A stretch of 64,000 nt of DNA from Vibrio taketomensis. GTDB taxonomy: Bacteria; Pseudomonadota; Gammaproteobacteria; Enterobacterales; Vibrionaceae. The notes below the pieces were generated by a model. That model saw only the letters and a program-made list of their open reading frames with translations, ran no database searches and was not told the DNA's origin. Below, one piece after another: positions 1 through 64,000 of the stretch (the first letter of the stretch is position 1; every line of letters begins with the position of its first letter). The stretch lies in the NCBI RefSeq assembly GCF_009938165.1, contig NZ_AP019649.1:1550001-1614000 (forward strand), in the 5' to 3' direction. The position numbers and the translations under genes were made by a program.

Positions 1-59
1 TTGCTTAACGGCTCGATGTTCGAACGCAGTCGAACTAACAAATTTTTTGGTGAGCCCAT
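1..59 (-). CDS. nanR: NanR-like RpiR-family regulator, N-terminal fragment cut by the window edge
   Basis: Reading leftward from an ATG at 59 the frame stays open to base 1 and encodes M-G-S-P-K-N-L-L-V-R-L-R-S-N-I-E-P-L-S, which resembles the start of the helix-turn-helix domain of RpiR-family regulators. A good ribosome binding site (ACGAGG) lies six bases upstream of the ATG. Its place directly downstream of nanA on the same strand matches the nanA-nanR order known in Vibrio vulnificus, where NanR represses the sialic acid genes and is released by N-acetylmannosamine 6-phosphate. Only 19 codons are visible, so the call rests on position, start signal and a short similarity. Confidence 0.55.
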   Translation of the reverse strand, partial: MGSPKNLLVRLRSNIEPLS

Positions 60-84
60 ACGTTGCCTCGTGTCAACATCATCA

Positions 85-102
85 TTTTTGCTGCGGCAAA
101 AA
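85..102. promoter_or_regulatory. Perfect inverted repeat upstream of nanR
   Basis: TTTTTGC and GCAAAAA flank a TGCG loop, a perfect 7-base stem 26 bases upstream of the putative nanR start. It could be an operator or a leader hairpin; nothing decides between these. Confidence 0.3.
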
Positions 103-257
103 TATCAAAAACGGTGGATTATTGACACCAAATAGCGTCAAAACACCCTAGAATTCAGACTACTTGAAGTAAATATCACCGATTCTTCGAGCGACTAGAC
201 GATTCTTTCCGTCGCATTGATAAAATTTACTGCAACTAGTAACTCTGTGAGTAACAA

Positions 258-286
258 GTGGCAATAGAGACACACCCTATTGCCAC
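258..286 (-). terminator. Stem-loop just downstream of nanA
   Basis: GTGGCAATAG pairs perfectly with CTATTGCCAC across a 9-base loop, starting 9 bases after the nanA stop codon on the minus strand. There is no T tract after it, so it is either a weak terminator or a 3'-end stabilising hairpin between nanA and nanR. Confidence 0.45.
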
Positions 287-294
287 GCTCAAAC

Positions 295-1191
295 TTAAAG
301 ATTTAGAAAGCCAGCATCACGCATTTTCGCTACCACATCGGCTTTTTGTGCATCAGTGAGTGAACGAATTGGTGTACGTGGGTTACCCGCATCAATACCG
401 TGCAATTGCATTGCCGCTTTACCTGCTGCCACACCGCCGTATTCAACCAATACACGAATCAGCGCAATGACGTTGTCCATTAGCGAGGTTACCGTTGCTT
501 GATCGCCTTTGTTAAATGCTTCAATGATCTTCAAGTAAAGTGGCGCCGCATAGTTATACGTACTGCCCACTGCACCCACTGCGCCGACAGCCAAGCCAGC
601 AGGTAAGAACTCGTCTACGCCAAATGGAATATCGAACTTACCACCGCAAGCACGAACCGCGCGTTGGTACTCGTACAGATCCACATGGTTAAATTTCGCA
701 CCCGATAGGTTTGGAATACGTTGTTCACCTTTAATGAGGAACTGCTCAAGGTCAAGATTTACGCCCGACATACCTGAATGGTAGTAGTAGAAGCCTTTTG
801 ATGGTGCAGCCGCTGCGATTTGCGCACAGTATTCAACCAAATCATCCACACTGCCCGGCTTAAAGAAGCAAGGGCCAATTGCAGAAGTTGCCAGAATATC
901 GAGCGTTTCCGCGTGTTTCGTTAACTCAACGGCATCAGCAATACTTAGCGCACCAGTGTGAAGAACGATGTCCAATTTACCATCCGCAGCCTTAACCCAA
1001 CGCTCAGCGATCGCTTTACGCTCTTCTACTGAACAGTGGATACCTTCACCTGTTGTGCCACAAACATAAGCACCAGTGACACCTTGTGCGATAAGCAGTT
1101 CAGCAATTTGATCGATCGCTGCAAAGTTCACTTTGTTATTGATATCAAATGGTGTGTGTGGAGCTGCAATCAAACCTGTCAATTTGTTCAT
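295..1191 (-). CDS. nanA: N-acetylneuraminate lyase
   Basis: Cytoplasmic class I aldolase that splits N-acetylneuraminate into pyruvate and N-acetylmannosamine, the first step of sialic acid catabolism. The 298-residue length fits the DHDPS/NAL family. Visible family marks are the carboxylate-binding GTTGEG loop at residues 45-50, the YYYH segment at 135-138 carrying the catalytic tyrosine, and the Schiff-base lysine K166 in G-A-K-F. The substitutions around G-T-T-G-E-G-I-H favour sialate lyase over dihydrodipicolinate synthase. It is the fourth gene of the siaP-siaQ-siaM-nanA transcript, 60 bases behind siaM with a small hairpin between them. The neighbouring transporter and nanE/nanK make the assignment firm. 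Confidence 0.95.
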   Translation of the reverse strand: MNKLTGLIAAPHTPFDINNKVNFAAIDQIAELLIAQGVTGAYVCGTTGEGIHCSVEERKAIAERWVKAADGKLDIVLHTGALSIADAVELTKHAETLDILATSAIGPCFFKPGSVDDLVEYCAQIAAAAPSKGFYYYHSGMSGVNLDLEQFLIKGEQRIPNLSGAKFNHVDLYEYQRAVRACGGKFDIPFGVDEFLPAGLAVGAVGAVGSTYNYAAPLYLKIIEAFNKGDQATVTSLMDNVIALIRVLVEYGGVAAGKAAMQLHGIDAGNPRTPIRSLTDAQKADVVAKMRDAGFLNL

Positions 1192-1211
1192 TTTTCGATC
1201 CTACTAAATCG

Positions 1212-1229
1212 GAGCCGCCGCAGCGGCTC
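1212..1229 (-). promoter_or_regulatory. Intercistronic hairpin between siaM and nanA
   Basis: GAGCCGC-CGCA-GCGGCTC is a perfect 7-base stem with a 4-base loop in the 60-base gap between siaM and nanA. It has no T tract, so processing or differential stability of the polycistronic RNA is more likely than termination. Confidence 0.45.
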
Positions 1230-1251
1230 ATTTGTTAATTACATTGAATTG

Positions 1252-2535
1252 TTATTGTCCGTAGCCGAGGAATAGCTCAGGCAAGAACAGAGTAAACTGA
1301 GGGAAAATCGCAACGAGTGCTAAAACGATAAACAGTGGCACTAGCAGTGGAATTACACCGCGAGTCAGTACGTGGAATGGAATGTCACCTACCCTTGCAA
1401 CCACAAACAGCGCCATGCCCATCGGTGGAGTTAAAATACCGATCATTAGGTTAAGAATCGCCATTACACCAAAGTGTACTGGGTCGATACCCACTGAAAC
1501 CGCAACAGGAACGAGGAACGGAACCAACAACAACAATAGCGCGAGTGATTCAATAAATGTTCCCAAGAACAGCAGTAACAAGTTGATTAGAAGCAATAGC
1601 ACTAACGGGTTATCACTGATGCTTAAAAAGAAATCTGCCAGCATTTGTGGTAATTGTTCACGAGCAACAATCCAACCAAACACAGTGACACCCATTACCA
1701 TTAGCGCCACTACTGCGGTGTTGTTAACGGTCTCTTTTAGGATATCCACAAAGCCTGCTAGCGTTAGCTGCTTATAAACGACGGTACCTAAAAATAATGC
1801 GTATAAAGATGAAACGGCTGCTGCTTCTGTTGGCGTAAATTTACCTGAGAAAATACCGCCAATAATGATAATTGGGGTTAGCAACGACAAGAAAGCTTCT
1901 TTAAATGCCACCAAGCGTTCACGGCCACTCGCTTTTGGTAACACCATGTAGCCACGCTTTTTACAGATAAAGTAACTCATGATCATCAGAGCAAGGCAGC
2001 ATAAGATGCCAGGGACTGCACCAGCAAGGAAAAGCGCACCGATTGACGTACCCGATACCACACCGTAAATAACCAGTGGCACTGAAGGTGGGACTAGCGG
2101 GCCAATAATACAAGATGCTGCCGTCAAACCGCCTGAGAAATCATCGTCGTATTTTGCATCGCGCATCGATTTGATTTCTAACTGACCTAGACCACCAGCG
2201 TCTGCCAATGCTGAGCCAGACATACCTGAGAACAGCAAACTTGCCATAATGTTCACGTGGCCCAAGCTACCGGTAATGTGCCCAACCATCGCTTTCGCAA
2301 AGTTGAAAATACGCTCGGTAATACCGGCACTATTCATTAAGTGGCCAGTTAATACAAAGAACGGTACTGATAGTAGAGTAAAGTTATCAACACCCGTGAT
2401 CATTTGCTGCGCAGCAAAGTTAATACCGGTACTGCCAGTTAATAAAAGAAATAACAGCGCAACGAAAATAAGTGAAAAGCCGACTGGCATACCCGCAAAT
2501 AGCAGACCTAGCCAACCAAAAATAGAAGTTGCCAT
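1252..2535 (-). CDS. siaM: Sialic acid TRAP transporter, large membrane subunit
   Basis: DctM-type integral membrane component of a tripartite ATP-independent periplasmic transporter. With SiaQ it carries sialic acid across the inner membrane, driven by sodium, after delivery by SiaP. The 427-residue protein is almost wholly hydrophobic with about a dozen membrane segments and has the glycine/proline-rich stretches of the family, including G-P-L-V-P-P-S near residue 145 and G-I-L-T-P-P-M-G near residue 367. The start at 2535 is preceded by AGAGG nine bases away. The gene follows siaQ by six bases. SiaQ and SiaM are separate here, as in Vibrio cholerae, not fused as in Haemophilus. Confidence 0.93.
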   Translation of the reverse strand: MATSIFGWLGLLFAGMPVGFSLIFVALLFLLLTGSTGINFAAQQMITGVDNFTLLSVPFFVLTGHLMNSAGITERIFNFAKAMVGHITGSLGHVNIMASLLFSGMSGSALADAGGLGQLEIKSMRDAKYDDDFSGGLTAASCIIGPLVPPSVPLVIYGVVSGTSIGALFLAGAVPGILCCLALMIMSYFICKKRGYMVLPKASGRERLVAFKEAFLSLLTPIIIIGGIFSGKFTPTEAAAVSSLYALFLGTVVYKQLTLAGFVDILKETVNNTAVVALMVMGVTVFGWIVAREQLPQMLADFFLSISDNPLVLLLLINLLLLFLGTFIESLALLLLLVPFLVPVAVSVGIDPVHFGVMAILNLMIGILTPPMGMALFVVARVGDIPFHVLTRGVIPLLVPLFIVLALVAIFPQFTLFLPELFLGYGQ

Positions 2536-2541
2536 GATTTA

Positions 2542-3051
2542 TTACCTCTCTGCCATCTGTGAATCAGAAGCGACAACTTGCTTGTCGACATTTGCAAATT
2601 GCTTTGCAATCCCAATAAGTTTCTGAACTTGACGGAAAACCATAAAGCAGCCACCAAGCGGTAATGCATAGGTTTGCCACTTGCTCGAAATGCCAAGGGT
2701 AATTAGTTCAAAGAAAGCAGTACGTTGAACATGCTGATAGCCAAGATAAATAATGGCGAAAATCGATAGAAGAACAGCAAGTTCAAGTGAAAGGACTAAA
2801 GCAATACGAGCTTTTTCAGGTAACTTGTCCGAGAAAAACGTAATGTTAACGTGAGCACCACGCTTGATTGCCATTGAACAACCAATCATACACATGTACA
2901 TAAACAAAACGCGCGCTAACTCTTCACTCCATAATGAAGGTGAGTTTAAAAACCAACGACTTACGATTTGCCATGTCAGAACCACTAGCAAAGATGCCAT
3001 CAGTGGTACCGTAATGATCTCTTCTATATTATCGATAATCTTGCGTAACAT
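2542..3051 (-). CDS. siaQ: Sialic acid TRAP transporter, small membrane subunit
   Basis: DctQ-type small permease subunit of the SiaPQM transporter, which pairs with SiaM in the inner membrane. About 169 residues with four hydrophobic segments. I place the start at the ATG at 3051 because GTGGAG lies six to seven bases before it; a GTG at 3063 in the same frame would add four residues but would use that ribosome site as coding sequence. It sits between siaP and siaM in the usual TRAP order, separated from siaP by a 66-base gap holding a strong hairpin. Confidence 0.9.
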   Translation of the reverse strand: MLRKIIDNIEEIITVPLMASLLVVLTWQIVSRWFLNSPSLWSEELARVLFMYMCMIGCSMAIKRGAHVNITFFSDKLPEKARIALVLSLELAVLLSIFAIIYLGYQHVQRTAFFELITLGISSKWQTYALPLGGCFMVFRQVQKLIGIAKQFANVDKQVVASDSQMAER

Positions 3052-3063
3052 TTTGAACTCCAC

Positions 3064-3085
3064 AGCTGGCCTGTTACGGCCAGCT
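3064..3085 (-). promoter_or_regulatory. Hairpin between siaP and siaQ
   Basis: AGCTGGCC-TGTTAC-GGCCAGCT is a perfect 8-base stem in the gap between the binding-protein gene and the permease genes. Such hairpins commonly protect the binding-protein mRNA or partly block read-through, giving more SiaP than SiaQM. There is no T tract after it on the minus strand. Confidence 0.55.
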
Positions 3086-3129
3086 TAGAAATTGATACTT
3101 CAACTAAATCCAGAGTTGGATTTGGCTAC

Positions 3130-4095
3130 TTACATTGCAGCAAGCTTTTTCACTACTGGCTCACCAAGTTTTTCTTCAAACTCAGTGTATAGCGGTTGCA
3201 TTGCTTCACGGAACGGAGCCAAATCAGGGTAAGTCACGTTCACACCTTCCGCTTCGAAGAACGAAATCAAGTCTGCTTCTTGTTGTTTAACAAACTCGGT
3301 GTGAGCTTTACCCGCGATTTCAACCGCTTGACTAACGATATTGCGTTGCTCTTCAGTCAGTTTTTGCCAAGTCGTGTCAGAGATGATCACCATTTGATCG
3401 TTCACAATATGATGAGTCATCGCCAAGTTCGCTTGCACTTCGTAGAACTTCATCGTCTTGATTGCTGGCAATGGGTTCTCTTGTCCATCCACCGCGTTAG
3501 TTTGCAGTGCAAGGTACACTTCTGAGAACGCCATCGGTGTTGGTGATGCGCCAGATAGTTTGGCAAAGTTCAAGTTGGCTTTTGCGTTAGGTACACGCAG
3601 TTTCAAACCTTTAAAGTCTTCAATATTGTTTAAAGGACGGTTTGACGACGTTTCACGAGTACCGTTGTACCAAGTGTCCAAAGCGCGCCAGTTAAACTTG
3701 GTTAACATTTCTTCGCGCACACCTTGGCCGAAATCAGAATTAAAAATGGTTTGTAGGTGGGCAAAGTCACGCGCAACGTAAGGTAGCATGACTGCTTCAG
3801 CGCGTGGGATCCAAAGACCCATACGACCAAATTCAGCGTAAGTAATGTCTAGGTCGCCCATTGATAACTGTTGCAGCATCGCACGGTCATCACCTAATTG
3901 AGCACTTGGGTAGATAGCAACTTTCATCTCACCTTTACTTAGCTCTTCAATGGTGTCTGCCATAAGTTTTGCAGAGTCATATTCCACTGAACCTACTGAT
4001 GGTTGCATACCCATTTTCAAAGTAGTCGCAGCTTGAGTGGATACAGCAAATCCTAAAGCAAGCATTGCGAAAGTAATCTTGTTCATGGCTTTCAT
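3130..4095 (-). CDS. siaP: Sialic acid-binding periplasmic protein of the TRAP transporter
   Basis: Periplasmic N-acetylneuraminate-binding protein that captures sialic acid and hands it to SiaQM. The 321-residue product has a signal peptide cleaved after T-Q-A, giving a mature start A-T-T-L-K-M-G-M-Q that matches Vibrio cholerae SiaP. The substrate-carboxylate arginine lies in L-R-V-P-N-A-K, and G-Q-E-N-P-L and N-D-Q-M-V are typical of the family. The ATG at 4095 has AAGGGA six bases upstream and is preferred over a second ATG nine bases later. It is the first gene of the minus-strand transcript, facing the shared control region with nanE. Confidence 0.96.
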   Translation of the reverse strand: MKAMNKITFAMLALGFAVSTQAATTLKMGMQPSVGSVEYDSAKLMADTIEELSKGEMKVAIYPSAQLGDDRAMLQQLSMGDLDITYAEFGRMGLWIPRAEAVMLPYVARDFAHLQTIFNSDFGQGVREEMLTKFNWRALDTWYNGTRETSSNRPLNNIEDFKGLKLRVPNAKANLNFAKLSGASPTPMAFSEVYLALQTNAVDGQENPLPAIKTMKFYEVQANLAMTHHIVNDQMVIISDTTWQKLTEEQRNIVSQAVEIAGKAHTEFVKQQEADLISFFEAEGVNVTYPDLAPFREAMQPLYTEFEEKLGEPVVKKLAAM

Positions 4096-4153
4096 AGTGT
4101 TCCCTTATTGTTGTTATCTACCTAGTTTCACGGATTTAAAAGATTTTTATTTT

Positions 4154-4208
4154 GTTTGAAAATTATTTTCGTTATGAATTATTATAGTGGTGAAGATTAT
4201 TTTCAAAC
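4154..4208. promoter_or_regulatory. Paired inverted repeat in the siaP-nanE control region, candidate NanR operator
   Basis: GTTTGAAAATTATTTTC at 4154-4170 and GAAGATTATTTTCAAAC at 4192-4208 are inverted copies of each other at 15 of 17 positions, with the outer 10 bases identical. Each arm is itself nearly palindromic (GAAAATTATTTTC; GAAGATTATTTTC). Their centres are 38 bases apart, within the 241-base divergent region. This is the layout expected of a dimeric repressor acting on both transcripts, and the local regulator would be NanR. The assignment to NanR is inference. Confidence 0.55.
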
Positions 4209-4336
4209 CAACTTTTTGAAATGTGATCGCGGACAGAAATTCACCAACAACAAGATTTCTACCTACTTTAATTGGTGAGTTTTTAAGGCAGAGATGACCT
4301 TTATTCCGCGTTGAAAATTCTTTTGAGAGGCCAAAC

Positions 4337-5035
4337 GTGAGAACAAAATCACTTAATATCAATGAATTAAAAGCGTTACTCCAAGGTCAAACCGTTGTCT
4401 CAATACAACCAGTTGTTGGCAGTCCATTAGAAAAGACCGAGTTCATCGTCGCGATGGCACAGGCGGCAGAACAAGCCGGTGCACAAGCACTACGTATCGA
4501 AGGTGTCGACAACGTAAAAGCGGTGTCTAACGCTGTAACAATACCAATTATTGGCATTGTTAAACGTGACTTAACGGACAGTCCGGTGCGTATCACGCCT
4601 TATGTTTGTGATGTTGCTTCACTCGCTGAAGCAGGCGCGACCATCATTGCGTTTGATGCGACCAATCGCCCTCGCCCTGAAAATCGTGATGTGATTGCAA
4701 ATGCCATTAAAGCAAGTGGCTGCTTTGCGATGGCTGACTGCTCAAACTTCGAAGATGGTTTGTGGGCAAACGAGCAAGGCGTCGACATTATCGGCTCGAC
4801 TCTATCGGGTTATGTCGGCGATGAAGAACCAATTGAACCTGACTTGCAACTCGTTGAGCAGTTCTACAAAGCCGGTTTCTTTACTATGGCTGAAGGACGT
4901 TACAACACACCAGAGCTTGCAGCGAAGGCTATTGCCCACGGCGCAACAGCCGTGACTGTCGGCTCAGCGTTAACACGCCTTGAAGTGATGATTGATTGGT
5001 TTAACTCAGAAACGAGAAAAGCAGGAGCGTTGTAA
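4337..5035 (+). CDS. nanE: N-acetylmannosamine-6-phosphate 2-epimerase
   Basis: Cytoplasmic TIM-barrel enzyme that converts ManNAc-6-P to GlcNAc-6-P, the third step of the pathway. 232 residues, normal for the family. Conserved blocks include I-I-G-I-V-K at 71-76 with the catalytic lysine, A-D-C-S at 132-135 and G-S-T-L-S-G-Y at 153-159. The start is a GTG at 4337 supported by GAGAGG six bases upstream; no ATG fits. It is first of the plus-strand nanE-nanK-nagA transcript, and its TAA stop overlaps the ATG of nanK by one base, so the two are translationally coupled. Confidence 0.95.
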
Positions 5036-5904
5036 TGTCTACATTGGCGATTGATATCGGCGGTACTAAAATCGCAATCGGATTGGTAGAAAACGATGTT
5101 ATTGTCGAACGTCGCCAATTTCCTACTCCACTCGTTCAGCAAGCAGATAGCTTTGCTCAAACGATTCTGGATCATGCTGCCGATTGGCTTGATGCTATTA
5201 AGCAAATCGGCGTATCGACAACCGGCTTGGTGACTGAAAAAGGGATATCATCCATCAATCCTGATACCCTCGCGTTTCCAGCGCCCTTTCCTTTGGCTCA
5301 CGCTCTTAATCAATTAACCCATCTGCCAGTTGCAATGTTAAACGATGCGCAGGCCGCCGCATGGTATGAGTACACTAAACTGCCTAAATCTGTTCGAAAC
5401 ATGGCGTTTATTACCGTATCAACTGGCGTAGGTGGTGGCATTATTATTGATGGCAAACTACATAGTGGTATCACTGGGCTGGCGGGTCACGTTGGGCACT
5501 TCTCCATTGATCCCAATGGCCCACTCTGTGGTTGCGGACAAATTGGTTGTGTCGAGGCCATCGCTTCTGGCACAGCGATAAAACGTGCTAGTGATCAACG
5601 CTTCAATCCACCCTTGAGCAATGTTGAATTATTTGAACACGCAAAAACGAATCCAGATGCCGAAGAGATCATTCATCACAGTGCCAAAGCCATTGCCACT
5701 TTGTGTTGCAATTTGAAGGCAACATTGGATTTAGATATGGTGGTGCTTGGCGGTGGCGTTGGCTTAGCCGATGCTTACCTGCAACGAGTGCAACAACAAA
5801 TCTTGGAGCGCCCAAAGGCGTTTCAAGTAGCCGTTGTCGCCGCACAAGGCGATTATGATGCCTGTTTACTCGGCGCGGCATTTCAATTTAACAAGGAAGA
5901 CTAA
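5035..5904 (+). CDS. nanK: N-acetylmannosamine kinase (ROK family)
   Basis: Cytoplasmic kinase that uses ATP to convert ManNAc to ManNAc-6-P, the step between NanA and NanE. 289 residues. The ATP loop D-I-G-G-T-K is at residues 7-12, the catalytic aspartate is D104 in L-N-D, and the ROK zinc site is complete with H155 in H-V-G-H-F and cysteines C165, C167 and C172 in C-G-C-G-Q-I-G-C. The start overlaps the nanE stop by one base, and its own stop overlaps nagA by one base. Other ROK kinases share these motifs; the position between nanE and nagA makes NanK the best call. Confidence 0.94.
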   Translation: MSTLAIDIGGTKIAIGLVENDVIVERRQFPTPLVQQADSFAQTILDHAADWLDAIKQIGVSTTGLVTEKGISSINPDTLAFPAPFPLAHALNQLTHLPVAMLNDAQAAAWYEYTKLPKSVRNMAFITVSTGVGGGIIIDGKLHSGITGLAGHVGHFSIDPNGPLCGCGQIGCVEAIASGTAIKRASDQRFNPPLSNVELFEHAKTNPDAEEIIHHSAKAIATLCCNLKATLDLDMVVLGGGVGLADAYLQRVQQQILERPKAFQVAVVAAQGDYDACLLGAAFQFNKED

Positions 5905-7037
5905 TGGTAATGAAAGCGATCTCGGCACCGAAGATCTTTGATGGTGAACAGTATCATCTAGATGCGGCATTAGTGTGGAAAAATGAGTCGATTTATCGGG
6001 TGATGCCGATCAGCCAACTGCCGGAAGACATCGATTGTCAGCATTTTCCAGATAGCATTATTGCCCCTGGATTTATCGACATTCAAGTCAACGGTGGTGG
6101 CGATGTCATGTTTAACTCTGAGATTAGCCCTACCAGTATCGAAACGATCTGTCAGGCTCATCGAAAGTTTGGTACCGCTTATCTATTACCAACGTTAATC
6201 AGCTCAACCCCACAAAATATCGCCAAAGCACTTACCACCGCAGAGCAAGCCGTGCTGGATCGCATTCCCGGTATATTGGGTGTTCATATTGAGGGCCCGT
6301 GGCTCAATGTTGCTAAAAAAGGGGCGCACGATGAAACGTTGTTCTACTCGCCTAGCCTTGCCGATTTAGAAGCATTCCCATGGCCAAAATACGCCAAAGT
6401 ATTGGTCACGGCCGCGACTGAAAATATGTCACTAGACGCCCTACAATGTCTTCAACGTAAAGGCGTGGTGGTGTCGTGTGGTCATAGTAATGCGAAATCT
6501 GAAGAGCTCACTGCGGATAAGCTTGCGAACGTCGATGGTTTTACTCATTTATTCAATGCGATGTCGCCATTTGAAGGACGTGAACCAGGGGTGGTCGGTA
6601 CGGCACTGAATACCAATGAAGCATGGTGCTCAATCATTACTGATGGCATTCATGTTCATCCGCAAAGCGTGTTACTCGCTCATCGAATCAAACCTCAAGG
6701 TAAGCTGCTTATTGTGACAGATGCCATGGCAACTGTTGGCAGCAAAACCAATCGATTTGAACTTGATGGGCAAATCATCGAAGTGATAGACAACAAATTG
6801 GTGAACTCCGCTGGTAGCCTTGCTGGTGCACATATTGGTATGGATGAGTCCGTCGCCAATGTTATCGCTTGGGGCATTGATGAAGCTGAAGCACTCAAAA
6901 TGGCCTCTACCTATCCCGCTAAAGCAATGCATGTCAGTGATTTAGGTAAACTGCAAGCGGGTTACCGCGCAGCTGCTACCATCCTCAACAGCGATTACCG
7001 CTCGCAAGCGGTGTTGGTTGATGGTCAGTTGTACTAA
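5904..7037 (+). CDS. nagA: N-acetylglucosamine-6-phosphate deacetylase
   Basis: Amidohydrolase that removes acetate from GlcNAc-6-P to give glucosamine-6-P, feeding sialic acid carbon into NagB and glycolysis. 377 residues. Metal and catalytic motifs are visible: H-I-E-G-P at 128-132, K-G-A-H at 139-142, G-H-S at 193-195, T-H-L-F-N-A-M at 214-220 and T-D-A-M with the catalytic aspartate D273. The ATG at 5904 overlaps the nanK stop and has AAGGA about six bases upstream; a second ATG at 5910 is possible. Vibrios usually carry another nagA with the chitin genes, so this is probably the sialic-acid-dedicated copy. A hairpin terminator follows. Confidence 0.94.
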   Translation: MVMKAISAPKIFDGEQYHLDAALVWKNESIYRVMPISQLPEDIDCQHFPDSIIAPGFIDIQVNGGGDVMFNSEISPTSIETICQAHRKFGTAYLLPTLISSTPQNIAKALTTAEQAVLDRIPGILGVHIEGPWLNVAKKGAHDETLFYSPSLADLEAFPWPKYAKVLVTAATENMSLDALQCLQRKGVVVSCGHSNAKSEELTADKLANVDGFTHLFNAMSPFEGREPGVVGTALNTNEAWCSIITDGIHVHPQSVLLAHRIKPQGKLLIVTDAMATVGSKTNRFELDGQIIEVIDNKLVNSAGSLAGAHIGMDESVANVIAWGIDEAEALKMASTYPAKAMHVSDLGKLQAGYRAAATILNSDYRSQAVLVDGQLY

Positions 7038-7082
7038 CTGTCTGTAACTCCTTTTTCAATGCGAAATATACAATGATTAAAG

Positions 7083-7103
7083 GCCCGCACTTGCGGGCTT
7101 TGT
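7083..7103 (+). terminator. Rho-independent terminator after nagA
   Basis: GCCCGCA-CT-TGCGGGC forms a perfect 7-base GC-rich stem starting 46 bases after the nagA stop, preceded by AAAG and followed by TTTGTT. It separates the nan transcript from the exopolysaccharide locus. Confidence 0.75.
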
Positions 7104-7207
7104 TCTACAAGAAAGGTTGCAAGCTCATCGCTCGGGTCACACGACTTACACTCAGTAAGCGAAATATCTCAAATCTGTAATCCCTGTTTTTATTATTTTT
7201 CTTATTG

Positions 7208-7224
7208 ATTCTCAAATTGAGAAT
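7208..7224 (+). promoter_or_regulatory. Candidate SypG enhancer upstream of sypA
   Basis: ATTCTCAAATTGAGAAT is a perfect palindrome about one base centre, 67 bases upstream of the sigma-54-like element. It contains TTCTCA-N3-TG, which agrees with the syp enhancer described for Vibrio fischeri as I remember it. Related boxes precede sypI, sypM and sypP. Of the four it is the only complete palindrome. Confidence 0.65.
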
Positions 7225-7290
7225 ATCGCATCCCATTTTGACAACAGCACACAAATACAAACTAAACAATTGTTTTATTGCATTTTATTT

Positions 7291-7306
7291 TGGCACGTTC
7301 CGTGTA
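7291..7306 (+). promoter_or_regulatory. Sigma-54-type promoter of sypA
   Basis: TGGCAC at 7291-7296 followed after five bases by GTGTA at 7302-7306. The -24 element is perfect; the -12 element keeps the G of GC but has T in place of C. It lies 30 bases before the sypA start. Confidence 0.55.
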
Positions 7307-7335
7307 TTGATTAAGAAAAACCAAGGAGAATCATC

Positions 7336-7656
7336 ATGGAACTACACAAAATCGAAACCAACGGACAAACGCTGACGCTAACGATTAATGGAAATCTTGA
7401 CGCTGATGGCAGCAGAAGCGCTCAACGACAAATCGACTATGTAATTGCAAATCAAAATCATAGCGATGTCACAGTTGACTTCAGAAATGTGCAATTTCTT
7501 GATCCATCTGGTGTGGGTGCACTAGTTTATTTATATAAGAGATTAGTTGAAAAGCAGCGCAATATGCGAATTGAGCACGTAGCCGGACAACCTCTCGAAA
7601 TTATTAGCCTACTTCGCATCGATAAAGCGATTCCCGTGAATTGCTACGATTCATAA
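7336..7656 (+). CDS. sypA: SypA-like STAS-domain regulator of exopolysaccharide production
   Basis: Small cytoplasmic STAS (anti-sigma-factor-antagonist type) protein, 106 residues. In Vibrio fischeri SypA must be unphosphorylated on one serine for biofilm formation, its state being set by SypE. Here the equivalent serine is S58 in F-L-D-P-S-G-V-G-A, followed by the family helix L-V-Y-L-Y-K-R-L. AAGGAG precedes the ATG. It is the first gene of the sypABCD run. The usual partner SypE is not encoded in this locus; a PP2C phosphatase and an anti-sigma-type kinase are encoded near 42.7-45.9 kb. Confidence 0.88.
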   Translation: MELHKIETNGQTLTLTINGNLDADGSRSAQRQIDYVIANQNHSDVTVDFRNVQFLDPSGVGALVYLYKRLVEKQRNMRIEHVAGQPLEIISLLRIDKAIPVNCYDS

Positions 7657-7673
7657 CTAAAAAGGCAGGCAGT

Positions 7674-8585
7674 ATGGTTGGCGACCTCAAAGCAATAAGA
7701 AATGAAAATGACAAAAGTAAACAGCTCTTAAATCAAAATGCATTCGGTGCGAAACCGGCGCTTGCTGCTCTCTTGGCTACGCTAGTATTTGGTCTGCAAG
7801 GTTGTACCAACTTCCCACCAGAAGGCCAAGGTGGATTAGCTGAGCAGCACATTGATAACGGATTCGCGCCTGTTATGCCCGATGAACCGTTAGGTCCTGA
7901 ACATGGGCTGAGGTTTGATTGGCAGCTGACAAAACTTCATTTGGATTCTTTAATTCGCGAAGGTGCACGTTGGTGTTTCCCCGCAGCAGTCGTGCAAGCG
8001 CTAGAGAAGCAAAATCGTATTGCGCGAGAACTTGATGGTGGACTTCTGATTGATGCCGCCAACGATCTCGTGATTCAGCGCAAGCGTCTGGGCGAGTTAG
8101 AACGTCAACTCGATTATGTTACTTCGCAAGCAAACTGCGTCCCACCGCTTAACGAAACCGACTTCAGAACACAATTGGCGATTATCGACCAACTATTTGA
8201 TCTGCTTAATATCGATAACCAATTCGCTTATGACTCTATCGAAGTAAACCCTAAATACATGGGACATCTAGCTCGTGCGGCCAATATTTTACGAGATAAC
8301 CCGTCTTTGCACCTCTCGATTACTGGTCACGCTGACGCCACTGGTGATGCAGATTACAACCAAAAACTCGCGCTTGGACGTGCCAACCAAGTCAAACGCT
8401 ATCTCATCATTTTCGGTCTCGAGCCTAGTCGAATCAAAACCAACTCACTTGGTGACACGCTACCGCTATATGAAGGCATGAGCGATGGCGTGAGATTAAC
8501 CAATCGCCGAGTAAGTATCGAGGTCATCGCAACGGAAGAATTCATCCAAGAGAAGTTACAAGGAGGCTATCGTTATGAATATTAG
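7674..8585 (+). CDS. sypB: SypB-like OmpA-family lipoprotein
   Basis: Outer-membrane or periplasmic lipoprotein with a C-terminal OmpA peptidoglycan-binding domain. I place the start at the ATG at 7674, 17 bases after sypA; a TTG at 7641 would overlap sypA. An unusually long polar N-terminus of about 28 residues precedes a hydrophobic segment ending in the lipobox-like F-G-L-Q-G-C near residue 44. The OmpA domain spans about residues 205-290, with I-T-G-H-A-D-A-T-G and the terminal N-R-R-V motif. By analogy with the syp locus it supports export or surface anchoring of the polysaccharide. Its end overlaps sypC by 11 bases. Confidence 0.85.
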   Translation: MVGDLKAIRNENDKSKQLLNQNAFGAKPALAALLATLVFGLQGCTNFPPEGQGGLAEQHIDNGFAPVMPDEPLGPEHGLRFDWQLTKLHLDSLIREGARWCFPAAVVQALEKQNRIARELDGGLLIDAANDLVIQRKRLGELERQLDYVTSQANCVPPLNETDFRTQLAIIDQLFDLLNIDNQFAYDSIEVNPKYMGHLARAANILRDNPSLHLSITGHADATGDADYNQKLALGRANQVKRYLIIFGLEPSRIKTNSLGDTLPLYEGMSDGVRLTNRRVSIEVIATEEFIQEKLQGGYRYEY

Positions 8586-10668
8586 CCGCTGGTTGCTACT
8601 GCTGGTGTTTCTATTTCCATTCGCCACTCTACAAGCAGAGGAAGCAAGAGTTCAAATAGGCGACTTAATTCAAATCGACTTGCCGGGTGAAGAATCACTT
8701 AATCGTGGTTTTCAAGTGGATAAACGCGGACGCATCAATTTACCAGAGGTCGGCACGGTATATGTAGCCGGTTATAACGAGCAGCAACTGTCTGATACGG
8801 TATTAACGGCATTAAAAACCGTCTTTCGTGACCTTTCATCGGCGAACGTCTACATCTCGCAACAGCAACTACTGATTTCAGTGCAAGGTTACGTGAAGTC
8901 ACCGGGTGAATACACTCTACCAAAAAACGCCAACATTCAAACCGCATTGCACGCCGCTGGAGGGTTGCGCTCTGGCGCCCAACTGAACAATATGATGGTG
9001 AAACGAGGTAGAGAGAAACTCGCCTTTAACTACAAAGCGTTTCTCGATAGTGGCGATGAAACCATCCTGCCCGCTCTTCAATCTCTCGACAGTATTTTCG
9101 TTCCTGCATCTCCTTTAGTTGGCAATATTGAGCAACAATTTGATGCTGCAAAACAAGCCAACTCTGGTGATAGTGCCAACAGCCGTACCGCGATTAAAGT
9201 GTTTGGTGAAGTCAATGCTCCGGGGTCATTTGAGTATAAACCTGACGCGAGTTTGGTTGACATTTTGATGCGTGCGGGCGGTGTAACCCGTTATGCATCA
9301 GTGGAACAAATTCGCGTGATCAGCAACAACTCGCCTAAGCTGTTTAATCTTAAAAGCTATCTTGATTCAGGTGATGAATCACTACTGCCAAGCCTTTCCG
9401 AAGGCACAACCATTTTCGTCCCTAAACAGGAAGAAGAGATCAAAGCTGGTGCCAATGTCGTTTATATCATGGGTGAAGTAGCACACCCTGGTGCTTACGA
9501 GGGCAAACAAGGCGCTTCCTTTATGGATATCCTCGCCAATGCGGGTGGACCAACTCGTTTTGCTGAATCACGCCAAATTCGTTTGATTAAAGGTAACGGG
9601 CAAGTCATCAAATTCGATTTAACTGCCTACACCGAAGGCTTAACGGGTCGTAAACCCCCATCAATCTCACCCGGTGATGCAATATTTGTCCCTGAAAAAA
9701 CCGACATGAACGAAAAATCATGGCTAAAAATCGCACCAGATCGAGCGGTCAAAGTGATTGGTGAAGTGGTTCGTCCCGGGCGAATCGAATGGTCGGATGA
9801 AATGGATTTAATGGACTTGCTTGCCCACGTTGGCGGCCCCACTCTGCGAGCAGACACGACGAAAATTGAGGTGGTAACGGGTAATGGCAAATTAACCACC
9901 TTCAACCTTGATGAATACATATTAAACGGTGCACCACTGGCGGACTTACCTCGTATTAGTGCCGGAACCATCGTACGTATTCATGATTTGCCGCAAGATC
10001 CATCAGACAACAAATCACAATGGGTAAGACAAAGCTCTGACGCTTCTATCTATGTGTTTGGTCAGGTTAATGCGCCTGGGCGTTATCGCTTCACGCCAGA
10101 CATGCACTTTCTCGACATTCTCTCTGCTGCTGATGGTCCAACCAAGGATGCGGATATTCACAATATTCGTGTCACGCACAGAGACAAAGAATATGCCGAG
10201 GTAAGTAAGCTCAATCTATCGCTCTATTTTGAAACTGGTGATGAGTCACTACTACCCAACGTCACTATGGGCGACACCATCTACATCCCAGAAAAAAACA
10301 AGAACTGGCTTGATCGTTCTAAAGAGTCAACCGTGCGTATTCTAGGTGCAGTCAATAAGCCGGGGCGCTATGTATTTAATGACAATATGACCATCTTAGA
10401 TATCCTCGCAGAAGCGGGCGGCCCCGATGATAACGCCTATGTAGAAAAAATTTCTGTGGTCAATATGTCTTGTTGTCAGGGTCAAGCGCGAACCTTTAAT
10501 TTGGTTGAATTTAGTAAGACCGCCAACATTTATCAGCTCCCTGTCATAAGAGCTGGCGATACCATTTATATTCCTGACCGTCGTGACAGCTTTTTCGAAA
10601 AAGCGCGAGTGGGTCTAGAAGATATCTTAAGACTGGCCACCACCATCGTTGTCATAGGAGCGCTGTAA
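8575..10668 (+). CDS. sypC: SypC-like polysaccharide export protein with six SLBB domains
   Basis: Periplasmic or outer-membrane polysaccharide export (OPX) protein, 697 residues. A signal peptide ends in L-Q-A near residue 21 and there is no lipobox cysteine, unlike Wza. The Poly_export domain covers about residues 25-95, followed by six SLBB modules starting near residues 100, 209, 295, 391, 491 and 586, each with a G-x-V-x-x-P-G core and a D-I-L-x-x-A-G-G-type helix. Many OPX proteins have one to three SLBB modules. A hydrophobic stretch closes the protein. AGGAGG lies nine bases before the ATG. It probably forms the export channel for the Syp polysaccharide with SypO and SypD. Confidence 0.88.
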   Translation: MNISRWLLLLVFLFPFATLQAEEARVQIGDLIQIDLPGEESLNRGFQVDKRGRINLPEVGTVYVAGYNEQQLSDTVLTALKTVFRDLSSANVYISQQQLLISVQGYVKSPGEYTLPKNANIQTALHAAGGLRSGAQLNNMMVKRGREKLAFNYKAFLDSGDETILPALQSLDSIFVPASPLVGNIEQQFDAAKQANSGDSANSRTAIKVFGEVNAPGSFEYKPDASLVDILMRAGGVTRYASVEQIRVISNNSPKLFNLKSYLDSGDESLLPSLSEGTTIFVPKQEEEIKAGANVVYIMGEVAHPGAYEGKQGASFMDILANAGGPTRFAESRQIRLIKGNGQVIKFDLTAYTEGLTGRKPPSISPGDAIFVPEKTDMNEKSWLKIAPDRAVKVIGEVVRPGRIEWSDEMDLMDLLAHVGGPTLRADTTKIEVVTGNGKLTTFNLDEYILNGAPLADLPRISAGTIVRIHDLPQDPSDNKSQWVRQSSDASIYVFGQVNAPGRYRFTPDMHFLDILSAADGPTKDADIHNIRVTHRDKEYAEVSKLNLSLYFETGDESLLPNVTMGDTIYIPEKNKNWLDRSKESTVRILGAVNKPGRYVFNDNMTILDILAEAGGPDDNAYVEKISVVNMSCCQGQARTFNLVEFSKTANIYQLPVIRAGDTIYIPDRRDSFFEKARVGLEDILRLATTIVVIGAL

Positions 10669-11360
10669 TGATCAATGCCACTATGAATGAACTTGAGCAG
10701 TTATTTCTCAGCGCCGAAGTCGCGCAAACACGTTCAATTTGTGTCACCGCCTGTCACACTCAATCGGGAGTTTCCTCTATTGCATCAGCATTGGCGGAAC
10801 GCTATCTACTGGCTGGCTATTCAACACTATTGGTTGATTTGAATCTACTCGGCTCCGCTTACACGCCTCAACCTTGTTTAACTGCTGAGGACGAGACTGA
10901 GATTCAATGGCTACAAGCCAATGATCATCAAGGTATTTTCACCGGAATCACCGTAGCGAAAACAGGCCCTGATGTGGTGAGCTATCGCAATCCGCACTAT
11001 TTGAGCGAAAAGATTCAAACATGGCATCGAGACTTCGAGCGCATCATCATCGATACGTCACCGATTCTCGACCATTCTGAAGGTATTATTCCTGCTCAAT
11101 CCATCGCTCGAGCGTGTCAACACACTTTGATTGTGGTGCAAGGAGGGGAAACCAAACAAGCCCAATTGGTGAAAGCGTTTGAGCTGCTAAAACAAGCGGA
11201 TGCGAATGTGCTCGGTTGTATGCTCAACAATCACAATCAAGCAACGCTCGGACAAGAGATGGTTCGAGAACTCAATCGCTGCAAATTTCTGCCTAAATCC
11301 ATTCGAGCCAAATGGAGCAAAAAGCTCCTCAACAATGAATGGTTATCTCACATTGCATAA
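10668..11360 (+). CDS. sypD: SypD-like capsular-exopolysaccharide ATPase homologue with degenerate P-loop
   Basis: Cytoplasmic protein of 230 residues from the BY-kinase/Wzc cytoplasmic-domain family, expected to pair with the chain-length protein SypO. The Walker A' motif L-L-V-D-L-N-L and Walker B-like I-I-I-D-T-S-P-I are present. The Walker A position reads Q-S-G-V-S-S where active relatives have G-E-G-K-S-T, so the ATP-binding lysine is replaced by valine. No C-terminal tyrosine cluster is visible. It may be a regulatory pseudo-kinase. Its start overlaps the sypC stop by one base. Confidence 0.8.
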   Translation: MINATMNELEQLFLSAEVAQTRSICVTACHTQSGVSSIASALAERYLLAGYSTLLVDLNLLGSAYTPQPCLTAEDETEIQWLQANDHQGIFTGITVAKTGPDVVSYRNPHYLSEKIQTWHRDFERIIIDTSPILDHSEGIIPAQSIARACQHTLIVVQGGETKQAQLVKAFELLKQADANVLGCMLNNHNQATLGQEMVRELNRCKFLPKSIRAKWSKKLLNNEWLSHIA

Positions 11361-11480
11361 TTTTGTGAACTAAGCCTGCATAACCAATTTAGGTTACATA
11401 GATTACAACTATCTGAAAAATTTGATCATTGTTAAATTAGGATGAAATATGCAACAGTATTATTTCTGAAGGAGCAGATC

Positions 11481-11837
11481 ATGACCGGAGAACTAGTCGA
11501 CGAAACGATTATTCAGCAAATGATTGAAGATACTGATGCCAGCGTAATGCCGATGTTGATCGATCACTACATAGAAGAAACTCAGCAACGTTCACAGGTA
11601 TTAGATCAGGCGTTCGCTGATAAAAACATCGCATTAATTAAATTTGAAAGTCACACGTTAAGTAGCACTTCTCTCGCTTTGGGTAATCGCGAGCTCTCAA
11701 CATTGGCGCGTAGAGTTGAAGCTTTGTGTGTGGAAAACAAAATCGACGAAGTACTTTCTTACCATCAGCAACTCATCGATCTTGCTCTGCGCTCAATGGA
11801 AGCGCTTAACCAACGAAAAGAGATAGGATTTTCCTGA
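11481..11837 (+). CDS. Stand-alone histidine phosphotransfer (Hpt) protein
   Basis: Cytoplasmic four-helix Hpt protein of 118 residues. The phosphorylatable histidine is H58 in F-E-S-H-T-L-S-S-T-S-L-A-L-G, the family's core helix. I choose the ATG at 11481 because AAGGAG lies six bases before it; an earlier ATG at 11442 lacks this. It occupies the place between sypD and sypG where Vibrio fischeri has sypE and the hybrid kinase sypF, whose Hpt domain is the essential donor to SypG. The natural reading is that it relays phosphate from a kinase encoded elsewhere to SypG. Confidence 0.85.
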   Translation: MTGELVDETIIQQMIEDTDASVMPMLIDHYIEETQQRSQVLDQAFADKNIALIKFESHTLSSTSLALGNRELSTLARRVEALCVENKIDEVLSYHQQLIDLALRSMEALNQRKEIGFS

Positions 11838-11869
11838 ACTCAAAATAACAACGAACAAGGAAGTCAGTG

Positions 11870-13334
11870 ATGAAACCAAAAGTGCTGTTAATTGAAGATT
11901 CAACCTCCCTTGCCCTGCTCTATCAGCAGTATGTGAGGATGATTCATTTCATGTCGAAACTGGGCAAGAAGCCAAAGCCTTTATCGAACGCAATTTGCCG
12001 TCACTGATCATTCTCGATTTAAAGCTGCCTGATATGGAGGGTGAAGAGATTCTTGATTGGCTCAATGAGAATCAAATTTCAACCTCAGTGATTATCGCCA
12101 CCGCGCACGGCTCAGTCGATCTTGCGGTGCAATTGCTGAACAAAGGCGCCAAAGATTTTCTTGAAAGCCTATTAAAGCCGATCGACTAAAAACGTCCATC
12201 AATCTTCATTTGCAACGAGCGAAACTTGAAAACCTGGTTGAGAATATTGAAAGTAAATTCGACCGCCAGCGTTTTAGAGGCTTCATCGGCAGCAGTATTG
12301 CTATGCAAGGGCTATATAAAATCATTGATGCTGTCGCCCCAACTTCAGCCAGTGTTTTCATTATTGGAGACAGCGGTACGGGTAAAGAAGTGTGTGCAAA
12401 CGCCATTCATGACGAAAGTCGCCGAGCTGATCAGCCATTTGTCGCCATTAACTGTGGCGCGATACCCAAAGATTTGATGGAAAGTGAAATCTTTGGCCAT
12501 GTTAAAGGCGCATTTACCGGCGCAACCAGCGATCGAAAAGGCGCAGCAACGCTGGCAAACGGTGGTACGTTATTTCTCGATGAGCTATGTGAAATGGAAT
12601 TGGAAATGCAGAAAAAATTACTGCGCTTTTTGCAAACCGGTACCTTCACTCCCCTTGGCGCGTCAAAAGAACAAAAAGTGGATGTACGAATTATCTGCGC
12701 CACCAACCGTGACCCTTTGCTAGAAGTTGAAGAAGGTCGATTCCGTGAAGACTTGTACTATCGCGTACATGTGGTTCCGATTGAAATGCCGCCTTTGCGT
12801 GATCGAGGTAACGACATCCTCACACTCGCTAAACACTTTATGCAGCAATACGCCAAAGAGGACAACAAGCGCTTCCGAACAATCAACAAAGACGCCGAGA
12901 TTTTGTTAAAACGCTACCAATGGCCGGGTAACGTGCGCCAACTGCAAAACATTATGCGTAATATTGTGGTGCTAAATGATGATGCTCAGCTAAAAGCGGA
13001 TCATCTTCCTGCACAGTTCCATCGCTCACCCAAAAAATCGGCCAGCAACACGATTCAACCAGCCGCACAGGTTCAAGCGCCTGTAGTGGAAACGGGGTCT
13101 ACTCACTCTGTCGATCTCAATCATGCGCCTCAAAATCAAGGTGACAGTGTCACCAATAAACGCATTGCGATTCGTCCTATGTGGCAGATTGAGCGTGAAG
13201 CCATTCAACAAGCCATTGAGTATTGCGATGGCAATGTTATTAATGCCGCAGTATTGCTCGAGCTAAGCCCCTCAACGGTCTATCGTAAAAAGCAGGCATG
13301 GGAAGCCGAAGATGAGCAGTCCTTCATCGAATGA
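11870..13334 (+). CDS. sypG: SypG-like sigma-54-dependent response regulator, split by two frame changes
   Basis: Activator of the syp promoters: receiver domain, AAA+ sigma-54-activation domain and Fis-type helix-turn-helix, about 488 residues when joined. The receiver starts M-K-P-K-V-L-L-I-E-D and carries L-D-L-K-L-P-D-M. The AAA+ part has Walker A G-D-S-G-T-G-K-E, an intact G-A-F-T-G-A sigma-54 loop and G-T-L-F-L-D-E-L. The C-terminal helix-turn-helix is near residues 455-480. Two single-base losses break it: near 11933 (G2 read as G1, in Y-V-E-D-D) and near 12165 (A4 read as A3, in D-F-L-E-K-P-I). Restoring both gives an unbroken family match. It overlaps sypH by 23 bases. As written, the locus would have no functional activator. 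Confidence 0.85.
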
Positions 13335-14352
13335 TATCTGGATAATCCTCGATAGCCGCCTATTTGGCGGTATCGAGACCCATGTATTGCAACTGTCGCA
13401 AGGGTTGATCGCTCATAATCAACCAGTACAAGTCCTGCTTATTAATCACTATTCTCCTCCTTCACCAATCGAGAAAAAACTCGCCGATGCCAACATCCCT
13501 TATCACGTATTGGGTGTTTCAACCAAACACGCACTTAGTAATCTGATTCGGTTAATCAAACAACATCAACCATTAGCCATTCATGCTCATGGCTATAAAG
13601 CCAATTTACTCGCAAAAATCGCAAAGATAGTAACCCATACAACGCTTATATCGACCTATCACGCCGGAGAAACGCCAACTGGCAAAGTACGCGTCTACGA
13701 TTGGTTAGACCGAATAACGGCCCCTATTGCCGATCAGTCCATCGTTGTGAGCCAAGCGATAGGCAATAAGGTTTACGGTCATTCTATATACGTCAAAAAC
13801 TTTATCGATATGTGCGGTATCACCCGATCAGTTGGTGATGACATTGCGTTTGTTGGACGCCTAAGTCCTGAAAAAGCGCCTGAACGATTTGTTGCTTTAG
13901 CGCGAGAGTTTCCTGAACAAAATTTTCATATCTACGGAACGGGTCCAATGGAATCAGAACTGCAGCTTAGCCCTCCATTAAACCTGATGTTTCATGGGCA
14001 TCAAACCGACATGCCCGCCATTTGGCCATCAATTTCTATTCTCGTGATTTGTTCAGAGTTTGAAGGCTTACCTATGGTCGCCCTTGAAGCCATGTCTAGA
14101 GGGATTATCGTCATTGCCACCAGCGTTGGTGAATTACCCAGCCTGATTCAACATGGTGAAAATGGGTTTGTCGTGCAAAATGCCTCGCAGCTTACTTGTG
14201 CGCTAAGCGAATGGTTAAATTACTCAAACGTTCAACAACATCAAATGCGCCAACGTGCGAAACAAACTGTTGAGCGTGAATATTCGCAGAATGCGATTGT
14301 TCCTTCGCTAATTGCAATATACAACGGCGCACCTAAATTGAAGCCAAATTGA
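13312..14352 (+). CDS. sypH: SypH-like family 4 glycosyltransferase
   Basis: Cytoplasmic or peripheral GT-B glycosyltransferase of 346 residues that should add one sugar to the lipid-linked Syp repeat unit. The N-terminal half shows the G-G-I-E-T-H motif that often opens GT4 enzymes; the C-terminal half has F-V-G-R-L-S-P-E-K-A-P-E and the E-x7-E donor-binding segment E-F-E-G-L-P-M-V-A-L-E. It begins inside the end of sypG in another frame, which implies coupled translation. Donor and acceptor cannot be read from the sequence. Confidence 0.83.
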   Translation: MSSPSSNDIWIILDSRLFGGIETHVLQLSQGLIAHNQPVQVLLINHYSPPSPIEKKLADANIPYHVLGVSTKHALSNLIRLIKQHQPLAIHAHGYKANLLAKIAKIVTHTTLISTYHAGETPTGKVRVYDWLDRITAPIADQSIVVSQAIGNKVYGHSIYVKNFIDMCGITRSVGDDIAFVGRLSPEKAPERFVALAREFPEQNFHIYGTGPMESELQLSPPLNLMFHGHQTDMPAIWPSISILVICSEFEGLPMVALEAMSRGIIVIATSVGELPSLIQHGENGFVVQNASQLTCALSEWLNYSNVQQHQMRQRAKQTVEREYSQNAIVPSLIAIYNGAPKLKPN

Positions 14353-14368
14353 TTCTCAATTTGCAAAC
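14353..14368 (+). promoter_or_regulatory. Candidate SypG enhancer upstream of sypI
   Basis: TTCTCAATTTGCAAAC starts right after the sypH stop codon and about 85 bases upstream of the sigma-54 element. It fits TTCTCA-N3-TGC, the closest of the four boxes to the Vibrio fischeri enhancer. Confidence 0.65.
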
Positions 14369-14437
14369 GCCAGCCCTACCTTCTCTCGTCTTAATAAAAA
14401 AACGATAAAATTCATACAGATAAAACCAAGTCACTAT

Positions 14438-14453
14438 TGGCACTTAGCTTGCA
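14438..14453 (+). promoter_or_regulatory. Sigma-54 promoter of sypI
   Basis: TGGCAC-TTAGC-TTGCA matches the -24/-12 consensus at every key position, with the GG and GC pairs 10 bases apart. It lies 41 bases before the sypI start, in a 142-base gap within the locus. Confidence 0.88.
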
Positions 14454-14494
14454 AACTTGATGCATATGATGATAACGCAGCAAGGCTAGTAAAT

Positions 14495-15721
14495 ATGACG
14501 ACGAAAAAAATTCTCTATGTACATTACGGCGATGCGTGGGTCAGAGGTAGCGAACGTTGCCTGCTTGATCTACTTACTCATCTTGACACTGACAAATATG
14601 AGCCGTTCGTTTGGACAAACAACTCAATGTTGATTCCTCACCTAGAAGAATTGCGTATCCCTTATCAGCTCGATGATTTTCCAATCTTAATGGGTTGGAA
14701 TTCACCGAAAGTAGACGTAAAAAGTTGGATCAAATTGATAGGTAAAGGTCGTCAATTAATCACTGAGCAGCAGATTGATTTGGTTCACGTCAACAGCGCT
14801 GCACCTTGTCAATGGATGGCACTTGCTGCGCGCTATAACCGTTGTCCGATGATTACTCACCTGCATAGCGACTATATTGGTCGCGACCGAATGACGTTAG
14901 GACTTCACCTCTCGCCATACATCATCACCGCGAGCGATGCGATTTCACAAAACCTAAAAAGAGATGGTTTTCCCGCCGAACGCCTTGAAGTCGTACACAA
15001 TGGCATTGATATCGAACGTCTTGAAATTCAACCGCAAGTCGACGTCAAACAGCGCCTAAAAATCGGCAATGACGCAGTGGTATTTGCCACTGTCGGATCA
15101 TTAATCTACCGCAAAGGGATAGATAGAATAATGGTCGCGTTACGTCATTTATTGCTTGAATACCCAAACAGCCACCTAGTGGTCATTGGTGAAGGAGAAG
15201 AGCGAGAAAACCTCAATGCGTTATGCCAAAAACTGCATTTAGAGCAGAACGTACATTTTGTTGGCGAGCAAGCGAACGTGGTTGGCTGGCTTAAAGGCTG
15301 TGACGCATTTGTGAGTGGCGCACGAGAAGAAGCGTTTGGTTTAGTGGTAACTGAAGCGGCTATCGCCAAAAGAACCGTCATTGCCCCTTTTGAGGGTGGA
15401 ATCCCTGAGATTATTCACCATGGGCAAACTGGCCTGTTGTATGTCAATCAAGGATTTGGCCCCATCTTCGATATGATGCGCTGCGTTCATTCCCATCCTC
15501 AAGAGTGCCAAGTTATTGCAGAAAGCGCATATCAACATGTCAAACAACACTTTAGTGTCCTTCGCTATGTCGCGCAAATCGAAGCCTTGTATTCACGGCT
15601 ACTAACTCTCGAAGAGCTCGAATTTCCACCACTCAAAGACAATCTGAAACCAGTGAAAACGGCGCTCGCTAAACGTAAAGCCAAACGCAACAACAAAGGA
15701 GGTGATCATGCGTCTTCATAA
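14495..15721 (+). CDS. sypI: SypI-like family 4 glycosyltransferase
   Basis: GT-B glycosyltransferase of 408 residues. The donor-binding half is clear: G-S-L-I-Y-R-K-G-I-D-R near residue 200, V-I-G-E-G-E-E-R-E and the E-x7-E segment around E-E-A-F-G-L-V-V-T-E. The N-terminus has V-R-G-S-E-R-C-L-L-D, a version of the acceptor loop. The C-terminal 25 residues are lysine-rich and hydrophilic. It starts the second transcript of the locus under the strongest sigma-54 promoter and overlaps sypJ by 14 bases. Confidence 0.84.
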   Translation: MTTKKILYVHYGDAWVRGSERCLLDLLTHLDTDKYEPFVWTNNSMLIPHLEELRIPYQLDDFPILMGWNSPKVDVKSWIKLIGKGRQLITEQQIDLVHVNSAAPCQWMALAARYNRCPMITHLHSDYIGRDRMTLGLHLSPYIITASDAISQNLKRDGFPAERLEVVHNGIDIERLEIQPQVDVKQRLKIGNDAVVFATVGSLIYRKGIDRIMVALRHLLLEYPNSHLVVIGEGEERENLNALCQKLHLEQNVHFVGEQANVVGWLKGCDAFVSGAREEAFGLVVTEAAIAKRTVIAPFEGGIPEIIHHGQTGLLYVNQGFGPIFDMMRCVHSHPQECQVIAESAYQHVKQHFSVLRYVAQIEALYSRLLTLEELEFPPLKDNLKPVKTALAKRKAKRNNKGGDHASS

Positions 15722-16901
15722 TCTGATCTTTGATCCCATCCCGTTTAAAGGCGGCTCTAAAATAGCCACCAGTGAAGCACTTAGCCAATGTCAGCAAGAC
15801 GATGTCCATTTTACTATCGTCACCGTCGATAAAGCGTTTTGGCAGCAAAGTGAATTAGCGGCAAACCATGAAATCAAAATCATTTCAATCACCGCAATAC
15901 CTTGGTTAAGTCGCCAATGCAGCGGAGTATGGTTTTGGTTAAACCAACTCTATTTCTGTTTGCTGTTAGCTGTTTGTTTAATTCGAATCAATAAGGTAGA
16001 CCGATTTATTGCCGCATCAGGCCCTGGCGTTGATATGTCACTTTACCTAGTGAACTACTTACTAAACAAACCAATCATTCAGCTGATTCACGGCGATGTG
16101 GCGACATCAGGAGCGATTGGTTGGTGTCTCACTCAGACTGAAAAAGTGTTCTATTTGCCCTCAACTAAACAAAGCCTTAATAGTGCGTTAATGCGCTATT
16201 TCACCCGCAGGTTTAGCTTGGATATTAGCGATACCCTCGCAAATCAATATCTGAATCTCAACAAGTTCCAACCTTTCGTCAACGGCTTATCTCACAAGCA
16301 GTGGCCATCGCGTTGCCGAGTCGGAAACAATCACTGTTTTTGGGCTGCGTCACTCCTGAAATGGAAAGGCTTGGATCTGTTTGTGGATGCCTTACGGTCG
16401 GTGAATCAAGAGCTCCCAACACCAACCACTGTTTGTTATATCAAACCGAAAAACATTAATCTCAATATCTCCGAAGCGCCTGTGCCAGTTCCGTTTACAG
16501 AGTGGTTTCATGATCCTGCTAATCTAGATGAATTACGCCAGCAATGCGGCATTTTTGTCTCTACCAGCACCAAAGAGCCGTTCGGTTTATCGATCTTAGA
16601 GTCTCTCGCCGCTGGTCAGTGCGTTCTTATTCCTCAAGATGGTAGTTACTGGGATACCCAGCTAACCGATGGCGAGAATTGCATAAAATACATGGCTGGA
16701 GATGCTGACGAACTTGCTGCCAAACTCATTTTTTTACAGCTTCAGCCACAAAAACTCGAAGCCATTCAGATCCAAGCGTTCAAACTTGCCAAACAGTATC
16801 AAGCCGAGGATTGCTATCGAAGTATCGTTACTTCAGTTTCGCAGTTCAACTCCGCTCACGCGCAGGCTGCATCTATTGTGGCTGAGGGTAAAAAAGGATG
16901 A
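15708..16901 (+). CDS. sypJ: SypJ-like glycosyltransferase
   Basis: Glycosyltransferase of 397 residues in GT-B style, weaker in family motifs than its neighbours. The donor half has F-W-A-A-S-L-L-K-W-K-G-L-D and the E-x7-E segment K-E-P-F-G-L-S-I-L-E. A hydrophobic stretch at about residues 75-90 could attach it to the membrane. AAAGGAGG lies five bases before the ATG at 15708, which decides the start over a GTG-like codon two codons earlier. It overlaps sypK by four bases (ATGA). Confidence 0.8.
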   Translation: MRLHNLIFDPIPFKGGSKIATSEALSQCQQDDVHFTIVTVDKAFWQQSELAANHEIKIISITAIPWLSRQCSGVWFWLNQLYFCLLLAVCLIRINKVDRFIAASGPGVDMSLYLVNYLLNKPIIQLIHGDVATSGAIGWCLTQTEKVFYLPSTKQSLNSALMRYFTRRFSLDISDTLANQYLNLNKFQPFVNGLSHKQWPSRCRVGNNHCFWAASLLKWKGLDLFVDALRSVNQELPTPTTVCYIKPKNINLNISEAPVPVPFTEWFHDPANLDELRQQCGIFVSTSTKEPFGLSILESLAAGQCVLIPQDGSYWDTQLTDGENCIKYMAGDADELAAKLIFLQLQPQKLEAIQIQAFKLAKQYQAEDCYRSIVTSVSQFNSAHAQAASIVAEGKKG

Positions 16902-18367
16902 TTGGCGGCTTAGCACGAAACTCTGCGTTGAATAGCATGCTGTTATACGGCATCGCCTTACTCTGCTTACGAGGCGCTTCGCTGATCACGTTACCTGTCA
17001 TGACTTACTACTTAAGCGTTGAGCAAGTTGGTCGACTTGAACTTATTTCAGTGACACAAATTTTCTTCGCTCTTTTTGTGTCGTTAGCCATGCATGAAAA
17101 CCTCTACCGTTTCGTCGCGGTTATCGACCAAAAACATCAACAAAAGAAAACCACTAGTCAGCTGTATTGCTCATCAATCACCCTATCTGCACTTATTGTG
17201 AGCTTATTGGGTGCTGGTTATCTGCTAATTAGCCACTTAAATACGGGGACCTTTGCGTTTGTTGCGTTTAATTTCATTACCCCAATTCAAATGGTACTCA
17301 TGGCGAGCGTGCTTGTGATTCAAGGCGGATTAGAAATCAGTTTGGCATGGTTAAGATTACAGAATAATGCCTTAGCGTTTTTTAAAATCAGTGTGTTTTG
17401 CAGTGTCGTTCAAGTTGGGCTAATTCTTGCCATTGTACAGCTCTACCCAACCGTGACCGCGGTTCTTTCCGTCGGCGTATTTAGTGCCTTTTTGCAATTA
17501 ACAATACTGCATGTCTACAACCGTTTTGAACTATCACTGCTATCCATTGAACAATTAAAACAATACCTAAAGTACTGCTTACCTATCATGTGGTCAGCTC
17601 TTATCGCTTTTGGTCTTAATGGTGGTGAACGTTGGTTACTGGTAAAAGCAAGCAATGTCGAACTTTTAGCTCAATATGCGATCGCGCTAAAGTTTGCCTT
17701 GGCAGTCGGCATTTTGCTGCAGCCATTTCATATGTGGTGGATGCCAAAACGCTTTGAATATTGGCAAAACCAAGGTGCTCAATCAGCCACGAATTTCACA
17801 CAAATCGGCCTCGTCTATGCCTGTTTAGTTACGGTCGTGATTGCGTGGTTAGGTAAACTGTTTATCGCCACTTTCCTTCCTGCTGACTATCAACTTGCTA
17901 CCCAGTTAATTAGCCTGGCTGTGCTTGCAATGTTGTTTAAAGAATTAACTGAATTGCTCAATATCGGACTGCTAAAAGCCAAACAAACTCAAACTCTGCT
18001 TAAGATAAACCTCGCTGTTACTTCATTCGCTCTTATTCTAATTGGTATGCTCGTCTGGAAACTTCCCCACCATACTGTTTGGGTTGTTTCATTCGGCATT
18101 GTTCTCGCCCAATTTTTGCGAACGTGCGTGGTATTTATCTGCAGCCAGCGAGCTAACACGCTCCCTTATCATATGCTGGGTTTATGCCTATTTGTGGCGT
18201 TAACCACACTATTCGCAATTACTCCATGGCTGACTGATCACATTGGTTTTGGCGCTGCTACGCTTTGCTTAGAACTATTACTGTTATTGGCATTCGCTCA
18301 CCACTACAAATTAGTTAACGTGCCAACGCAAAAACTGCGTAATGCGATTACAAGGTTGTATATATGA
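16898..18367 (+). CDS. sypK: SypK-like polysaccharide flippase (Wzx/PST family)
   Basis: Integral inner-membrane protein of 489 residues with about 12-14 hydrophobic segments, typical of Wzx-like lipid-linked oligosaccharide flippases. The opening N-S-M-L-L-Y-G-I-A-L-L-C-L-R-G and the following T-L-P-V-M-T-Y-Y-L segment match the start of this family. It would move the undecaprenyl-linked repeat unit to the periplasmic face before SypL polymerises it. It overlaps both neighbours by four bases. Confidence 0.8.
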   Translation: MIGGLARNSALNSMLLYGIALLCLRGASLITLPVMTYYLSVEQVGRLELISVTQIFFALFVSLAMHENLYRFVAVIDQKHQQKKTTSQLYCSSITLSALIVSLLGAGYLLISHLNTGTFAFVAFNFITPIQMVLMASVLVIQGGLEISLAWLRLQNNALAFFKISVFCSVVQVGLILAIVQLYPTVTAVLSVGVFSAFLQLTILHVYNRFELSLLSIEQLKQYLKYCLPIMWSALIAFGLNGGERWLLVKASNVELLAQYAIALKFALAVGILLQPFHMWWMPKRFEYWQNQGAQSATNFTQIGLVYACLVTVVIAWLGKLFIATFLPADYQLATQLISLAVLAMLFKELTELLNIGLLKAKQTQTLLKINLAVTSFALILIGMLVWKLPHHTVWVVSFGIVLAQFLRTCVVFICSQRANTLPYHMLGLCLFVALTTLFAITPWLTDHIGFGAATLCLELLLLLAFAHHYKLVNVPTQKLRNAITRLYI

Positions 18368-19750
18368 GGCAGGCAACGCCCAATCTCCATCTATTTATTG
18401 TCATCTCGGTTTGTGCCCTGCTGACTGTAGGATGGATATTTGTGCCTGACCCGAAACTGGTTATCGTTTTATGCTTACTCCCTCTTGGTGCACTGTTTGT
18501 TATCAACCAAACATTTTGGTTGGTGAGCCTATTTGTTATTTTTTCATTTTTCCGTATTCATGAAGCGATACCATCGCTCTACAATTTAAGAATTCCTCTT
18601 TTACTTTCGCTTGGCTCTTTGAGCGCATTAATGTGGCATATGATCATCAGCCGAGAGCTAAAACCGTTCTGGCATCCAATCCTCAATTGGATGACTGCGT
18701 TTTGGATTCTGGTTATTATCGGCATTGTTTTTGCGGCCAACCGGGGTATCGCAATTGAGTATTTCAAAAATATCTACTGGAAAATCATCGTGATGTCACT
18801 AGCCATCACATGGCTTGTCACCAACACATCGAACATCAAACGCATCTCTATTTTGATCATTTTTGCCGGTTTACTCATTGCCTGCGTCGCCATCAGTAAT
18901 TCAATTAACGGTGTAGGTTTAGTGGAAGGGACTCGCGTCACCATAGGCCGCCAATTAGGTTCAATGCTGGGCGACCCAAATGATCTCTCATTGGTGTTGA
19001 TGTTTCCGCTCGCTTTTGCCCTTAGCCTCACGTTTACGCGCAACTTGGGCTGGGTACGATTACTTGGCCTCGCCTGTTCAGTGTTAGCGATGATTGCGGT
19101 TATTGCCACGCAAAGTCGTGGCGGTCTATTGGGCTGTTTGGCCGTAATGGGTATGCTGGGGCTCAAGCATATTCGTTCTAAAGCCCTGTTAATTAGCATT
19201 GGTGTGGTCGCAGCTTTAGTGCTATTCGCGGTTGCCGGCATTTCAGATCGCCAATCTGGAGGTGCTGCTGAAGCGGGCATTGATGCCTCAGCAATGGGAC
19301 GACTATACGCTTGGGAAGCAGCGTTCAAAATGGCACTTGAACGTCCTCTTACCGGTGTGGGAATTGACAATTTTTATGCTAACTACTTTTTCTACAGCCC
19401 GCACTGGGATGGATTGAACCATGCGGTTCACAGTACTTGGTTTGGTGTTCTCGCGGAAACTGGTTTTCTTGGTTTAATTATTTTGTTGGCTTTATTGTTT
19501 GCGTTTTGAAAACCTGTCGCCAATCTATGACGTTAATAAACAATAACCCTGACCGCTTCTCTCCTTATTTGCATGCCACCAGCTATGCCGTTTATGCCGG
19601 CATGGTTGGCACTATTGTGTCTGGTACTTTTCTCACTCAGGGCTTCAACTGGCCAATCTATATTCTCGCCGCTCTCTGCGTGTCATCGTGTGGTTCAAAT
19701 TGATTCTCAAAATGACAAACGCGCGACTCAATAATTTGAACTTCCGATAA
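18364..19750 (+). CDS. sypL: SypL-like O-antigen polymerase/ligase (Wzy family), frame broken near the C-terminus
   Basis: Integral membrane protein, about 462 residues when joined, with roughly ten hydrophobic segments and the large periplasmic loop of the Wzy_C/O-antigen ligase family; T-G-V-G-I-D-N-F and the downstream H-S-T-W-F-G-V-L-A-E-T-G-F-L-G segment are diagnostic. The uninterrupted frame stops at 19509. One missing T near 19503 (T5 read as T4) joins the frame L-K-T-C-R-Q-S-M-T, and one missing G near 19680 joins V-I-V-W-F-K-L-I ending at 19750. Both are single-base homopolymer losses. The enhancer for sypM lies inside this last coding stretch. Confidence 0.75.
19704..19720 (+). promoter_or_regulatory. 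Candidate SypG enhancer upstream of sypM
   Basis: TTCTCAAAATGACAAAC fits TTCTCA-N3-TG and shares its tail ACAAAC with the related GCAAAC of the sypI box. It lies about 95 bases before the sigma-54-like element and within the restored 3' end of sypL. Confidence 0.6.
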
Positions 19751-19798
19751 GTAGCTGAATTTATTGGTTTATCTAAATGCCACGCAATATGAGTTTTG

Positions 19799-19814
19799 TG
19801 GCACACAATATGAA
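19799..19814 (+). promoter_or_regulatory. Sigma-54-like promoter of sypM
   Basis: TGGCAC-ACAAT-ATGAA has a perfect -24 half and a weak -12 half. A related unit, TGCCACGCAATATGA, occurs 21 bases upstream, so the promoter region holds an imperfect direct repeat. It lies 44 bases before the sypM start. Confidence 0.45.
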
Positions 19815-19858
19815 AGAACACAGTAACAATATGAATCACACTCAAAATTGAGGTATTT

Positions 19859-20575
19859 ATGTCAGTTGCTACGTTCAAACTCTGGTTACAGAAACATCCA
19901 GACCCACGCTTCCGTCAGCTGTTTCAACTACTTAAACAGCTACGATCGCAAGGTATACCAACGCCTCAATGGTACAACATGGTCATTCGGTTTCTGTATC
20001 TCAGCGTCACCACTTTGTACTCAACAATGCTGCGCTTGCTTATCCACACCCCAGTATTTAAAGGTCGTCTAGCTTCATTTGGAAAACGCCTCTATCTCTA
20101 TGGTGGTGTCCCTTATATCGCTGGTCCGCTTACCATTTCAATTGGTGACGATTGCCGAATCTCAGGGCAAACCACATTCACCGGACGCGTACAATCAAGC
20201 GAGCCCCGCTTAGAGATAGGTAATAATGTCGATGTCGGCTGGCAAAACACGTTCGCAATCGGTCAGCGCATTGTACTGGAAGACAACGTTAGGTTAGCTG
20301 GCGGCGTCTTTCTATTTGGCTATTCTGGTCATGCTTTAGATGCCGCTGAACGTGCAGCAGGCGCACCAGATAGCGACGATGATATTGGCGACATTATTAT
20401 CAAACGAGACGCGTGGCTGGGTACCAATGTCACGGTGTGCCCTAATGTGACGATCGGACAAGGCACCATTGTTGGCACAGGAAGTGTTGTCACTCATGAT
20501 TTGCCTGATTTTGTCGTAGCGGTTGGTAATCCCGCACGAGTCGTGCGCCATCTAAAGGAGCAGAAAAATGCGTGA
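19859..20575 (+). CDS. sypM: SypM-like left-handed beta-helix acyltransferase
   Basis: Cytoplasmic acetyltransferase of 238 residues in the hexapeptide-repeat (LbH) family, likely to O- or N-acetylate a sugar of the Syp unit. The hexapeptide coil runs from about residue 85 to 225, with G-D-D-C-R-I-S, G-N-N-V-D-V-G and the final W-L-G-T-N-V-T-V-C-P-N-V-T-I-G, followed by G-N-P-A-R-V-V-R. The first 75 residues are hydrophobic in part and are not beta-helix. GAGG lies five bases before the ATG. It opens the third transcript of the locus and overlaps sypN by eight bases. Confidence 0.85.
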   Translation: MSVATFKLWLQKHPDPRFRQLFQLLKQLRSQGIPTPQWYNMVIRFLYLSVTTLYSTMLRLLIHTPVFKGRLASFGKRLYLYGGVPYIAGPLTISIGDDCRISGQTTFTGRVQSSEPRLEIGNNVDVGWQNTFAIGQRIVLEDNVRLAGGVFLFGYSGHALDAAERAAGAPDSDDDIGDIIIKRDAWLGTNVTVCPNVTIGQGTIVGTGSVVTHDLPDFVVAVGNPARVVRHLKEQKNA

Positions 20576-21683
20576 TCTGATTGTATTTGGCGAAGACTTT
20601 GGCGGTTTGCCGTCTAGCACTCAACATTTAGTAAAACATTTACCAGACATGGGAAACATCATTTGGGTCAACTCAATAGGCCTACGCAAGCCACGTCTGA
20701 ATCGACATGACTGCAGTCGAGCACTCAACAAACTTTTTGCACGATCTAAACGCCAAACGATCAAAGCGATGTCATGCCCTTCAAACATTCATGTCGTCAA
20801 TTTGCGTACGATTCCTGCACCTAGTAGTCAGGTAAGCCGCAATTTGGCTCGCTCTTTAATGTTGAGTCAATTAGAACCTGTGATGAAACGCTATGACATC
20901 ACGAGCCCGATACTATGGGCATCATTACCAACGGCTGCGGATGTATGCGGCCATCTAAATGAATCTGGTGTGATCTATTATTGCGGAGATGATTTCTCGG
21001 CTCTTGCGGGTGTAGACCACGAAACCGTAGCGAATCATGAACTTGAATTGGTCGACAAAGCGGATGTTGTGTTCGCAGCGAGTGATGTCATCGCAAATAA
21101 ATTCCCTCGCTGTAAAACGATGTTGTTAGCTCATGGTGTCGATGTCGAACTGTTTTCTCGCCCAGCACAACGGGCGCTTGATCTGCCAAATAACGGCAAT
21201 CCTACCGCTGGGTTTTATGGCAGCCTATCCAACTGGTTAGATTATGACATGATTGATTCCGTTGCTCGTGCTATGCCCGAGTGGAACTTTGTGTTTATTG
21301 GCCCCAATGAGCTGAACTACAATCCACTGCCCCAACTTGAGAATGTCCATTATCTCGGGCCTAAACCTCATCATGAGCTGGCGAGTTACAGTCAGCATTG
21401 GCAAGCCAGCCTGTTACCATTCAAGTTTAATCAGCAAATCAATGCCTGTAACCCGCTCAAATTGCGTGAGTATTTAGCGGCAGGATCACCCATTATTGCG
21501 ACGCCTTTCCCTGCGCTTTCGTCCTACAGCAACTACATTAATATTGTCAGTGACCCACAACAGATGTGTGCCGCGCTGTCGCAAACTGCAAATAATAATC
21601 AACGTTTACCAACTGGTATCGTTAACAACGAAAGCTGGCAATCGCGCAGCCAATGGGTGCGCCAAATCATGGAGCTGATATGA
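20568..21683 (+). CDS. sypN: SypN-like glycosyltransferase
   Basis: GT-B-type glycosyltransferase of 371 residues. The C-terminal half shows G-F-Y-G-S-L-S-N-W-L-D-Y, F-I-G-P-N-E-L and the family 1/4-like segment P-L-K-L-R-E-Y-L-A-A-G-S-P-I-I-A-T, as in GT4 enzymes related to TuaH. It lacks a clear E-x7-E. It should add a sugar to the Syp repeat unit. Its end overlaps sypO by four bases (ATGA). Confidence 0.8.
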   Translation: MRDLIVFGEDFGGLPSSTQHLVKHLPDMGNIIWVNSIGLRKPRLNRHDCSRALNKLFARSKRQTIKAMSCPSNIHVVNLRTIPAPSSQVSRNLARSLMLSQLEPVMKRYDITSPILWASLPTAADVCGHLNESGVIYYCGDDFSALAGVDHETVANHELELVDKADVVFAASDVIANKFPRCKTMLLAHGVDVELFSRPAQRALDLPNNGNPTAGFYGSLSNWLDYDMIDSVARAMPEWNFVFIGPNELNYNPLPQLENVHYLGPKPHHELASYSQHWQASLLPFKFNQQINACNPLKLREYLAAGSPIIATPFPALSSYSNYINIVSDPQQMCAALSQTANNNQRLPTGIVNNESWQSRSQWVRQIMELI

Positions 21684-23146
21684 GCAACCTGTCACAACGG
21701 CTAATTCAACTATTGAATGCAGCATGGCGACAACGTTACATCATCGTGTTGCCTGCATTGCTGTTGCCGATTGCAGGTTTTTTGGCATCAAAACTAACGG
21801 CTACCGTTTATGTGTCACACACCAGTATGTTGATTCAAGAAACCGCCAAAATGAATCCATTTTTGGAAGACATTGCGGTATCGACCATGCTCAAAGAGCG
21901 TCTAAACGACTTAAGCACGTTATTGAAAAGTCGTCATATTTTGCATTCTGTTGCCAAAGAGCAAGGACTGATCGATGATCAAATGCCTGGGGAGCAGCAA
22001 GATTGGGTAATTCGCCAACTCTCTGAGAATTTGTCCGTTAGCCAACAAGGAAAAGACTTTCTCAAAATAGAATTACGTGCGCCTCAAGCAGAAGGACTAG
22101 AACCACTGTTGAGTTCAATCAGTCGCCATTTTATTGAATTGTTGCTTGCACCCGAACGTTCTTCAATTCGCGACTCGAGCGAGTTCCTCAATATCCACAT
22201 TGAGAAACGTCGTTCAGAGCTAGAGCAAGCAGAAAATGCACTCGCTGAATTTCGCAATAATAATCTCGCCGTCACGCCCGAGATGCAGCAGCAAAGCCTG
22301 ACCCAGTTAGCACGACTGAAACAAACCCTCGCAGAAAAGAAGCGGAGCTTGCAGGTGTAGAACAGAAGCCTTGGCTCACTAGACCAGCAACTGTCAAAAA
22401 CCAACCCTGTCATTGGCAAAATTGAAGATCAAATTATTGAAATTCGTAGCCAACTCACGCTATTGCAAGCCAAATACACCGACAACCATAGTTCAGTACA
22501 AGCGAAAAAAAGAGAACTTAATCGCCTTGAAAACGAACGTAATCAACTACTTTCAGTAGAACAACCGAATTTGGGTAGTGACCAGCTTTGGGATATCGCC
22601 AGTAGTACCCGTCTTTCCGATCTCAACGAGGTTCAACCTTTACTCGTTACCCAGCTCCACAGCTTGCAACTCGTTCGCAGTCGCTATGAATCTTTAACAG
22701 AAGAAACCAAGAGCCTGCGTGAAATGATTCAACAAATTGAACAAGAAGCGCAAAGCTTTGGTAATACGGCAAAAGTCATGCGTAAGTTAGACCGAGATGC
22801 CAAGCTCAAGCGCCAGCTATATGATGAGCTGTTGCAGCGCTTTGAGATGGCACAACTAACAGGCTCATTGGGGATCTTTGAGCAAAACAAACGCGTAAAA
22901 ATCATTGACCTACCTTACACTCCAAGCGCTCCTGCAAACCTATCAACAATCATTTATGTTATTGCGGGTCTATTTGGAGGCTTGGCTCTTGGTATTGGAT
23001 TAGCGGTCTTATTTGAACTATCAAATTCCACCATTCGCTCTGCGAACCAATTAGCGGACATCACACAAAGCAATGTGATTGCGACTATCCCAATATTTCA
23101 AAGCGATTCTCAAAATAGGAATTGCTCTTTCAATTCTGCTCTTTAA
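21680..23146 (+). CDS. sypO: SypO-like chain-length determinant (Wzz family) with an internal stop from two compensating indels
   Basis: Inner-membrane polysaccharide co-polymerase controlling chain length, about 488 residues. First membrane segment near residues 17-38, a long periplasmic coiled coil, and a second membrane segment near residues 417-443. In the plain reading a TAG interrupts it at 22358-22360. The family-like sequence (A-E-K-E-A-E-L-A-G-V-E-Q then L-G-S-L-D-Q-Q) is recovered if one A is missing near 22336 (A5 read as A4) and one C is extra near 22370; frame before and after is the same. It lacks a fused kinase domain, which SypD would supply in part. Confidence 0.78.
23107..23122 (+). 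promoter_or_regulatory. Candidate SypG enhancer upstream of sypP
   Basis: TTCTCAAAATAGGAAT matches TTCTCA-N3-T but has A in place of the following G. It sits inside the last codons of sypO, about 75 bases before the sigma-54 element. Confidence 0.5.
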
Positions 23147-23180
23147 TCGTTAAATTACTGATTTTATTACTTTAATTTTT

Positions 23181-23196
23181 AGGCACGGTATCTGCA
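23181..23196 (+). promoter_or_regulatory. Sigma-54 promoter of sypP
   Basis: AGGCAC-GGTAT-CTGCA has the GG and GC pairs 10 bases apart and differs from consensus only at the outer positions. It lies 28 bases before the sypP start. Confidence 0.7.
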
Positions 23197-23224
23197 CTGT
23201 ATAGGTTATGTAGAGGAGAATTCT

Positions 23225-24367
23225 ATGCAACCTAATAACGATTCTAACATTGCAACACTCAACCAAAGTGGCTTACAGACCCAGACTGGCACGCGCCTGA
23301 CTGTTCATGTGGTTCAACATTTAGCACCCGGTGGTATCGAATCTCTGGTTCTTGCGATGCTCAATCATCTTAAACCAAATGAGCAAGCTCTCGTGGTAAG
23401 CCTCGAAGGCGACCGCTACTCATCAATTAACGCTTGGAGTAAGCTTGCCAATTACCAGCAACAACTTATTTTCCTCAACAAGCCACAAGGCCTGTCTACT
23501 ACGGCTGTGACTCAGCTATCTCGCTTGTTTCGCATATTGAAACCGAATGTAGTACACACTCACCACATCGGCCCACTACTCTACGCAGGATGTGCGGCGC
23601 GCTTAGCCAAAGTCGAAAGTATTGTACACACTGAGCATGATTGCTGGCATTTGGACAACCCAAAACACCTTCGCTTACAAAAACTGGCTCTATCAGTAGT
23701 GAAACCACGTGTCGTCGCAGACGCAGACGCAGTGATGCAGCAACTTCATCGTAAACTGAATTATGCAGACATCACGGTCATCAAAAACGGCGTGGATTGC
23801 CAACGCTTTAAGCCAGCAGCACAGTTATTAGCGCGCCAAAAAATCAAATTACCTACAGAAGGGGTTATCGTTGGCTGCGCAGGACGCCTAGAGTATGTAA
23901 AAGGACAAGATGTTCTTATTCGCTCGCTTCCTCACCTCGATAAAGATATTAGCGTGGCATTCGCGGGAAAAGGCAGTCAGCTTAGCCGACTCAAAACGCT
24001 AGCCAAAACACTTGGAGTTGAAGAACGCATTCACTGGTTAGGGTTGGTTGATGATATGCCTAGATTCTATCAAGCACTGGATTTGTTTTGCTTGCCATCA
24101 CGCCATGAAGGATTCCCTCTCTCGACTCTTGAAGCTCAAGCGTGTGATGTTCCTGTCGTCGCATGTGATGTTGGCGCGGTAAAAGAGACGCTGTGCCGAG
24201 AAACTGGACGGTTAAGTCGCGCAGATGATCCAAGTGATCTCGCTAAACAAATCATGACTTCATTGACATCCGACATGAATACTTCTCCACGCCAGTTTGT
24301 TATTGACAATAACAACTTGGAGCAAATGGTCCACGCATATCGAACTATCGCAATGGAGGCAAAATAG
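23225..24367 (+). CDS. sypP: SypP-like family 4 glycosyltransferase
   Basis: GT-B glycosyltransferase of 380 residues. The acceptor half has L-A-P-G-G-I-E-S-L-V and the donor half G-C-A-G-R-L-E-Y-V-K-G-Q-D and an E-x7-E segment R-H-E-G-F-P-L-S-T-L-E. GAGGAG precedes the ATG. It opens the fourth transcript and is followed after one base by sypQ. Together with SypH, I, J, N and Q it gives the locus at least six glycosyltransferases. Confidence 0.85.
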   Translation: MQPNNDSNIATLNQSGLQTQTGTRLTVHVVQHLAPGGIESLVLAMLNHLKPNEQALVVSLEGDRYSSINAWSKLANYQQQLIFLNKPQGLSTTAVTQLSRLFRILKPNVVHTHHIGPLLYAGCAARLAKVESIVHTEHDCWHLDNPKHLRLQKLALSVVKPRVVADADAVMQQLHRKLNYADITVIKNGVDCQRFKPAAQLLARQKIKLPTEGVIVGCAGRLEYVKGQDVLIRSLPHLDKDISVAFAGKGSQLSRLKTLAKTLGVEERIHWLGLVDDMPRFYQALDLFCLPSRHEGFPLSTLEAQACDVPVVACDVGAVKETLCRETGRLSRADDPSDLAKQIMTSLTSDMNTSPRQFVIDNNNLEQMVHAYRTIAMEAK

Positions 24368-24368
24368 T

Positions 24369-25550
24369 ATGTACGAATTGATTCTCATTAGCCTGTTTTT
24401 CATTGCGGCATTTTTGATTGTGTATCACCACGTTGGATACCCTATGTTACTCAAATGGGCTTCGCGAACCGCAGCGGATGCTAGCCTAGTCGATGACAAC
24501 AGGCAGTATCGCGTGTCAAAGCAAGACGACGCGCGCCCCTTTATCACCATTTTGGTGCCAGCCTTTAACGAAGAGGCTTGGATTGCACACAAAATTCGTA
24601 ACCTAGCGTGCCTCGATTACCCAAAAGATCGTTTTAAAGTGATCATTGCTTGTGATGGTTGCACAGATAACACGGTTGAGGTGGCTCAAGATACCATTCA
24701 AGAAGCTATTTGTAGCGAAACTCATGTTGAAATCGTTGATTTTGCAGTTAATCGCGGCAAAGTCGCCGTGATCAATCACATGATGCAAACCGTCGATAGT
24801 GACATTACTGCCCTTAGTGATGTGTCCGCTTTGATTTCAATCGACGCACTATTGTTAGCAGAACAACGCTTTCAAGACCCACAAGTGGGTGTCGTGAATA
24901 GCCGCTATCAACTCTTCGATCGACACAATATAGGTGAAGTCAAATACTGGGATTACCAAACCACGTTACAACAAGGCGAAGCGAGTTTAGGAGCCAACAT
25001 AGGCGCGCATGGTGCGCTGTATTTCTTTCGCACAGCATTGTTTATGCCGCTTCAAAATAATGTCATCAACGACGATTTTGTCATTCCGATGCAAATCGTC
25101 CAATCTGGCTATCAAGCTGTCTACGAACCCAATATGGTTGCGCTCGAGCTAGAGTCGACGGATTTTCCATCTGACGTGAAGCGTCGCCTGCGTATCTCTG
25201 CTGGCAACATGCAGCAAGCGATCATGTTAGCCGGGCTGCTTAAACCTCGTTACCGTGGTGTCGCCTTTGCGTTTGGTTCAGGAAAAATGCTGCGCCTATT
25301 AACGCCCTATTTCATGCTGACCTGTTTGGTCACATCACTGTTGTTGCTACATCTTCCATTGTTTCAAGTGATGTTGGGTCTTCAGATATTTGGTTACACA
25401 TTAGCAGCACTTTGCTTGCTCATGCCAAAAGTATTTTCACATCGTTACTTTCGGTTTTTGAGTTATTTCATCGCTGGTCATTCTGCCAATTTTTACGGTG
25501 GCCTTCGTTATTTATTTGGCCTTGAAAATGGCTGCTGGAAAAAAGTTTAA
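24369..25550 (+). CDS. sypQ: SypQ-like family 2 membrane glycosyltransferase
   Basis: Processive-type or membrane-bound GT2 of 393 residues. An N-terminal membrane segment at about 3-24 precedes the GT-A core, with L-V-P-A-F-N-E-E near residue 62, the A-C-D-G aspartate near 95, a S-D-V-S metal-type site, and N-D-D-F-V-I with the base aspartate. The R-R-L-R-I-S block stands where processive enzymes have QxxRW. C-terminal membrane segments follow. GGAGG lies before the ATG at 24369, preferred to an upstream in-frame codon inside sypP. It resembles PgaC-like enzymes. Confidence 0.84.
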   Translation: MYELILISLFFIAAFLIVYHHVGYPMLLKWASRTAADASLVDDNRQYRVSKQDDARPFITILVPAFNEEAWIAHKIRNLACLDYPKDRFKVIIACDGCTDNTVEVAQDTIQEAICSETHVEIVDFAVNRGKVAVINHMMQTVDSDITALSDVSALISIDALLLAEQRFQDPQVGVVNSRYQLFDRHNIGEVKYWDYQTTLQQGEASLGANIGAHGALYFFRTALFMPLQNNVINDDFVIPMQIVQSGYQAVYEPNMVALELESTDFPSDVKRRLRISAGNMQQAIMLAGLLKPRYRGVAFAFGSGKMLRLLTPYFMLTCLVTSLLLLHLPLFQVMLGLQIFGYTLAALCLLMPKVFSHRYFRFLSYFIAGHSANFYGGLRYLFGLENGCWKKV

Positions 25551-25560
25551 GGAGCAAACT

Positions 25561-26199
25561 ATGCCTCATGTAATCAATAATTATCCTATCTGGTTCGCTA
25601 AACGTTTGTTTGACTTGTTCGGTGCCTGTCTCGCTCTATTGCTGTTCTTACCTGTTTTTCCTTTTATTGCCATCGCGATAAAAGCAACGTCAAAAGGCCC
25701 CGTTTTCTACAAACAACAGCGTGTTGGTAAATCAACTCCTCAACATATGGAGTTCTTTGACATTATTAAGTTTCGCACTATGTATATTGATGCTGAAACG
25801 CGCTCTGGTGCAGTATGGGCGACCAAAAATGATCCACGCATCACTCCTGTGGGTCGCTTCCTGCGTAAAACTCGTTTAGATGAACTGCCACAACTGATAA
25901 ACGTGTTGCAAGGTGACATGTCTTTAATTGGTCCTCGACCAGAGCGTCCTTCTTTTTACCAAAAGCTAGAAAACGAAATTCCTTTCTTTGCCGATCGTAC
26001 TTACGGCGTAATGCCGGGCATCACTGGCCTTGCTCAAATTAACCAAGGCTACGACACTTGCATCGATGATGTGCGCACAAAGGTAGGCTATGACCATTGC
26101 TACGCTCTATCACTGCGCTCGACCAAGTCATGGGTGATGATGGATATGAATATTGTCGCCAAAACCGTTTTAGTTATGTTCAACGGACGTGGTCAATAG
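25561..26199 (+). CDS. sypR: SypR-like undecaprenyl-phosphate sugar-1-phosphate transferase
   Basis: Initiating enzyme that transfers a sugar phosphate to undecaprenyl phosphate, starting repeat-unit assembly. The 212-residue length is the short PglC-type form with one N-terminal re-entrant helix (residues 14-38). The catalytic core is intact: K-F-R-T-M, D-P-R-I-T-P-V-G-R-F-L-R, L-D-E-L-P-Q-L and S-L-I-G-P-R-P-E-R-P. GGAG lies seven bases before the ATG at 25561. It is the last gene of the locus; a strong hairpin follows. Confidence 0.9.
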   Translation: MPHVINNYPIWFAKRLFDLFGACLALLLFLPVFPFIAIAIKATSKGPVFYKQQRVGKSTPQHMEFFDIIKFRTMYIDAETRSGAVWATKNDPRITPVGRFLRKTRLDELPQLINVLQGDMSLIGPRPERPSFYQKLENEIPFFADRTYGVMPGITGLAQINQGYDTCIDDVRTKVGYDHCYALSLRSTKSWVMMDMNIVAKTVLVMFNGRGQ

Positions 26200-26220
26200 A
26201 TGTCGGTTTTTAATGATTAT

Positions 26221-26254
26221 GTTCATCATGAAGGCGACACCCTTCATGATGAAC
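26221..26254. terminator. Long hairpin between convergent sypR and the ABC transporter gene
   Basis: GTTCATCATGAAGG pairs perfectly over 14 bases with CCTTCATGATGAAC across a 6-base loop. It lies 21 bases after sypR and 13 bases after the end of the minus-strand gene, so it probably ends both transcripts. Tails are AT-rich with only a short T run on the minus side. Confidence 0.65.
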
Positions 26255-26267
26255 AACGTAAATTAAG

Positions 26268-28003
26268 CTAGGCTAACACTTTGTTAGTTTGAACAATTTT
26301 GTTATCGCCTGTTTCGCTATGGCTAGCGGACACTACACCCAAGTCTATTTTAATTTCAAATAGCGACAAGAGATGGCGTTGATGTGTGACCATGACAATC
26401 TGGCAACCCTCTAAGCGGCTTTTAATCAGCCTAACGAGTGAATAAGCCGCATCCTCATCCAAACTACTGGTTGCCTCATCTAACAGTAAAAAGTTCGGAC
26501 GTTGTACTAATGCTCGGGCAAGCGCTACTTTTTGTATCTCTCCACCAGAAAGCTGCAAACTCCATTCTGTTTTTTGATCGAGTTTTTCAATTAGATGAGG
26601 CAGACCCACATCCTGAAGAGCTTGAATGTAAATATTGTCATCATCGATAACTGGCGAAGGATAACTTAAACACTGTCGCATCGTAGCATTGGGTATATAT
26701 GCCTTCTGCGGCAACACTAGAATGCTTTTTTGTGGCAGTTTTCTGTATCCTGAGAAATACGGCCAGATACCGGCAAGAGTCCTCAATAAGGTTGATTTAC
26801 CTAAACCGCTTGGCCCGATGAAAGCGATTGCCTTTCCTGGTTCCAACTGTAGTGAAAAATTGCTCAGTAACAATTGTTGATTGGGCTTATAGACATTGAG
26901 TTGGTCACACCAATTATTAGTCTTTTCCGCCAACGTTGAACTACAACATTTGGTAGTATGTCCAAACGTTTGTTCACACTCTTCCATCGCATTAATGAAC
27001 TGACTTAAACGGACTACAGTCGCACTCCAGCGAGTTAAATCGTCATAGCGAAAAATGAACCAACTCAGCGATTTATATACGTTCATAAACGCCATGCGCA
27101 CTTGAAATAAACCACCAATGGTAATCGCTTTGGCCATCAACGCCGGAATGGCCGCAAAATACGGCACCATCGAAGCAATCTGATGATATGTGTTAACCAC
27201 AATACCTAATTTTTTCTCTCGTCCCATTAAAGCACGCCAGTTTGATGCAATCTCAGTAAAACTATTTTCTAGTTGCTGGCGTTCAAACTCTTGTCCGCTC
27301 ATCACCGCAATTTGTTCCGAATGATCACGCTTACGCAATAGCTGTGCACGAAAATTTGCTTCTCGCTTTTGCTGTTGATAAAACAGTTTATGTAGCTTTC
27401 GACCAAAAAAATGCGTAACTCCAGCGCCTAGTACCGAATACATAAGAGCTAACCAAAGTAGATAGCCCGATATTTTCACATCATCAAAGAGTGGTAGTAA
27501 AATCCGCTGGACAAATTCCACAAGATGACGCTAAAGGCAGCCAAAGTTGCAGCACTCTTTATCAAACCTATGAGCAATTCTAAAGTATCGGTAGTCAAAA
27601 GCTTAATATCTTCTGCAATACGCTGGTCAGGGTTATCGGGTTCCTGGGTTAACGTTAAATGGTAGAAGTTCTTGCCGTTAATCCAACGATTGACTAATAG
27701 CTCGGTCATCCAAGTACGCCAGCGTATTTCAGCCCATTGTTGTAACCACTTTGCATAGACCTTCATCACCACGATAAGCGCTACGATAATGATAAACTCT
27801 AGCAATAAATCATATATCAATGCTCCTTTAAGCTCCGCTAGTGCATCAAAAAAAGCTTTATTCCAATGGTTAAGTTTGACCGTTACTTGCACTAATAACA
27901 GCGACAAAGTCACCGCACCCAAAAATATAACCCACGTACCACGACTATCTCGACAAAACCAATATGGTTTAGCGAGAGCAATAAATTGTTTCAATATGTT
28001 CAT
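26268..28003 (-). CDS. YddA/FusD-like ABC transporter, membrane and ATPase domains fused, frame broken once
   Basis: Inner-membrane ABC protein of the ABC_membrane_2/YddA type, about 578 residues when joined. The N-terminal half has about five or six hydrophobic segments. The ATPase domain has Walker A G-P-S-G-L-G-K-S-T, signature L-S-G-G-E-I-Q-K-V and Walker B F-L-L-L-D-E-A-T-S-S-L-D. The frame breaks near 27520, where one A is missing (W-N-L-S-S-G then I-L-L-P-L-F-D); all reading on either side is family-like. It is last in a TonB receptor - M16 protease - ABC operon, the composition of protease-associated import systems such as E. coli yddA-yddB-pqqL, where its likely role is moving peptide products inward or supporting the process. 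Confidence 0.8.
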
Positions 28004-28046
28004 AGTAATCTCAATTCACTCGAGGTATGAGTGAACAAATTAAGTC

Positions 28047-30825
28047 TTAATATTTTGATATTTCAGGGGTGAGTGTGGCATGTATCCAGTTCTGTGCTGT
28101 TAATACCTCTTCTAGGAATTTATCTACGTCCTCAACCGTTACGTTTGACAACCATTTAGAGTAAATTTCCGCTTGGTTTAACTCATCACCATAAAACACC
28201 CTATCACTCAGCCATTTCATTTTCTGTCTATTACTAATCGCATTGGGTGTAAGCGTGTGTTGGATTTGCTTTACAACGTTTTGTAGTTCTTCCTGCGTAA
28301 CCCCTTCATTTAGAGTATCTGCGATGATTTGCTTCGCTTTCTGTCGAAGTTCCACTGCTCGTTGTGGGTCATGACCATAACTAATCAATCCGTGAATTTG
28401 TTGATAAGCGCGATCCGCTCGAATACCAAAACGCACAGAGTAAACACCACCAACGTCCTCGCGCATTCCTTCACGTAAACGTACTGACATAACACGTGAA
28501 GAAAGTTGTGCTAAATACTGTTTATCCTGAGTGATTTCGCTATCCACACTAAATAGATCACGACTTAGACCAATCGGTTCACCGCCATTTTCAACGGTAA
28601 TATCATGAATTCCTGAGATGAAACCAGGCAAAATCAGCGGTTCAAATCGACGACTTTCACTAGGTAAATTACCAACGTACCGCTGGGCTAAGCGAATAAC
28701 CTTCTCAGGATTCGTATCTCCTACGACAATCAAATGATGTCCATTTGCATTACCATATAGCGAATCCCATGCTTGCATTAGTGTCTGTGTATCCATGTTT
28801 TCTAACTCTTGTCGAGTTAGCGGTTGCATCGACAAATTATCTTTATAACGCACACGATCGATCGCAACATTGAATTTTCCGGTAGGGCTTTTCTCACGGC
28901 TATCGATGCCGCGTTGAAGTAGCGCTTTATTACTGCGCCAAATCTCATCATTAACCTGAGGTTCGGTAATTTGCAGATACAAGTTTTGTAATAAGTTCTC
29001 AAACGACTGGCTATCTGCACTACCAAACATGCCGTGAGTATCTTGTCCAACAAAATTCATCATTCGATTTGGGTATGCTGCATTTAATACCGACAATTGT
29101 TCACTGCTCAAACCGCCATAACCAAATGTACTCATTTGACGTAACTGATATGAAGCTTTACGCAACGATTCCGACAAATGCTGACTGCCGCCCCATCCTT
29201 GGTATCGTACATTTAGTTGATTTTTATTTTGGTCACTAAACTCGAACCAAACCTGAGTACCGTTAGATAACGTCCAATGATGAACATCGCCAAATCGCTC
29301 GTTTGCGATAATTTCGGCGGGCTTTGGCTTATTCTTCATAAGCTCATTTGGAACATCCAAAGATATTTTTAATGGCAATGGATTCTTCATCGCCTTATCC
29401 CAATGAGCCGTCACATTCAACGTCGATGGAAATTTAGCTCGATTGTTTTCACTTACCTGCGCAATAACGATTGGATTACCTTCTGACACCATTTGGCGTA
29501 GACATCGGTTTATTTCCTGTAATGTTATTTCCTGGCTAATTTCTTCAACTTTGTGGGCATAGTACTGCTGATCCACCAACGGTTGATGCGTTCGAATTCG
29601 ATTAAACGTCGACATTAACAAACGACGGTTTGTTGTATCTGTCAATGAGTCAGCTATCGTGTATTGGTTAGCAATTAATTGCGTTCGGGCAGTGTCGATA
29701 TCATTTTGTATAAATCCATATTCTGTAAAACTACTTACATGCGTGAACATTTCTTTTATAGCCGATGAATAATCTTCTGAGCTCAGTATTGCCATCACTC
29801 GGTTATTTCGATAATGAGTTGCAAGAGGTTGAGACATCGCAGCCATTTTGCTGATATTGTCACTACCAATAACATACAGTTCCCGTAAACGATTGTTTAG
29901 CATCGTAATGAGTAGCTCATTCACTAATTGATCTCTCAATTGTTGAGAGTTAGTTACTACTGCCATTGGAAAACGGAAATTAAGCGATAACACTTCAGTA
30001 CTTATCTCCGGATCATCAATGATTGCGACCTCTAGCTGCTTATTAATAGGTAAAGTTACCTCTGGTACTATTGGCAATGATTGGGGCTTTAATAAGCCGA
30101 AATGAGACTGAAGACTTTGCTCTAACTGTTTTTGATTTAACGAACCAACAGCAATTAAAGTCATATTATTGGGGTGATACCAATCTTGCCAAAACGATTT
30201 CACCTGCTGAGCTTCTGCATTTTGTACAATATCCATATGGCCAATCGGTGAACGCTCTGCCAAAAGGCTGCCTTGAGTCAAAATTTTCCTATTTTCTCGG
30301 CTAAGGCGAGACATTAATGTCAAGCCACTGCGCCACTCCTCCTCAACGACTGGACGCTCTTTCTCTAATTCAAACTGATCAAAGGTTAAAGCACTCACTT
30401 GTTGACTTAACATATACAAACCTTCATCGAGCATCGATTGCTGATTACTTGGCAAATGCATTAGATATGAGGTGGTATAGTATTCTGTCATGGCATTCAC
30501 ATCTCGACCAAAAGACAGCCCGAGTGCTTCCTGATGCTCAATAAGAGTATTCGCAGGAAACTCCTCGGTACCATTAAATGCCATATGCTCAACTAAGTGA
30601 GCGATCCCCTTTTGGTGATCTTGCTCATTTAACGAACCAGCATGTACAACAAGCTGTAATGATATGCGTTTTTCTGGCTGTTCATTTTCAATCAGAATAT
30701 ATTTCATTCCATTGGCTAACTGACCACGAATGTACGTATTAGGTTCTTGGAATACATCGTTCTCTTTAGCGGTTTGACAACCTAACATTAGAAAATGACA
30801 AACAGAAGTAGATAATTATTTTCAT
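28047..30825 (-). CDS. M16 (pitrilysin-family) zinc protease, probable lipoprotein, PqqL/FusC-like
   Basis: Two-unit M16 metalloprotease of about 925 residues. The zinc motif is H-L-V-E-H, with a downstream E-E-E-W block near 150 giving the third ligand; the second half is a non-catalytic M16 repeat. In the plain frame the first ATG (30788) gives only M-L-G-C, too short for export. If one T in a run near 30795 is extra, an ATG at 30825 gives a perfect lipoprotein signal, K-I-I-I-Y-F-C-L-S-F-L-M-L-G-C. I therefore extend the gene to 30825. It lies between a TonB receptor and an ABC transporter; FusC of Pectobacterium and PqqL of E. coli cleave an imported host protein in this setting. Confidence 0.83.
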
Positions 30826-30865
30826 AATCTAGCTTATTAAATATAACAAAGACTTTATGGAACCA

Positions 30866-33289
30866 TTAATTGCGAAGGCTAACATTCAACCAAATTTGTC
30901 GCCCAGCATTGTAATGTTCATTCGGAATTGTATCTCCAGCTTTTACACCAGAAACTGAAACTACTTGCTGCTCATTAAGAACATTGGTTATATTCAATCC
31001 GAAATTGACGTTTTGATTAAAATATTCTGGACTCCAATACAGAGCTGTATCCCAAGTAATGAAATCATCTAATTCAGTGGAAGCGAGTGATTTAACTTTT
31101 TTCGGTACACCATCGATAATAACTTCTTCTGGTTTCAAGTAGGATGTCGTTTTTTTCCCTTGTCGGTAATTGATACGGTTGTTCCATGTCAATCCAATAT
31201 TTTGCCAGTTCATCAAAATATCTAAACTGCTTTTAATTGGGAATTGATAACTACTGACATCCATTTCTGAATAACGCACTAGTTCTCCGTCAAGTAACAC
31301 CCAATCATCTTGAAAACCTGACGTAGGATCATTTCCATCCCCGTAAGTTGGACTTAAATCACCGTTACCCTCTCTATGGTTATATGAGATCATCCAAAAG
31401 GCGCTTAGCTTGCCCAGTGCAAAATTATATGGCGTTACTGAAGCTAATTCTAAACTTAAGATTTGGTTATTGCTTTCTATGTTATTATGAATCTTAGACA
31501 CGTTCGTATCTTCATCATACGAATAACTCAAACCATCTCGCTGCGCACGATAAATATAGGTAGTTGCGATATCAAAGTTACCTAATTCCATTTGCCAAGA
31601 TGCAGAAAACTCATTGGCATAAGGGATATCTGCCGTGGTTAAATCTGCAGGTTCAAAAAACTCTGCTGTTTTACACGTCAAATTGTCTTGAGCTAAGTTA
31701 TCCCAATCACCGTCATTTGGAGTACAATTTTTATAGTTTGCCTGATATGATTTTTGTTGTGCTTTAAGTGCGCTACCAAATACATCATTACTATAGTAGC
31801 GATTTGCTCCTAACGTCAGTACGCCATTGATTGATTCAATAGTATGTATACTTGTTGAAAACCTTGGTGATATGGCAGTTTGACCGAATGTATCCATCTC
31901 ATCAGCTCGTACGCCGAGATTAACACTTATATTTTTCCAATAAATCTGATCTTCTATAAATAACCCATACTGCTTTGCAGCTATCTCATATTCAGCCGCT
32001 GAATAGCGTGTTAGCCTACTTATTGTTGGCTTATTAGGTACTAATTCTAACTTCTGGAACACAACTAAATCTTTTGGACGATCTACACTAGCTCGTGTAT
32101 CAACGTATTGCACTCCCGCTTTAAGATTGTGTTCAATATTCTTCCAGGTTACAGGTTCAAAATAAGCAGACGACTTAAATTGCCATTTATCTTGAGATTG
32201 GGTTAAGTCACCGTAACTACCGACATTGTATTTCTCAAATTGACCATTTACTTTTCGCATTACGGTCGTGAAATAGTCCGTATCTGCATCTCGCTCATCT
32301 ACTAGTTGATCATAAGATAATGAATTTAGCCAGCGAACAGATTCAAATTGTCTTTCCACTTCGAACGTACCACCTAAGCCCGAATGGGTGTTTTTAGTTT
32401 CGCTTAATTCTTGGACTGCATCATTTTGAAGAGAATCATTAGCAAACCTGTACTTTTTATGGGCCGCATAACGAAAATCTGTCGTTGTTTGCCAATCTCC
32501 AAATAGCCAAAGATGGGTGAGATATATGTTATCCATGCTCTGGTTAACGTCTTTATTATTAGCAAGTGGTATATCCGAAGATTGCTTACTGACATTTATA
32601 GCCAGCCGCTGCGTGTCACTTAACGCCCCACTGATATGGAGTGCATGCATTCTCTTTTGAAAATCTGGTTGAAACGTACCGGAGCCATCTATAGGGGTAG
32701 CATAGCTGTCAGTAAAGTTATCTCCGACTTTTTGCTTCGCATTCCATGAGCTGTCGTTCATGCGATAGTTATAATCCACGACAAACTTATCGCTTGGCTT
32801 GCGTAATTCTGCCGCGACTACGCCGCCGGTAAATCCACCTTCTTCCGCTGAGATATTGTGGTCGAGTACTTCAACTGATTCCAATAAGTTGGTATCAATA
32901 AAATACCCAGCACTATGGCCGCTAGTTATATCATGTACATGGTCATTATCGTTTCCAAAAGTCGTACTATTGTTTATGTTCACACCGTTCAGCGTATACT
33001 TGGTTTGATGTGGTCGAGCTCCGGCAAGTGATATTTCTTCAGGAGCGAGATCTCCACCTTGCATTGATGTCTGAGCATCATCAACACCCACTCGTGGCTG
33101 ATTTTTCAATAATTCTGACAACGTGGGGTTATCTTTGGGAAGAATCTCTATTTCTTCTTGTGTCAACGTAACCGTTGTTCCAATAACCGTGACAACTTCT
33201 GGTTCATTTTCACTACTGTTTGCTATACCACAACAAATCGTGGTCATTACCCCTATAGCAACAGGGGAAAGTTTAAGTTGATGATTCAT
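30866..33289 (-). CDS. TonB-dependent outer-membrane receptor, YddB/FusA-like
   Basis: Outer-membrane beta-barrel receptor of 807 residues. A signal peptide ends near residue 26, a TonB-box-like E-V-V-T-V-I-G follows, then a plug domain at about 40-160 (with L-N-G-V-N-I-N-N and G-G-F-T-G-G-V-V) and an aromatic-rich barrel. It ends in N, not the usual terminal aromatic. The ligand cannot be read, but the adjoining M16 protease and ABC gene suggest import of a protein or peptide. It is the first gene of the three-gene transcript, with tandem palindromes upstream. Confidence 0.85.
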   Translation of the reverse strand: MNHQLKLSPVAIGVMTTICCGIANSSENEPEVVTVIGTTVTLTQEEIEILPKDNPTLSELLKNQPRVGVDDAQTSMQGGDLAPEEISLAGARPHQTKYTLNGVNINNSTTFGNDNDHVHDITSGHSAGYFIDTNLLESVEVLDHNISAEEGGFTGGVVAAELRKPSDKFVVDYNYRMNDSSWNAKQKVGDNFTDSYATPIDGSGTFQPDFQKRMHALHISGALSDTQRLAINVSKQSSDIPLANNKDVNQSMDNIYLTHLWLFGDWQTTTDFRYAAHKKYRFANDSLQNDAVQELSETKNTHSGLGGTFEVERQFESVRWLNSLSYDQLVDERDADTDYFTTVMRKVNGQFEKYNVGSYGDLTQSQDKWQFKSSAYFEPVTWKNIEHNLKAGVQYVDTRASVDRPKDLVVFQKLELVPNKPTISRLTRYSAAEYEIAAKQYGLFIEDQIYWKNISVNLGVRADEMDTFGQTAISPRFSTSIHTIESINGVLTLGANRYYSNDVFGSALKAQQKSYQANYKNCTPNDGDWDNLAQDNLTCKTAEFFEPADLTTADIPYANEFSASWQMELGNFDIATTYIYRAQRDGLSYSYDEDTNVSKIHNNIESNNQILSLELASVTPYNFALGKLSAFWMISYNHREGNGDLSPTYGDGNDPTSGFQDDWVLLDGELVRYSEMDVSSYQFPIKSSLDILMNWQNIGLTWNNRINYRQGKKTTSYLKPEEVIIDGVPKKVKSLASTELDDFITWDTALYWSPEYFNQNVNFGLNITNVLNEQQVVSVSGVKAGDTIPNEHYNAGRQIWLNVSLRN

Positions 33290-33328
33290 GCTACCTACTA
33301 ACTATCAATTTAGTTAACTAACTGCAAA

Positions 33329-33362
33329 TGCGAACAATTCGCACACTCATTGCGATGCGCAA
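33329..33362. promoter_or_regulatory. Two tandem palindromes upstream of the TonB receptor operon
   Basis: TGCGAACAATTCGCA (33329-33343) and TTGCGATGCGCAA (33350-33362) are perfect inverted repeats with three-base centres, 20 bases apart centre to centre, about two helical turns. TAGTTAACTA at 33311-33320 is a third palindrome. They lie 40-73 bases before the receptor start and do not resemble a Fur box. Confidence 0.45.
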
Positions 33363-33508
33363 GATAATAGTCAGTTAAGTATTAACGCCTAGCAAGGTCG
33401 ATAAATTTTTAGAACACCCTCACAAAATATATGGTTATTTCCTGAGAGTAATCCCATGAAATGTGCAAAATACAAACACAATGAGATTTATACATGAACA
33501 CTTTGAAC

Positions 33509-33537
33509 AAAAAAGAGCCACATTCGTGACTCTTTTT
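33509..33537. terminator. Terminator downstream of the 33.5 kb glycosyltransferase gene
   Basis: AAAAAAGAGCCAC pairs with GTGACTCTTTTT with one mismatch across an ATTC loop, with A and T runs on the two sides. It lies 18 bases after the minus-strand gene ending at 33555 and can work in both directions. Confidence 0.7.
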
Positions 33538-33554
33538 ACTTTAGCGGTAGTCAC

Positions 33555-34835
33555 TTAAGCTTGTTGAGCGTGTAGTGCTTTGGCACTGATGATCCAATTA
33601 CGTACTGCCTGTGGAGACATGATCTTTGGGTTGCCGAGGTCTTTGTCCGTCGCTGCTGCGAGTTCCGGTGGCAATACATCAATAATCAGTTCCAGATCTC
33701 GATGTGAGTCAATCTCACTCACAAACACATCCGCCATTTCTTTACTGTATGATGCATTACGCGCTTTCGCTGCTTTAACCAAGCCATCCAACAATACGTA
33801 CCATGTGGTCATTGGGCCTTGAACGACAGATGCTGACTCAGCGGCTGAATCGATAAAAGCAAACGGCGTCGTTGTTATGGGCTGATTAAGCTCCATGGCG
33901 GCAAAGATCCAATCTGTATCAAACGAAAAGTCATAGACTGTAGGCTTTTCTAGGATTTTCTCTAACACCACGCGGCCATAAAGTTTAAACGCGGCTTGTG
34001 TATCTTTGATCCCCTGATCAAAGATTTGCGCGCCAATCATTCGCTGCATATGGCGTAGAGTCTTTATCCCTACCCCCCAACGCTCTTCTTGCTTAACCAA
34101 TATCGAATCTGGGTGTTTACGGTTACCTAACACCACTTGTTTGTTTTGCTCAATAAATGGTTTTAGAAGTAAACCTATCTGTCCTAAATGCACCGAATTA
34201 TCTGCATCAGTATAAACAACTGCATCAGCGCCATTTCGCAAAGCGGTTTCACAACCTAATACAATCGCGCCCCCTTTGCGTGAGTCATCAACATTTTGTA
34301 GGTCTTTCAGAGGCCCGGTGTGTGTAGGGATTGCGGTCGACAGTTGTAGAATGTGGACGAGGCTACTCTCTTCTGGCGTTTGTAAATTGGCGATGCGCTT
34401 AGCAATATGGGCACTATCATACGGGCAGCCATCATCGACACAAAACAGCTGCCATTTAACCAATGAACCCGCTGTTACCCACTGAAGCTGACGAATCTTT
34501 GTTCTCAAAGAATCTTCACCATTTGGGTTCGATTTGCTTTTCTCTTGTAAACGGTTTTGCTCACCCCACATGGCAAACACAACACCGATGCTCACTGGTG
34601 TTTTAATACTGTTTACATAGCGTTTCGACTCAACCAATTTGAGCGCTAGTTTAAACTCAAGTGGCGCCTCATAAGTGCTACTGAGCTCCTTTAACTGTTC
34701 TATTGGGATGTGTTCAAGCTCAAGCAATTGCTCAGCGAGATATAACAAATGGGTTTGGTGCGTATTACTGGTGAGATCAAAGTCATCACTCGAGTTCTTT
34801 ATTAGGTCAATAACAAGCGAAACAGATGTATCCAT
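33555..34835 (-). CDS. Family 2-type glycosyltransferase, soluble
   Basis: Cytoplasmic GT-A glycosyltransferase of 426 residues, with the core in the middle of the protein: V-D-D-G-C-P near residue 136, a G-G-A-I-V-L-G-C segment and the metal-binding Y-T-D-A-D-N-S near residue 205. An N-terminal helical region of about 85 residues precedes it. The fold is like dolichyl-phosphate-mannose-type GT2 enzymes. It lies 101 bases beyond the GH16 gene on the same strand with no terminator seen between, so it may be the last gene of the second polysaccharide operon. Donor and product are unknown. Confidence 0.7.
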   Translation of the reverse strand: MDTSVSLVIDLIKNSSDDFDLTSNTHQTHLLYLAEQLLELEHIPIEQLKELSSTYEAPLEFKLALKLVESKRYVNSIKTPVSIGVVFAMWGEQNRLQEKSKSNPNGEDSLRTKIRQLQWVTAGSLVKWQLFCVDDGCPYDSAHIAKRIANLQTPEESSLVHILQLSTAIPTHTGPLKDLQNVDDSRKGGAIVLGCETALRNGADAVVYTDADNSVHLGQIGLLLKPFIEQNKQVVLGNRKHPDSILVKQEERWGVGIKTLRHMQRMIGAQIFDQGIKDTQAAFKLYGRVVLEKILEKPTVYDFSFDTDWIFAAMELNQPITTTPFAFIDSAAESASVVQGPMTTWYVLLDGLVKAAKARNASYSKEMADVFVSEIDSHRDLELIIDVLPPELAAATDKDLGNPKIMSPQAVRNWIISAKALHAQQA

Positions 34836-34936
34836 ACCTAAGCCTCAGACTAATTATTTGTTTTAGTTTCAATCTAAAGCCTAGTATGCAACCAGTTGAA
34901 TTCAAGTTATCAAAAAGGATTGTCGTTCTATGCGCC

Positions 34937-35728
34937 TTACTTACAACGACGGTCAGGCGTGAATACGAAATTTCTGTAATGTGCTTGATAACGGTTGCGG
35001 TTATCAACATTGAACAGACCAGCCCAATTGGCAACACCAGGATCAGTTGCCCATACATTCGCCATTACTCGCAATTTTGAGTGAGCAGCGTTAGGAATTG
35101 GATCAAAACGATTATTGCGAACTTTTAATATTGATTTGCCATCAATAAACCATTCCAAAAAATCCTTTCCCCAATATATTCCATAGCGATGAAACTCTTG
35201 AGATGCATCAAAATCTAGGAAAATCAACGTCTCATGAGTGTTGCTATAATCATCATCATCGGTCCAGAAATTGAGTTGAACCATATTGGTATTGGATCCA
35301 AGAAACTCGATATCAATTTCGTTGTGACGTCCACTACCATCGACAGGTTTGTCATGGGGACCAGCAAATAGGAAAAACGAAGAAATAACTCCCGGCGCTT
35401 TAATCGGCTTCATATCGACTTCGTAGCAACCATAGGAATAATAATCATGGCTGCGTAATTCACCAGAAAAGAACGTTCGTTCCCCTTGCTCATTAAGAAC
35501 ACTATCCGGCCCCAGTTCAATGCTCATGCCTTTGCGACCAAATCGCACCGCTTCTGCTTCCCAGCGACTAAAAAACGGGTAACCATTTTCCCAACCATCT
35601 GCTAACTGCCAGACTGATTGATCAAAACTATTTAAATCGTCAGAAAATGCATCTGCGTTGCTAAGCGGCACCGAGAATGGTGAATGAGACAATCCCAGTA
35701 GCATGGCAGCCATTGGTATTTTTTTCAT
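34937..35728 (-). CDS. Secreted GH16 glucanase, lichenase/ExoK-like
   Basis: Exported endo-beta-glucanase of 263 residues. A short signal peptide covers about residues 1-25. The GH16 catalytic motif H-N-E-I-D-I-E-F-L-G is complete, with nucleophile E137, helper D139 and acid/base E141. The flanks S-G-E-L-R-S-H-D, Y-G-C-Y-E-V-D-M-K-P and V-I-S-S-F-F-L-F-A-G-P-H follow Bacillus beta-1,3-1,4-glucanases and rhizobial ExoK closely. In an operon with a cellulose-synthase-like GT2 it should cut or size the product, as ExoK does for succinoglycan. It overlaps the preceding gene by four bases. Confidence 0.87.
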   Translation of the reverse strand: MKKIPMAAMLLGLSHSPFSVPLSNADAFSDDLNSFDQSVWQLADGWENGYPFFSRWEAEAVRFGRKGMSIELGPDSVLNEQGERTFFSGELRSHDYYSYGCYEVDMKPIKAPGVISSFFLFAGPHDKPVDGSGRHNEIDIEFLGSNTNMVQLNFWTDDDDYSNTHETLIFLDFDASQEFHRYGIYWGKDFLEWFIDGKSILKVRNNRFDPIPNAAHSKLRVMANVWATDPGVANWAGLFNVDNRNRYQAHYRNFVFTPDRRCK

Positions 35729-36684
35729 TTATCTTCCTCCACCGCTGGCGCGAAACTTCTTCGCTGAGTTGCTGTTACCCCTTTACCGCTCTGTGCCCCT
35801 AAGTTACCTCGAAACTTAGCTTGTTCATCATCTGAGCCTTCACTTTGCTTTAGTGGTTGGTCACTTTGCTGTGGTGTGATTGGTTGTTGCTTCATATCCT
35901 GCTCAATGATTTCTGGCCTTGATCCCAACGGATGAGCGATAACGGTCGGTTCGGAATTTTTTTGCTTCGGTTGAACGCTTTTTTGATCGAGCATTTCTTT
36001 AATTTTGGGGTTGGATTGTTGAGCAACCTTATTAGGAACAAAGGTTTGTTTGGTTGCAAAGCCTGAATCCAATTTCAATGCATTGTTCGGTGAATATTGC
36101 TTTAATTGGGCACCATCGGCGGCAGTTTGTGCTTGTTCTGATTGAGATGCCTGCAGAGTTTGTGTTGCTAAATTCGAGGACGGCTTTTGGTAACTAAAGT
36201 AAGCAAGCCTTTGCTGCCAAACTTCCACCAGCGAATAAAGCTCTAGCCATTGGTTATCAATATTTACCCCACTATCGCCAACGGGCATATTTACTTGTAG
36301 CCGCGAACTCGATTGTTCATACTCGGTATGCAGATTACGCTGTACTTCCTCCCAACTGCTCCCCGACATCAAGAAGTAGCGCACGCTGTTAGCCCAATAT
36401 TCATAGGCAATAGGGTCATTGTTTTTTTCGGCTGCGATAGCAGCAAGCCCATCAGCAAGACCAGCGACTTGCCACATTTGCTTCGCACCAATTTTTCGCT
36501 CTAACGTCATCGCAAAGCGACTTTGGGCGTGAAAACTATCCGCAGCTTGAGCATAGCGACCCTGTCCTAAAAGTAAGGTTGGGGTAACGAGCAAATCAAT
36601 TGCAGGCTCTTGCAATACGGCCTGAGCTGAACTCAACCCAGATACCCATATAAGGCTAAGTATAAACCATCGAAATCTTCTCAT
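35725..36684 (-). CDS. Secreted TPR-like protein with Q-rich C-terminal half
   Basis: I do not recognise the family. The 319-residue product has a signal peptide ending in A-Q-A near residue 22. Residues 25-175 are helical and look TPR-like (A-D-S-F-H-A-Q-S-R-F; A-Y-E-Y-W-A-N-S-V-R-Y-F). Residues 175-319 are low-complexity, rich in Q, S, P and K, and probably unstructured. It lies between DUF3131 and GH16 genes, overlapping both by four bases, so it belongs to the same machine, perhaps as a periplasmic scaffold for synthase and export. Confidence 0.65.
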   Translation of the reverse strand: MRRFRWFILSLIWVSGLSSAQAVLQEPAIDLLVTPTLLLGQGRYAQAADSFHAQSRFAMTLERKIGAKQMWQVAGLADGLAAIAAEKNNDPIAYEYWANSVRYFLMSGSSWEEVQRNLHTEYEQSSSRLQVNMPVGDSGVNIDNQWLELYSLVEVWQQRLAYFSYQKPSSNLATQTLQASQSEQAQTAADGAQLKQYSPNNALKLDSGFATKQTFVPNKVAQQSNPKIKEMLDQKSVQPKQKNSEPTVIAHPLGSRPEIIEQDMKQQPITPQQSDQPLKQSEGSDDEQAKFRGNLGAQSGKGVTATQRRSFAPAVEEDK

Positions 36685-38063
36685 CGGAATGTCTCCACTA
36701 GACAGTTTCCGGGATGACTAAAACGCGAATCAAACTGTACATCACGATATTCCCAGCTCGTGCCCACTTGATATAACTTCCCTTTTTGCTTGTATAGCAG
36801 CGCCTCAAGCACGCCCGCATTGGTCTTTAGACTGATGCTTTTTTCATATTCACTCGTAAGTTCAAAACGCCCTTCATACCATCCACGCTGAGGATCATAT
36901 AACTCTTTTACTAACGTCATTAATCGATCAGTGTAGTCGGTTTTCCATAGCACCCACATTTGAAACGCTACTCGAGTTGACACCAAAGCTAATTGGTCGT
37001 GAGAAGAACCATCTTCTGCAAGTGTTATCCAAGGCGTGCCGAGACCATAAATAGCGTCATAAACGAAATAAGGCTCGCCTGATACAACATGCTCTCCGCG
37101 CGCAGTGTAAATGCGTTCTTTTTCCCAACGTAGCTCTTGCACCTGATAAACGGCATCAGCCATTGCCGACAATGTCTCATTGGTATGAGTGGAATCACTC
37201 GAGCTATTATCGCTAATGTCATCCCAATTAAACTCTAACCCCATCCATAGATACGGTGTTGAATATACCGGGCGTAACACATTGAAAATTCGAGGATCTC
37301 GTCCATCAAAGATGATGTCTACGCCATAGAGTGTCGCTACATCATAAGGTTCGATATTAAATGCTTTTTCAGGGACGATATGCCAATCGAGATAACCGTA
37401 AGAGGTATATTCTTCGATACCTAAACGCCCTTCTTTGTAGGGGTGAACTTGCCCTTGATGTACCGCCGCACCGTAAAGCTCTCCGTCCTCACTGACCAAT
37501 TTACAGAAATTCCAGCGCAGTACCGCCTTGTCGATGTACTCTGTAAATTCTGGTGAATGACGTTTTACAATCGAAAGCACAATCAATAATCGGCCAACAT
37601 CAAGTGATGACCAACCAATATCTTGCGGCTGATTGCCATAGTTGACCATCTGACCGTGCTGAGTGCTGTACACTTTGTTTGGAACTTGCCCTTGGCTTAA
37701 AGGCATTTTGTTTAAGAATGACAACACGAGTGACAAACGTTCATCGTATTCTTTGTTAGTAATAAACTCGAACTCTCGAGCGGCCAATAAAGCGAGCAGA
37801 TAATCCGCCAAACCTGACATGTTGGTTGTTGGGTAATTGTCTAAATTATTCACCAGTCCGGTTGAGAGCTGCGTATTGTTGCTAACATATTTCCACGCCG
37901 TCGCAGCCCACGCTAACTCCTCTTCGGTTAACGGGCCATGACGTCCTTGCCGCAACATCTGCGATTGGTTGAGAGCATCAATCCCATTATTGACGCCTTG
38001 GTAAACAACACCGCACGCAGACAAAATAAAGACAGACGCTAAAACAACGACACTTTTTAGCAT
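36681..38063 (-). CDS. DUF3131 lipoprotein, third of three in the operon
   Basis: Lipoprotein of 460 residues, signal peptide with lipobox L-S-A-C at residue 17. The rest is a DUF3131 domain, an (alpha/alpha) barrel found with glycan enzymes. Shared marks with its neighbours are T-G-L-V-N-N-L-D-N-Y-P, P-L-S-Q-G-Q-V-P-N-K-V-Y-S-T and S-L-D-V-G-R-L-L-I. Each copy in this window has the W-x-x-x-D-x-G-R-L/I block. A hydrolase or lyase role on a glucan is inferred from the fold family only. Confidence 0.78.
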   Translation of the reverse strand: MLKSVVVLASVFILSACGVVYQGVNNGIDALNQSQMLRQGRHGPLTEEELAWAATAWKYVSNNTQLSTGLVNNLDNYPTTNMSGLADYLLALLAAREFEFITNKEYDERLSLVLSFLNKMPLSQGQVPNKVYSTQHGQMVNYGNQPQDIGWSSLDVGRLLIVLSIVKRHSPEFTEYIDKAVLRWNFCKLVSEDGELYGAAVHQGQVHPYKEGRLGIEEYTSYGYLDWHIVPEKAFNIEPYDVATLYGVDIIFDGRDPRIFNVLRPVYSTPYLWMGLEFNWDDISDNSSSDSTHTNETLSAMADAVYQVQELRWEKERIYTARGEHVVSGEPYFVYDAIYGLGTPWITLAEDGSSHDQLALVSTRVAFQMWVLWKTDYTDRLMTLVKELYDPQRGWYEGRFELTSEYEKSISLKTNAGVLEALLYKQKGKLYQVGTSWEYRDVQFDSRFSHPGNCLVETFR

Positions 38064-38074
38064 TCAGAGCCTCT

Positions 38075-39475
38075 CTACTCTACTGGTTCAATTTTCTTAC
38101 GAGGTAGACATTGTCCTTCATAGCCAAACGGTGATTCGAGCGCCTTTTCCCATAAGCTAGGAGGCGTATCTTCTTTATAAGTCAGCAACTTACCTTTTGT
38201 TTTATACAGTAGAATTTCTAACGTGATGCCATTGTTGTTCGAGGTAAAAGTATTAATAAGGCCGGTACCATTTTCAAAAATACCTTCGTAGAAGCCTTTT
38301 TCGCGATCGTAAGCAGTTGAAACATGATCAAACAGTAAATCGGTATATTCTGTATCCCAAAGAACCCACATACCCATCGCGCCTTTGATCGCGACTGCTG
38401 AAAACTGCGGTAAAAATTCACCCACTTCTGAAATTGTGTTCCATGCGAACCCATCGGTGTAGATGGTGTCATACACAAAGTATGGCGCACCCGCTAACTG
38501 GTGTTCGGTTCGAGCAGTAATAATACCGGTTTGTTTATATCGCTCTTCTTGCACTCGATAGATCTGCAGTGCAAACTCCGCCATCCATTCATGACTGTAC
38601 TTGTTATCATGAGGGCTTCTATCCGAGACAACATCCCACCCCATTTCTATACCATCAAGCACATAACTTTCAGTTACAACGTAACTATGCGCTTTCAGTT
38701 TACGCGGGTCACGGGTGTCATAAGGGATGTCATAGCCAAACAAATTAATCGTGGAATATGGCTCGGGCATGAGCGCCTGAGTCACATCAAAGCCCCACAA
38801 TTCGAAACCTTTTGCTGCATATTCTTCATAGCCTAAGCGACCTTCTTGAAGATATTGAACTTCTTTGCCTGGCTCGAGCAAGGCGCCAAACATGGTGCCG
38901 TTCTCATCAACAACATTACAGAAGTTCCAGCGAAGCACCACCTGGTCAATACTGGTCGCGAACTCTGGGTAGCGGTGCTTAATAATATGGAACCAAATCA
39001 GTAGTCGGCCGAGATCCAGCGCGGAATAACCAATCTCTCCCGGTTGGTTACCATAGTCTACTTTCGCTGCCGTCTGAGTATTGTAGGCTTTGTTAGGTAA
39101 CTCACCCTTAAATAGATCCAACTGGTTCAATGTTGCCAAAAATCGCGTTAGTCGCTTATCCATCTCCTCTTTTTCGATGATTCCAAGCTCATACGCACTG
39201 ACCATGCCCGCTAAATAAGATGCCGCATCCCACCAAGTTACCGATGGATAATTGTTTACCGCATTTACCAGCCCTGTTGATTCCTGATAGTTATTCTCGA
39301 AATACGTCCATGCAATTCGAGCCATATCCATTTCTTTTTCTGTCAATTCACCCGAGCGAGGCTTAGGAATTGTCCAGTGAGATTTTCGGTCGATAATCTC
39401 ATCTGAAAATTGGTTATATTTGTTACCACACCCAACCAAAGCCAGTGTGATCAAACTTAAACAAATACCGCGCAT
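38075..39475 (-). CDS. DUF3131 lipoprotein, second of three in the operon
   Basis: Lipoprotein of 466 residues with lipobox L-V-G-C at residue 16. The DUF3131 domain shows T-G-L-V-N-A-V-N-N-Y-P-S, P-N-K-A-Y-N-T-Q-T and S-A-L-D-L-G-R-L-L-I-W. It is closer to the third copy in length and anchoring than to the membrane-anchored first copy. Eleven bases separate it from the next gene. The outer-membrane-facing lipoprotein form suggests work on the nascent polysaccharide in the periplasm. Confidence 0.78.
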   Translation of the reverse strand: MRGICLSLITLALVGCGNKYNQFSDEIIDRKSHWTIPKPRSGELTEKEMDMARIAWTYFENNYQESTGLVNAVNNYPSVTWWDAASYLAGMVSAYELGIIEKEEMDKRLTRFLATLNQLDLFKGELPNKAYNTQTAAKVDYGNQPGEIGYSALDLGRLLIWFHIIKHRYPEFATSIDQVVLRWNFCNVVDENGTMFGALLEPGKEVQYLQEGRLGYEEYAAKGFELWGFDVTQALMPEPYSTINLFGYDIPYDTRDPRKLKAHSYVVTESYVLDGIEMGWDVVSDRSPHDNKYSHEWMAEFALQIYRVQEERYKQTGIITARTEHQLAGAPYFVYDTIYTDGFAWNTISEVGEFLPQFSAVAIKGAMGMWVLWDTEYTDLLFDHVSTAYDREKGFYEGIFENGTGLINTFTSNNNGITLEILLYKTKGKLLTYKEDTPPSLWEKALESPFGYEGQCLPRKKIEPVE

Positions 39476-39485
39476 ATAACCTTCC

Positions 39486-40813
39486 TTAGTTATTGTTATT
39501 CTTTTCGCCTATGGTCAGTAGTGGTCCGTTTTCGATGTAAGCTAGGGATTCCAATACGATACCATTGGTATTAGCCGTAATAGCCTTGTTCGTTCTGCCG
39601 TCTGATTCATAACGACCTGAATACCAACCTTTTTTGGTTGAATGTAAATCGCGCGCTTCTTCAATTAAAAGTTCGGTATATTCCTCGTCGTACAACGCGT
39701 ACCAACCAAATGCTGCTTTGGTTGATAGGGTTTTTAAGTGAGATTGATCTTTGCCATCGTCAGAGATTGCATTCCATTTTTTTCCATCAGAAAAAACCGT
39801 GTTGTAAACGAAGTAAGGGGCTTCATCGACGTTATCTTCACTCACCGCCGTAACAATACCGGTGTCTTTGTATCGACGTTGCTGAGCCTCATAAACTCGA
39901 TGAGCAAAAATTTTAGATACGCTATCTGCTCCGAATTCAATACCATCTAGGATGTAAGATTCACTCACGACATAGTTGTGCGCATGATACTCTGCTGGAT
40001 CACGTTTATCGGTTGGAATGTCGATACCATAAACATTCACCATCTCAAGAAAATCGATGTACTTCATTGAGTTGAAAACGTCACGCCCCATTAGCGCCAG
40101 CGATTTGGATGCATACTCTTCATAGCCAATACGCCCTTCTTGAACTAACTCCATTTCGCCATTGGAAGCCGGACGAGCACCAAACATATAGCCATCAATT
40201 AGCATTTCCCCAACGCGCCAATGAGTTAGCACATTGTTCACTTGCTGGTTAAACTCTGGATATTGCCAAATCAAAATATTCATTGGCACCAAAATGCGCC
40301 CAATATCAATCGCCGACCAACCGATACCGTTTTGCATGGGATTATTTTCATAATCCACCATTTCAAGTGTTTGGGTGTTGTAGGCTTTATTGGGCAGTTT
40401 TCCGTTAACCAATGGCAATCGAGCCAGTGTCGTCAACGCTTTTTCCATACGCATATCGAACTCATCTTGAGTCACGATATTTAGTTTTTCAGCCGCAATC
40501 AGCCCCATCAAATACGATGCGGTATCCCACATGGTCGTCGATGGATAACCATCCACTGAATTGACCAAGCCTGTATTTTCTTGATAGTTATTTTCAAAAT
40601 ATTGCCATGCGATGTTAGCCCCTCATATTCTTGAGTTGTAAGCACACGACTCTCTTTCAACGGAATAGATTCCGGAGCTTCAAAAGTGATGTTGCCAAGA
40701 ACCAAACCGGTATGACGGCTTTCTATACCAAACGCAATCACCAATGCAGTTGCCAAGCCTAGAATAAATACGACATGGTGACGCGCATTGACTAACGCCT
40801 TCTTAAACTCCAT
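39486..40813 (-). CDS. Membrane-anchored DUF3131 protein, first of three, frame broken once
   Basis: About 442 residues when joined. A single N-terminal membrane anchor at about residues 13-32 replaces the lipobox of the other copies. The DUF3131 domain carries T-G-L-V-N-S-V-D-G-Y-P-S-T-T-M-W-D, P-N-K-A-Y-N-T-Q-T and S-A-I-D-I-G-R-I-L. The frame breaks near 40620 where five G were read as four (E-Y-E-G-A-N-I-A-W-Q-Y-F is recovered with one G added). Its start overlaps the GT2 gene by 11 bases, so synthase and this protein are translationally linked. Confidence 0.78.
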
Positions 40814-42662
40814 ATTTTAACTCCTCTGCATCCGTTTCTTCTTGCTCGCTTTCGTTACTCGGAGGTGGCGTCCAAAATGCTGCCGCCATCATGCCCCACA
40901 TCGCCATCATGTTATTGATAATCCAGAACGTATTTAGTACCAACCCGCCATAAGAATAGTTGCCCCAACTACCTGTCTCATGCCCTATCCAAGCAAAAAT
41001 AAGAGCAAACAAGCTGAGGAAAAACACTAACGATTGTGGGATAACCAACTTAAAGAAGTTGCCGGTTTGCCTCTCTTTAGGTGTGGTTGGAAAGCTGATT
41101 TTTCTTCCGCGCAGTACGGTCCATAACGCCCGCATATTGACTGGGAAAAAGGATAAGAAATTGGTCTTGCCCTTATAACCTGCAACGCCCCAAGTACCGA
41201 CCATCATTGCCAGCTCAGCGGTCAATACATAAGGTAAGAAATGCAAATAGAAGGTAACGTCGTACGCACTTACTGGCGCTATCGATGTTAAGAAGTAGAT
41301 AATTGGACACGCCAAGAAAATGATGTTCCAAATCGCTGATAGATTTGACCAGAAACTCGCGCCATACATCAGTTTCTGTTTGAGGTTCAGACCTTTACGA
41401 AAAATTGGGTTGTCATTCATAAAAATGTCTATCGAACCACCGGAGTATTTAAAACGTTGCACGGTCCAGGTTTGCAAATCTTGCGGCGATAGCATCTTAC
41501 TTTCGACATTTGGATGCATCACAGAGCGCCAATTTCTTTCTTGATCGGAATGCAGCACAATTGAGGTATACAAGTCTTCTGATACGTGGAACTTATAAGG
41601 GGTAAATTCAGTATCAAACAAAATTTCATTGCGTAAGTTGTCTGAAACGGCTCTATCGACCTGCTTTTCTTTGGTCAAGCGGCGGATTTGGCGCTCAACT
41701 TCGTCTTGCTCTTTGGTGATCTGCTCGGCATAGGCGCGTAATGCCGCTTCCATTACCGCTTCACGGCGGTGAATAGAGCCAGCACCGCAACAAAATGATG
41801 CATTAACCCAGTTTCTGCGACGTTGAATTACGTCGTAGAACATTTGTGGGTCATTAACAAATGGGTCCTCACCAAGTGTTACCGGTCCATAGATTCGCTC
41901 AAAGCCTCTACCTAGTGGCGCAGCCCAACTGCCCAATTTTCGTTTTAGGAAAGCCGGTAAACGTTCGCCTTCAGGAAGGTCAAAGAACCATTGAGGGGTT
42001 TGCACCCACGCTACGTTTGGATCTCGGAAATAGCCAAGAGTGTTTTCTAAAATGCTTGGGAACGGGCGAGTATCAGCATCGCAAATAACCACGAAGTCAC
42101 CATAGGTTTGTTCCATAGCGTTACGTAAGTTACCTGCTTTAAAGCCAATATTACCTTCACGGGTGATATAACCTACCCCCATCTCATCAGCCATGGCTTT
42201 CATTTCTGGGCGATTACCATCATCGAGAATATAGATATTGATATCTATCTCATGCGGGTAACGAATGTTCTTGGCGTCGATGATACTGAGCTTAACCAGA
42301 TCCACTTCTTCGTCATAGCTTGGAAAGAACACATCGACCGCGATTGGCCTGTCTTCATCCGTTTCAGATACGCACTCTGCAAGCTTAAAAGGCGGTGCTT
42401 TCTTCGGTTCATCTTCAACTTTCCATAAGTTGTAGGTAAACAGCATTGAACCGATAAAGGCACAAGATTCAGCAAAGGCTAATGGCAACGAAAACCACAG
42501 AGCATCATAGTTTAGGGCAAATAGCCAACGCCACCATAAATACCATAAGCCTAGCGTCAAGTTACAGGTTGCAAGATATTGGTACAGCAACTCCCTTGGA
42601 ATACTGTGAGGCACCGGCTCTGGGGGAACGCGATGCTCGTATTGCTTAAAATAGTGGTCCAT
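40803..42662 (-). CDS. Cellulose-synthase-like family 2 glycosyltransferase
   Basis: Processive inner-membrane polysaccharide synthase of 619 residues. Two membrane segments (about 32-78) precede the GT-A core and four or five follow. Catalytic marks are D-D-G at 147-149, D-A-D at 195-197, T-P-Q-W-F at 222-226, T-L-G-E-D and S-E-D at 361-363. The QxxRW site reads Q-R-F-K-Y (402-406), a conservative variant. No PilZ domain is present, so c-di-GMP control of the BcsA kind is not expected. The operon lacks bcsB and bcsC; the DUF3131 proteins and GH16 stand in their place. The product is likely a beta-glucan but is not known. Confidence 0.85.
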   Translation of the reverse strand: MDHYFKQYEHRVPPEPVPHSIPRELLYQYLATCNLTLGLWYLWWRWLFALNYDALWFSLPLAFAESCAFIGSMLFTYNLWKVEDEPKKAPPFKLAECVSETDEDRPIAVDVFFPSYDEEVDLVKLSIIDAKNIRYPHEIDINIYILDDGNRPEMKAMADEMGVGYITREGNIGFKAGNLRNAMEQTYGDFVVICDADTRPFPSILENTLGYFRDPNVAWVQTPQWFFDLPEGERLPAFLKRKLGSWAAPLGRGFERIYGPVTLGEDPFVNDPQMFYDVIQRRRNWVNASFCCGAGSIHRREAVMEAALRAYAEQITKEQDEVERQIRRLTKEKQVDRAVSDNLRNEILFDTEFTPYKFHVSEDLYTSIVLHSDQERNWRSVMHPNVESKMLSPQDLQTWTVQRFKYSGGSIDIFMNDNPIFRKGLNLKQKLMYGASFWSNLSAIWNIIFLACPIIYFLTSIAPVSAYDVTFYLHFLPYVLTAELAMMVGTWGVAGYKGKTNFLSFFPVNMRALWTVLRGRKISFPTTPKERQTGNFFKLVIPQSLVFFLSLFALIFAWIGHETGSWGNYSYGGLVLNTFWIINNMMAMWGMMAAAFWTPPPSNESEQEETDAEELKYGV

Positions 42663-42711
42663 CCTTCTACTCCAATATCTGACGTTGTCGTGCTTACATC
42701 TTTTGTATTTA

Positions 42712-43179
42712 TCAGTGGTTGTCAGCCAACTCTTTCACCATCACGAAGGTATTTTTGTCGCCTTCTTGTTTCATCTCTACCGAATCCATCAAATTCGATA
42801 CGATGATGAAACCACGGCCTGATGTCGTCCAAGTGCTTTCATCATTCGGATCAGGCTCGATGAACTCATTGCTCAATTTTGTTGCCAGCTCTTGTTGAGA
42901 CATTGCTGAGCCACGATCCGAAATCGACAATTTCAACTGTGGTTGTTCATCCTTAAAGACCTCACACACCAACTCGATGGGTAAGCCTTCTTGTTCCTGA
43001 TAGGCATGTAAAAACGCGTTATTCATGATTTCTACAATGCACAGCTCTACCTGAGACGAAAACTCCTGATCAATGCCAGCCATTGACCAAAAACCGTTGA
43101 GTTCATCGCAAGCCTCTCGTGAGGCGTTCAACGAACTAGGATACGTACCACCAAACCGCTTTATCGCGCTGTTGGTCAT
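42712..43179 (-). CDS. Anti-sigma-type serine kinase (RsbW/HATPase family)
   Basis: Cytoplasmic GHKL ATPase of 155 residues, like RsbW/SpoIIAB partner-switch kinases that phosphorylate STAS proteins. The N box V-E-I-M-N-N-A-F-L-H-A-Y is at 49-60, the G1 box S-D-R-G at 87-90 and the G2 box G-R-G-F at 121-124. It lies between the pyrophosphorylase and the GT2. No sigma factor gene is near, so its target is probably the STAS protein at 44.3-44.7 kb and possibly SypA. Confidence 0.85.
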   Translation of the reverse strand: MTNSAIKRFGGTYPSSLNASREACDELNGFWSMAGIDQEFSSQVELCIVEIMNNAFLHAYQEQEGLPIELVCEVFKDEQPQLKLSISDRGSAMSQQELATKLSNEFIEPDPNDESTWTTSGRGFIIVSNLMDSVEMKQEGDKNTFVMVKELADNH

Positions 43180-43196
43180 TTTCGCTTCCTTCTCAC

Positions 43197-44318
43197 TTAA
43201 ATAGATTTAATCCCATCGGTCGCACGACTTTTCGGATTAGGACGTAGATCTGTTAATCCATGATAATCACAATGTTCACCATCATGACCAATGCAGTAGC
43301 CACCAAATATCGTTTTCTCAGTGACGGCTGTTTTTTCATGTACATGAATGTTTTCAAAAATGAGTGAGTCTTGAATATAACTACCCGCATCTAACACGCA
43401 GTTGGCACCAATTAATGCTGGCCCTGAGATAGTAGCTGAATCGTCTATTTGGCAGCCGCTACCTATCACAACTGGCGGCTGAATATTACATTTGTCGAGG
43501 TCGACGACGGTATTAATACCTAGCCATACACCTGCACGCACTTGTGTTCCCGGAATTCGATAACCCGGCACTTTGCCTTGCAGAATGTCTCGAGTTACAC
43601 TCCAAATATCATGAATTTGCCCTACGTCGAGCCACTGAAAACTCAGATCAACGGCATAGAAAGGCACATGCTTTTCAACTAACAGAGGGAATAATTCGCT
43701 ACCAATATCAAACTCTTGGTCGGCTGGAATGTAGTCAAAGATCGCCGGTTCGAAAATGTAGATACCAGTGTTAATTTGCGTCGATAACGCTTCTTCTTTT
43801 GACGGCTTCTCTTGGAAACTGGTCACCTGCTTACGATTGTCCGTAACAACAACGCCGTATTTTTCAACATCATCCAAAAGCACGTTCTTGGTAATGATCG
43901 TTGCAATGCCACCTAGCTTTTTGTGCTGTTTAATCGCATCAGTTAAATCCAGGTCGATCCAAGCATCACCACAGACCACGACGAACGTTTCATCAAAAAA
44001 TCCTGAGAACTGTTGGATTTTTTTCATCCCACCAGCAGAACCGAGCGCTTTACCGACGTATTCACCGTTGACGAGTTCACCCTCATAGGAATACGAAAGC
44101 TGCACACCGAAATGATGACCATCACCGAAATAGCCTTCGATCACCTCGGCTAAATGGCTTGTATTCACCATAATTTTAGAAATGTTGTGCTGTGCAAAGA
44201 GCTCAATCATGGATTCCATTACCGGTTTGCCAAGTATTGGAATCATTGGCTTCGGGATTGATTGCGTGATCGGGCGAACGCGCGTTCCTTTACCGGCAGC
44301 TAAGATCATTCCTTTCAT
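43197..44318 (-). CDS. Sugar-1-phosphate nucleotidyltransferase with hexapeptide C-terminus
   Basis: Cytoplasmic NDP-sugar pyrophosphorylase of 373 residues, close to mannose-1-phosphate guanylyltransferases and glucose-1-phosphate transferases. The N-terminal signature is L-A-A-G-K-G-T-R-V-R-P with K-P-M-I-P at 23-27. The middle has V-C-G-D-A-W and F-Q-E-K-P. A left-handed beta-helix tail runs from about residue 260. It would supply the activated sugar for the neighbouring GT2. GDP-mannose versus UDP-/ADP-glucose cannot be told from these motifs. Confidence 0.82.
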   Translation of the reverse strand: MKGMILAAGKGTRVRPITQSIPKPMIPILGKPVMESMIELFAQHNISKIMVNTSHLAEVIEGYFGDGHHFGVQLSYSYEGELVNGEYVGKALGSAGGMKKIQQFSGFFDETFVVVCGDAWIDLDLTDAIKQHKKLGGIATIITKNVLLDDVEKYGVVVTDNRKQVTSFQEKPSKEEALSTQINTGIYIFEPAIFDYIPADQEFDIGSELFPLLVEKHVPFYAVDLSFQWLDVGQIHDIWSVTRDILQGKVPGYRIPGTQVRAGVWLGINTVVDLDKCNIQPPVVIGSGCQIDDSATISGPALIGANCVLDAGSYIQDSLIFENIHVHEKTAVTEKTIFGGYCIGHDGEHCDYHGLTDLRPNPKSRATDGIKSI

Positions 44319-44331
44319 TGCGATCTCCTTA

Positions 44332-44664
44332 TTACGCGGCAGTGGTTAACGCAGTTTCGACGCTGTCATAAGTCTTAATCAAGCGATCCATGCGGGTTAA
44401 TTTAAACAGATCTAGCACTGCTTTTTGTGGGCTAGCGACGCTAATACGCTTGTCTCTAAGCAGTTTGTACACGCCCATTACCGCGCCAAGACCACTGCTA
44501 TCCATAAATTTCACCGCTTCAATATCAAGAACCAGATGTGGAGATAATTCACCTACAACCGCCTCAATTTGCGCTCTAAACTCAGGAGCTAACTTGGCAT
44601 CAAAACGCTCTTCATTTATTCGAAGAACTGTGCTGTCGCCCTTCTGACTAATTTCATATCGCAT
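44332..44664 (-). CDS. STAS-domain anti-sigma-factor antagonist
   Basis: Cytoplasmic RsbV-like protein of 110 residues with the phosphorylation site S57 in F-M-D-S-S-G-L-G. I choose the ATG at 44664, with AAGGAG seven bases upstream; an earlier in-frame codon at 44694 has no such site. The gene overlaps the preceding phosphatase gene by 49 bases. It is a paralogue in type of SypA, and like SypA would act by binding a partner in its dephosphorylated state. Confidence 0.86.
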   Translation of the reverse strand: MRYEISQKGDSTVLRINEERFDAKLAPEFRAQIEAVVGELSPHLVLDIEAVKFMDSSGLGAVMGVYKLLRDKRISVASPQKAVLDLFKLTRMDRLIKTYDSVETALTTAA

Positions 44665-45869
44665 AAGTTTTCTCCTTGCGTTGTTCCTTTCCATTCAGCC
44701 ACCAGAAGGCTTACATCATCGTCAAAATTTTCAGTATTGCGCCAATCTTGAACCGATTTGACTAACATTGAGGTCTGTTGCTGAGTGGGGTATTTGTTGA
44801 GTGTTGCAATGGTTGAACGTAAACCATCTTCAGAAAATTGGTCATCGCCGTTATCTGCTTCAGTAATGCCATCTGAGTAGAACCAAACTCGATCGCCCGC
44901 TTCGAGTTGAATACTGTCTGCCTGATATTCGACACCATCAAAAGCACCTACCACGAAATTGTCATGGCCAACTAATTCAGTCTGGGTTTTATTCTCTCTA
45001 TGCCAAACCAAAGGTGGATGCCCAGCGCAACAGTAAGAAAGTAACCCTGTTTTAATATTGAGCACCGCATAAATCATGGTGAAATAAAGGGCATTAGTCG
45101 ATGCACTCGCATAGATTTGGTTTAGTCGATCAATAACCCCTTCCGGTGGGACAACTTGTGGCCCTTCATCAGTATGACGAAGGACTATCGATGCTTCACC
45201 GCTTAATAAAGAGAGACTTTGCTGCACTGAAAAAGACATTAACGCTGAAGAGACGCCATGCCCTGCCACATCAATTAAATAAAAGGCAACGTGGTCATTA
45301 TCGAGCTGCATATAGCCCAACATGTCACCACCAATTTGCGCGCTTGGAATCGAAATATAACTAAGTTCTAAGAATGGGAAGTGCTTTTGCTTTGGTAAGA
45401 TTTGCTGAATTAAATCGCCCGCCGATTCTAAATCTCTTTTAATGGTCTCATAAGCCGCATCAAGCTCAATGTTTTTTTGCACGACTTCGTTGTGCAGTGC
45501 GAGGGTTCTAAACCCTGCATGGATGCGCGCTTCTAACTCTTCCACTGATGTTTTTTTGTCAACAAAATCATCTGCACCGGCATCTATACCAGTGACGATC
45601 GAATCTTGATCATTTTTCGAGGAAAGTAAGACAAAAAAGATGTAGCGGCCAAACTCTCGCGCTTTTAACGTCTGGCATAATTCGATACCACTCATACCAG
45701 GCATTAACCAATCAGAAAGTACGAACTGTATGGAATCGCGCTCAGACAACACCTGTAGCGCTTCCTCGCCACTCAGTGCCGTGTAAACTTTGAATCCCTT
45801 CGACTTAAGCACCGAACTCATGAACACGAGTATGGTACGACTGTCGTCTACCAGAAGTATTTCCTTCAT
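44616..45869 (-). CDS. Response regulator with PP2C (SpoIIE/RsbU) phosphatase output
   Basis: Cytoplasmic protein of 417 residues: receiver domain at 1-120 with phosphorylation site D53 in L-S-D-W-L-M-P-G, a linker helix, and a SpoIIE-type serine phosphatase at about 185-400 with Q-I-G-G-D-M-L-G and L-I-D-V-A-G-H-G. Phosphorylation of the receiver would switch dephosphorylation of the STAS protein. It is the first gene of the long minus-strand operon. Vibrio fischeri SypE joins kinase, receiver and PP2C in one protein; here they are two proteins. Confidence 0.88.
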   Translation of the reverse strand: MKEILLVDDSRTILVFMSSVLKSKGFKVYTALSGEEALQVLSERDSIQFVLSDWLMPGMSGIELCQTLKAREFGRYIFFVLLSSKNDQDSIVTGIDAGADDFVDKKTSVEELEARIHAGFRTLALHNEVVQKNIELDAAYETIKRDLESAGDLIQQILPKQKHFPFLELSYISIPSAQIGGDMLGYMQLDNDHVAFYLIDVAGHGVSSALMSFSVQQSLSLLSGEASIVLRHTDEGPQVVPPEGVIDRLNQIYASASTNALYFTMIYAVLNIKTGLLSYCCAGHPPLVWHRENKTQTELVGHDNFVVGAFDGVEYQADSIQLEAGDRVWFYSDGITEADNGDDQFSEDGLRSTIATLNKYPTQQQTSMLVKSVQDWRNTENFDDDVSLLVAEWKGTTQGENLCDMKLVRRATAQFFE

Positions 45870-46101
45870 CCCTAGCCTTATGATTATTATTAGTTTTATT
45901 GCATTTGTTAGTTATTTTGTTTAAATAAAGATCTCATTGAAAATCAAATGAAAGCATTATTTAGCAAGCCTTATAAATTTAGGTTAGACTCAATCAGTAG
46001 CAATGCAAATAATTGTGTATATTTTTCTTTGTCTTACCTGAAAACATCGCTTTGCTCAAAGTCTTTTAATGCAGTTTACTTAACGTTATGGATGACGGAA
46101 T

Positions 46102-47099
46102 TTGGGAAAGACGCAGTACTGGCCAAGCCTTCCACTAACACTCTGTTTCTGGGTGGGTTTTGTCTTTGCCGATGAATACCACGCCAATACCAGTCCACAT
46201 GCCATAAAGCCATCTCAACATGTACTGACAACGTCTACTCTCTACCCTACTGCCCCAGATAGCAGTTTTGATGATGAACTCGATGAGATTTGGAAAGGCG
46301 TGAGTAGTTCGTTTGATTTTCCCTATCAAGAATGGGAAAACAGAACGTTTTTGGATGGTCTAAGTGGCAATATCGGTTACCACCACCCTTTAGCAGAAAC
46401 CGAATCTGCCAATTTGCCCGCCGGAGCAACGAGCGGTCCTAGCAATACCAATATGACCTCTACCTTATCGCTGAAATACACCATCGCGGGTGCTTGGTTT
46501 ATTTCAGGAACCGTGTACTACTATTGGGATCAAGACCAACAACAAGCATGGAACCCTGATTTCACCTACGTTTTTGGCTATAGCGATTGGCGCCCTTACA
46601 CTTTTAGCTTGGTGTATTCCAATTATGGGGAACCGTTTTAATCCCGGCCCTGGTGAAAAGTAACAAATTTCAATCAGGGTACATGGGCGCTCGGGTGGAA
46701 ATTTCTATTACCAATCCCGTCAAAGATTGGCTCACATTTACGCCCGAAGGCGCCATTGGCTGCCAAGTCGATTACAACTATACGCCCGAGTATTTTGACC
46801 TCGCCTCGATTTCGTATAAGACCTCACACCAAACTATCAGCTTAGGCTGCAAATATTCCATATTTGGGAATTGGTACGTGAACGGCACTGCATTTTACTA
46901 TTTTGACAAATCACAGCAGCAGCCCTGGAACCCTGATTTTACCTATGGTTTTGGCTATTTTGATTGGCGCCCTGGCACCATTACTTTGCAATATAATAAT
47001 TATTCTGGGAATCGCTGGCGCTCATCAGAACGAGGAAAAGACACTGGTCGCTTCAAAGATGGTGCAATTACCATCGCATATAGCTTCGTTTTAGTTTGA
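46102..47099 (+). CDS. Secreted beta-rich protein with an internal duplication, reading frame broken
   Basis: I do not recognise a named family. A plausible signal peptide ends in V-F-A near residue 23. Two copies of a segment are visible: W-F-I-S-G-T-V-Y-Y-Y-W-D...Q-A-W-N-P-D-F-T-Y-V-F-G-Y...D-W-R-P and W-Y-V-N-G-T-A-F-Y-Y-F-D...Q-P-W-N-P-D-F-T-Y-G-F-G-Y...D-W-R-P, with alternating aromatic residues as in outer-membrane beta strands. The frame changes about three times between 46632 and 46725. The joined reading gives N-R-F-N-P-G-P-G-E-K, V-T-N-F-N-Q-G-T-W-A-L-G-W-K-F and T-N-P-V-K-D-W-L. It lies just before the RTX gene on the same strand. Confidence 0.6.
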
Positions 47100-47175
47100 T
47101 TTTATTAAAGAATTAAACTTTCGTGGCATTTATTCACTAGCCTACTAATCTTCTTAATATAAGAAAATATGCATC

Positions 47176-47191
47176 TGGCATCACATGTGCA
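47176..47191 (+). promoter_or_regulatory. Candidate sigma-54 promoter of the RTX gene
   Basis: TGGCAT-CACAT-GTGCA has GG and GC pairs 10 bases apart, as in sigma-54 promoters, 43 bases before the start codon. No TTCTCA enhancer is seen in the preceding 200 bases. Confidence 0.45.
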
Positions 47192-47207
47192 ATACACAGA
47201 TTGCACA
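47186..47207. promoter_or_regulatory. Inverted repeat in the RTX leader
   Basis: TGTGCAAT-ACACAG-ATTGCACA is a perfect 8-base inverted repeat overlapping the -12 side of the candidate promoter, a good place for a repressor. Confidence 0.45.
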
Positions 47208-47234
47208 TTAATCTAATTGGCTAGGAGAAGGCTC

Positions 47235-50200
47235 ATGGAAGGAACAAAGCACGACGATATCATTACGGGGACTGGCGAAGATGATGCGGTAAACAGCCGC
47301 TCGGGTAACGACGATATCTCAACGTTGGGCGGCGATGACTTTGTCGCTGCAGGCGAAGGTAGCGATAACGTAAACGCTGGTGACGGTGCAGATACCGTGC
47401 TGGGTGATGTCGAATATGAACTGTCTGAAAGTGAAACTGCGCAAGAAAATAAAGATGATTCTTGGGGAGTGGCGGCGACTGTATATGAATACAACGCCTC
47501 TGAAGGCGAGAAATCTAGTCACTCTCTAAAACTCGATAACTTTGTCGTCAATCAAGCGGTTCAAACTTCAACTAGTGCTGGTGGATTCACTAGCGGTGAA
47601 GAAGTCACGATTGAAATCACTGATGAAAAAGGCAATGTGATTGCAACCGAACTCGCGACAGTAGACGAAAACGGTGCAATTAGCGTTAACATTGATATTC
47701 CAGAAAAAGACCTACCCGGTGATGGTAGCGTCATTCTCACCTTCTACGATCAAGAACAGAATCCTATTAGCAAAATTGAAGATATGGACGTGCAAGTTCG
47801 CAATATCTTCAACGACACCATCGATGGCGGCGCTGGCGATGACATTTTAAAAGGCCAGCAAGGTAACGACACAATTTTTGGAGGTGAAGGCAACGATTTC
47901 CTCGATGGCGACATCAATGACGATACCCTTTATGGTGGCGAAGGTGATGACGTTATTATCGGCGGCTCTGGCGATGATGCCTTATACGGCGATGAAGGCC
48001 ATGATGTGCTGCTCGGTTCGGACGGCAATGACAAGCTTTATGGTGGGCTTGGCGATGACCTACTGATGGGTGAACTGGGTGATGATTACATTGAAGGTGG
48101 CGAAGGTCACGACACATTAATCGGTGACGATGGCACCGACACTCTGATTGGTGGTGATGGCCACGACAAACTGTTTGGTGGTAAAGGCCAAGACCTGCTC
48201 CAAGGCGATGCAGGCAATGATGAGTTACACGGCGAAGATGGTGACGACCGTATCATCGGTGGAGAAGGCAACGACTTCGTCCTTGGTGGTACCGGTGACG
48301 ATACCATCAGTGGCGATGCTGGCGAAGATTTGCTGCTCGGCGGCGATGGCGATGATGTTGTAACCGGTGGCGATGGCCACGACGTCCTCGTTGGCGAACT
48401 GGGTGATGACCAACTTGATGGCGGCGAAGGCCATGACATCCTGTATGGTGATGTCGGTGACGATACGCTAACAGGTGGTTTAGGTAACGACCAATTGTAT
48501 GGTGGTGAGGGTAACGACACCATCGATGGTGGCGAAGGTAACGATATTATTCACGCCAACGAAGGCATTGATATTATTACCGCCGGTGCTGGTGATGACC
48601 AAGTATTTGCGGGCAGTGGCGACGACATTATTACTACTGGCGAAGGAGCCGATACGGTTTATGGTGAAACGGGTCATAACACTATCGACTCTGGTCGTGG
48701 TGATGATACTGTCTACACCGATGCCGGAGATGACCAAATCACCACCGGCGAAGGTCACGATACCATCTTTGCTGGTGATGGCGCTAACACACTCCGCACT
48801 GGCGAAGGTGATGATTTAATGTACACAGGCTCCGGTGCAGACCAAATCACGACGGAGTCTGGAAACGACACCATTTTTGCCGGCGACGGTGATAACGTGA
48901 TCGACTCTGGCGCTGATCATGACACCGTTTATGCAGGCAGTGGCGACGACACCGTAACGTTAGGCACTGGTCATGATAAAGCCTACACAGGCGACGGTTC
49001 AGATGTAATCTATGCCGGTGAAGGCAATGACCAAGTATTTGCTGGCGGTGGAAACGACCAACTGTTTGGCGAACAAGGTAACAATCAATTATTTGGTGAA
49101 GGCGGCGATGACCAACTCACCGCTGGCCTCAACGCGAGCGAGCTTTACGGCGGTTCCGGTCAAGATACACTTATCGGTTCTGAAGAGAGCGATAAGCTCT
49201 ATGGCGGCGCTGACAACGACACTATTACCGCCAATGCTGGTGACGATATCATCGAAGGTAACGACGGCGATGATCAAATATCCGCAGGTATTGGTCACGA
49301 TACAGTTTTTGGTGGTCAAGGCGATGACTACATTACTGGTGAAGAAGGCAACGACACCCTAATCGGCGACACCGGAGATGACACCATTTTAGGTGGCGAA
49401 GGTGACGATATTCTGGTCGGTGGTAAAGGTGCCGACATGCTCGATGGCGGCACAGGACGCAGCGAAATCTACGGTGAAGACGGCGATGACACGCTAATCA
49501 GTGCTGATCAAGATGACCTACTCTCTGGCGGTGCTGGCGATGATGTGATCACCTCCGGTTTAGGTGACGACACCATATTTGCAGGCGCTGGTACCGACAA
49601 AGTCGACTCAGGAGCCGGTAATGACACTGTCTATGGCGAGTCAGGCATCAACACCATTGAGACTGGTCTCGGTGACGATATCGTATACGGCGGTGTTGAC
49701 ACAGATACTATTTCAAGCGGCGAAGGCGTCGACCAAGTATTTGCTGGCGATGGTGCTGATACCATTGATGCGGGTGAAGGCGACGATCATATTGATGCGG
49801 GTGATGGCGATGACCTAGTCATGGGTGGCGCTGGTAACGATGCTCTATTTGGCGGCGCAGGCAACGATGAAATTATCGGTGGTGAGGGCTACGACTTTAT
49901 TGCTGGTGGTGCGGGTAACGACACTATCCGTGACGACGGTCAAGACACTATTCTCGGAGAACAAGGCAACGATACCCTCTACGCCGCAGAAACGGGTAGC
50001 CATAACATCTTTGGTGGTGAGGGTAATGATACCCTAATCGGCAGCGATGTCGCTGATACTCTCTATGGTGGAGAAGATGCCGATACGATTACCGGCGGCG
50101 GTGGCGATGACGTTCTGTTTGCCGGAGACGGTGCCGACAAAGTAGACGCAGGCATCGGTGACGATACTGTCTATGGAGAAGCTGGCGATAACACCATCAC

Positions 50201-52097
50201 ACTCGGTGAAGGTAGCGATACACTCTATGGTGGTTCAGGGGCGGATACGGCAACTGGTGGTTTAGGCGATGACACCCTATCTGGCGCAGCGGGTAACGAC
50301 AACCTTAGCGGTAATGAAGGCCAAGACCTTATTGATGCCGGTGAAGGTAACGATACTGTCTCTGGTGGTGATGACAATGACTTACTATTTGGCGGTGCAG
50401 GCAGCGACACCATGTATGGTGATGCGGGTGATGATGAGCTCTATTCTGGCACCGGAAATGACGCACTCTACGGAGGTTCTGGTCAAGATAAGCTGATTGG
50501 TGAAGGCGGCACAAATACCCTATCAGGCGGCACTGATGATGACATTCTCCTTGGTGGTAGCGGTGCAGATACCCTACTCGGCGGCGAAGGCGATGACTAT
50601 ATCGAAGATGAGTCTGATAACAACACCGTCGATGGTGGCGAAGGCCAAGACACCATTAAACTTGCTGGTGCGAATAACACTGTAGACGGTGGCTTGGGCG
50701 ATGACATCATTGAATCGACTGGAGCCGGCTCGAGTACCATTGATGGCGGTGAAGGCGATGATCAACTCAAAGCTTCTGGCGATAATAATACCCTACTTGG
50801 TGGCCTTGGTAACGACACGATTCAAGTATCCGGCAGTGGCTACAACCAAATCGATGGTGGCGACGGCGACGATACAATCTCTGCGCAAGGTGGCACCAAC
50901 AAAATCTCTGGCGGCGTGGGTAATGACGCTATCACGGTTGCAAGCGGAACCAATACCATTGACGGTGGCGAAGGTAACGACCAAATCACAACCGGTAGTG
51001 GTGTTGATGTGCTCTACGGTGATGTTGGCCAAGATACGCTGAGTTCCGGTGACGGTAGCGACACCCTTTATGGCGGTGCCGATAACGATAAATTGTATGG
51101 TGGTTCTGGTGATGACAACCTACAAGGTGGTGACGGCAACGATTCAATGTGGGGCCAAAACGATCAAGATACTCTTACGGGTGGCCTAGGTAATGACTAC
51201 ATCTCCGGTGGCTCAGGTAACGACACTCTCTATGGTGACGAAGGTAATGACACCCTACGAGGCGACTCAGGTGAAGATACTCTTTGGGGTGGCTCAGGCG
51301 ATGATAACGTAAGTGGTGGCGGCTCAGCCGATACCCTATATGGCGAAGATGGCGACGATACGTTGTCGGGCAATGGAGGCAACGATATGCTTTATGGTGC
51401 GGAAGGTGACGATAAAATCAGCGGAGGCTCAGGCGAAGACTACGTTTCCGGTGGTGAAGGTAACGATAAACTGAGCGGTAACGACAATGCGGATACACTA
51501 GATGGCGGTATCGGTGACGACAGTCTTTCCGGTGATGCGGGTGACGATACCTTGTTTGGCCAAACTGGTAATGACTTACTTGATGGTGGTTCAGGTATTG
51601 ACCAACTATTTGGTGGTGCAGGTAACGACACTTTAGTCTTTGATGCCGATGAAATTACCAATAGCGAAGGCAATATGGTCCACTTTAGTGGCGGTTCAGA
51701 TTTTGACGTCCTGCTAGTCGGTGATGATAACCAAAGCAATATGATTGACATGAGCCACAATGCGTTCCAAGAACTTGAAGGGGTGCATATCAACTCAAGC
51801 GATACCGAATTGGCCTTGGCACTGGATAAGATCGCCGCAAATAATACTGCGGGCGAAACCGCTGGACAGTTTGTCTGTACCGGTGCAAGCAGCATTGATC
51901 TGAGTGGTTGGGGCTGGCATCTAACTGAGAGCAATATCGAGATGAGCGACTCGCTACAAACTATCTATCAAGCGAGCAATATCGATACCGGTTCACTCTA
52001 CGGCTACCGCTTTGAAAACGACGCAGGCCAAGAAGTGGTACTATGGAGTGATCTAGATAGCGCAGATATCCACTTCCCTGATACCAACGAAGTTTAA
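47235..52097 (+). CDS. Giant RTX calcium-binding repeat protein, type I secretion substrate
   Basis: Secreted protein of 1,620 residues. It opens with a short RTX-like block (about 1-60), then a region of about 110 residues with a beta-sandwich, Ig-like look, then about 1,280 residues of nine-residue G-G-x-G-x-D-x-L/I-x repeats, and ends with about 145 non-repeat residues holding a probable C-terminal secretion signal. It has no N-terminal signal peptide. The ATG at 47235 has AGGAG seven bases upstream. No enzyme domain is visible, so a matrix or adhesion role is likely; Vibrio vulnificus CabA is a smaller protein of this kind. The HlyD and ABC genes 1-3 kb away should export it. Very acidic, and must fold on calcium outside the cell. 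Confidence 0.88.
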   Translation: MEGTKHDDIITGTGEDDAVNSRSGNDDISTLGGDDFVAAGEGSDNVNAGDGADTVLGDVEYELSESETAQENKDDSWGVAATVYEYNASEGEKSSHSLKLDNFVVNQAVQTSTSAGGFTSGEEVTIEITDEKGNVIATELATVDENGAISVNIDIPEKDLPGDGSVILTFYDQEQNPISKIEDMDVQVRNIFNDTIDGGAGDDILKGQQGNDTIFGGEGNDFLDGDINDDTLYGGEGDDVIIGGSGDDALYGDEGHDVLLGSDGNDKLYGGLGDDLLMGELGDDYIEGGEGHDTLIGDDGTDTLIGGDGHDKLFGGKGQDLLQGDAGNDELHGEDGDDRIIGGEGNDFVLGGTGDDTISGDAGEDLLLGGDGDDVVTGGDGHDVLVGELGDDQLDGGEGHDILYGDVGDDTLTGGLGNDQLYGGEGNDTIDGGEGNDIIHANEGIDIITAGAGDDQVFAGSGDDIITTGEGADTVYGETGHNTIDSGRGDDTVYTDAGDDQITTGEGHDTIFAGDGANTLRTGEGDDLMYTGSGADQITTESGNDTIFAGDGDNVIDSGADHDTVYAGSGDDTVTLGTGHDKAYTGDGSDVIYAGEGNDQVFAGGGNDQLFGEQGNNQLFGEGGDDQLTAGLNASELYGGSGQDTLIGSEESDKLYGGADNDTITANAGDDIIEGNDGDDQISAGIGHDTVFGGQGDDYITGEEGNDTLIGDTGDDTILGGEGDDILVGGKGADMLDGGTGRSEIYGEDGDDTLISADQDDLLSGGAGDDVITSGLGDDTIFAGAGTDKVDSGAGNDTVYGESGINTIETGLGDDIVYGGVDTDTISSGEGVDQVFAGDGADTIDAGEGDDHIDAGDGDDLVMGGAGNDALFGGAGNDEIIGGEGYDFIAGGAGNDTIRDDGQDTILGEQGNDTLYAAETGSHNIFGGEGNDTLIGSDVADTLYGGEDADTITGGGGDDVLFAGDGADKVDAGIGDDTVYGEAGDNTITLGEGSDTLYGGSGADTATGGLGDDTLSGAAGNDNLSGNEGQDLIDAGEGNDTVSGGDDNDLLFGGAGSDTMYGDAGDDELYSGTGNDALYGGSGQDKLIGEGGTNTLSGGTDDDILLGGSGADTLLGGEGDDYIEDESDNNTVDGGEGQDTIKLAGANNTVDGGLGDDIIESTGAGSSTIDGGEGDDQLKASGDNNTLLGGLGNDTIQVSGSGYNQIDGGDGDDTISAQGGTNKISGGVGNDAITVASGTNTIDGGEGNDQITTGSGVDVLYGDVGQDTLSSGDGSDTLYGGADNDKLYGGSGDDNLQGGDGNDSMWGQNDQDTLTGGLGNDYISGGSGNDTLYGDEGNDTLRGDSGEDTLWGGSGDDNVSGGGSADTLYGEDGDDTLSGNGGNDMLYGAEGDDKISGGSGEDYVSGGEGNDKLSGNDNADTLDGGIGDDSLSGDAGDDTLFGQTGNDLLDGGSGIDQLFGGAGNDTLVFDADEITNSEGNMVHFSGGSDFDVLLVGDDNQSNMIDMSHNAFQELEGVHINSSDTELALALDKIAANNTAGETAGQFVCTGASSIDLSGWGWHLTESNIEMSDSLQTIYQASNIDTGSLYGYRFENDAGQEVVLWSDLDSADIHFPDTNEV
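47812..51650 (+). repeat. Coding tandem repeat array of RTX nonapeptides
   Basis: The DNA repeats a degenerate 27-base unit built on GGTGGCGAAGGTGATGAC-like words. The period is protein-driven: third positions vary. Copies near 48,540-49,060 and 50,640-51,000 change from D-x-L to D-T-I/V-type repeats. Long open frames on the opposite strand here are shadows of the low-complexity code. Confidence 0.85.
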
Positions 52098-52123
52098 CTG
52101 TTAGCAAAAATAGAAATAATACT

Positions 52124-52147
52124 AAAGCCCACTACTGTGGGCTTTTT
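52124..52147 (+). terminator. Rho-independent terminator of the RTX gene
   Basis: AAAGCCCAC-TACT-GTGGGCTTT is a perfect 9-base stem followed by a T run, 27 bases after the stop codon. Confidence 0.9.
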
Positions 52148-52192
52148 GTATTTCGAAACGAGTTAACGCCTATTCAAGTATCTCTTAGAGGT

Positions 52193-52710
52193 TCAATTAA
52201 GATAAGAATTTATTAACTGGACTTTATCTAGTTCTCCACGAGAATTAGCGTAAAACAGAGCCGTTTTACCGGAGTTATTTTTGTGAGTTGGGTTCGCACC
52301 ATACATCAATAACACTTTCATCGTTGAATACCCTTCCGCTTCCATTGCATGAGTTAATAAAGGGGTATTACCTACACTATCCTCAATCTCAATATTCGCC
52401 CCCAACTGAATCAATAATTCCGCGACATCAGGATAACCAGCAATGTGCAAAGGAGTTATTCCATCGTTATTTTGTTCATTAATATTAATACCAGCATTGA
52501 CGAGGAACGCGATAACTTGGTGATTATCTTCTGTCACCGCTAGATGCAACGCATTGAACCCGTATTCGTCTTTATGACTGGTGATAGAAGGATCCGTTTT
52601 AGCGCTAGCAAATCACCATATTGTGCTAATTCGAAGTATATTTCCGTATTAGATTTGGCTACAGACATTGTGCAGATTAACAAGCACATATACACAACTA
52701 AAAATCGCAT
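52193..52710 (-). CDS. Secreted ankyrin-repeat protein, frame broken once
   Basis: About 172 residues when joined. The ATG at 52710 has AAGGAAG nine bases upstream and starts a signal peptide, R-F-L-V-V-Y-M-C-L-L-I-C. Four ankyrin repeats follow, for example D-G-I-T-P-L-H-I-A-G and V-G-N-T-P-L-L-T-H-A. The frame breaks near 52600 where five A were read as four (L-A-L-K-T-D-P-S-I-T-S-H-K is recovered). It is convergent with the RTX gene. A periplasmic binding role is likely; the partner is unknown. Confidence 0.75.
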
Positions 52711-52879
52711 TTTGCTATTCTTCCTTGGAACAATCAATGATCAAAAATTATTGATGAAGATATAACATGAGACAAACCGCTCTCAATACACTTTTAGTTC
52801 AGATTTATTATCGACACATACAAATAAGGCTGGTTATTACCACCAGCCTTGAGAAATAAGTCTATTTAAACTGACCCCG

Positions 52880-53134
52880 TCATACCAACTGCTTATAACA
52901 CTTTATTCCGCATTTAGGGCAGTTGTAGTCGTGTCTATCCACTTTTGCTGCGCAGTGTGGACAATAGCCATGCCGCCTATCTTGACTGAACAATATTAAA
53001 ATCAAGCCAATTGGACCTAATACGTAGCCCAGCAAAATCCCTGCAACGGTGTTCTTTTTGTGATATCCCACTAGTGCAGAAAGCAGCATAAAAAATCCGT
53101 AGAAGCTAAGCCAAAACACCATATTATCGCTCAT
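52880..53134 (-). CDS. Small membrane protein with a C-terminal zinc ribbon
   Basis: Unknown function. The 84-residue protein has two hydrophobic segments (about 6-24 and 32-48) and a cytoplasmic tail with C-P-H-C and C-P-K-C knuckles, the signature of a zinc ribbon. The ATG overlaps the stop of the upstream hlyD-like gene by one base, so the two are co-translated. Confidence 0.7.
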   Translation of the reverse strand: MSDNMVFWLSFYGFFMLLSALVGYHKKNTVAGILLGYVLGPIGLILILFSQDRRHGYCPHCAAKVDRHDYNCPKCGIKCYKQLV

Positions 53135-54438
53135 CACACTTCCCTCATCGCCTTACTAACACCACTCACAATCGGACTCACGAGATAATCCCACAATGTT
53201 CGCTCTTCACCCAAAATCAATACTTCGGTAAGCATGCCTGGGTAGAGCTCCACGCCATGGTTCTCAACCAAATTATTAATCGCATCGGCATCAAAGCGAA
53301 TCTTAACCAAATAGCCTTGTGTGCTTTGTTCATCACCACCTTGAACGACTCGGTCAGCGGATACATGTAATACTTCTCCTTCAACCGGAGGGGTATTTCT
53401 TGCGCTGTATGCTGTCAAGCGAACTCGTGCGTTTAGACCCGGTCGTACAACATCGATATCTTTTGGTGACACCACAGCCTCAACGATCAATTCATCACTG
53501 TCTGGCACTATCTCCATCAGAATTTGCCCCGGCTTTATTACCCCACCAATACTGGCGATGTTCATACCGACGACTTTGCCCGCAAACTCGCTACGAATTA
53601 ATACCCGTTCACGAATGTCTAGCGCAGTAGTAATCAATTGCTGCACATCGCGCAGCTCATCATTTACGGCTTTTAACTGGCTAGAGTATTCTCTTTTGAG
53701 TTCCAATAATTGATTCTGGTGGCTCTGATGTAACGATTCTAATTCTTGAGAAGTCACATCTATTGTCAGGGAGATTTCCGCTAGCTCTGCATCAACTCGC
53801 GCTTTATGTCGCAACAGCTCAAGCATACGAGTTTTCGATACATACCCTTTGTCCACCAGCCCTTGTGTCATCGTGACTTCTTGCTGAACCAGATCACGTT
53901 GCGTTGTCACAGCGCGTTTTTGAAATTGGTTACCTTTGATTTTTTCTTGATACAAAGACATACGTTGCTGATATTGAGATTCCAGTAGCTGCTGTCTCAA
54001 TATAGCTTGTTCAAACTGAACATTTTCACTGCGCAACAAGGCTTCAATGATCAAGCTTTCGTCACTCTCAGTTAAACGCTGTGGCCAATTAATTTGCTTC
54101 TGCTCTTCAGCCAAAGCCATCAGCCTTGCTTGTTGAGCTAACAAGGAATAACTGCGATATAAAAATCGACGATAGTCCGCTTCCGCTTTGGTGTCGGATA
54201 GCTCAATCAATGGCTGCCCTATTTCAACTTGCTGACCTTCCTGAACAAAAACCTGCTTAACCCAACCGCCTTGAAGATGCTGAATTTGTTTCCGCTTGCT
54301 CTCGACAACCAAACTCCCCTGTGCAACCGATGCAGAGCTGAGCGCCATCGTCATTGACCAAGTGAGAAATCCTCCCACTGTCAGCACCATGACTAAGCTG
54401 CCGATTATAATTAGACGTTTTGTACTAAAAGCTTCCAT
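53134..54438 (-). CDS. HlyD-family membrane fusion protein of a type I secretion system
   Basis: Periplasmic adaptor of 434 residues linking the ABC exporter to an outer-membrane TolC protein. One N-terminal membrane segment (about 9-28), a lipoyl-like half G-W-V-K-Q-V-F-V-Q-E-G-Q-Q-V near 58-71, a long coiled coil and a C-terminal beta barrel. It lies 11 bases after the ABC gene. No TolC-like gene is in the window, so the general TolC probably serves. The most likely cargo is the neighbouring RTX protein. Confidence 0.87.
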   Translation of the reverse strand: MEAFSTKRLIIIGSLVMVLTVGGFLTWSMTMALSSASVAQGSLVVESKRKQIQHLQGGWVKQVFVQEGQQVEIGQPLIELSDTKAEADYRRFLYRSYSLLAQQARLMALAEEQKQINWPQRLTESDESLIIEALLRSENVQFEQAILRQQLLESQYQQRMSLYQEKIKGNQFQKRAVTTQRDLVQQEVTMTQGLVDKGYVSKTRMLELLRHKARVDAELAEISLTIDVTSQELESLHQSHQNQLLELKREYSSQLKAVNDELRDVQQLITTALDIRERVLIRSEFAGKVVGMNIASIGGVIKPGQILMEIVPDSDELIVEAVVSPKDIDVVRPGLNARVRLTAYSARNTPPVEGEVLHVSADRVVQGGDEQSTQGYLVKIRFDADAINNLVENHGVELYPGMLTEVLILGEERTLWDYLVSPIVSGVSKAMREV

Positions 54439-54449
54439 ATAACGCCTCC

Positions 54450-56140
54450 TTAAGCGGTCTTAACATTTGATTTTGGTAAGTCTTCAGACTCAAGATGTAA
54501 CCCCAAAAACTGCTCACAGGTTCCCGCTTTTTCGACCTTGCCTTCGTTTAGCTTAATGACCCAATCCATTTGACGTAAAAATCCGGGACGATGACTGATC
54601 ATCACCACAGTGATCTTATTTTCTTTGCAATGCTGCAGCACGATAGCCAGTGCCGTCTCCCCTTCAGGATCGAGGTTAGAATTTGGTTCATCCAGTACTA
54701 ATACTCGTGGATTTGAATAGATTGCTCTTGCAAGGCCAATGCGTTGTTTTTGTCCACCAGAAAGCAGCACGCCACCCTCACCGATGTAGGTGTCATACCC
54801 TTCCGGTAGTGCCATGATCAATTCGTGGATACAGGCCAGTTTGGCCGCATTAACGACAGCCTCATCATCACCTTCAGTGAATCGACAAATGTTCTGCTTT
54901 ACAGTTCCTGCAAGTAACCCGACATGTTGTGGCAAATATCCGATGTATTGACCAAATTGATTTAAATCCCATTTTTCAATACTCGCACCATCGATCATGA
55001 TCTCGCCCATTGTCGGTTGATAGACCCCATCAATAAGCCTGCCAACGTTGATTTCCCTGAACCTGAATTTCCCATAACCGCTAAAGCATTACCGGCACCA
55101 AGTTTAAAACTAAGCCCCTGAATGGTTGGTTTTCTCGCCATGGGGAATTTTAGGCTGACATTAGTAAACTGAATTTCACCTTTGGGTTTCGGCAATAAGG
55201 TTTTCGTCACTGACTCGTCGGCGATAGCGATAAAATTGAGGCTCTGCCACGCTTTAAAGGCGCTGTACCACGATTTCCATCCACTCACTGCACTCTCAAA
55301 CGGACTTAAAACACGCCCGATTAAAATTGAACTCGCAATCACTGCACCAATACCAATTTGCTGCTGCAGGGCGAGTACCACGCCGCAGGTCAAAACCGCC
55401 ACTTGCAGCAAAGTACGAAAGTAGCGACTAATCGCCAAAAGAAGTCCGGCTCGGGAATTCACCTTCCATTGAAGGTTGAGTACTTGTTCATTCTTTTCAT
55501 GCCAAGCCTTACCGACATTTTCGCTCATCCCCATCGCTTTTAACGTCGGTGCATTTCGCAGATAATCATTGAGCTCCATACTTACTTTAGCCGTTGTCTC
55601 TTGAGCGACAGAGCTCATCTGTCTTCCCCCAAGCATCATAAACAAGGCTAACGTCGCGAAGATCACAACGCCGACCAATGCAACAACACCGATGTATGGG
55701 TGAAAAGCAAACAACAACAGAAGAAACAGAGGAGTAAACGGAAGATCTAAAATCGAACTGGTTGAGGGTGAAACAAGAAAGTTACGCAGCGTTGTTAAAT
55801 TTTGCAGTGCGTTTTTTTCAATACGATTTGTTCGAGACGAAGCGGCAATACTTTTTGCTAACAGATCACCACTTAAAGTGGCATCAAGCTTTAATGCAGA
55901 GCGCTGCATAAGCATGGTTCTGACATGTTCTAGCACGGCTTGTGAGGTAACCAAAAATAACGTTATGACTAATAATGCGATTAATGTTTCGATGCTTGCA
56001 CTGCCCATTACTCGGTCAAACAGTTGTAAGCTGTATATCGGAACAGCAAGCACTAATAAATTAATACCAAAACTAAATACGATCGCCGCCCACACTTCCT
56101 TGCGCACGGCATCAAAAGGATTCCGAATTCTTTGGTCCAT
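54450..56140 (-). CDS. Type I secretion ABC transporter (PrtD-like), frame broken once
   Basis: Inner-membrane ABC exporter of about 563 residues when joined, with a six-helix membrane domain at about 20-300 and an ATPase domain with Walker A G-N-S-G-S-G-K-S-T, signature L-S-G-G-Q-K-Q-R-I and Walker B V-L-V-L-D-E-P-N. It has no C39 peptidase, in keeping with uncleaved RTX substrates. The frame breaks near 55030 where five G were read as four (L-L-M-G-V-Y-Q-P-T-M-G-E is recovered). I choose the ATG at 56140; the frame extends to 56200 without a better start. Confidence 0.83.
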
Positions 56141-56265
56141 TCTCAAGCCAACTTTGTTGCATATAATTATATAGTTGAGTATAGACAGTGATTTGAACAT
56201 GTACCTAAATGGAACGTGTAAAACCTATTTACTGATATAAATTACCTTCACACGCTCTGATATGG

Positions 56266-56901
56266 CTAGACGAGATGATATTGCTCGCTGATATCAAATC
56301 CATCCCCCGTCCCTCGGTGGCTTTCTTTGATTACCCAATTTATCGGGTTTCTTACCCAAGGCTGAGGATCGTTGAAAGAAAATTTGTTCACCACTCTAAC
56401 CGCAACAACATCTAAACCAATCTCTTTACAGGTAGCAACGCAACGTTTGGCATGCCACGCTTGAGCGACAACCACCACCTTACTCCTTTGCATTATCCGC
56501 TTAGCTTTTTTTGCCACATCAGATGTCGTTTGATAAAAGTCATCCTCAATCGCGACGCATGGGCTATTTGAAACATGAGAAGCGACTTCCACTTGTAAAC
56601 ACAAAGGTAACGTGGGAATTGAAACATGAATATTCTCGACCACGTTTGCCAGCAGCTGATTAACCACCTTTCCATCTCCAAATGAAAATGCGATTAGGAA
56701 ATCCGCATGATTCAAATCGCCACTGTCGCCGATAAACAGCGTCTGCGTATTGATATAATCTAGCACTCTCGCTTTACCTGAATCATCTAATACATAGTCA
56801 GAATAGGCGTATTCGTAATTGAGATTTTCTTGCCCGTCAGCGAGGAATTCGAATGGTGACGTATAGCCTAAACCACACGTAAATTTTTGGAAAATATGCA
56901 T
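56266..56901 (-). CDS. DUF218/YdcF-like protein, tentative
   Basis: A 211-residue cytoplasmic protein without a signal peptide. The central beta-alpha pattern with V-V-V-V-A-Q-A-W-H-A-K-R-C and D-V-V-A-V-R-V-V resembles the DUF218/YdcF nucleotide-type fold, but the match is weak. Its ATG lacks a clear ribosome site. Nothing ties it to its neighbours. It could equally be an unrelated Rossmann-like protein. Confidence 0.5.
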   Translation of the reverse strand: MHIFQKFTCGLGYTSPFEFLADGQENLNYEYAYSDYVLDDSGKARVLDYINTQTLFIGDSGDLNHADFLIAFSFGDGKVVNQLLANVVENIHVSIPTLPLCLQVEVASHVSNSPCVAIEDDFYQTTSDVAKKAKRIMQRSKVVVVAQAWHAKRCVATCKEIGLDVVAVRVVNKFSFNDPQPWVRNPINWVIKESHRGTGDGFDISEQYHLV

Positions 56902-57070
56902 CTTAAATCCACTGAGTGTACTATTTACAATAATAGCAATTACTTGGGATACCGATACTCAAATCAAACTTTCGGCGATAAACTCACTGCTTAAACCGCT
57001 TAAATTAGCAAAAGGTAAATCTTGTATTATCATTACCTTAGACTAAATCATGTTTGGATACGTTGCCTGA

Positions 57071-58503
57071 ATGGACCGCCCTCACCGCCTTTTTATGATG
57101 ATCTTTGCTTGCATAGGCATCGCTGGCTATGTGAGTGCAAATGCGGATGAAAGTCATCCAGAGCAACCTGAAGCCGTGAGTTTTATGGACAGCGTGGAAT
57201 TTCAACCCCGCAAAACAAACCCAAAACCGAAACACAATATTATCGCCGTGCGATTGCGCCTGCTATTCCGAGAGAGTCCGAAGTCACGCCCACTAATTCG
57301 ATTATTGACGCGTTCACAAAAGCTGAATTTATATATCCATTAACTCGCAACGAATTGCTGTTGGCAAAAAAAGCGCAATTCTATTTTGAACGTAATTACC
57401 GTGAACGCACTGGGTTTTGGGATTCGGTACAGGGTTACCCGCATACCACGATGTGGGATATTGCCAGTGGCATTGCGGCCACACTCGCCCTAGAGGGGCT
57501 TGAGCTAACAGAACGCGAAGAGACTAAGCGCAATTTAGCCCGCACGCTGAAAAGCTTAAACGCGTTACCTTTGTATAGGAATACCCTGCCCAATAGAGAG
57601 TACAGCACCAAGACAGCGCTGCCCTCCGGCCGTTTAAGTGACACGATAACCAATGGCAATGGCTGGTCAGCACTCGATATTGGCCGCTTGCTTATCTGGC
57701 TGAAAATTCTCACCCAGCAACATCCCGAATTTATACCTGACGTTGAGCAACTCACGAATAAATGGCAATTGGATAAAGCGGTTCATAACGGCACGCTATA
57801 TGGAACTAATTACTACAAAGGAAAAGAGTATTACCGTCAGGAAGGTCGCAATGGCTATCTACAATATGCCTCTCGCGGATTTGAAATGTTTGACTATCGG
57901 TTACCTCATCCGAATTTAGAACAATACCTATTGAATGTAGAAATTTCAGGTACCTCAATATCGACTGATACGAGAAACGTTCCGTTTCTTACCAGTGATC
58001 CTTATGTCCTCGCTAGTATTGAGTTTGGACGCGATGACGCGTGGAATCAGGTCGATAACTTTTATGACTTACATCGCTCTCATTCCGAGAAAAATGGCAA
58101 ACTCTATAGTTATGCAGAAGATGCGATGAATAAAAACCCTTGGTTTGCGTACAACAATCTCTATTATTACGGCAAGCCTTGGACGAGCGTTAGTCCAAGT
58201 GGAAAGACCATCGAAAATCCACAAATTTTTAGTCACAAAGTCGCCTTTGGATATAGTGTTCTATTTGATGATTCTTTCAGCCAACAGCTGTTCGATGCCG
58301 TTTTAGATAACAGCCTTCACTCCCGTAGCATTCCTACCGGCCAATATGAGAATGGCGGAATGAACACGGCATTTAATATCAATACCAACTCATTGATTTT
58401 GGTTGCGTTGTGGTACAAGCAAAATGGTCAAAAGCCTATTTACCAGCCTAAAATCCCAACAAGTAGTCATCCTGTCGTCACTAACCTTGATATAGAGCCT
58501 TGA
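57071..58503 (+). CDS. Fourth DUF3131 protein, secreted, frame broken once
   Basis: About 477 residues when joined. A signal peptide ends in S-A-N-A near residue 25. The DUF3131 domain is clear: R-T-G-F-W-D-S-V-Q-G-Y-P-H-T-T-M-W-D, L-P-N-R-E-Y-S-T-K-T and S-A-L-D-I-G-R-L-L-I. The frame breaks near 57213 where five A were read as four (P-R-K-N-K-P-K-T-E-T-Q-Y-Y is recovered). Unlike the three operon copies it is on the plus strand, 16 kb away, with a simple signal peptide. Confidence 0.78.
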
Positions 58504-58560
58504 GCCACGAACAAGCATTGACTACAATGGCGCACTTTTTACTGACATTAGGTCAAAACA

Positions 58561-58809
58561 ATGAACGATACTACTGCTAAACCAGCACTTCCAGATCATC
58601 TATCAGGCAACCCTCGTAGCCCGTTTTTTGTCGCTGAGTGTTTTGAACACCAAATCGGCATTCGCTTCAACGGTAAAGAGCGTAACGATGTTGAAGAGTA
58701 CTGCGTGAGCGAAGGTTGGATCAAAATTGCTTCACCTAAAGCCCTTGACCGTCGTGGTCAACCGCTTCTAATCACTCTAAAAGGTGAAGTGGAAGCTTAC
58801 TACGTTTAA
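58561..58809 (+). CDS. DUF3297 family protein
   Basis: Conserved small protein of 82 residues, whole-length match in style to DUF3297 (G-K-E-R-N-D-V-E-E-Y-C; G-Q-P-L-L-I-T-L-K-G). Function unknown; these occur widely in gamma-proteobacteria as single genes. A strong terminator follows, so it is a one-gene transcript. Confidence 0.85.
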   Translation: MNDTTAKPALPDHLSGNPRSPFFVAECFEHQIGIRFNGKERNDVEEYCVSEGWIKIASPKALDRRGQPLLITLKGEVEAYYV

Positions 58810-58831
58810 GTAGAAAAAGACGAAATGAATT

Positions 58832-58858
58832 AAGGTCTAGTATTACTAGACCTTTTTT
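58832..58858 (+). terminator. Rho-independent terminator after the DUF3297 gene
   Basis: AAGGTCTAGT-ATT-ACTAGACCTT is a perfect 10-base stem followed by TTTTTT. It also faces the convergent DUF2726 gene. Confidence 0.92.
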
Positions 58859-58899
58859 GTTTGTGTCAGACTGGGGTTGGATAAAAGTACAGAATAGAC

Positions 58900-59556
58900 T
58901 TACGACTCTTCCTCAAACACAACATTATAGTTCTCGGTGTACGTGCAGTGAGGTTGACGGCTACAAGTAAAGAAGCGTCGCCCTTTAAAATCACCGTGAG
59001 CTGCGGTTTTGATTACCATTGGTGTGCCGCAACGTTTACAAAAACGAACTTCACGATCAGGTTCAATCAAATCAATGTGTGCGGCAAGCAAACGGCGTAA
59101 TTTACCTACCTGGTAACTCATCTTGATGTTCCCACCAATCAAAGGAAGACCTGCCGACTTACAGACATGCATTAGTAGTTTTTGGCGCTCAATCTTACCC
59201 TTACTTAATGGTGAACCATCATCCAATTCAATGATGACGCGAGCTTCAAGTGTTCTAGGGTCACACACTACATAATCAAAATAGCTTTTCGCGATACGGT
59301 TACTTGCGATAAACCAACGTTTTTTATCCGTCTCTTTTGGCGTAACAACGCTACTCATCATTACTTTAGACATCACAATACCGTGCTGCCCTACGGCCGT
59401 AGTCAGCGCGTTATAAAAGACCGATTCTTTGCTGTTTAGCAAAGGGCCTTTCTTTTTAAAAGAACTGTCTTTGAGATCTTGCTGCTTTAAATAACGGTGA
59501 TGAATAAAATAGTAAAAAGCAGCAAAGATGATAAGTAAAATGGCAACGTATTCCAT
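58900..59556 (-). CDS. DUF2726 protein with topoisomerase-type zinc finger
   Basis: 218 residues: an N-terminal membrane segment (about 3-20), a DUF2726 domain at about 45-165 with the nuclease-like D-Y-V-V-C-D...I-E-L-D-D block, and a C-terminal four-cysteine finger C-K-R-C...C-S-R-Q-P-H-C of the topoisomerase I type. A DNA-related role is inferred from the finger and nuclease-like core only. Confidence 0.82.
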   Translation of the reverse strand: MEYVAILLIIFAAFYYFIHHRYLKQQDLKDSSFKKKGPLLNSKESVFYNALTTAVGQHGIVMSKVMMSSVVTPKETDKKRWFIASNRIAKSYFDYVVCDPRTLEARVIIELDDGSPLSKGKIERQKLLMHVCKSAGLPLIGGNIKMSYQVGKLRRLLAAHIDLIEPDREVRFCKRCGTPMVIKTAAHGDFKGRRFFTCSRQPHCTYTENYNVVFEEES

Positions 59557-59829
59557 TGCGAATTAACCACCTTCTGGTTTCGAATGTCTCGTTAATATTA
59601 CCTGTAATCAAACGCCCAACAAAGCCCATTTATTTAGGTTAACCTCTTAAAACTCAAAGTTAACAGGCAGCTTGAGTTTGAACATTTCATAAATCCCAAG
59701 AGAAATTGGTGACCAAACAACCAAAGTCATTACAATTTCCTCACTTCTTTACTCATATTCCGCTAATTGTGTGCAAAGAATTCAATTAATTGGTATGGTT
59801 ATCAAAACAATAACAACGTATGACAGCCT

Positions 59830-60564
59830 TTGAACGTCAAAAAGCCAATTATCGAATTTCGCGAGCTCAACAAGTGGTATGGCGATTACCATGCTCTAAA
59901 AAACATTAACCTGAGTGTAGCCTCTGGGGAAATCGTCGTAATTTGTGGCCCTTCCGGCTCAGGCAAATCCACTTTAATTCGCTGTATCAATCACCTCGAG
60001 GATTTCCATCAAGGTGACTTAACTGTATTTGAACAACCTGTTGGAAGTAAACAAATCAAGCCCGGTAAAGTCGGCATGGTTTTTCAACATTTTCATCTTT
60101 TTCCACATCTCACCGTATTAGAAAACCTAACGCTATCCCCTATTCGCACGCTAAAGCTTTCCAAACAAGAAGCTGAACAGCGTGCGATGAGCTATCTCGA
60201 ACGCGTTAATATCGCTGAACAAGCCCATAAATATCCGATTCAGCTTTCAGGAGGGCAACAACAGCGTGTGGCTATCGCCCGTTCACTTTGCATGGAGCCC
60301 GATATTCTTCTGTTTGATGAACCGACATCCGCGCTTGATCCTGAGATGATCAACGAGGTTCTCGATGTCATGGTTGAATTAGCGCAATCCGGTATGACCA
60401 TGGTGTGTGTGACTCATGAAATGGGGTTCGCAAAAAAGGTGGCCAATCGCGTCGTCTTTATGGATGAAGGAGAAATCGTAGAGATTGATGAACCAAATCG
60501 TCTATTTAACGAACCACAGCACCAACGAACTCGTTCATTCCTCAATCAGATACTGAGTTACTGA
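59830..60564 (+). CDS. Polar amino-acid ABC transporter ATPase
   Basis: Cytoplasmic ATPase of 244 residues of the GlnQ/HisP family. Walker [10 protein letters not shown], signature L-S-G-G-Q-Q-Q-R-V and Walker [12 protein letters not shown] are intact. The only start in frame is a TTG at 59830 with no clear ribosome site. An ATG ten bases earlier (59820) would read M-T-A-F-E-R-Q and join this frame if one A in the run at 59838-59842 were extra. It is first of a four-gene transporter operon, overlapping the next gene by one base. Confidence 0.88.
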
Positions 60565-61361
60565 TGATTGTTCGTATAGTAAAACCCGCCCTTCAAGCCA
60601 TATTGCAAATTGCGATAATCATTCTCGCGTTAGTATGGATTCTCGACTCTGGCGCCAAGGCCATGAACTATCAATGGCAATGGGATCGCGTTCCAGACTA
60701 CATCGCTTTCTATGAAGATGGCGAGTGGTGGCCAGCCGAACTTATCGAAGGTTTACTGGTTACGATACAAATCTCTGCCTTAAGTTTGGTCTTTACGCTG
60801 ATATTTGGCTTGGTCACAGCACTCCTTCGTATGAGCCAATCAAGCGTGGGGCGATTTCTTGCCACCAGCTATGTTGAGATTATCCGTAATACCCCACTAC
60901 TGGTACAAATCTACTTACTCTATTTTGTCTTCGGCCCAATTTTAGGACTTGATAGATTTAGCACTGCTGTGCTGGCTTTATCTCTCTTTCAAGGCGCCTA
61001 TACCGCCGAAATCTTGCGTGGCGGATTACAAAGTATTTCTCGAGGACAATTTGAAGCAGCGAAAACATTAGGGCTGTCACCATGGTACACCTACAAAGAT
61101 GTGATTCTGCCGCAAGTGATTCAGCGAACCTTACCACCTCTCACTAACGAGGTTGTTTCGCTCATCAAAAACTCCTCAATCGTCAGCGTTATGGCGATTT
61201 TTGACCTCACAACAGAGGCACGCAATATAGTTTCCGAAACGGCGATGCCATTTGAAATTTGGTTTACTGTTGCGGCAATTTATCTTGCACTTACCCTTTC
61301 ACTTTCTGCTCTTTCAGCATGGTTAGAGCATAAACTTGGAGCCAGTTGGCGCAAATTATAA
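60564..61361 (+). CDS. Polar amino-acid ABC transporter permease 1
   Basis: Inner-membrane permease of 265 residues of the HisM/GlnP type, with about five hydrophobic segments and the EAA loop E-A-A-K-T-L-G-L-S that contacts the ATPase. It starts in the ATPase stop codon (TGATG). Substrate cannot be told; the set would fit glutamate, glutamine or a similar amino acid. Confidence 0.87.
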   Translation: MIVRIVKPALQAILQIAIIILALVWILDSGAKAMNYQWQWDRVPDYIAFYEDGEWWPAELIEGLLVTIQISALSLVFTLIFGLVTALLRMSQSSVGRFLATSYVEIIRNTPLLVQIYLLYFVFGPILGLDRFSTAVLALSLFQGAYTAEILRGGLQSISRGQFEAAKTLGLSPWYTYKDVILPQVIQRTLPPLTNEVVSLIKNSSIVSVMAIFDLTTEARNIVSETAMPFEIWFTVAAIYLALTLSLSALSAWLEHKLGASWRKL

Positions 61362-61370
61362 GGAGATAAC

Positions 61371-62192
61371 ATGAAGTTATTCAAAGCGACCATCACTGCA
61401 CTACTAGGACTTGCGCTTGCACTGCCTGCGATGGCAAATACAGAGTCTAGTGATACGCCAAATCTAGATAAAATTAACGAGCGCGGCACACTGCGTGTCG
61501 GTATGTCGACCTTTGTTCCGTGGGCAATGAGAGACAAACAAGGTGAATTAATTGGTTTTGAAGTCGACGTAGCAAAACAACTTGCCGCCGATTCCGGTTG
61601 GAAAGTCGAATTTGTTCCAACCGCTTGGGATGGCATTATTCCCGCTCTACTAGCGAAGAAATTTGATGTCATCATTGGCGGTATGTCAGTCACGCCAGAG
61701 CGTTCAAAAAGCGTCCTTTTCTCTGCGCCTTATTCGCATTCAGGCGTTCAAGTAGCTGCAAACAAAGAGCTTGCTGAGGGCTTTAGTGAATTCTCAGACT
61801 TTAACTCTCGTCGTATCAAAATTGCCGCTCGCCGAGGCGCATTTACAGTGCAAATTGCGCGTGAAACCTTTCCAAAAGCTAAGATTCTTCAATTTGATGA
61901 CGAATCACAAGCGTTCCAAGAAGTGCTAAATGGCAATGCGCACGCCGTTGTTGCATCGAGCCCAAAACCTGAGCATGAAACCATCAAACATGCAGATAAA
62001 CTGTTTCTACCATTTAGTGAACGTTTATCACAAGGGAATGAAGCCTTTGCCGTACGTCTAGATGAAGCCGATAAAAAAGCGTTCTTTGATCAATGGATCG
62101 AGAAACGCACTCAAGATGGTTGGTTAAAAGAGCGCTATGAATATTGGTTCTCAACCCTTGATTGGCAAGACCAAGTCGCACAAGGTCAATAG
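61371..62192 (+). CDS. Polar amino-acid ABC transporter binding protein
   Basis: Periplasmic solute-binding protein of 273 residues, family 3. The signal peptide ends in A-M-A near residue 22. Family marks are G-T-L-R-V-G-M-S, E-V-D-V-A-K-Q-L-A and the D-V-I-I-G-G-M-S-V-T-P-E-R block. AAGGAG precedes the ATG. It lies between the two permease genes. Confidence 0.89.
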   Translation: MKLFKATITALLGLALALPAMANTESSDTPNLDKINERGTLRVGMSTFVPWAMRDKQGELIGFEVDVAKQLAADSGWKVEFVPTAWDGIIPALLAKKFDVIIGGMSVTPERSKSVLFSAPYSHSGVQVAANKELAEGFSEFSDFNSRRIKIAARRGAFTVQIARETFPKAKILQFDDESQAFQEVLNGNAHAVVASSPKPEHETIKHADKLFLPFSERLSQGNEAFAVRLDEADKKAFFDQWIEKRTQDGWLKERYEYWFSTLDWQDQVAQGQ

Positions 62193-62225
62193 CGGCAAAT
62201 AGATAGCAATAAATAGGAATTATCA

Positions 62226-63125
62226 GTGATTAAGCACTCTTCCACGCCAATGATGCCACAAAACCGTATGGCAAAACGTATCAAACCACTAGACATCATC
62301 TTACTGGTCATGTGCGCTATGTTTGCATTGTGGATATACCACCGCTCATCTGAAGGGGTTAACTACATTTGGCATTGGCAAGAGACATTCTCATTACTGT
62401 TTACTCCTCGAGCGGATGGCGGTCTTCCCTACTTTTTCCAAGGGTTGATCGCTACGATTCGATTAAGCATTTGGGGAATCGTGCTTGCACTCGTTGTTGG
62501 TACGTTATTAGGATTGGCGAGATTTTCATCCTCACTATGGTTAAATAAACCAGCCAATGTATTCATTCAACTGGTGCGTAACATTCCCCCATTGGTGTTC
62601 GTGTTCATATTTTATTTCTTCATTTCTAACCAACTGATCCCGCTGCTTGGTTTGAGTGAAGTATTGCGTGACTATTCTGGGCAACCTAATGCGATACAGT
62701 CTTTTCTATTCGGCCCTGCAAACCTGTGGGAAAACCTACTCTCAGGCGTATTGTGTGTAGGTCTACTCTCTTCGGCTTATGTAGCGGAAGTTGTGCGCTC
62801 AGGCCTAAACAGCATCGATGATGGGCAATGGGAAGCGGCAGATTCATTGGGTATGTCGGCTTGGGTCAAATATCGTTACGTTATTGCGCCGCAGGTGCTT
62901 AAGGCCATTACTCCTGCGCTTGCTGGACAAACTATTTCCTTAGTCAAAGACACGTCGATTGTCTCACTTATCTCAATTCAAGAAATGACCTTTGTGGGAA
63001 CGGAAATTGCGAATTCATCTGGGTTTATTTTCGAGGTCTGGCTGATTGTTGGCTTTGCGTACTTGGTGCTTTGCTTTGGACTATCACTGTTTTTCCGCCA
63101 TCTTGAAAAGCGTCATCAACGGTAA
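62226..63125 (+). CDS. Polar amino-acid ABC transporter permease 2
   Basis: Second permease of 299 residues, partner of the 60.6 kb permease, with a long polar N-terminus and the EAA loop E-A-A-D-S-L-G-M-S. The GTG start has AGGA seven bases upstream. A terminator follows. Two different permeases fit the heterodimeric HisQM arrangement. Confidence 0.87.
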   Translation: MIKHSSTPMMPQNRMAKRIKPLDIILLVMCAMFALWIYHRSSEGVNYIWHWQETFSLLFTPRADGGLPYFFQGLIATIRLSIWGIVLALVVGTLLGLARFSSSLWLNKPANVFIQLVRNIPPLVFVFIFYFFISNQLIPLLGLSEVLRDYSGQPNAIQSFLFGPANLWENLLSGVLCVGLLSSAYVAEVVRSGLNSIDDGQWEAADSLGMSAWVKYRYVIAPQVLKAITPALAGQTISLVKDTSIVSLISIQEMTFVGTEIANSSGFIFEVWLIVGFAYLVLCFGLSLFFRHLEKRHQR

Positions 63126-63141
63126 AATGATAAGACAAAAA

Positions 63142-63170
63142 AAGGGAGCCGATTGGCTCCCTTCGTTTTA
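63142..63170. terminator. Bidirectional terminator between the amino-acid transporter and the TPR gene
   Basis: AAGGGAGCC-GATT-GGCTCCCTT is a perfect 9-base stem with an A run before and T-rich bases after, 16 bases beyond the permease and ending at the stop of the convergent TPR gene. Confidence 0.9.
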
Positions 63171-64000
63171 ACTGCTTTGTGACTGACTCACTTTGCGTAG
63201 TTGAGACAGATATTTAATCCAGCTTTTTGATTGTGAACTTGGTGTGATATTGTCGGCCTTCTTCGCCTCAATCAATGCTTGTTCATATTGATTAAGTTTG
63301 TAGTAAGCACGAGTTTTCGCGAGTGCGACTTGCTCTTTTCGTCCTTCCACTTTATCCAACACAGCCAATGCTTGCTGATAATACCCTTCCTGCACCATCA
63401 ACTGCGCAACGTTCCAATGGTATTTACCATCAAATTGCGCCGCTTTTTGCCACTGTTTTAGCGCTTTATCCCATTCACGGGCATGCTGCCAGTAACTCGC
63501 TTGCGTCACAATCAAATCAAGGTCGCTATTCGCTCCTTCAAGTTGACTGATTTCAATCGCCGCTCGCTCAGGAATGCGTTGCTGAGCATACAATTGCGCC
63601 AATAACTTACGATCTTGCTGTGATAACTCGACACCTTGCTGCTTAGCAATCGCTAAACTGCTCAATGCGCCTTTGTTGTCATTCACTTGCATTTGCAAGC
63701 CAACGAGTTGCCGCCACCAGTTCACTTTATCCGGTTGCAGTACAATCAGTTTTTCGATTGTCGGGATAGCATCTTTGTAGAGTTTCAGTTGCAGTTGAGC
63801 GCCCAATTTAAGCGACAGAGGTTGAAGCTCATCCTTGGTTTGTAAATAGCGATAGTTATCAACTGCAGGGATCACCGGTTTCCACTCACTCAGCTGGTAA
63901 TGTGCTTGTGCAACTCTCAGCCACAACTCGTCTGTTTTTTGCGTTTCCGGCACTTGTTTCAACAACTGATAATAATGTTGTAGCGCTTGTTTGTACTGTT
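63168..64000 (-). CDS. TPR protein, C-terminal part, cut by the right window edge
   Basis: The frame is open to base 64000 and reads Q-Y-K-Q-A-L-Q-H-Y-Y-Q-L-L-K-Q-V at the edge, so the start lies outside. The visible 277 residues are tandem tetratricopeptide repeats with alternating A, L, Y and G positions. In Vibrio a TPR protein gene closes the TonB2 (ttpC-exbB-exbD-tonB) operon, which would lie beyond the edge; that is a guess from context only. Confidence 0.75.
   Translation of the reverse strand, partial: QYKQALQHYYQLLKQVPETQKTDELWLRVAQAHYQLSEWKPVIPAVDNYRYLQTKDELQPLSLKLGAQLQLKLYKDAIPTIEKLIVLQPDKVNWWRQLVGLQMQVNDNKGALSSLAIAKQQGVELSQQDRKLLAQLYAQQRIPERAAIEISQLEGANSDLDLIVTQASYWQHAREWDKALKQWQKAAQFDGKYHWNVAQLMVQEGYYQQALAVLDKVEGRKEQVALAKTRAYYKLNQYEQALIEAKKADNITPSSQSKSWIKYLSQLRKVSQSQSS

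Follow-up and report, generated by a model that had tools for sequence, protein, structure and literature searches.

A GT2 synthase gene run with DUF3131 and partner-switch proteins in Vibrio taketomensis, read as a candidate exopolysaccharide system

The gene run and its flanks

The stretch of Vibrio taketomensis DNA analysed here (64,000 nucleotides; hereafter the window) carries on its minus strand, at 34937-42662, genes for a processive glycosyltransferase of family GT2 lacking PilZ, three DUF3131 proteins, a Q-rich secreted protein and a lichenase-like GH16 enzyme. This gene set, proposed earlier in a sequence-only reading, is borne out by the open reading frames and Pfam matches, although the same-strand run begins at 45869 rather than 42662, with regulators and a nucleotidyltransferase upstream of the GT2. 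From the nucleotidyltransferase gene (43197-44318) to the GH16 gene, neighbours overlap by 4-11 bases or are separated by gaps within 50 bases, and the STAS ORF, taken from its longest start as listed, overlaps the phosphatase ORF by 79 bases. Such tight spacing fits a single predicted transcript. The features are as follows, with counts referring to the best 80 of 370 GT2 relatives; absence counts among these loci are upper bounds because 20 of the 80 have short flanks.

44616..45869, minus: response regulator fused to a PP2C/SpoIIE phosphatase, 417 aa (PF00072 3e-22, PF07228 4.7e-40; relative in 71/80 loci)
44332..44694, minus: STAS-only protein, 120 aa, partner-switch antagonist-like (PF01740 1.5e-16; 75/80 loci)
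43197..44318, minus: sugar-1-phosphate nucleotidyltransferase, 373 aa (8x7s, 436.7 bits over 352 aa; >400 bits in 51/80 loci)
42712..43179, minus: RsbW-like HATPase_c_2 protein, 155 aa (PF13581 4.1e-22)
40803..42662, minus: processive GT2 synthase, 619 aa, with QRFKY for QxxRW and a gating-loop-like FPTTPK motif (Pfam GT2 domains; BcsA-like in PDB sequence search)
39486..40813, minus: DUF3131 a, membrane anchor by reading (domain-bearing piece 39486-40568, E 2.1e-137)
38075..39475, minus: DUF3131 b, lipoprotein-like N terminus by reading, GH189-like (α/α)6 barrel (Pfam 6e-127)
36681..38063, minus: DUF3131 c, lipoprotein-like N terminus by reading (Pfam 2e-104)
35725..36684, minus: Q-rich protein, signal-peptide-like N terminus by reading (relative in 39/80 loci; no match in Pfam and NCBIfam searches)
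34937..35728, minus: GH16 lichenase-like enzyme, EIDIEFL motif, accessory (PF00722 2.8e-30; 10/80 loci)
33555..34835, minus: second GT2-family protein (PF00535 3.2e-6; 40/80 loci, with linkage in Vibrionaceae, Shewanella and Ferrimonas; PDB search at 0.001 without relatives)
46102..47099, plus: predicted outer-membrane β-barrel, candidate exporter (two ORFs)
47217..52097, plus: RTX-repeat protein, probably a matrix component or adhesin, with loose linkage (PF00353, 55 stretches; RTX protein in 24/80 loci)
57355..58503, plus: fourth DUF3131 protein (PF11329 2.7e-91)

The count of three DUF3131 proteins thus holds for the run, but the first is broken in this assembly by a change of frame at a GGGG run near 40619 (pieces 40508-40813 and 39486-40568; unbroken in relatives, e.g., L005:11850-13175), and the window holds a fourth, whose relatives adjoin the barrel and GT2b in Shewanella loci. 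The barrel gene also changes frame at a GGGG run, near 46630; its unbroken relative L005:5574-6566 gave a weak model of a barrel (pLDDT 74.4), to which porins and FapF are the closest folds. Searching for sigma-54 patterns yielded 43 matches, with 41 expected, and none at the operon with fewer than two mismatches, and promoter and terminator scans fell below chance (14 vs. 29.0 expected and 9 vs. 12.3 expected, respectively).

The synthase and its partners in related loci

The GT2 has the D, D, (S)ED, KAG and QTPQ motifs in addition to the gating-loop-like one, and in 199 of 200 relatives QxxKY replaces QxxRW, the remaining sequence having HSFKY (the set comprises 120 listed proteins of 2217 plus the 80 loci, near-duplicates included). 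As had been claimed, PilZ is not among the Pfam matches of the 619-aa protein and bcsB is missing: BcsB (PF03170) has 0 matches genome-wide, with control matches in 2/14, E. coli among them, and E. coli BcsA used as a whole-genome query matches this GT2 only. All six PDB matches of the GT2 are BcsA-type cellulose synthases, and some source records name its relatives cellulose synthase. Identity is 29% to BcsA (461 aligned columns) and 26% (468 columns) to a pSymB GT2 that we take to be BgsA from its place, its record being unannotated. In a tree of 18 of the 80 loci, with long branches and one sequence per reference type, BcsA, this presumed BgsA and a Rhizobium “curdlan synthase” form one group (100/100) that excludes the DUF3131-linked GT2s. 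Comparison with OpgH- and PgaC-type synthases gave short weak alignments only, and the BcsA-like “orphans” of pseudomonads were set aside as GH17-GT2 fusions, as described in the available part of their report (PMC10237404).

DUF3131 proteins accompany the GT2 in 80/80 loci (the best 80 of 370), and the gene arrangement is therefore not due to chance. The full regulatory trio of PP2C phosphatase, STAS and HATPase_c_2 proteins, present at the window locus, occurs in 70/80 loci and in 59 of the 60 with full flanks; its HATPase_c_2 member is either RsbW-like or of a second variant, and in both Aliivibrio loci the regulators are oppositely oriented. Other components vary. A barrel scoring >150 bits is found in only 42/80 loci and OpgC in 8, and among accessory hydrolases GH2 occurs in 36, GH9 in 24 and GH16 in 10, with 32 loci lacking all three. 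A single representative served to identify each of GH2, GH9 and the barrel; that of GH2 is closest to β-mannosidases, with an exo-glucosaminidase also among the matches, and that of GH9 is nearest to endoglucanases. Across 398 genomes, taken to be the same in both searches, one (G289) has the GT2 with no DUF3131 match and six have strong DUF3131 matches with no GT2 at 1e-60. Relatives occur in Vibrionaceae including Aliivibrio fischeri, in marine Shewanella, in filamentous sulfur bacteria and on a Pantoea plasmid. A phage collection yielded five records with distant cellulose-synthase-like matches.

The GH16 enzyme does resemble β-1,3-1,4-glucanases, as first read: among solved structures it is closest to 1,3-1,4-β-glucanases of the Bacillus type, and the ExDxE motif, read as EIDIEFL in the window protein, recurs in all 10 strong relatives. 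Its score against the BglS lichenase equivalog NF047856 (194.6 bits) lies under the curated cut-off of 300. All 10 GH16-bearing loci among the 80 are from Vibrio, the gene was not found in V. rhodolitus (L041), among the closest relatives, and weak matches in L048 (28 bits) and L074 (34 bits), which are without the catalytic motif, were not counted. A combination of GT2, DUF3131 and GH16, suggested earlier as a neighbourhood search, is consequently constant in the first two only, and GH16 was rejected as a mark of the system. Since GH2 or GH9 is found elsewhere, GH16 is an exchangeable accessory that says little about linkage, and its earlier use as a guide to the polymer is not supported.

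DUF3131 fold, donor sugar and possible products

Modelling places DUF3131 in the (α/α)6 fold of the GH189/GH144/GH162 clan, which points to the β-1,2-glucan enzymes GH189 and GH144; by fold comparison, BcsZ likewise has an α/α barrel. The carboxylates aligned to the GH189 acid/base and nucleophile are conserved (E277 in 217/217, E or D324 in 216/217), with low hhalign column confidence in that region, and the GH189 His pair is replaced by Asn. These alignments were made in local mode, from nine GH189 rows at first and finally from 13 of 16 extracted frames, the other three being without the SEAR string used for cutting; the 217 DUF3131 rows are copies above 170 bits and within 360-620 aa. The terms “DUF” and “Vibrio” are absent from the main text of the paper on new β-1,2-glucanase families (PMC12102758), and we found no functional study of DUF3131 or of the polymer in the open-licence literature.

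The nearest solved relative of the nucleotidyltransferase is 8x7s, named by its depositor UTP--glucose-1-phosphate uridylyltransferase. GDP-mannose enzymes come next at ~100 bits, the best NCBIfam match, below cut-off, is mannose-1-phosphate guanylyltransferase, and the gene was not seen in 26/80 loci. No paper on 8X7S was found in the open-licence literature; we guess that it is CugP. A non-GalU enzyme is what CugP denotes in the accessible text of PMC7133116.

What, then, does the synthase make? The product is probably a β-glucan, as the earlier reading held, but mixed linkage becomes one option among several. A glucan is plausible because the nucleotidyltransferase is closest to a solved glucose enzyme and the GH9 of some relatives is nearest to endoglucanases. 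That it is a mixed-linkage (1,3;1,4)-β-glucan, with GH16 as its own lichenase, we consider unlikely: the enzyme sits inside the run, its catalytic motif is intact in every strong copy and lichenases top its PDB matches, but 70/80 loci (20 of the 80 short-flanked) have the same synthase and no GH16 found, the BglS score is sub-threshold, and the GT2 stands outside the group that holds BgsA, at low identity to both BcsA and BgsA. Similarly unlikely is a β-1,2-containing, cyclic or periplasmic (OPG-like) glucan, in which GT2, DUF3131 and OpgC would act like a cyclic glucan synthase split into its domains. OpgC does occur in those eight loci and in block 3b of Klebsiella (PMC12974863, as far as its available text goes), and, according to the accessible part of PMC8371737, a salt-shock module of Shewanella WP3 is formed by four genes labelled DUF3131. 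However, the GT2 is BcsA-like and not OpgH-like, GH16 and GH9 are families best known for 1,3-1,4- and 1,4-glucans, and the barrel and RTX neighbours suggest export.

A heteropolymer, e.g., a glucomannan or a chain of glucosamine and glucose as in filamentous sheaths, would suit the GH2 representative, whose closeness to β-mannosidases would allow for mannose and whose matches include the exo-glucosaminidase. Loci are also present in the filamentous Thiothrix, Leucothrix and Crenothrix; the latter two form sheaths, and that of Thiothrix is of glucosamine-glucose chemistry. A mucous sheath is described for Thiothrix in the available part of PMC8570282. Yet the nucleotidyltransferase resembles a UDP-glucose enzyme and the frequent neighbours scanned include no conserved amino-sugar or GDP-mannose gene, making this product improbable too. 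An ordinary cellulose operon after loss of bcsB and PilZ is very unlikely: its BcsA-type PDB matches, the “cellulose synthase” names and the α/α barrel common to BcsZ and DUF3131 are set against a separate tree group, the near-universal QxxKY, a genome without BcsB matches, and a different constant partner and regulator.

A candidate system and its known counterparts

We consider it rather likely that the locus encodes an uncharacterised synthase-dependent exopolysaccharide system combining UDP-glucose supply, GT2, DUF3131, barrel export and partner-switch control. The nucleotidyltransferase would make UDP-glucose, which the GT2, by homology with BcsA, would polymerise while extruding the chain across the inner membrane. 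DUF3131 proteins, as membrane-tethered periplasmic proteins of GH189/GH144 fold, may act on the nascent chain by cutting or transglycosylation, the neighbouring β-barrel could let it out, and GH16 here, or GH2/GH9 elsewhere, would serve as an exchangeable trimming enzyme. The partner switch (response regulator-PP2C, STAS and RsbW-like kinase) might stand in for on/off control by c-di-GMP/PilZ. More tentatively, such loci could represent a widespread class of synthase-dependent machines for exopolysaccharides that differ from the systems for cellulose, curdlan, mixed-linkage glucan, PNAG and cyclic glucans, with Tyr in place of the acceptor-stacking Trp of QxxRW, DUF3131 founding a new GH189-related glycosidase/transglycosylase family that shapes the chain (possibly with β-1,2 or branched links), partner-switch gating instead of c-di-GMP, and interchangeable GH16/GH2/GH9 trimmers. 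The DUF3131 fold, its candidate catalytic residues and its synthase partner make the loci directly testable, and QxxKY challenges the view of the QxxRW tryptophan as invariant in processive β-glucan synthases.

The closest familiar system is Bcs (BcsA, BcsB, BcsZ and BcsC), which shares the processive GT2 motifs and a periplasmic (α/α)6 partner, BcsZ there and DUF3131 here, but in the present loci QxxKY, DUF3131 and partner-switch genes take the place of QxxRW, GH8 and PilZ, and the V. taketomensis genome has no BcsB match. The pSymB GT2, taken as BgsA, differs in having QRERW and in grouping with BcsA and the Rhizobium “curdlan synthase”; the partner of BgsA is a HlyD-like protein, and such a protein is annotated beside the Rhizobium gene. 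What BgsBA of Sinorhizobium meliloti has in common with our locus is a PilZ-less GT2, used for an exported mixed-linkage β-glucan (PMC5567048, from its available text). In the accessible part of PMC10374906, RiGT2 of Romboutsia ilealis is likewise a GT2, shown to make (1,3;1,4)-β-glucan, but has QXXRW and PilZ. DUF3131 has the fold of the GH189-domain enzyme and, by low-confidence alignment, both catalytic carboxylate positions, whereas that enzyme is a single polypeptide of ~2,850 aa and here separate proteins, with Asn for the His pair, accompany a BcsA-like GT2.

The gene set had been thought possibly undescribed. No named system and no functional study of it were found in the open-licence literature, but it is already in print, as Klebsiella pneumoniae block 3b (PMC12974863) and, for the DUF3131 genes, in Shewanella WP3 (PMC8371737). 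Block 3b, which is accessory and loads highly on the main axis of variation in that species, comprises a cellulose synthase, three DUF3131 proteins and an anti-sigma/RsbW-like ATPase with antagonist or phosphatase, with OpgC in place of GH16; the available text of that source gives the set no function (PMC12974863). The Pantoea stewartii pDSJ10 locus likewise combines a cellulose synthase, three DUF3131 proteins and such an ATPase with antagonist or phosphatase, but GH2, a globin and an IS66 element lie nearby instead of GH16. The syp locus of Vibrio fischeri is another kind of polysaccharide locus. Its SypE/SypA partner switch, in the part of PMC4517449 available, also places a Vibrio polysaccharide under STAS-protein control, whereas in V. 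taketomensis the phosphatase, STAS protein and kinase have a gene each, all within the run that holds the synthase.

Gene layout and other features of the window

Open frames and profile matches in the window place the genes singled out by the sequence-only reading where it had put them, and they belong to the following run:

45869 to 34937, minus strand: response regulator-PP2C phosphatase, STAS protein, nucleotidyltransferase, RsbW-like ATPase, processive GT2, three DUF3131 proteins (a, b and c), Q-rich protein, GH16 enzyme

Judged only by gene spacing, the run would form a single transcript, and a second GT2-family gene lies 101 bases past GH16. By reading, a membrane anchor is predicted for DUF3131 a and a lipobox-like N terminus for b and for c; the Q-rich protein and the GH16 enzyme each begin with what resembles a signal peptide. 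Beyond the 45869 end, after about 230 bases, barrel-like and RTX-repeat genes stand on the opposite strand; type I secretion genes come next, and then a fourth DUF3131. The stretch 47217-56200 encodes the RTX protein, with 55 nonapeptide-repeat stretches, and close to it HlyD and ABC-transporter genes. The GT2 of the run is the sole BcsA relative found in the V. taketomensis genome, and BcsB was not found in a whole-genome search.

The reading frame changes within three genes, in every case at a stretch of four G on the coding strand or next to one:

near 40619: DUF3131 a, the first DUF3131 gene
near 46630: barrel gene
near 55026: ABC-transporter gene

Because of this shared setting, assembly error seems likelier than triple decay; unbroken copies of DUF3131 a and the barrel gene are present in relatives.

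Elsewhere in the window, genes at 4337-7037 for an amidohydrolase (weak NagA-type match) and a NanE-like epimerase suggest amino-sugar catabolism. Among the ORFs scanned, those for glycosyltransferases, a flippase-like protein, an SLBB export protein, Hpt and a sigma-54 activator form a second, separate polysaccharide locus (8575-23146 and flanks); in it the sigma-54 pattern is matched perfectly at one site, 14438, immediately ahead of the 14495 gene. Downstream of the run, ORFs at 28047-33289 look by reading like genes for a TonB-dependent receptor and for a zinc peptidase of the M16 family, the latter with an HLVEH motif.

Conservation and regulation

A GT2 alignment search of a species-level genome collection gave 370 relatives, the best 80 of which were examined with up to 10 kb of flank per side (full flanks in 60); all counts out of 80 refer to these best 80 of 370. 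DUF3131 is present in every one (80/80); in 72 of the 78 loci with a same-strand downstream DUF3131, the end of the GT2 and the start of that ORF are no more than 60 bases apart. STAS occurs in 75/80 and PP2C in 71/80, with the full regulatory trio, completed by the RsbW-like ATPase or a second HATPase_c_2 variant, in 70/80 (59/60 with full flanks). The nucleotidyltransferase exceeds 400 bits in 51/80, a barrel relative is detected in 52/80 (above 150 bits in 42/80), and RTX proteins lie near 24/80. Gene order varies, the regulators being oppositely oriented in both Aliivibrio loci (L019, L020). Within Vibrio, the GT2 occurs in 21 of 196 genomes, V. taketomensis among them. In a set of 398 Pseudomonadota genomes, the GT2 (1e-60) is present in 15, DUF3131 (<1e-20) in 20 and both in 14. 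Only G289 has GT2 without DUF3131; six have DUF3131 without GT2 at 1e-60, four of them with the domain inside larger open frames of 826-1028 aa (L136-L139). Sixteen more have weak DUF3131 matches only, nearly all in frames of ~2,850 aa.

Shewanella abyssi has two copies of the system (L034, L036) on one contig, ~25 kb apart and oppositely oriented. In Pantoea stewartii, plasmid pDSJ10 (L095) carries the system with a globin, a response regulator and GH2, and an IS66 element adjoins the phosphatase gene.

By sequence, the PP2C with receiver, STAS protein and RsbW-like ATPase match the usual partner-switch set. H-NOX genes adjoin 14/80 loci, mainly of filamentous, Thiothrix-like sulfur bacteria (L046, L053, L056, L058, L060-L062, L064, L065, L067, L071, L072, L080, L084), and histidine kinase genes adjoin 20/80, suggesting nitric-oxide or oxygen input at such loci.

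Donor sugar, export and hydrolases

The nucleotidyltransferase is by far nearest to 8x7s (437 bits vs 112 for the next), deposited under the name UTP--glucose-1-phosphate uridylyltransferase, which favours UDP-glucose as the probable donor; its best NCBIfam match, below cutoff, is a mannose-1-phosphate enzyme. A barrel relative was modelled as a beta-barrel (pLDDT 74.4) nearest the NanC, Tsx and KdgM porins, with FapF top in Foldseek, and gene linkage makes the barrel a candidate exporter.

What does the hydrolase say of the product? Of the best 80 loci, 10 carry a GH16 with the EIDIEFL motif, and these are all Vibrio; 36 carry GH2, 24 carry GH9 (22 of these also with GH2), and 32 have none of the three. 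Neither GH2 nor GH9 is found at any of the 10 GH16 loci, and GH16 was not found in the stretch examined of V. rhodolitus (L041), whose GT2 is 92% identical. From this distribution, the accessory hydrolase is exchangeable. The nearest solved proteins are beta-mannosidases for one GH2 representative and endoglucanases for one GH9 representative. Together the hydrolases speak for a beta-linked, mostly gluco-configured chain and indicate no particular linkage. The sequence-only reading identified the right genes, but its use of GH16, present at only 10/80 loci, as a pointer to beta-1,3 and/or beta-1,4 links is not supported; the informative features are the motif of the GT2, the DUF3131 proteins and the partner-switch genes.

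The synthase and known systems

The GT2 retains DDG, DAD, KAG, QTPQ, the ED pair (as SED) and a motif resembling that of a gating loop. It reads QRFKY, in contrast to QRIRW in BcsA and QRERW in the pSymB GT2, which we take to be BgsA. QxxKY is found in 199 of 200 GT2 relatives, the remaining row being HSFKY. BcsA, BgsA (as assigned) and a Rhizobium 'curdlan synthase' cluster apart from the window's family in the tree, from which only separation is claimed because outgroup branches are long. The L077 GT2, titled Mycobacterium sp. KBS0706, clusters with two Rhodobacterales sequences (support 96/92), so its record name may be wrong.

The exopolysaccharide system is real and conserved and, as far as found, functionally unstudied, no study of the window's gene set having been recognised in the open-licence literature searched; its product is most likely a beta-glucan. 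According to PMC6821405, QxxRW is fully conserved in bacterial beta-glucan synthases, its Trp stacking on the acceptor glucose. In Klebsiella pneumoniae, a cellulose synthase, three DUF3131, OpgC, a hybrid kinase, an anti-sigma factor and an antagonist are listed as accessory block 3b, which ranks with the loci most strongly tied to that species' main axis of variation (PMC12974863). A Shewanella piezotolerans salt-shock module has four DUF3131-labelled genes within swp_2164-2170 (PMC8371737), and one DUF3131 gene is listed in Brucella (PMC6382750); the available portions of these three papers give no function. Compared with the Bcs cellulose system, the window's system has a partner-switch set rather than PilZ.
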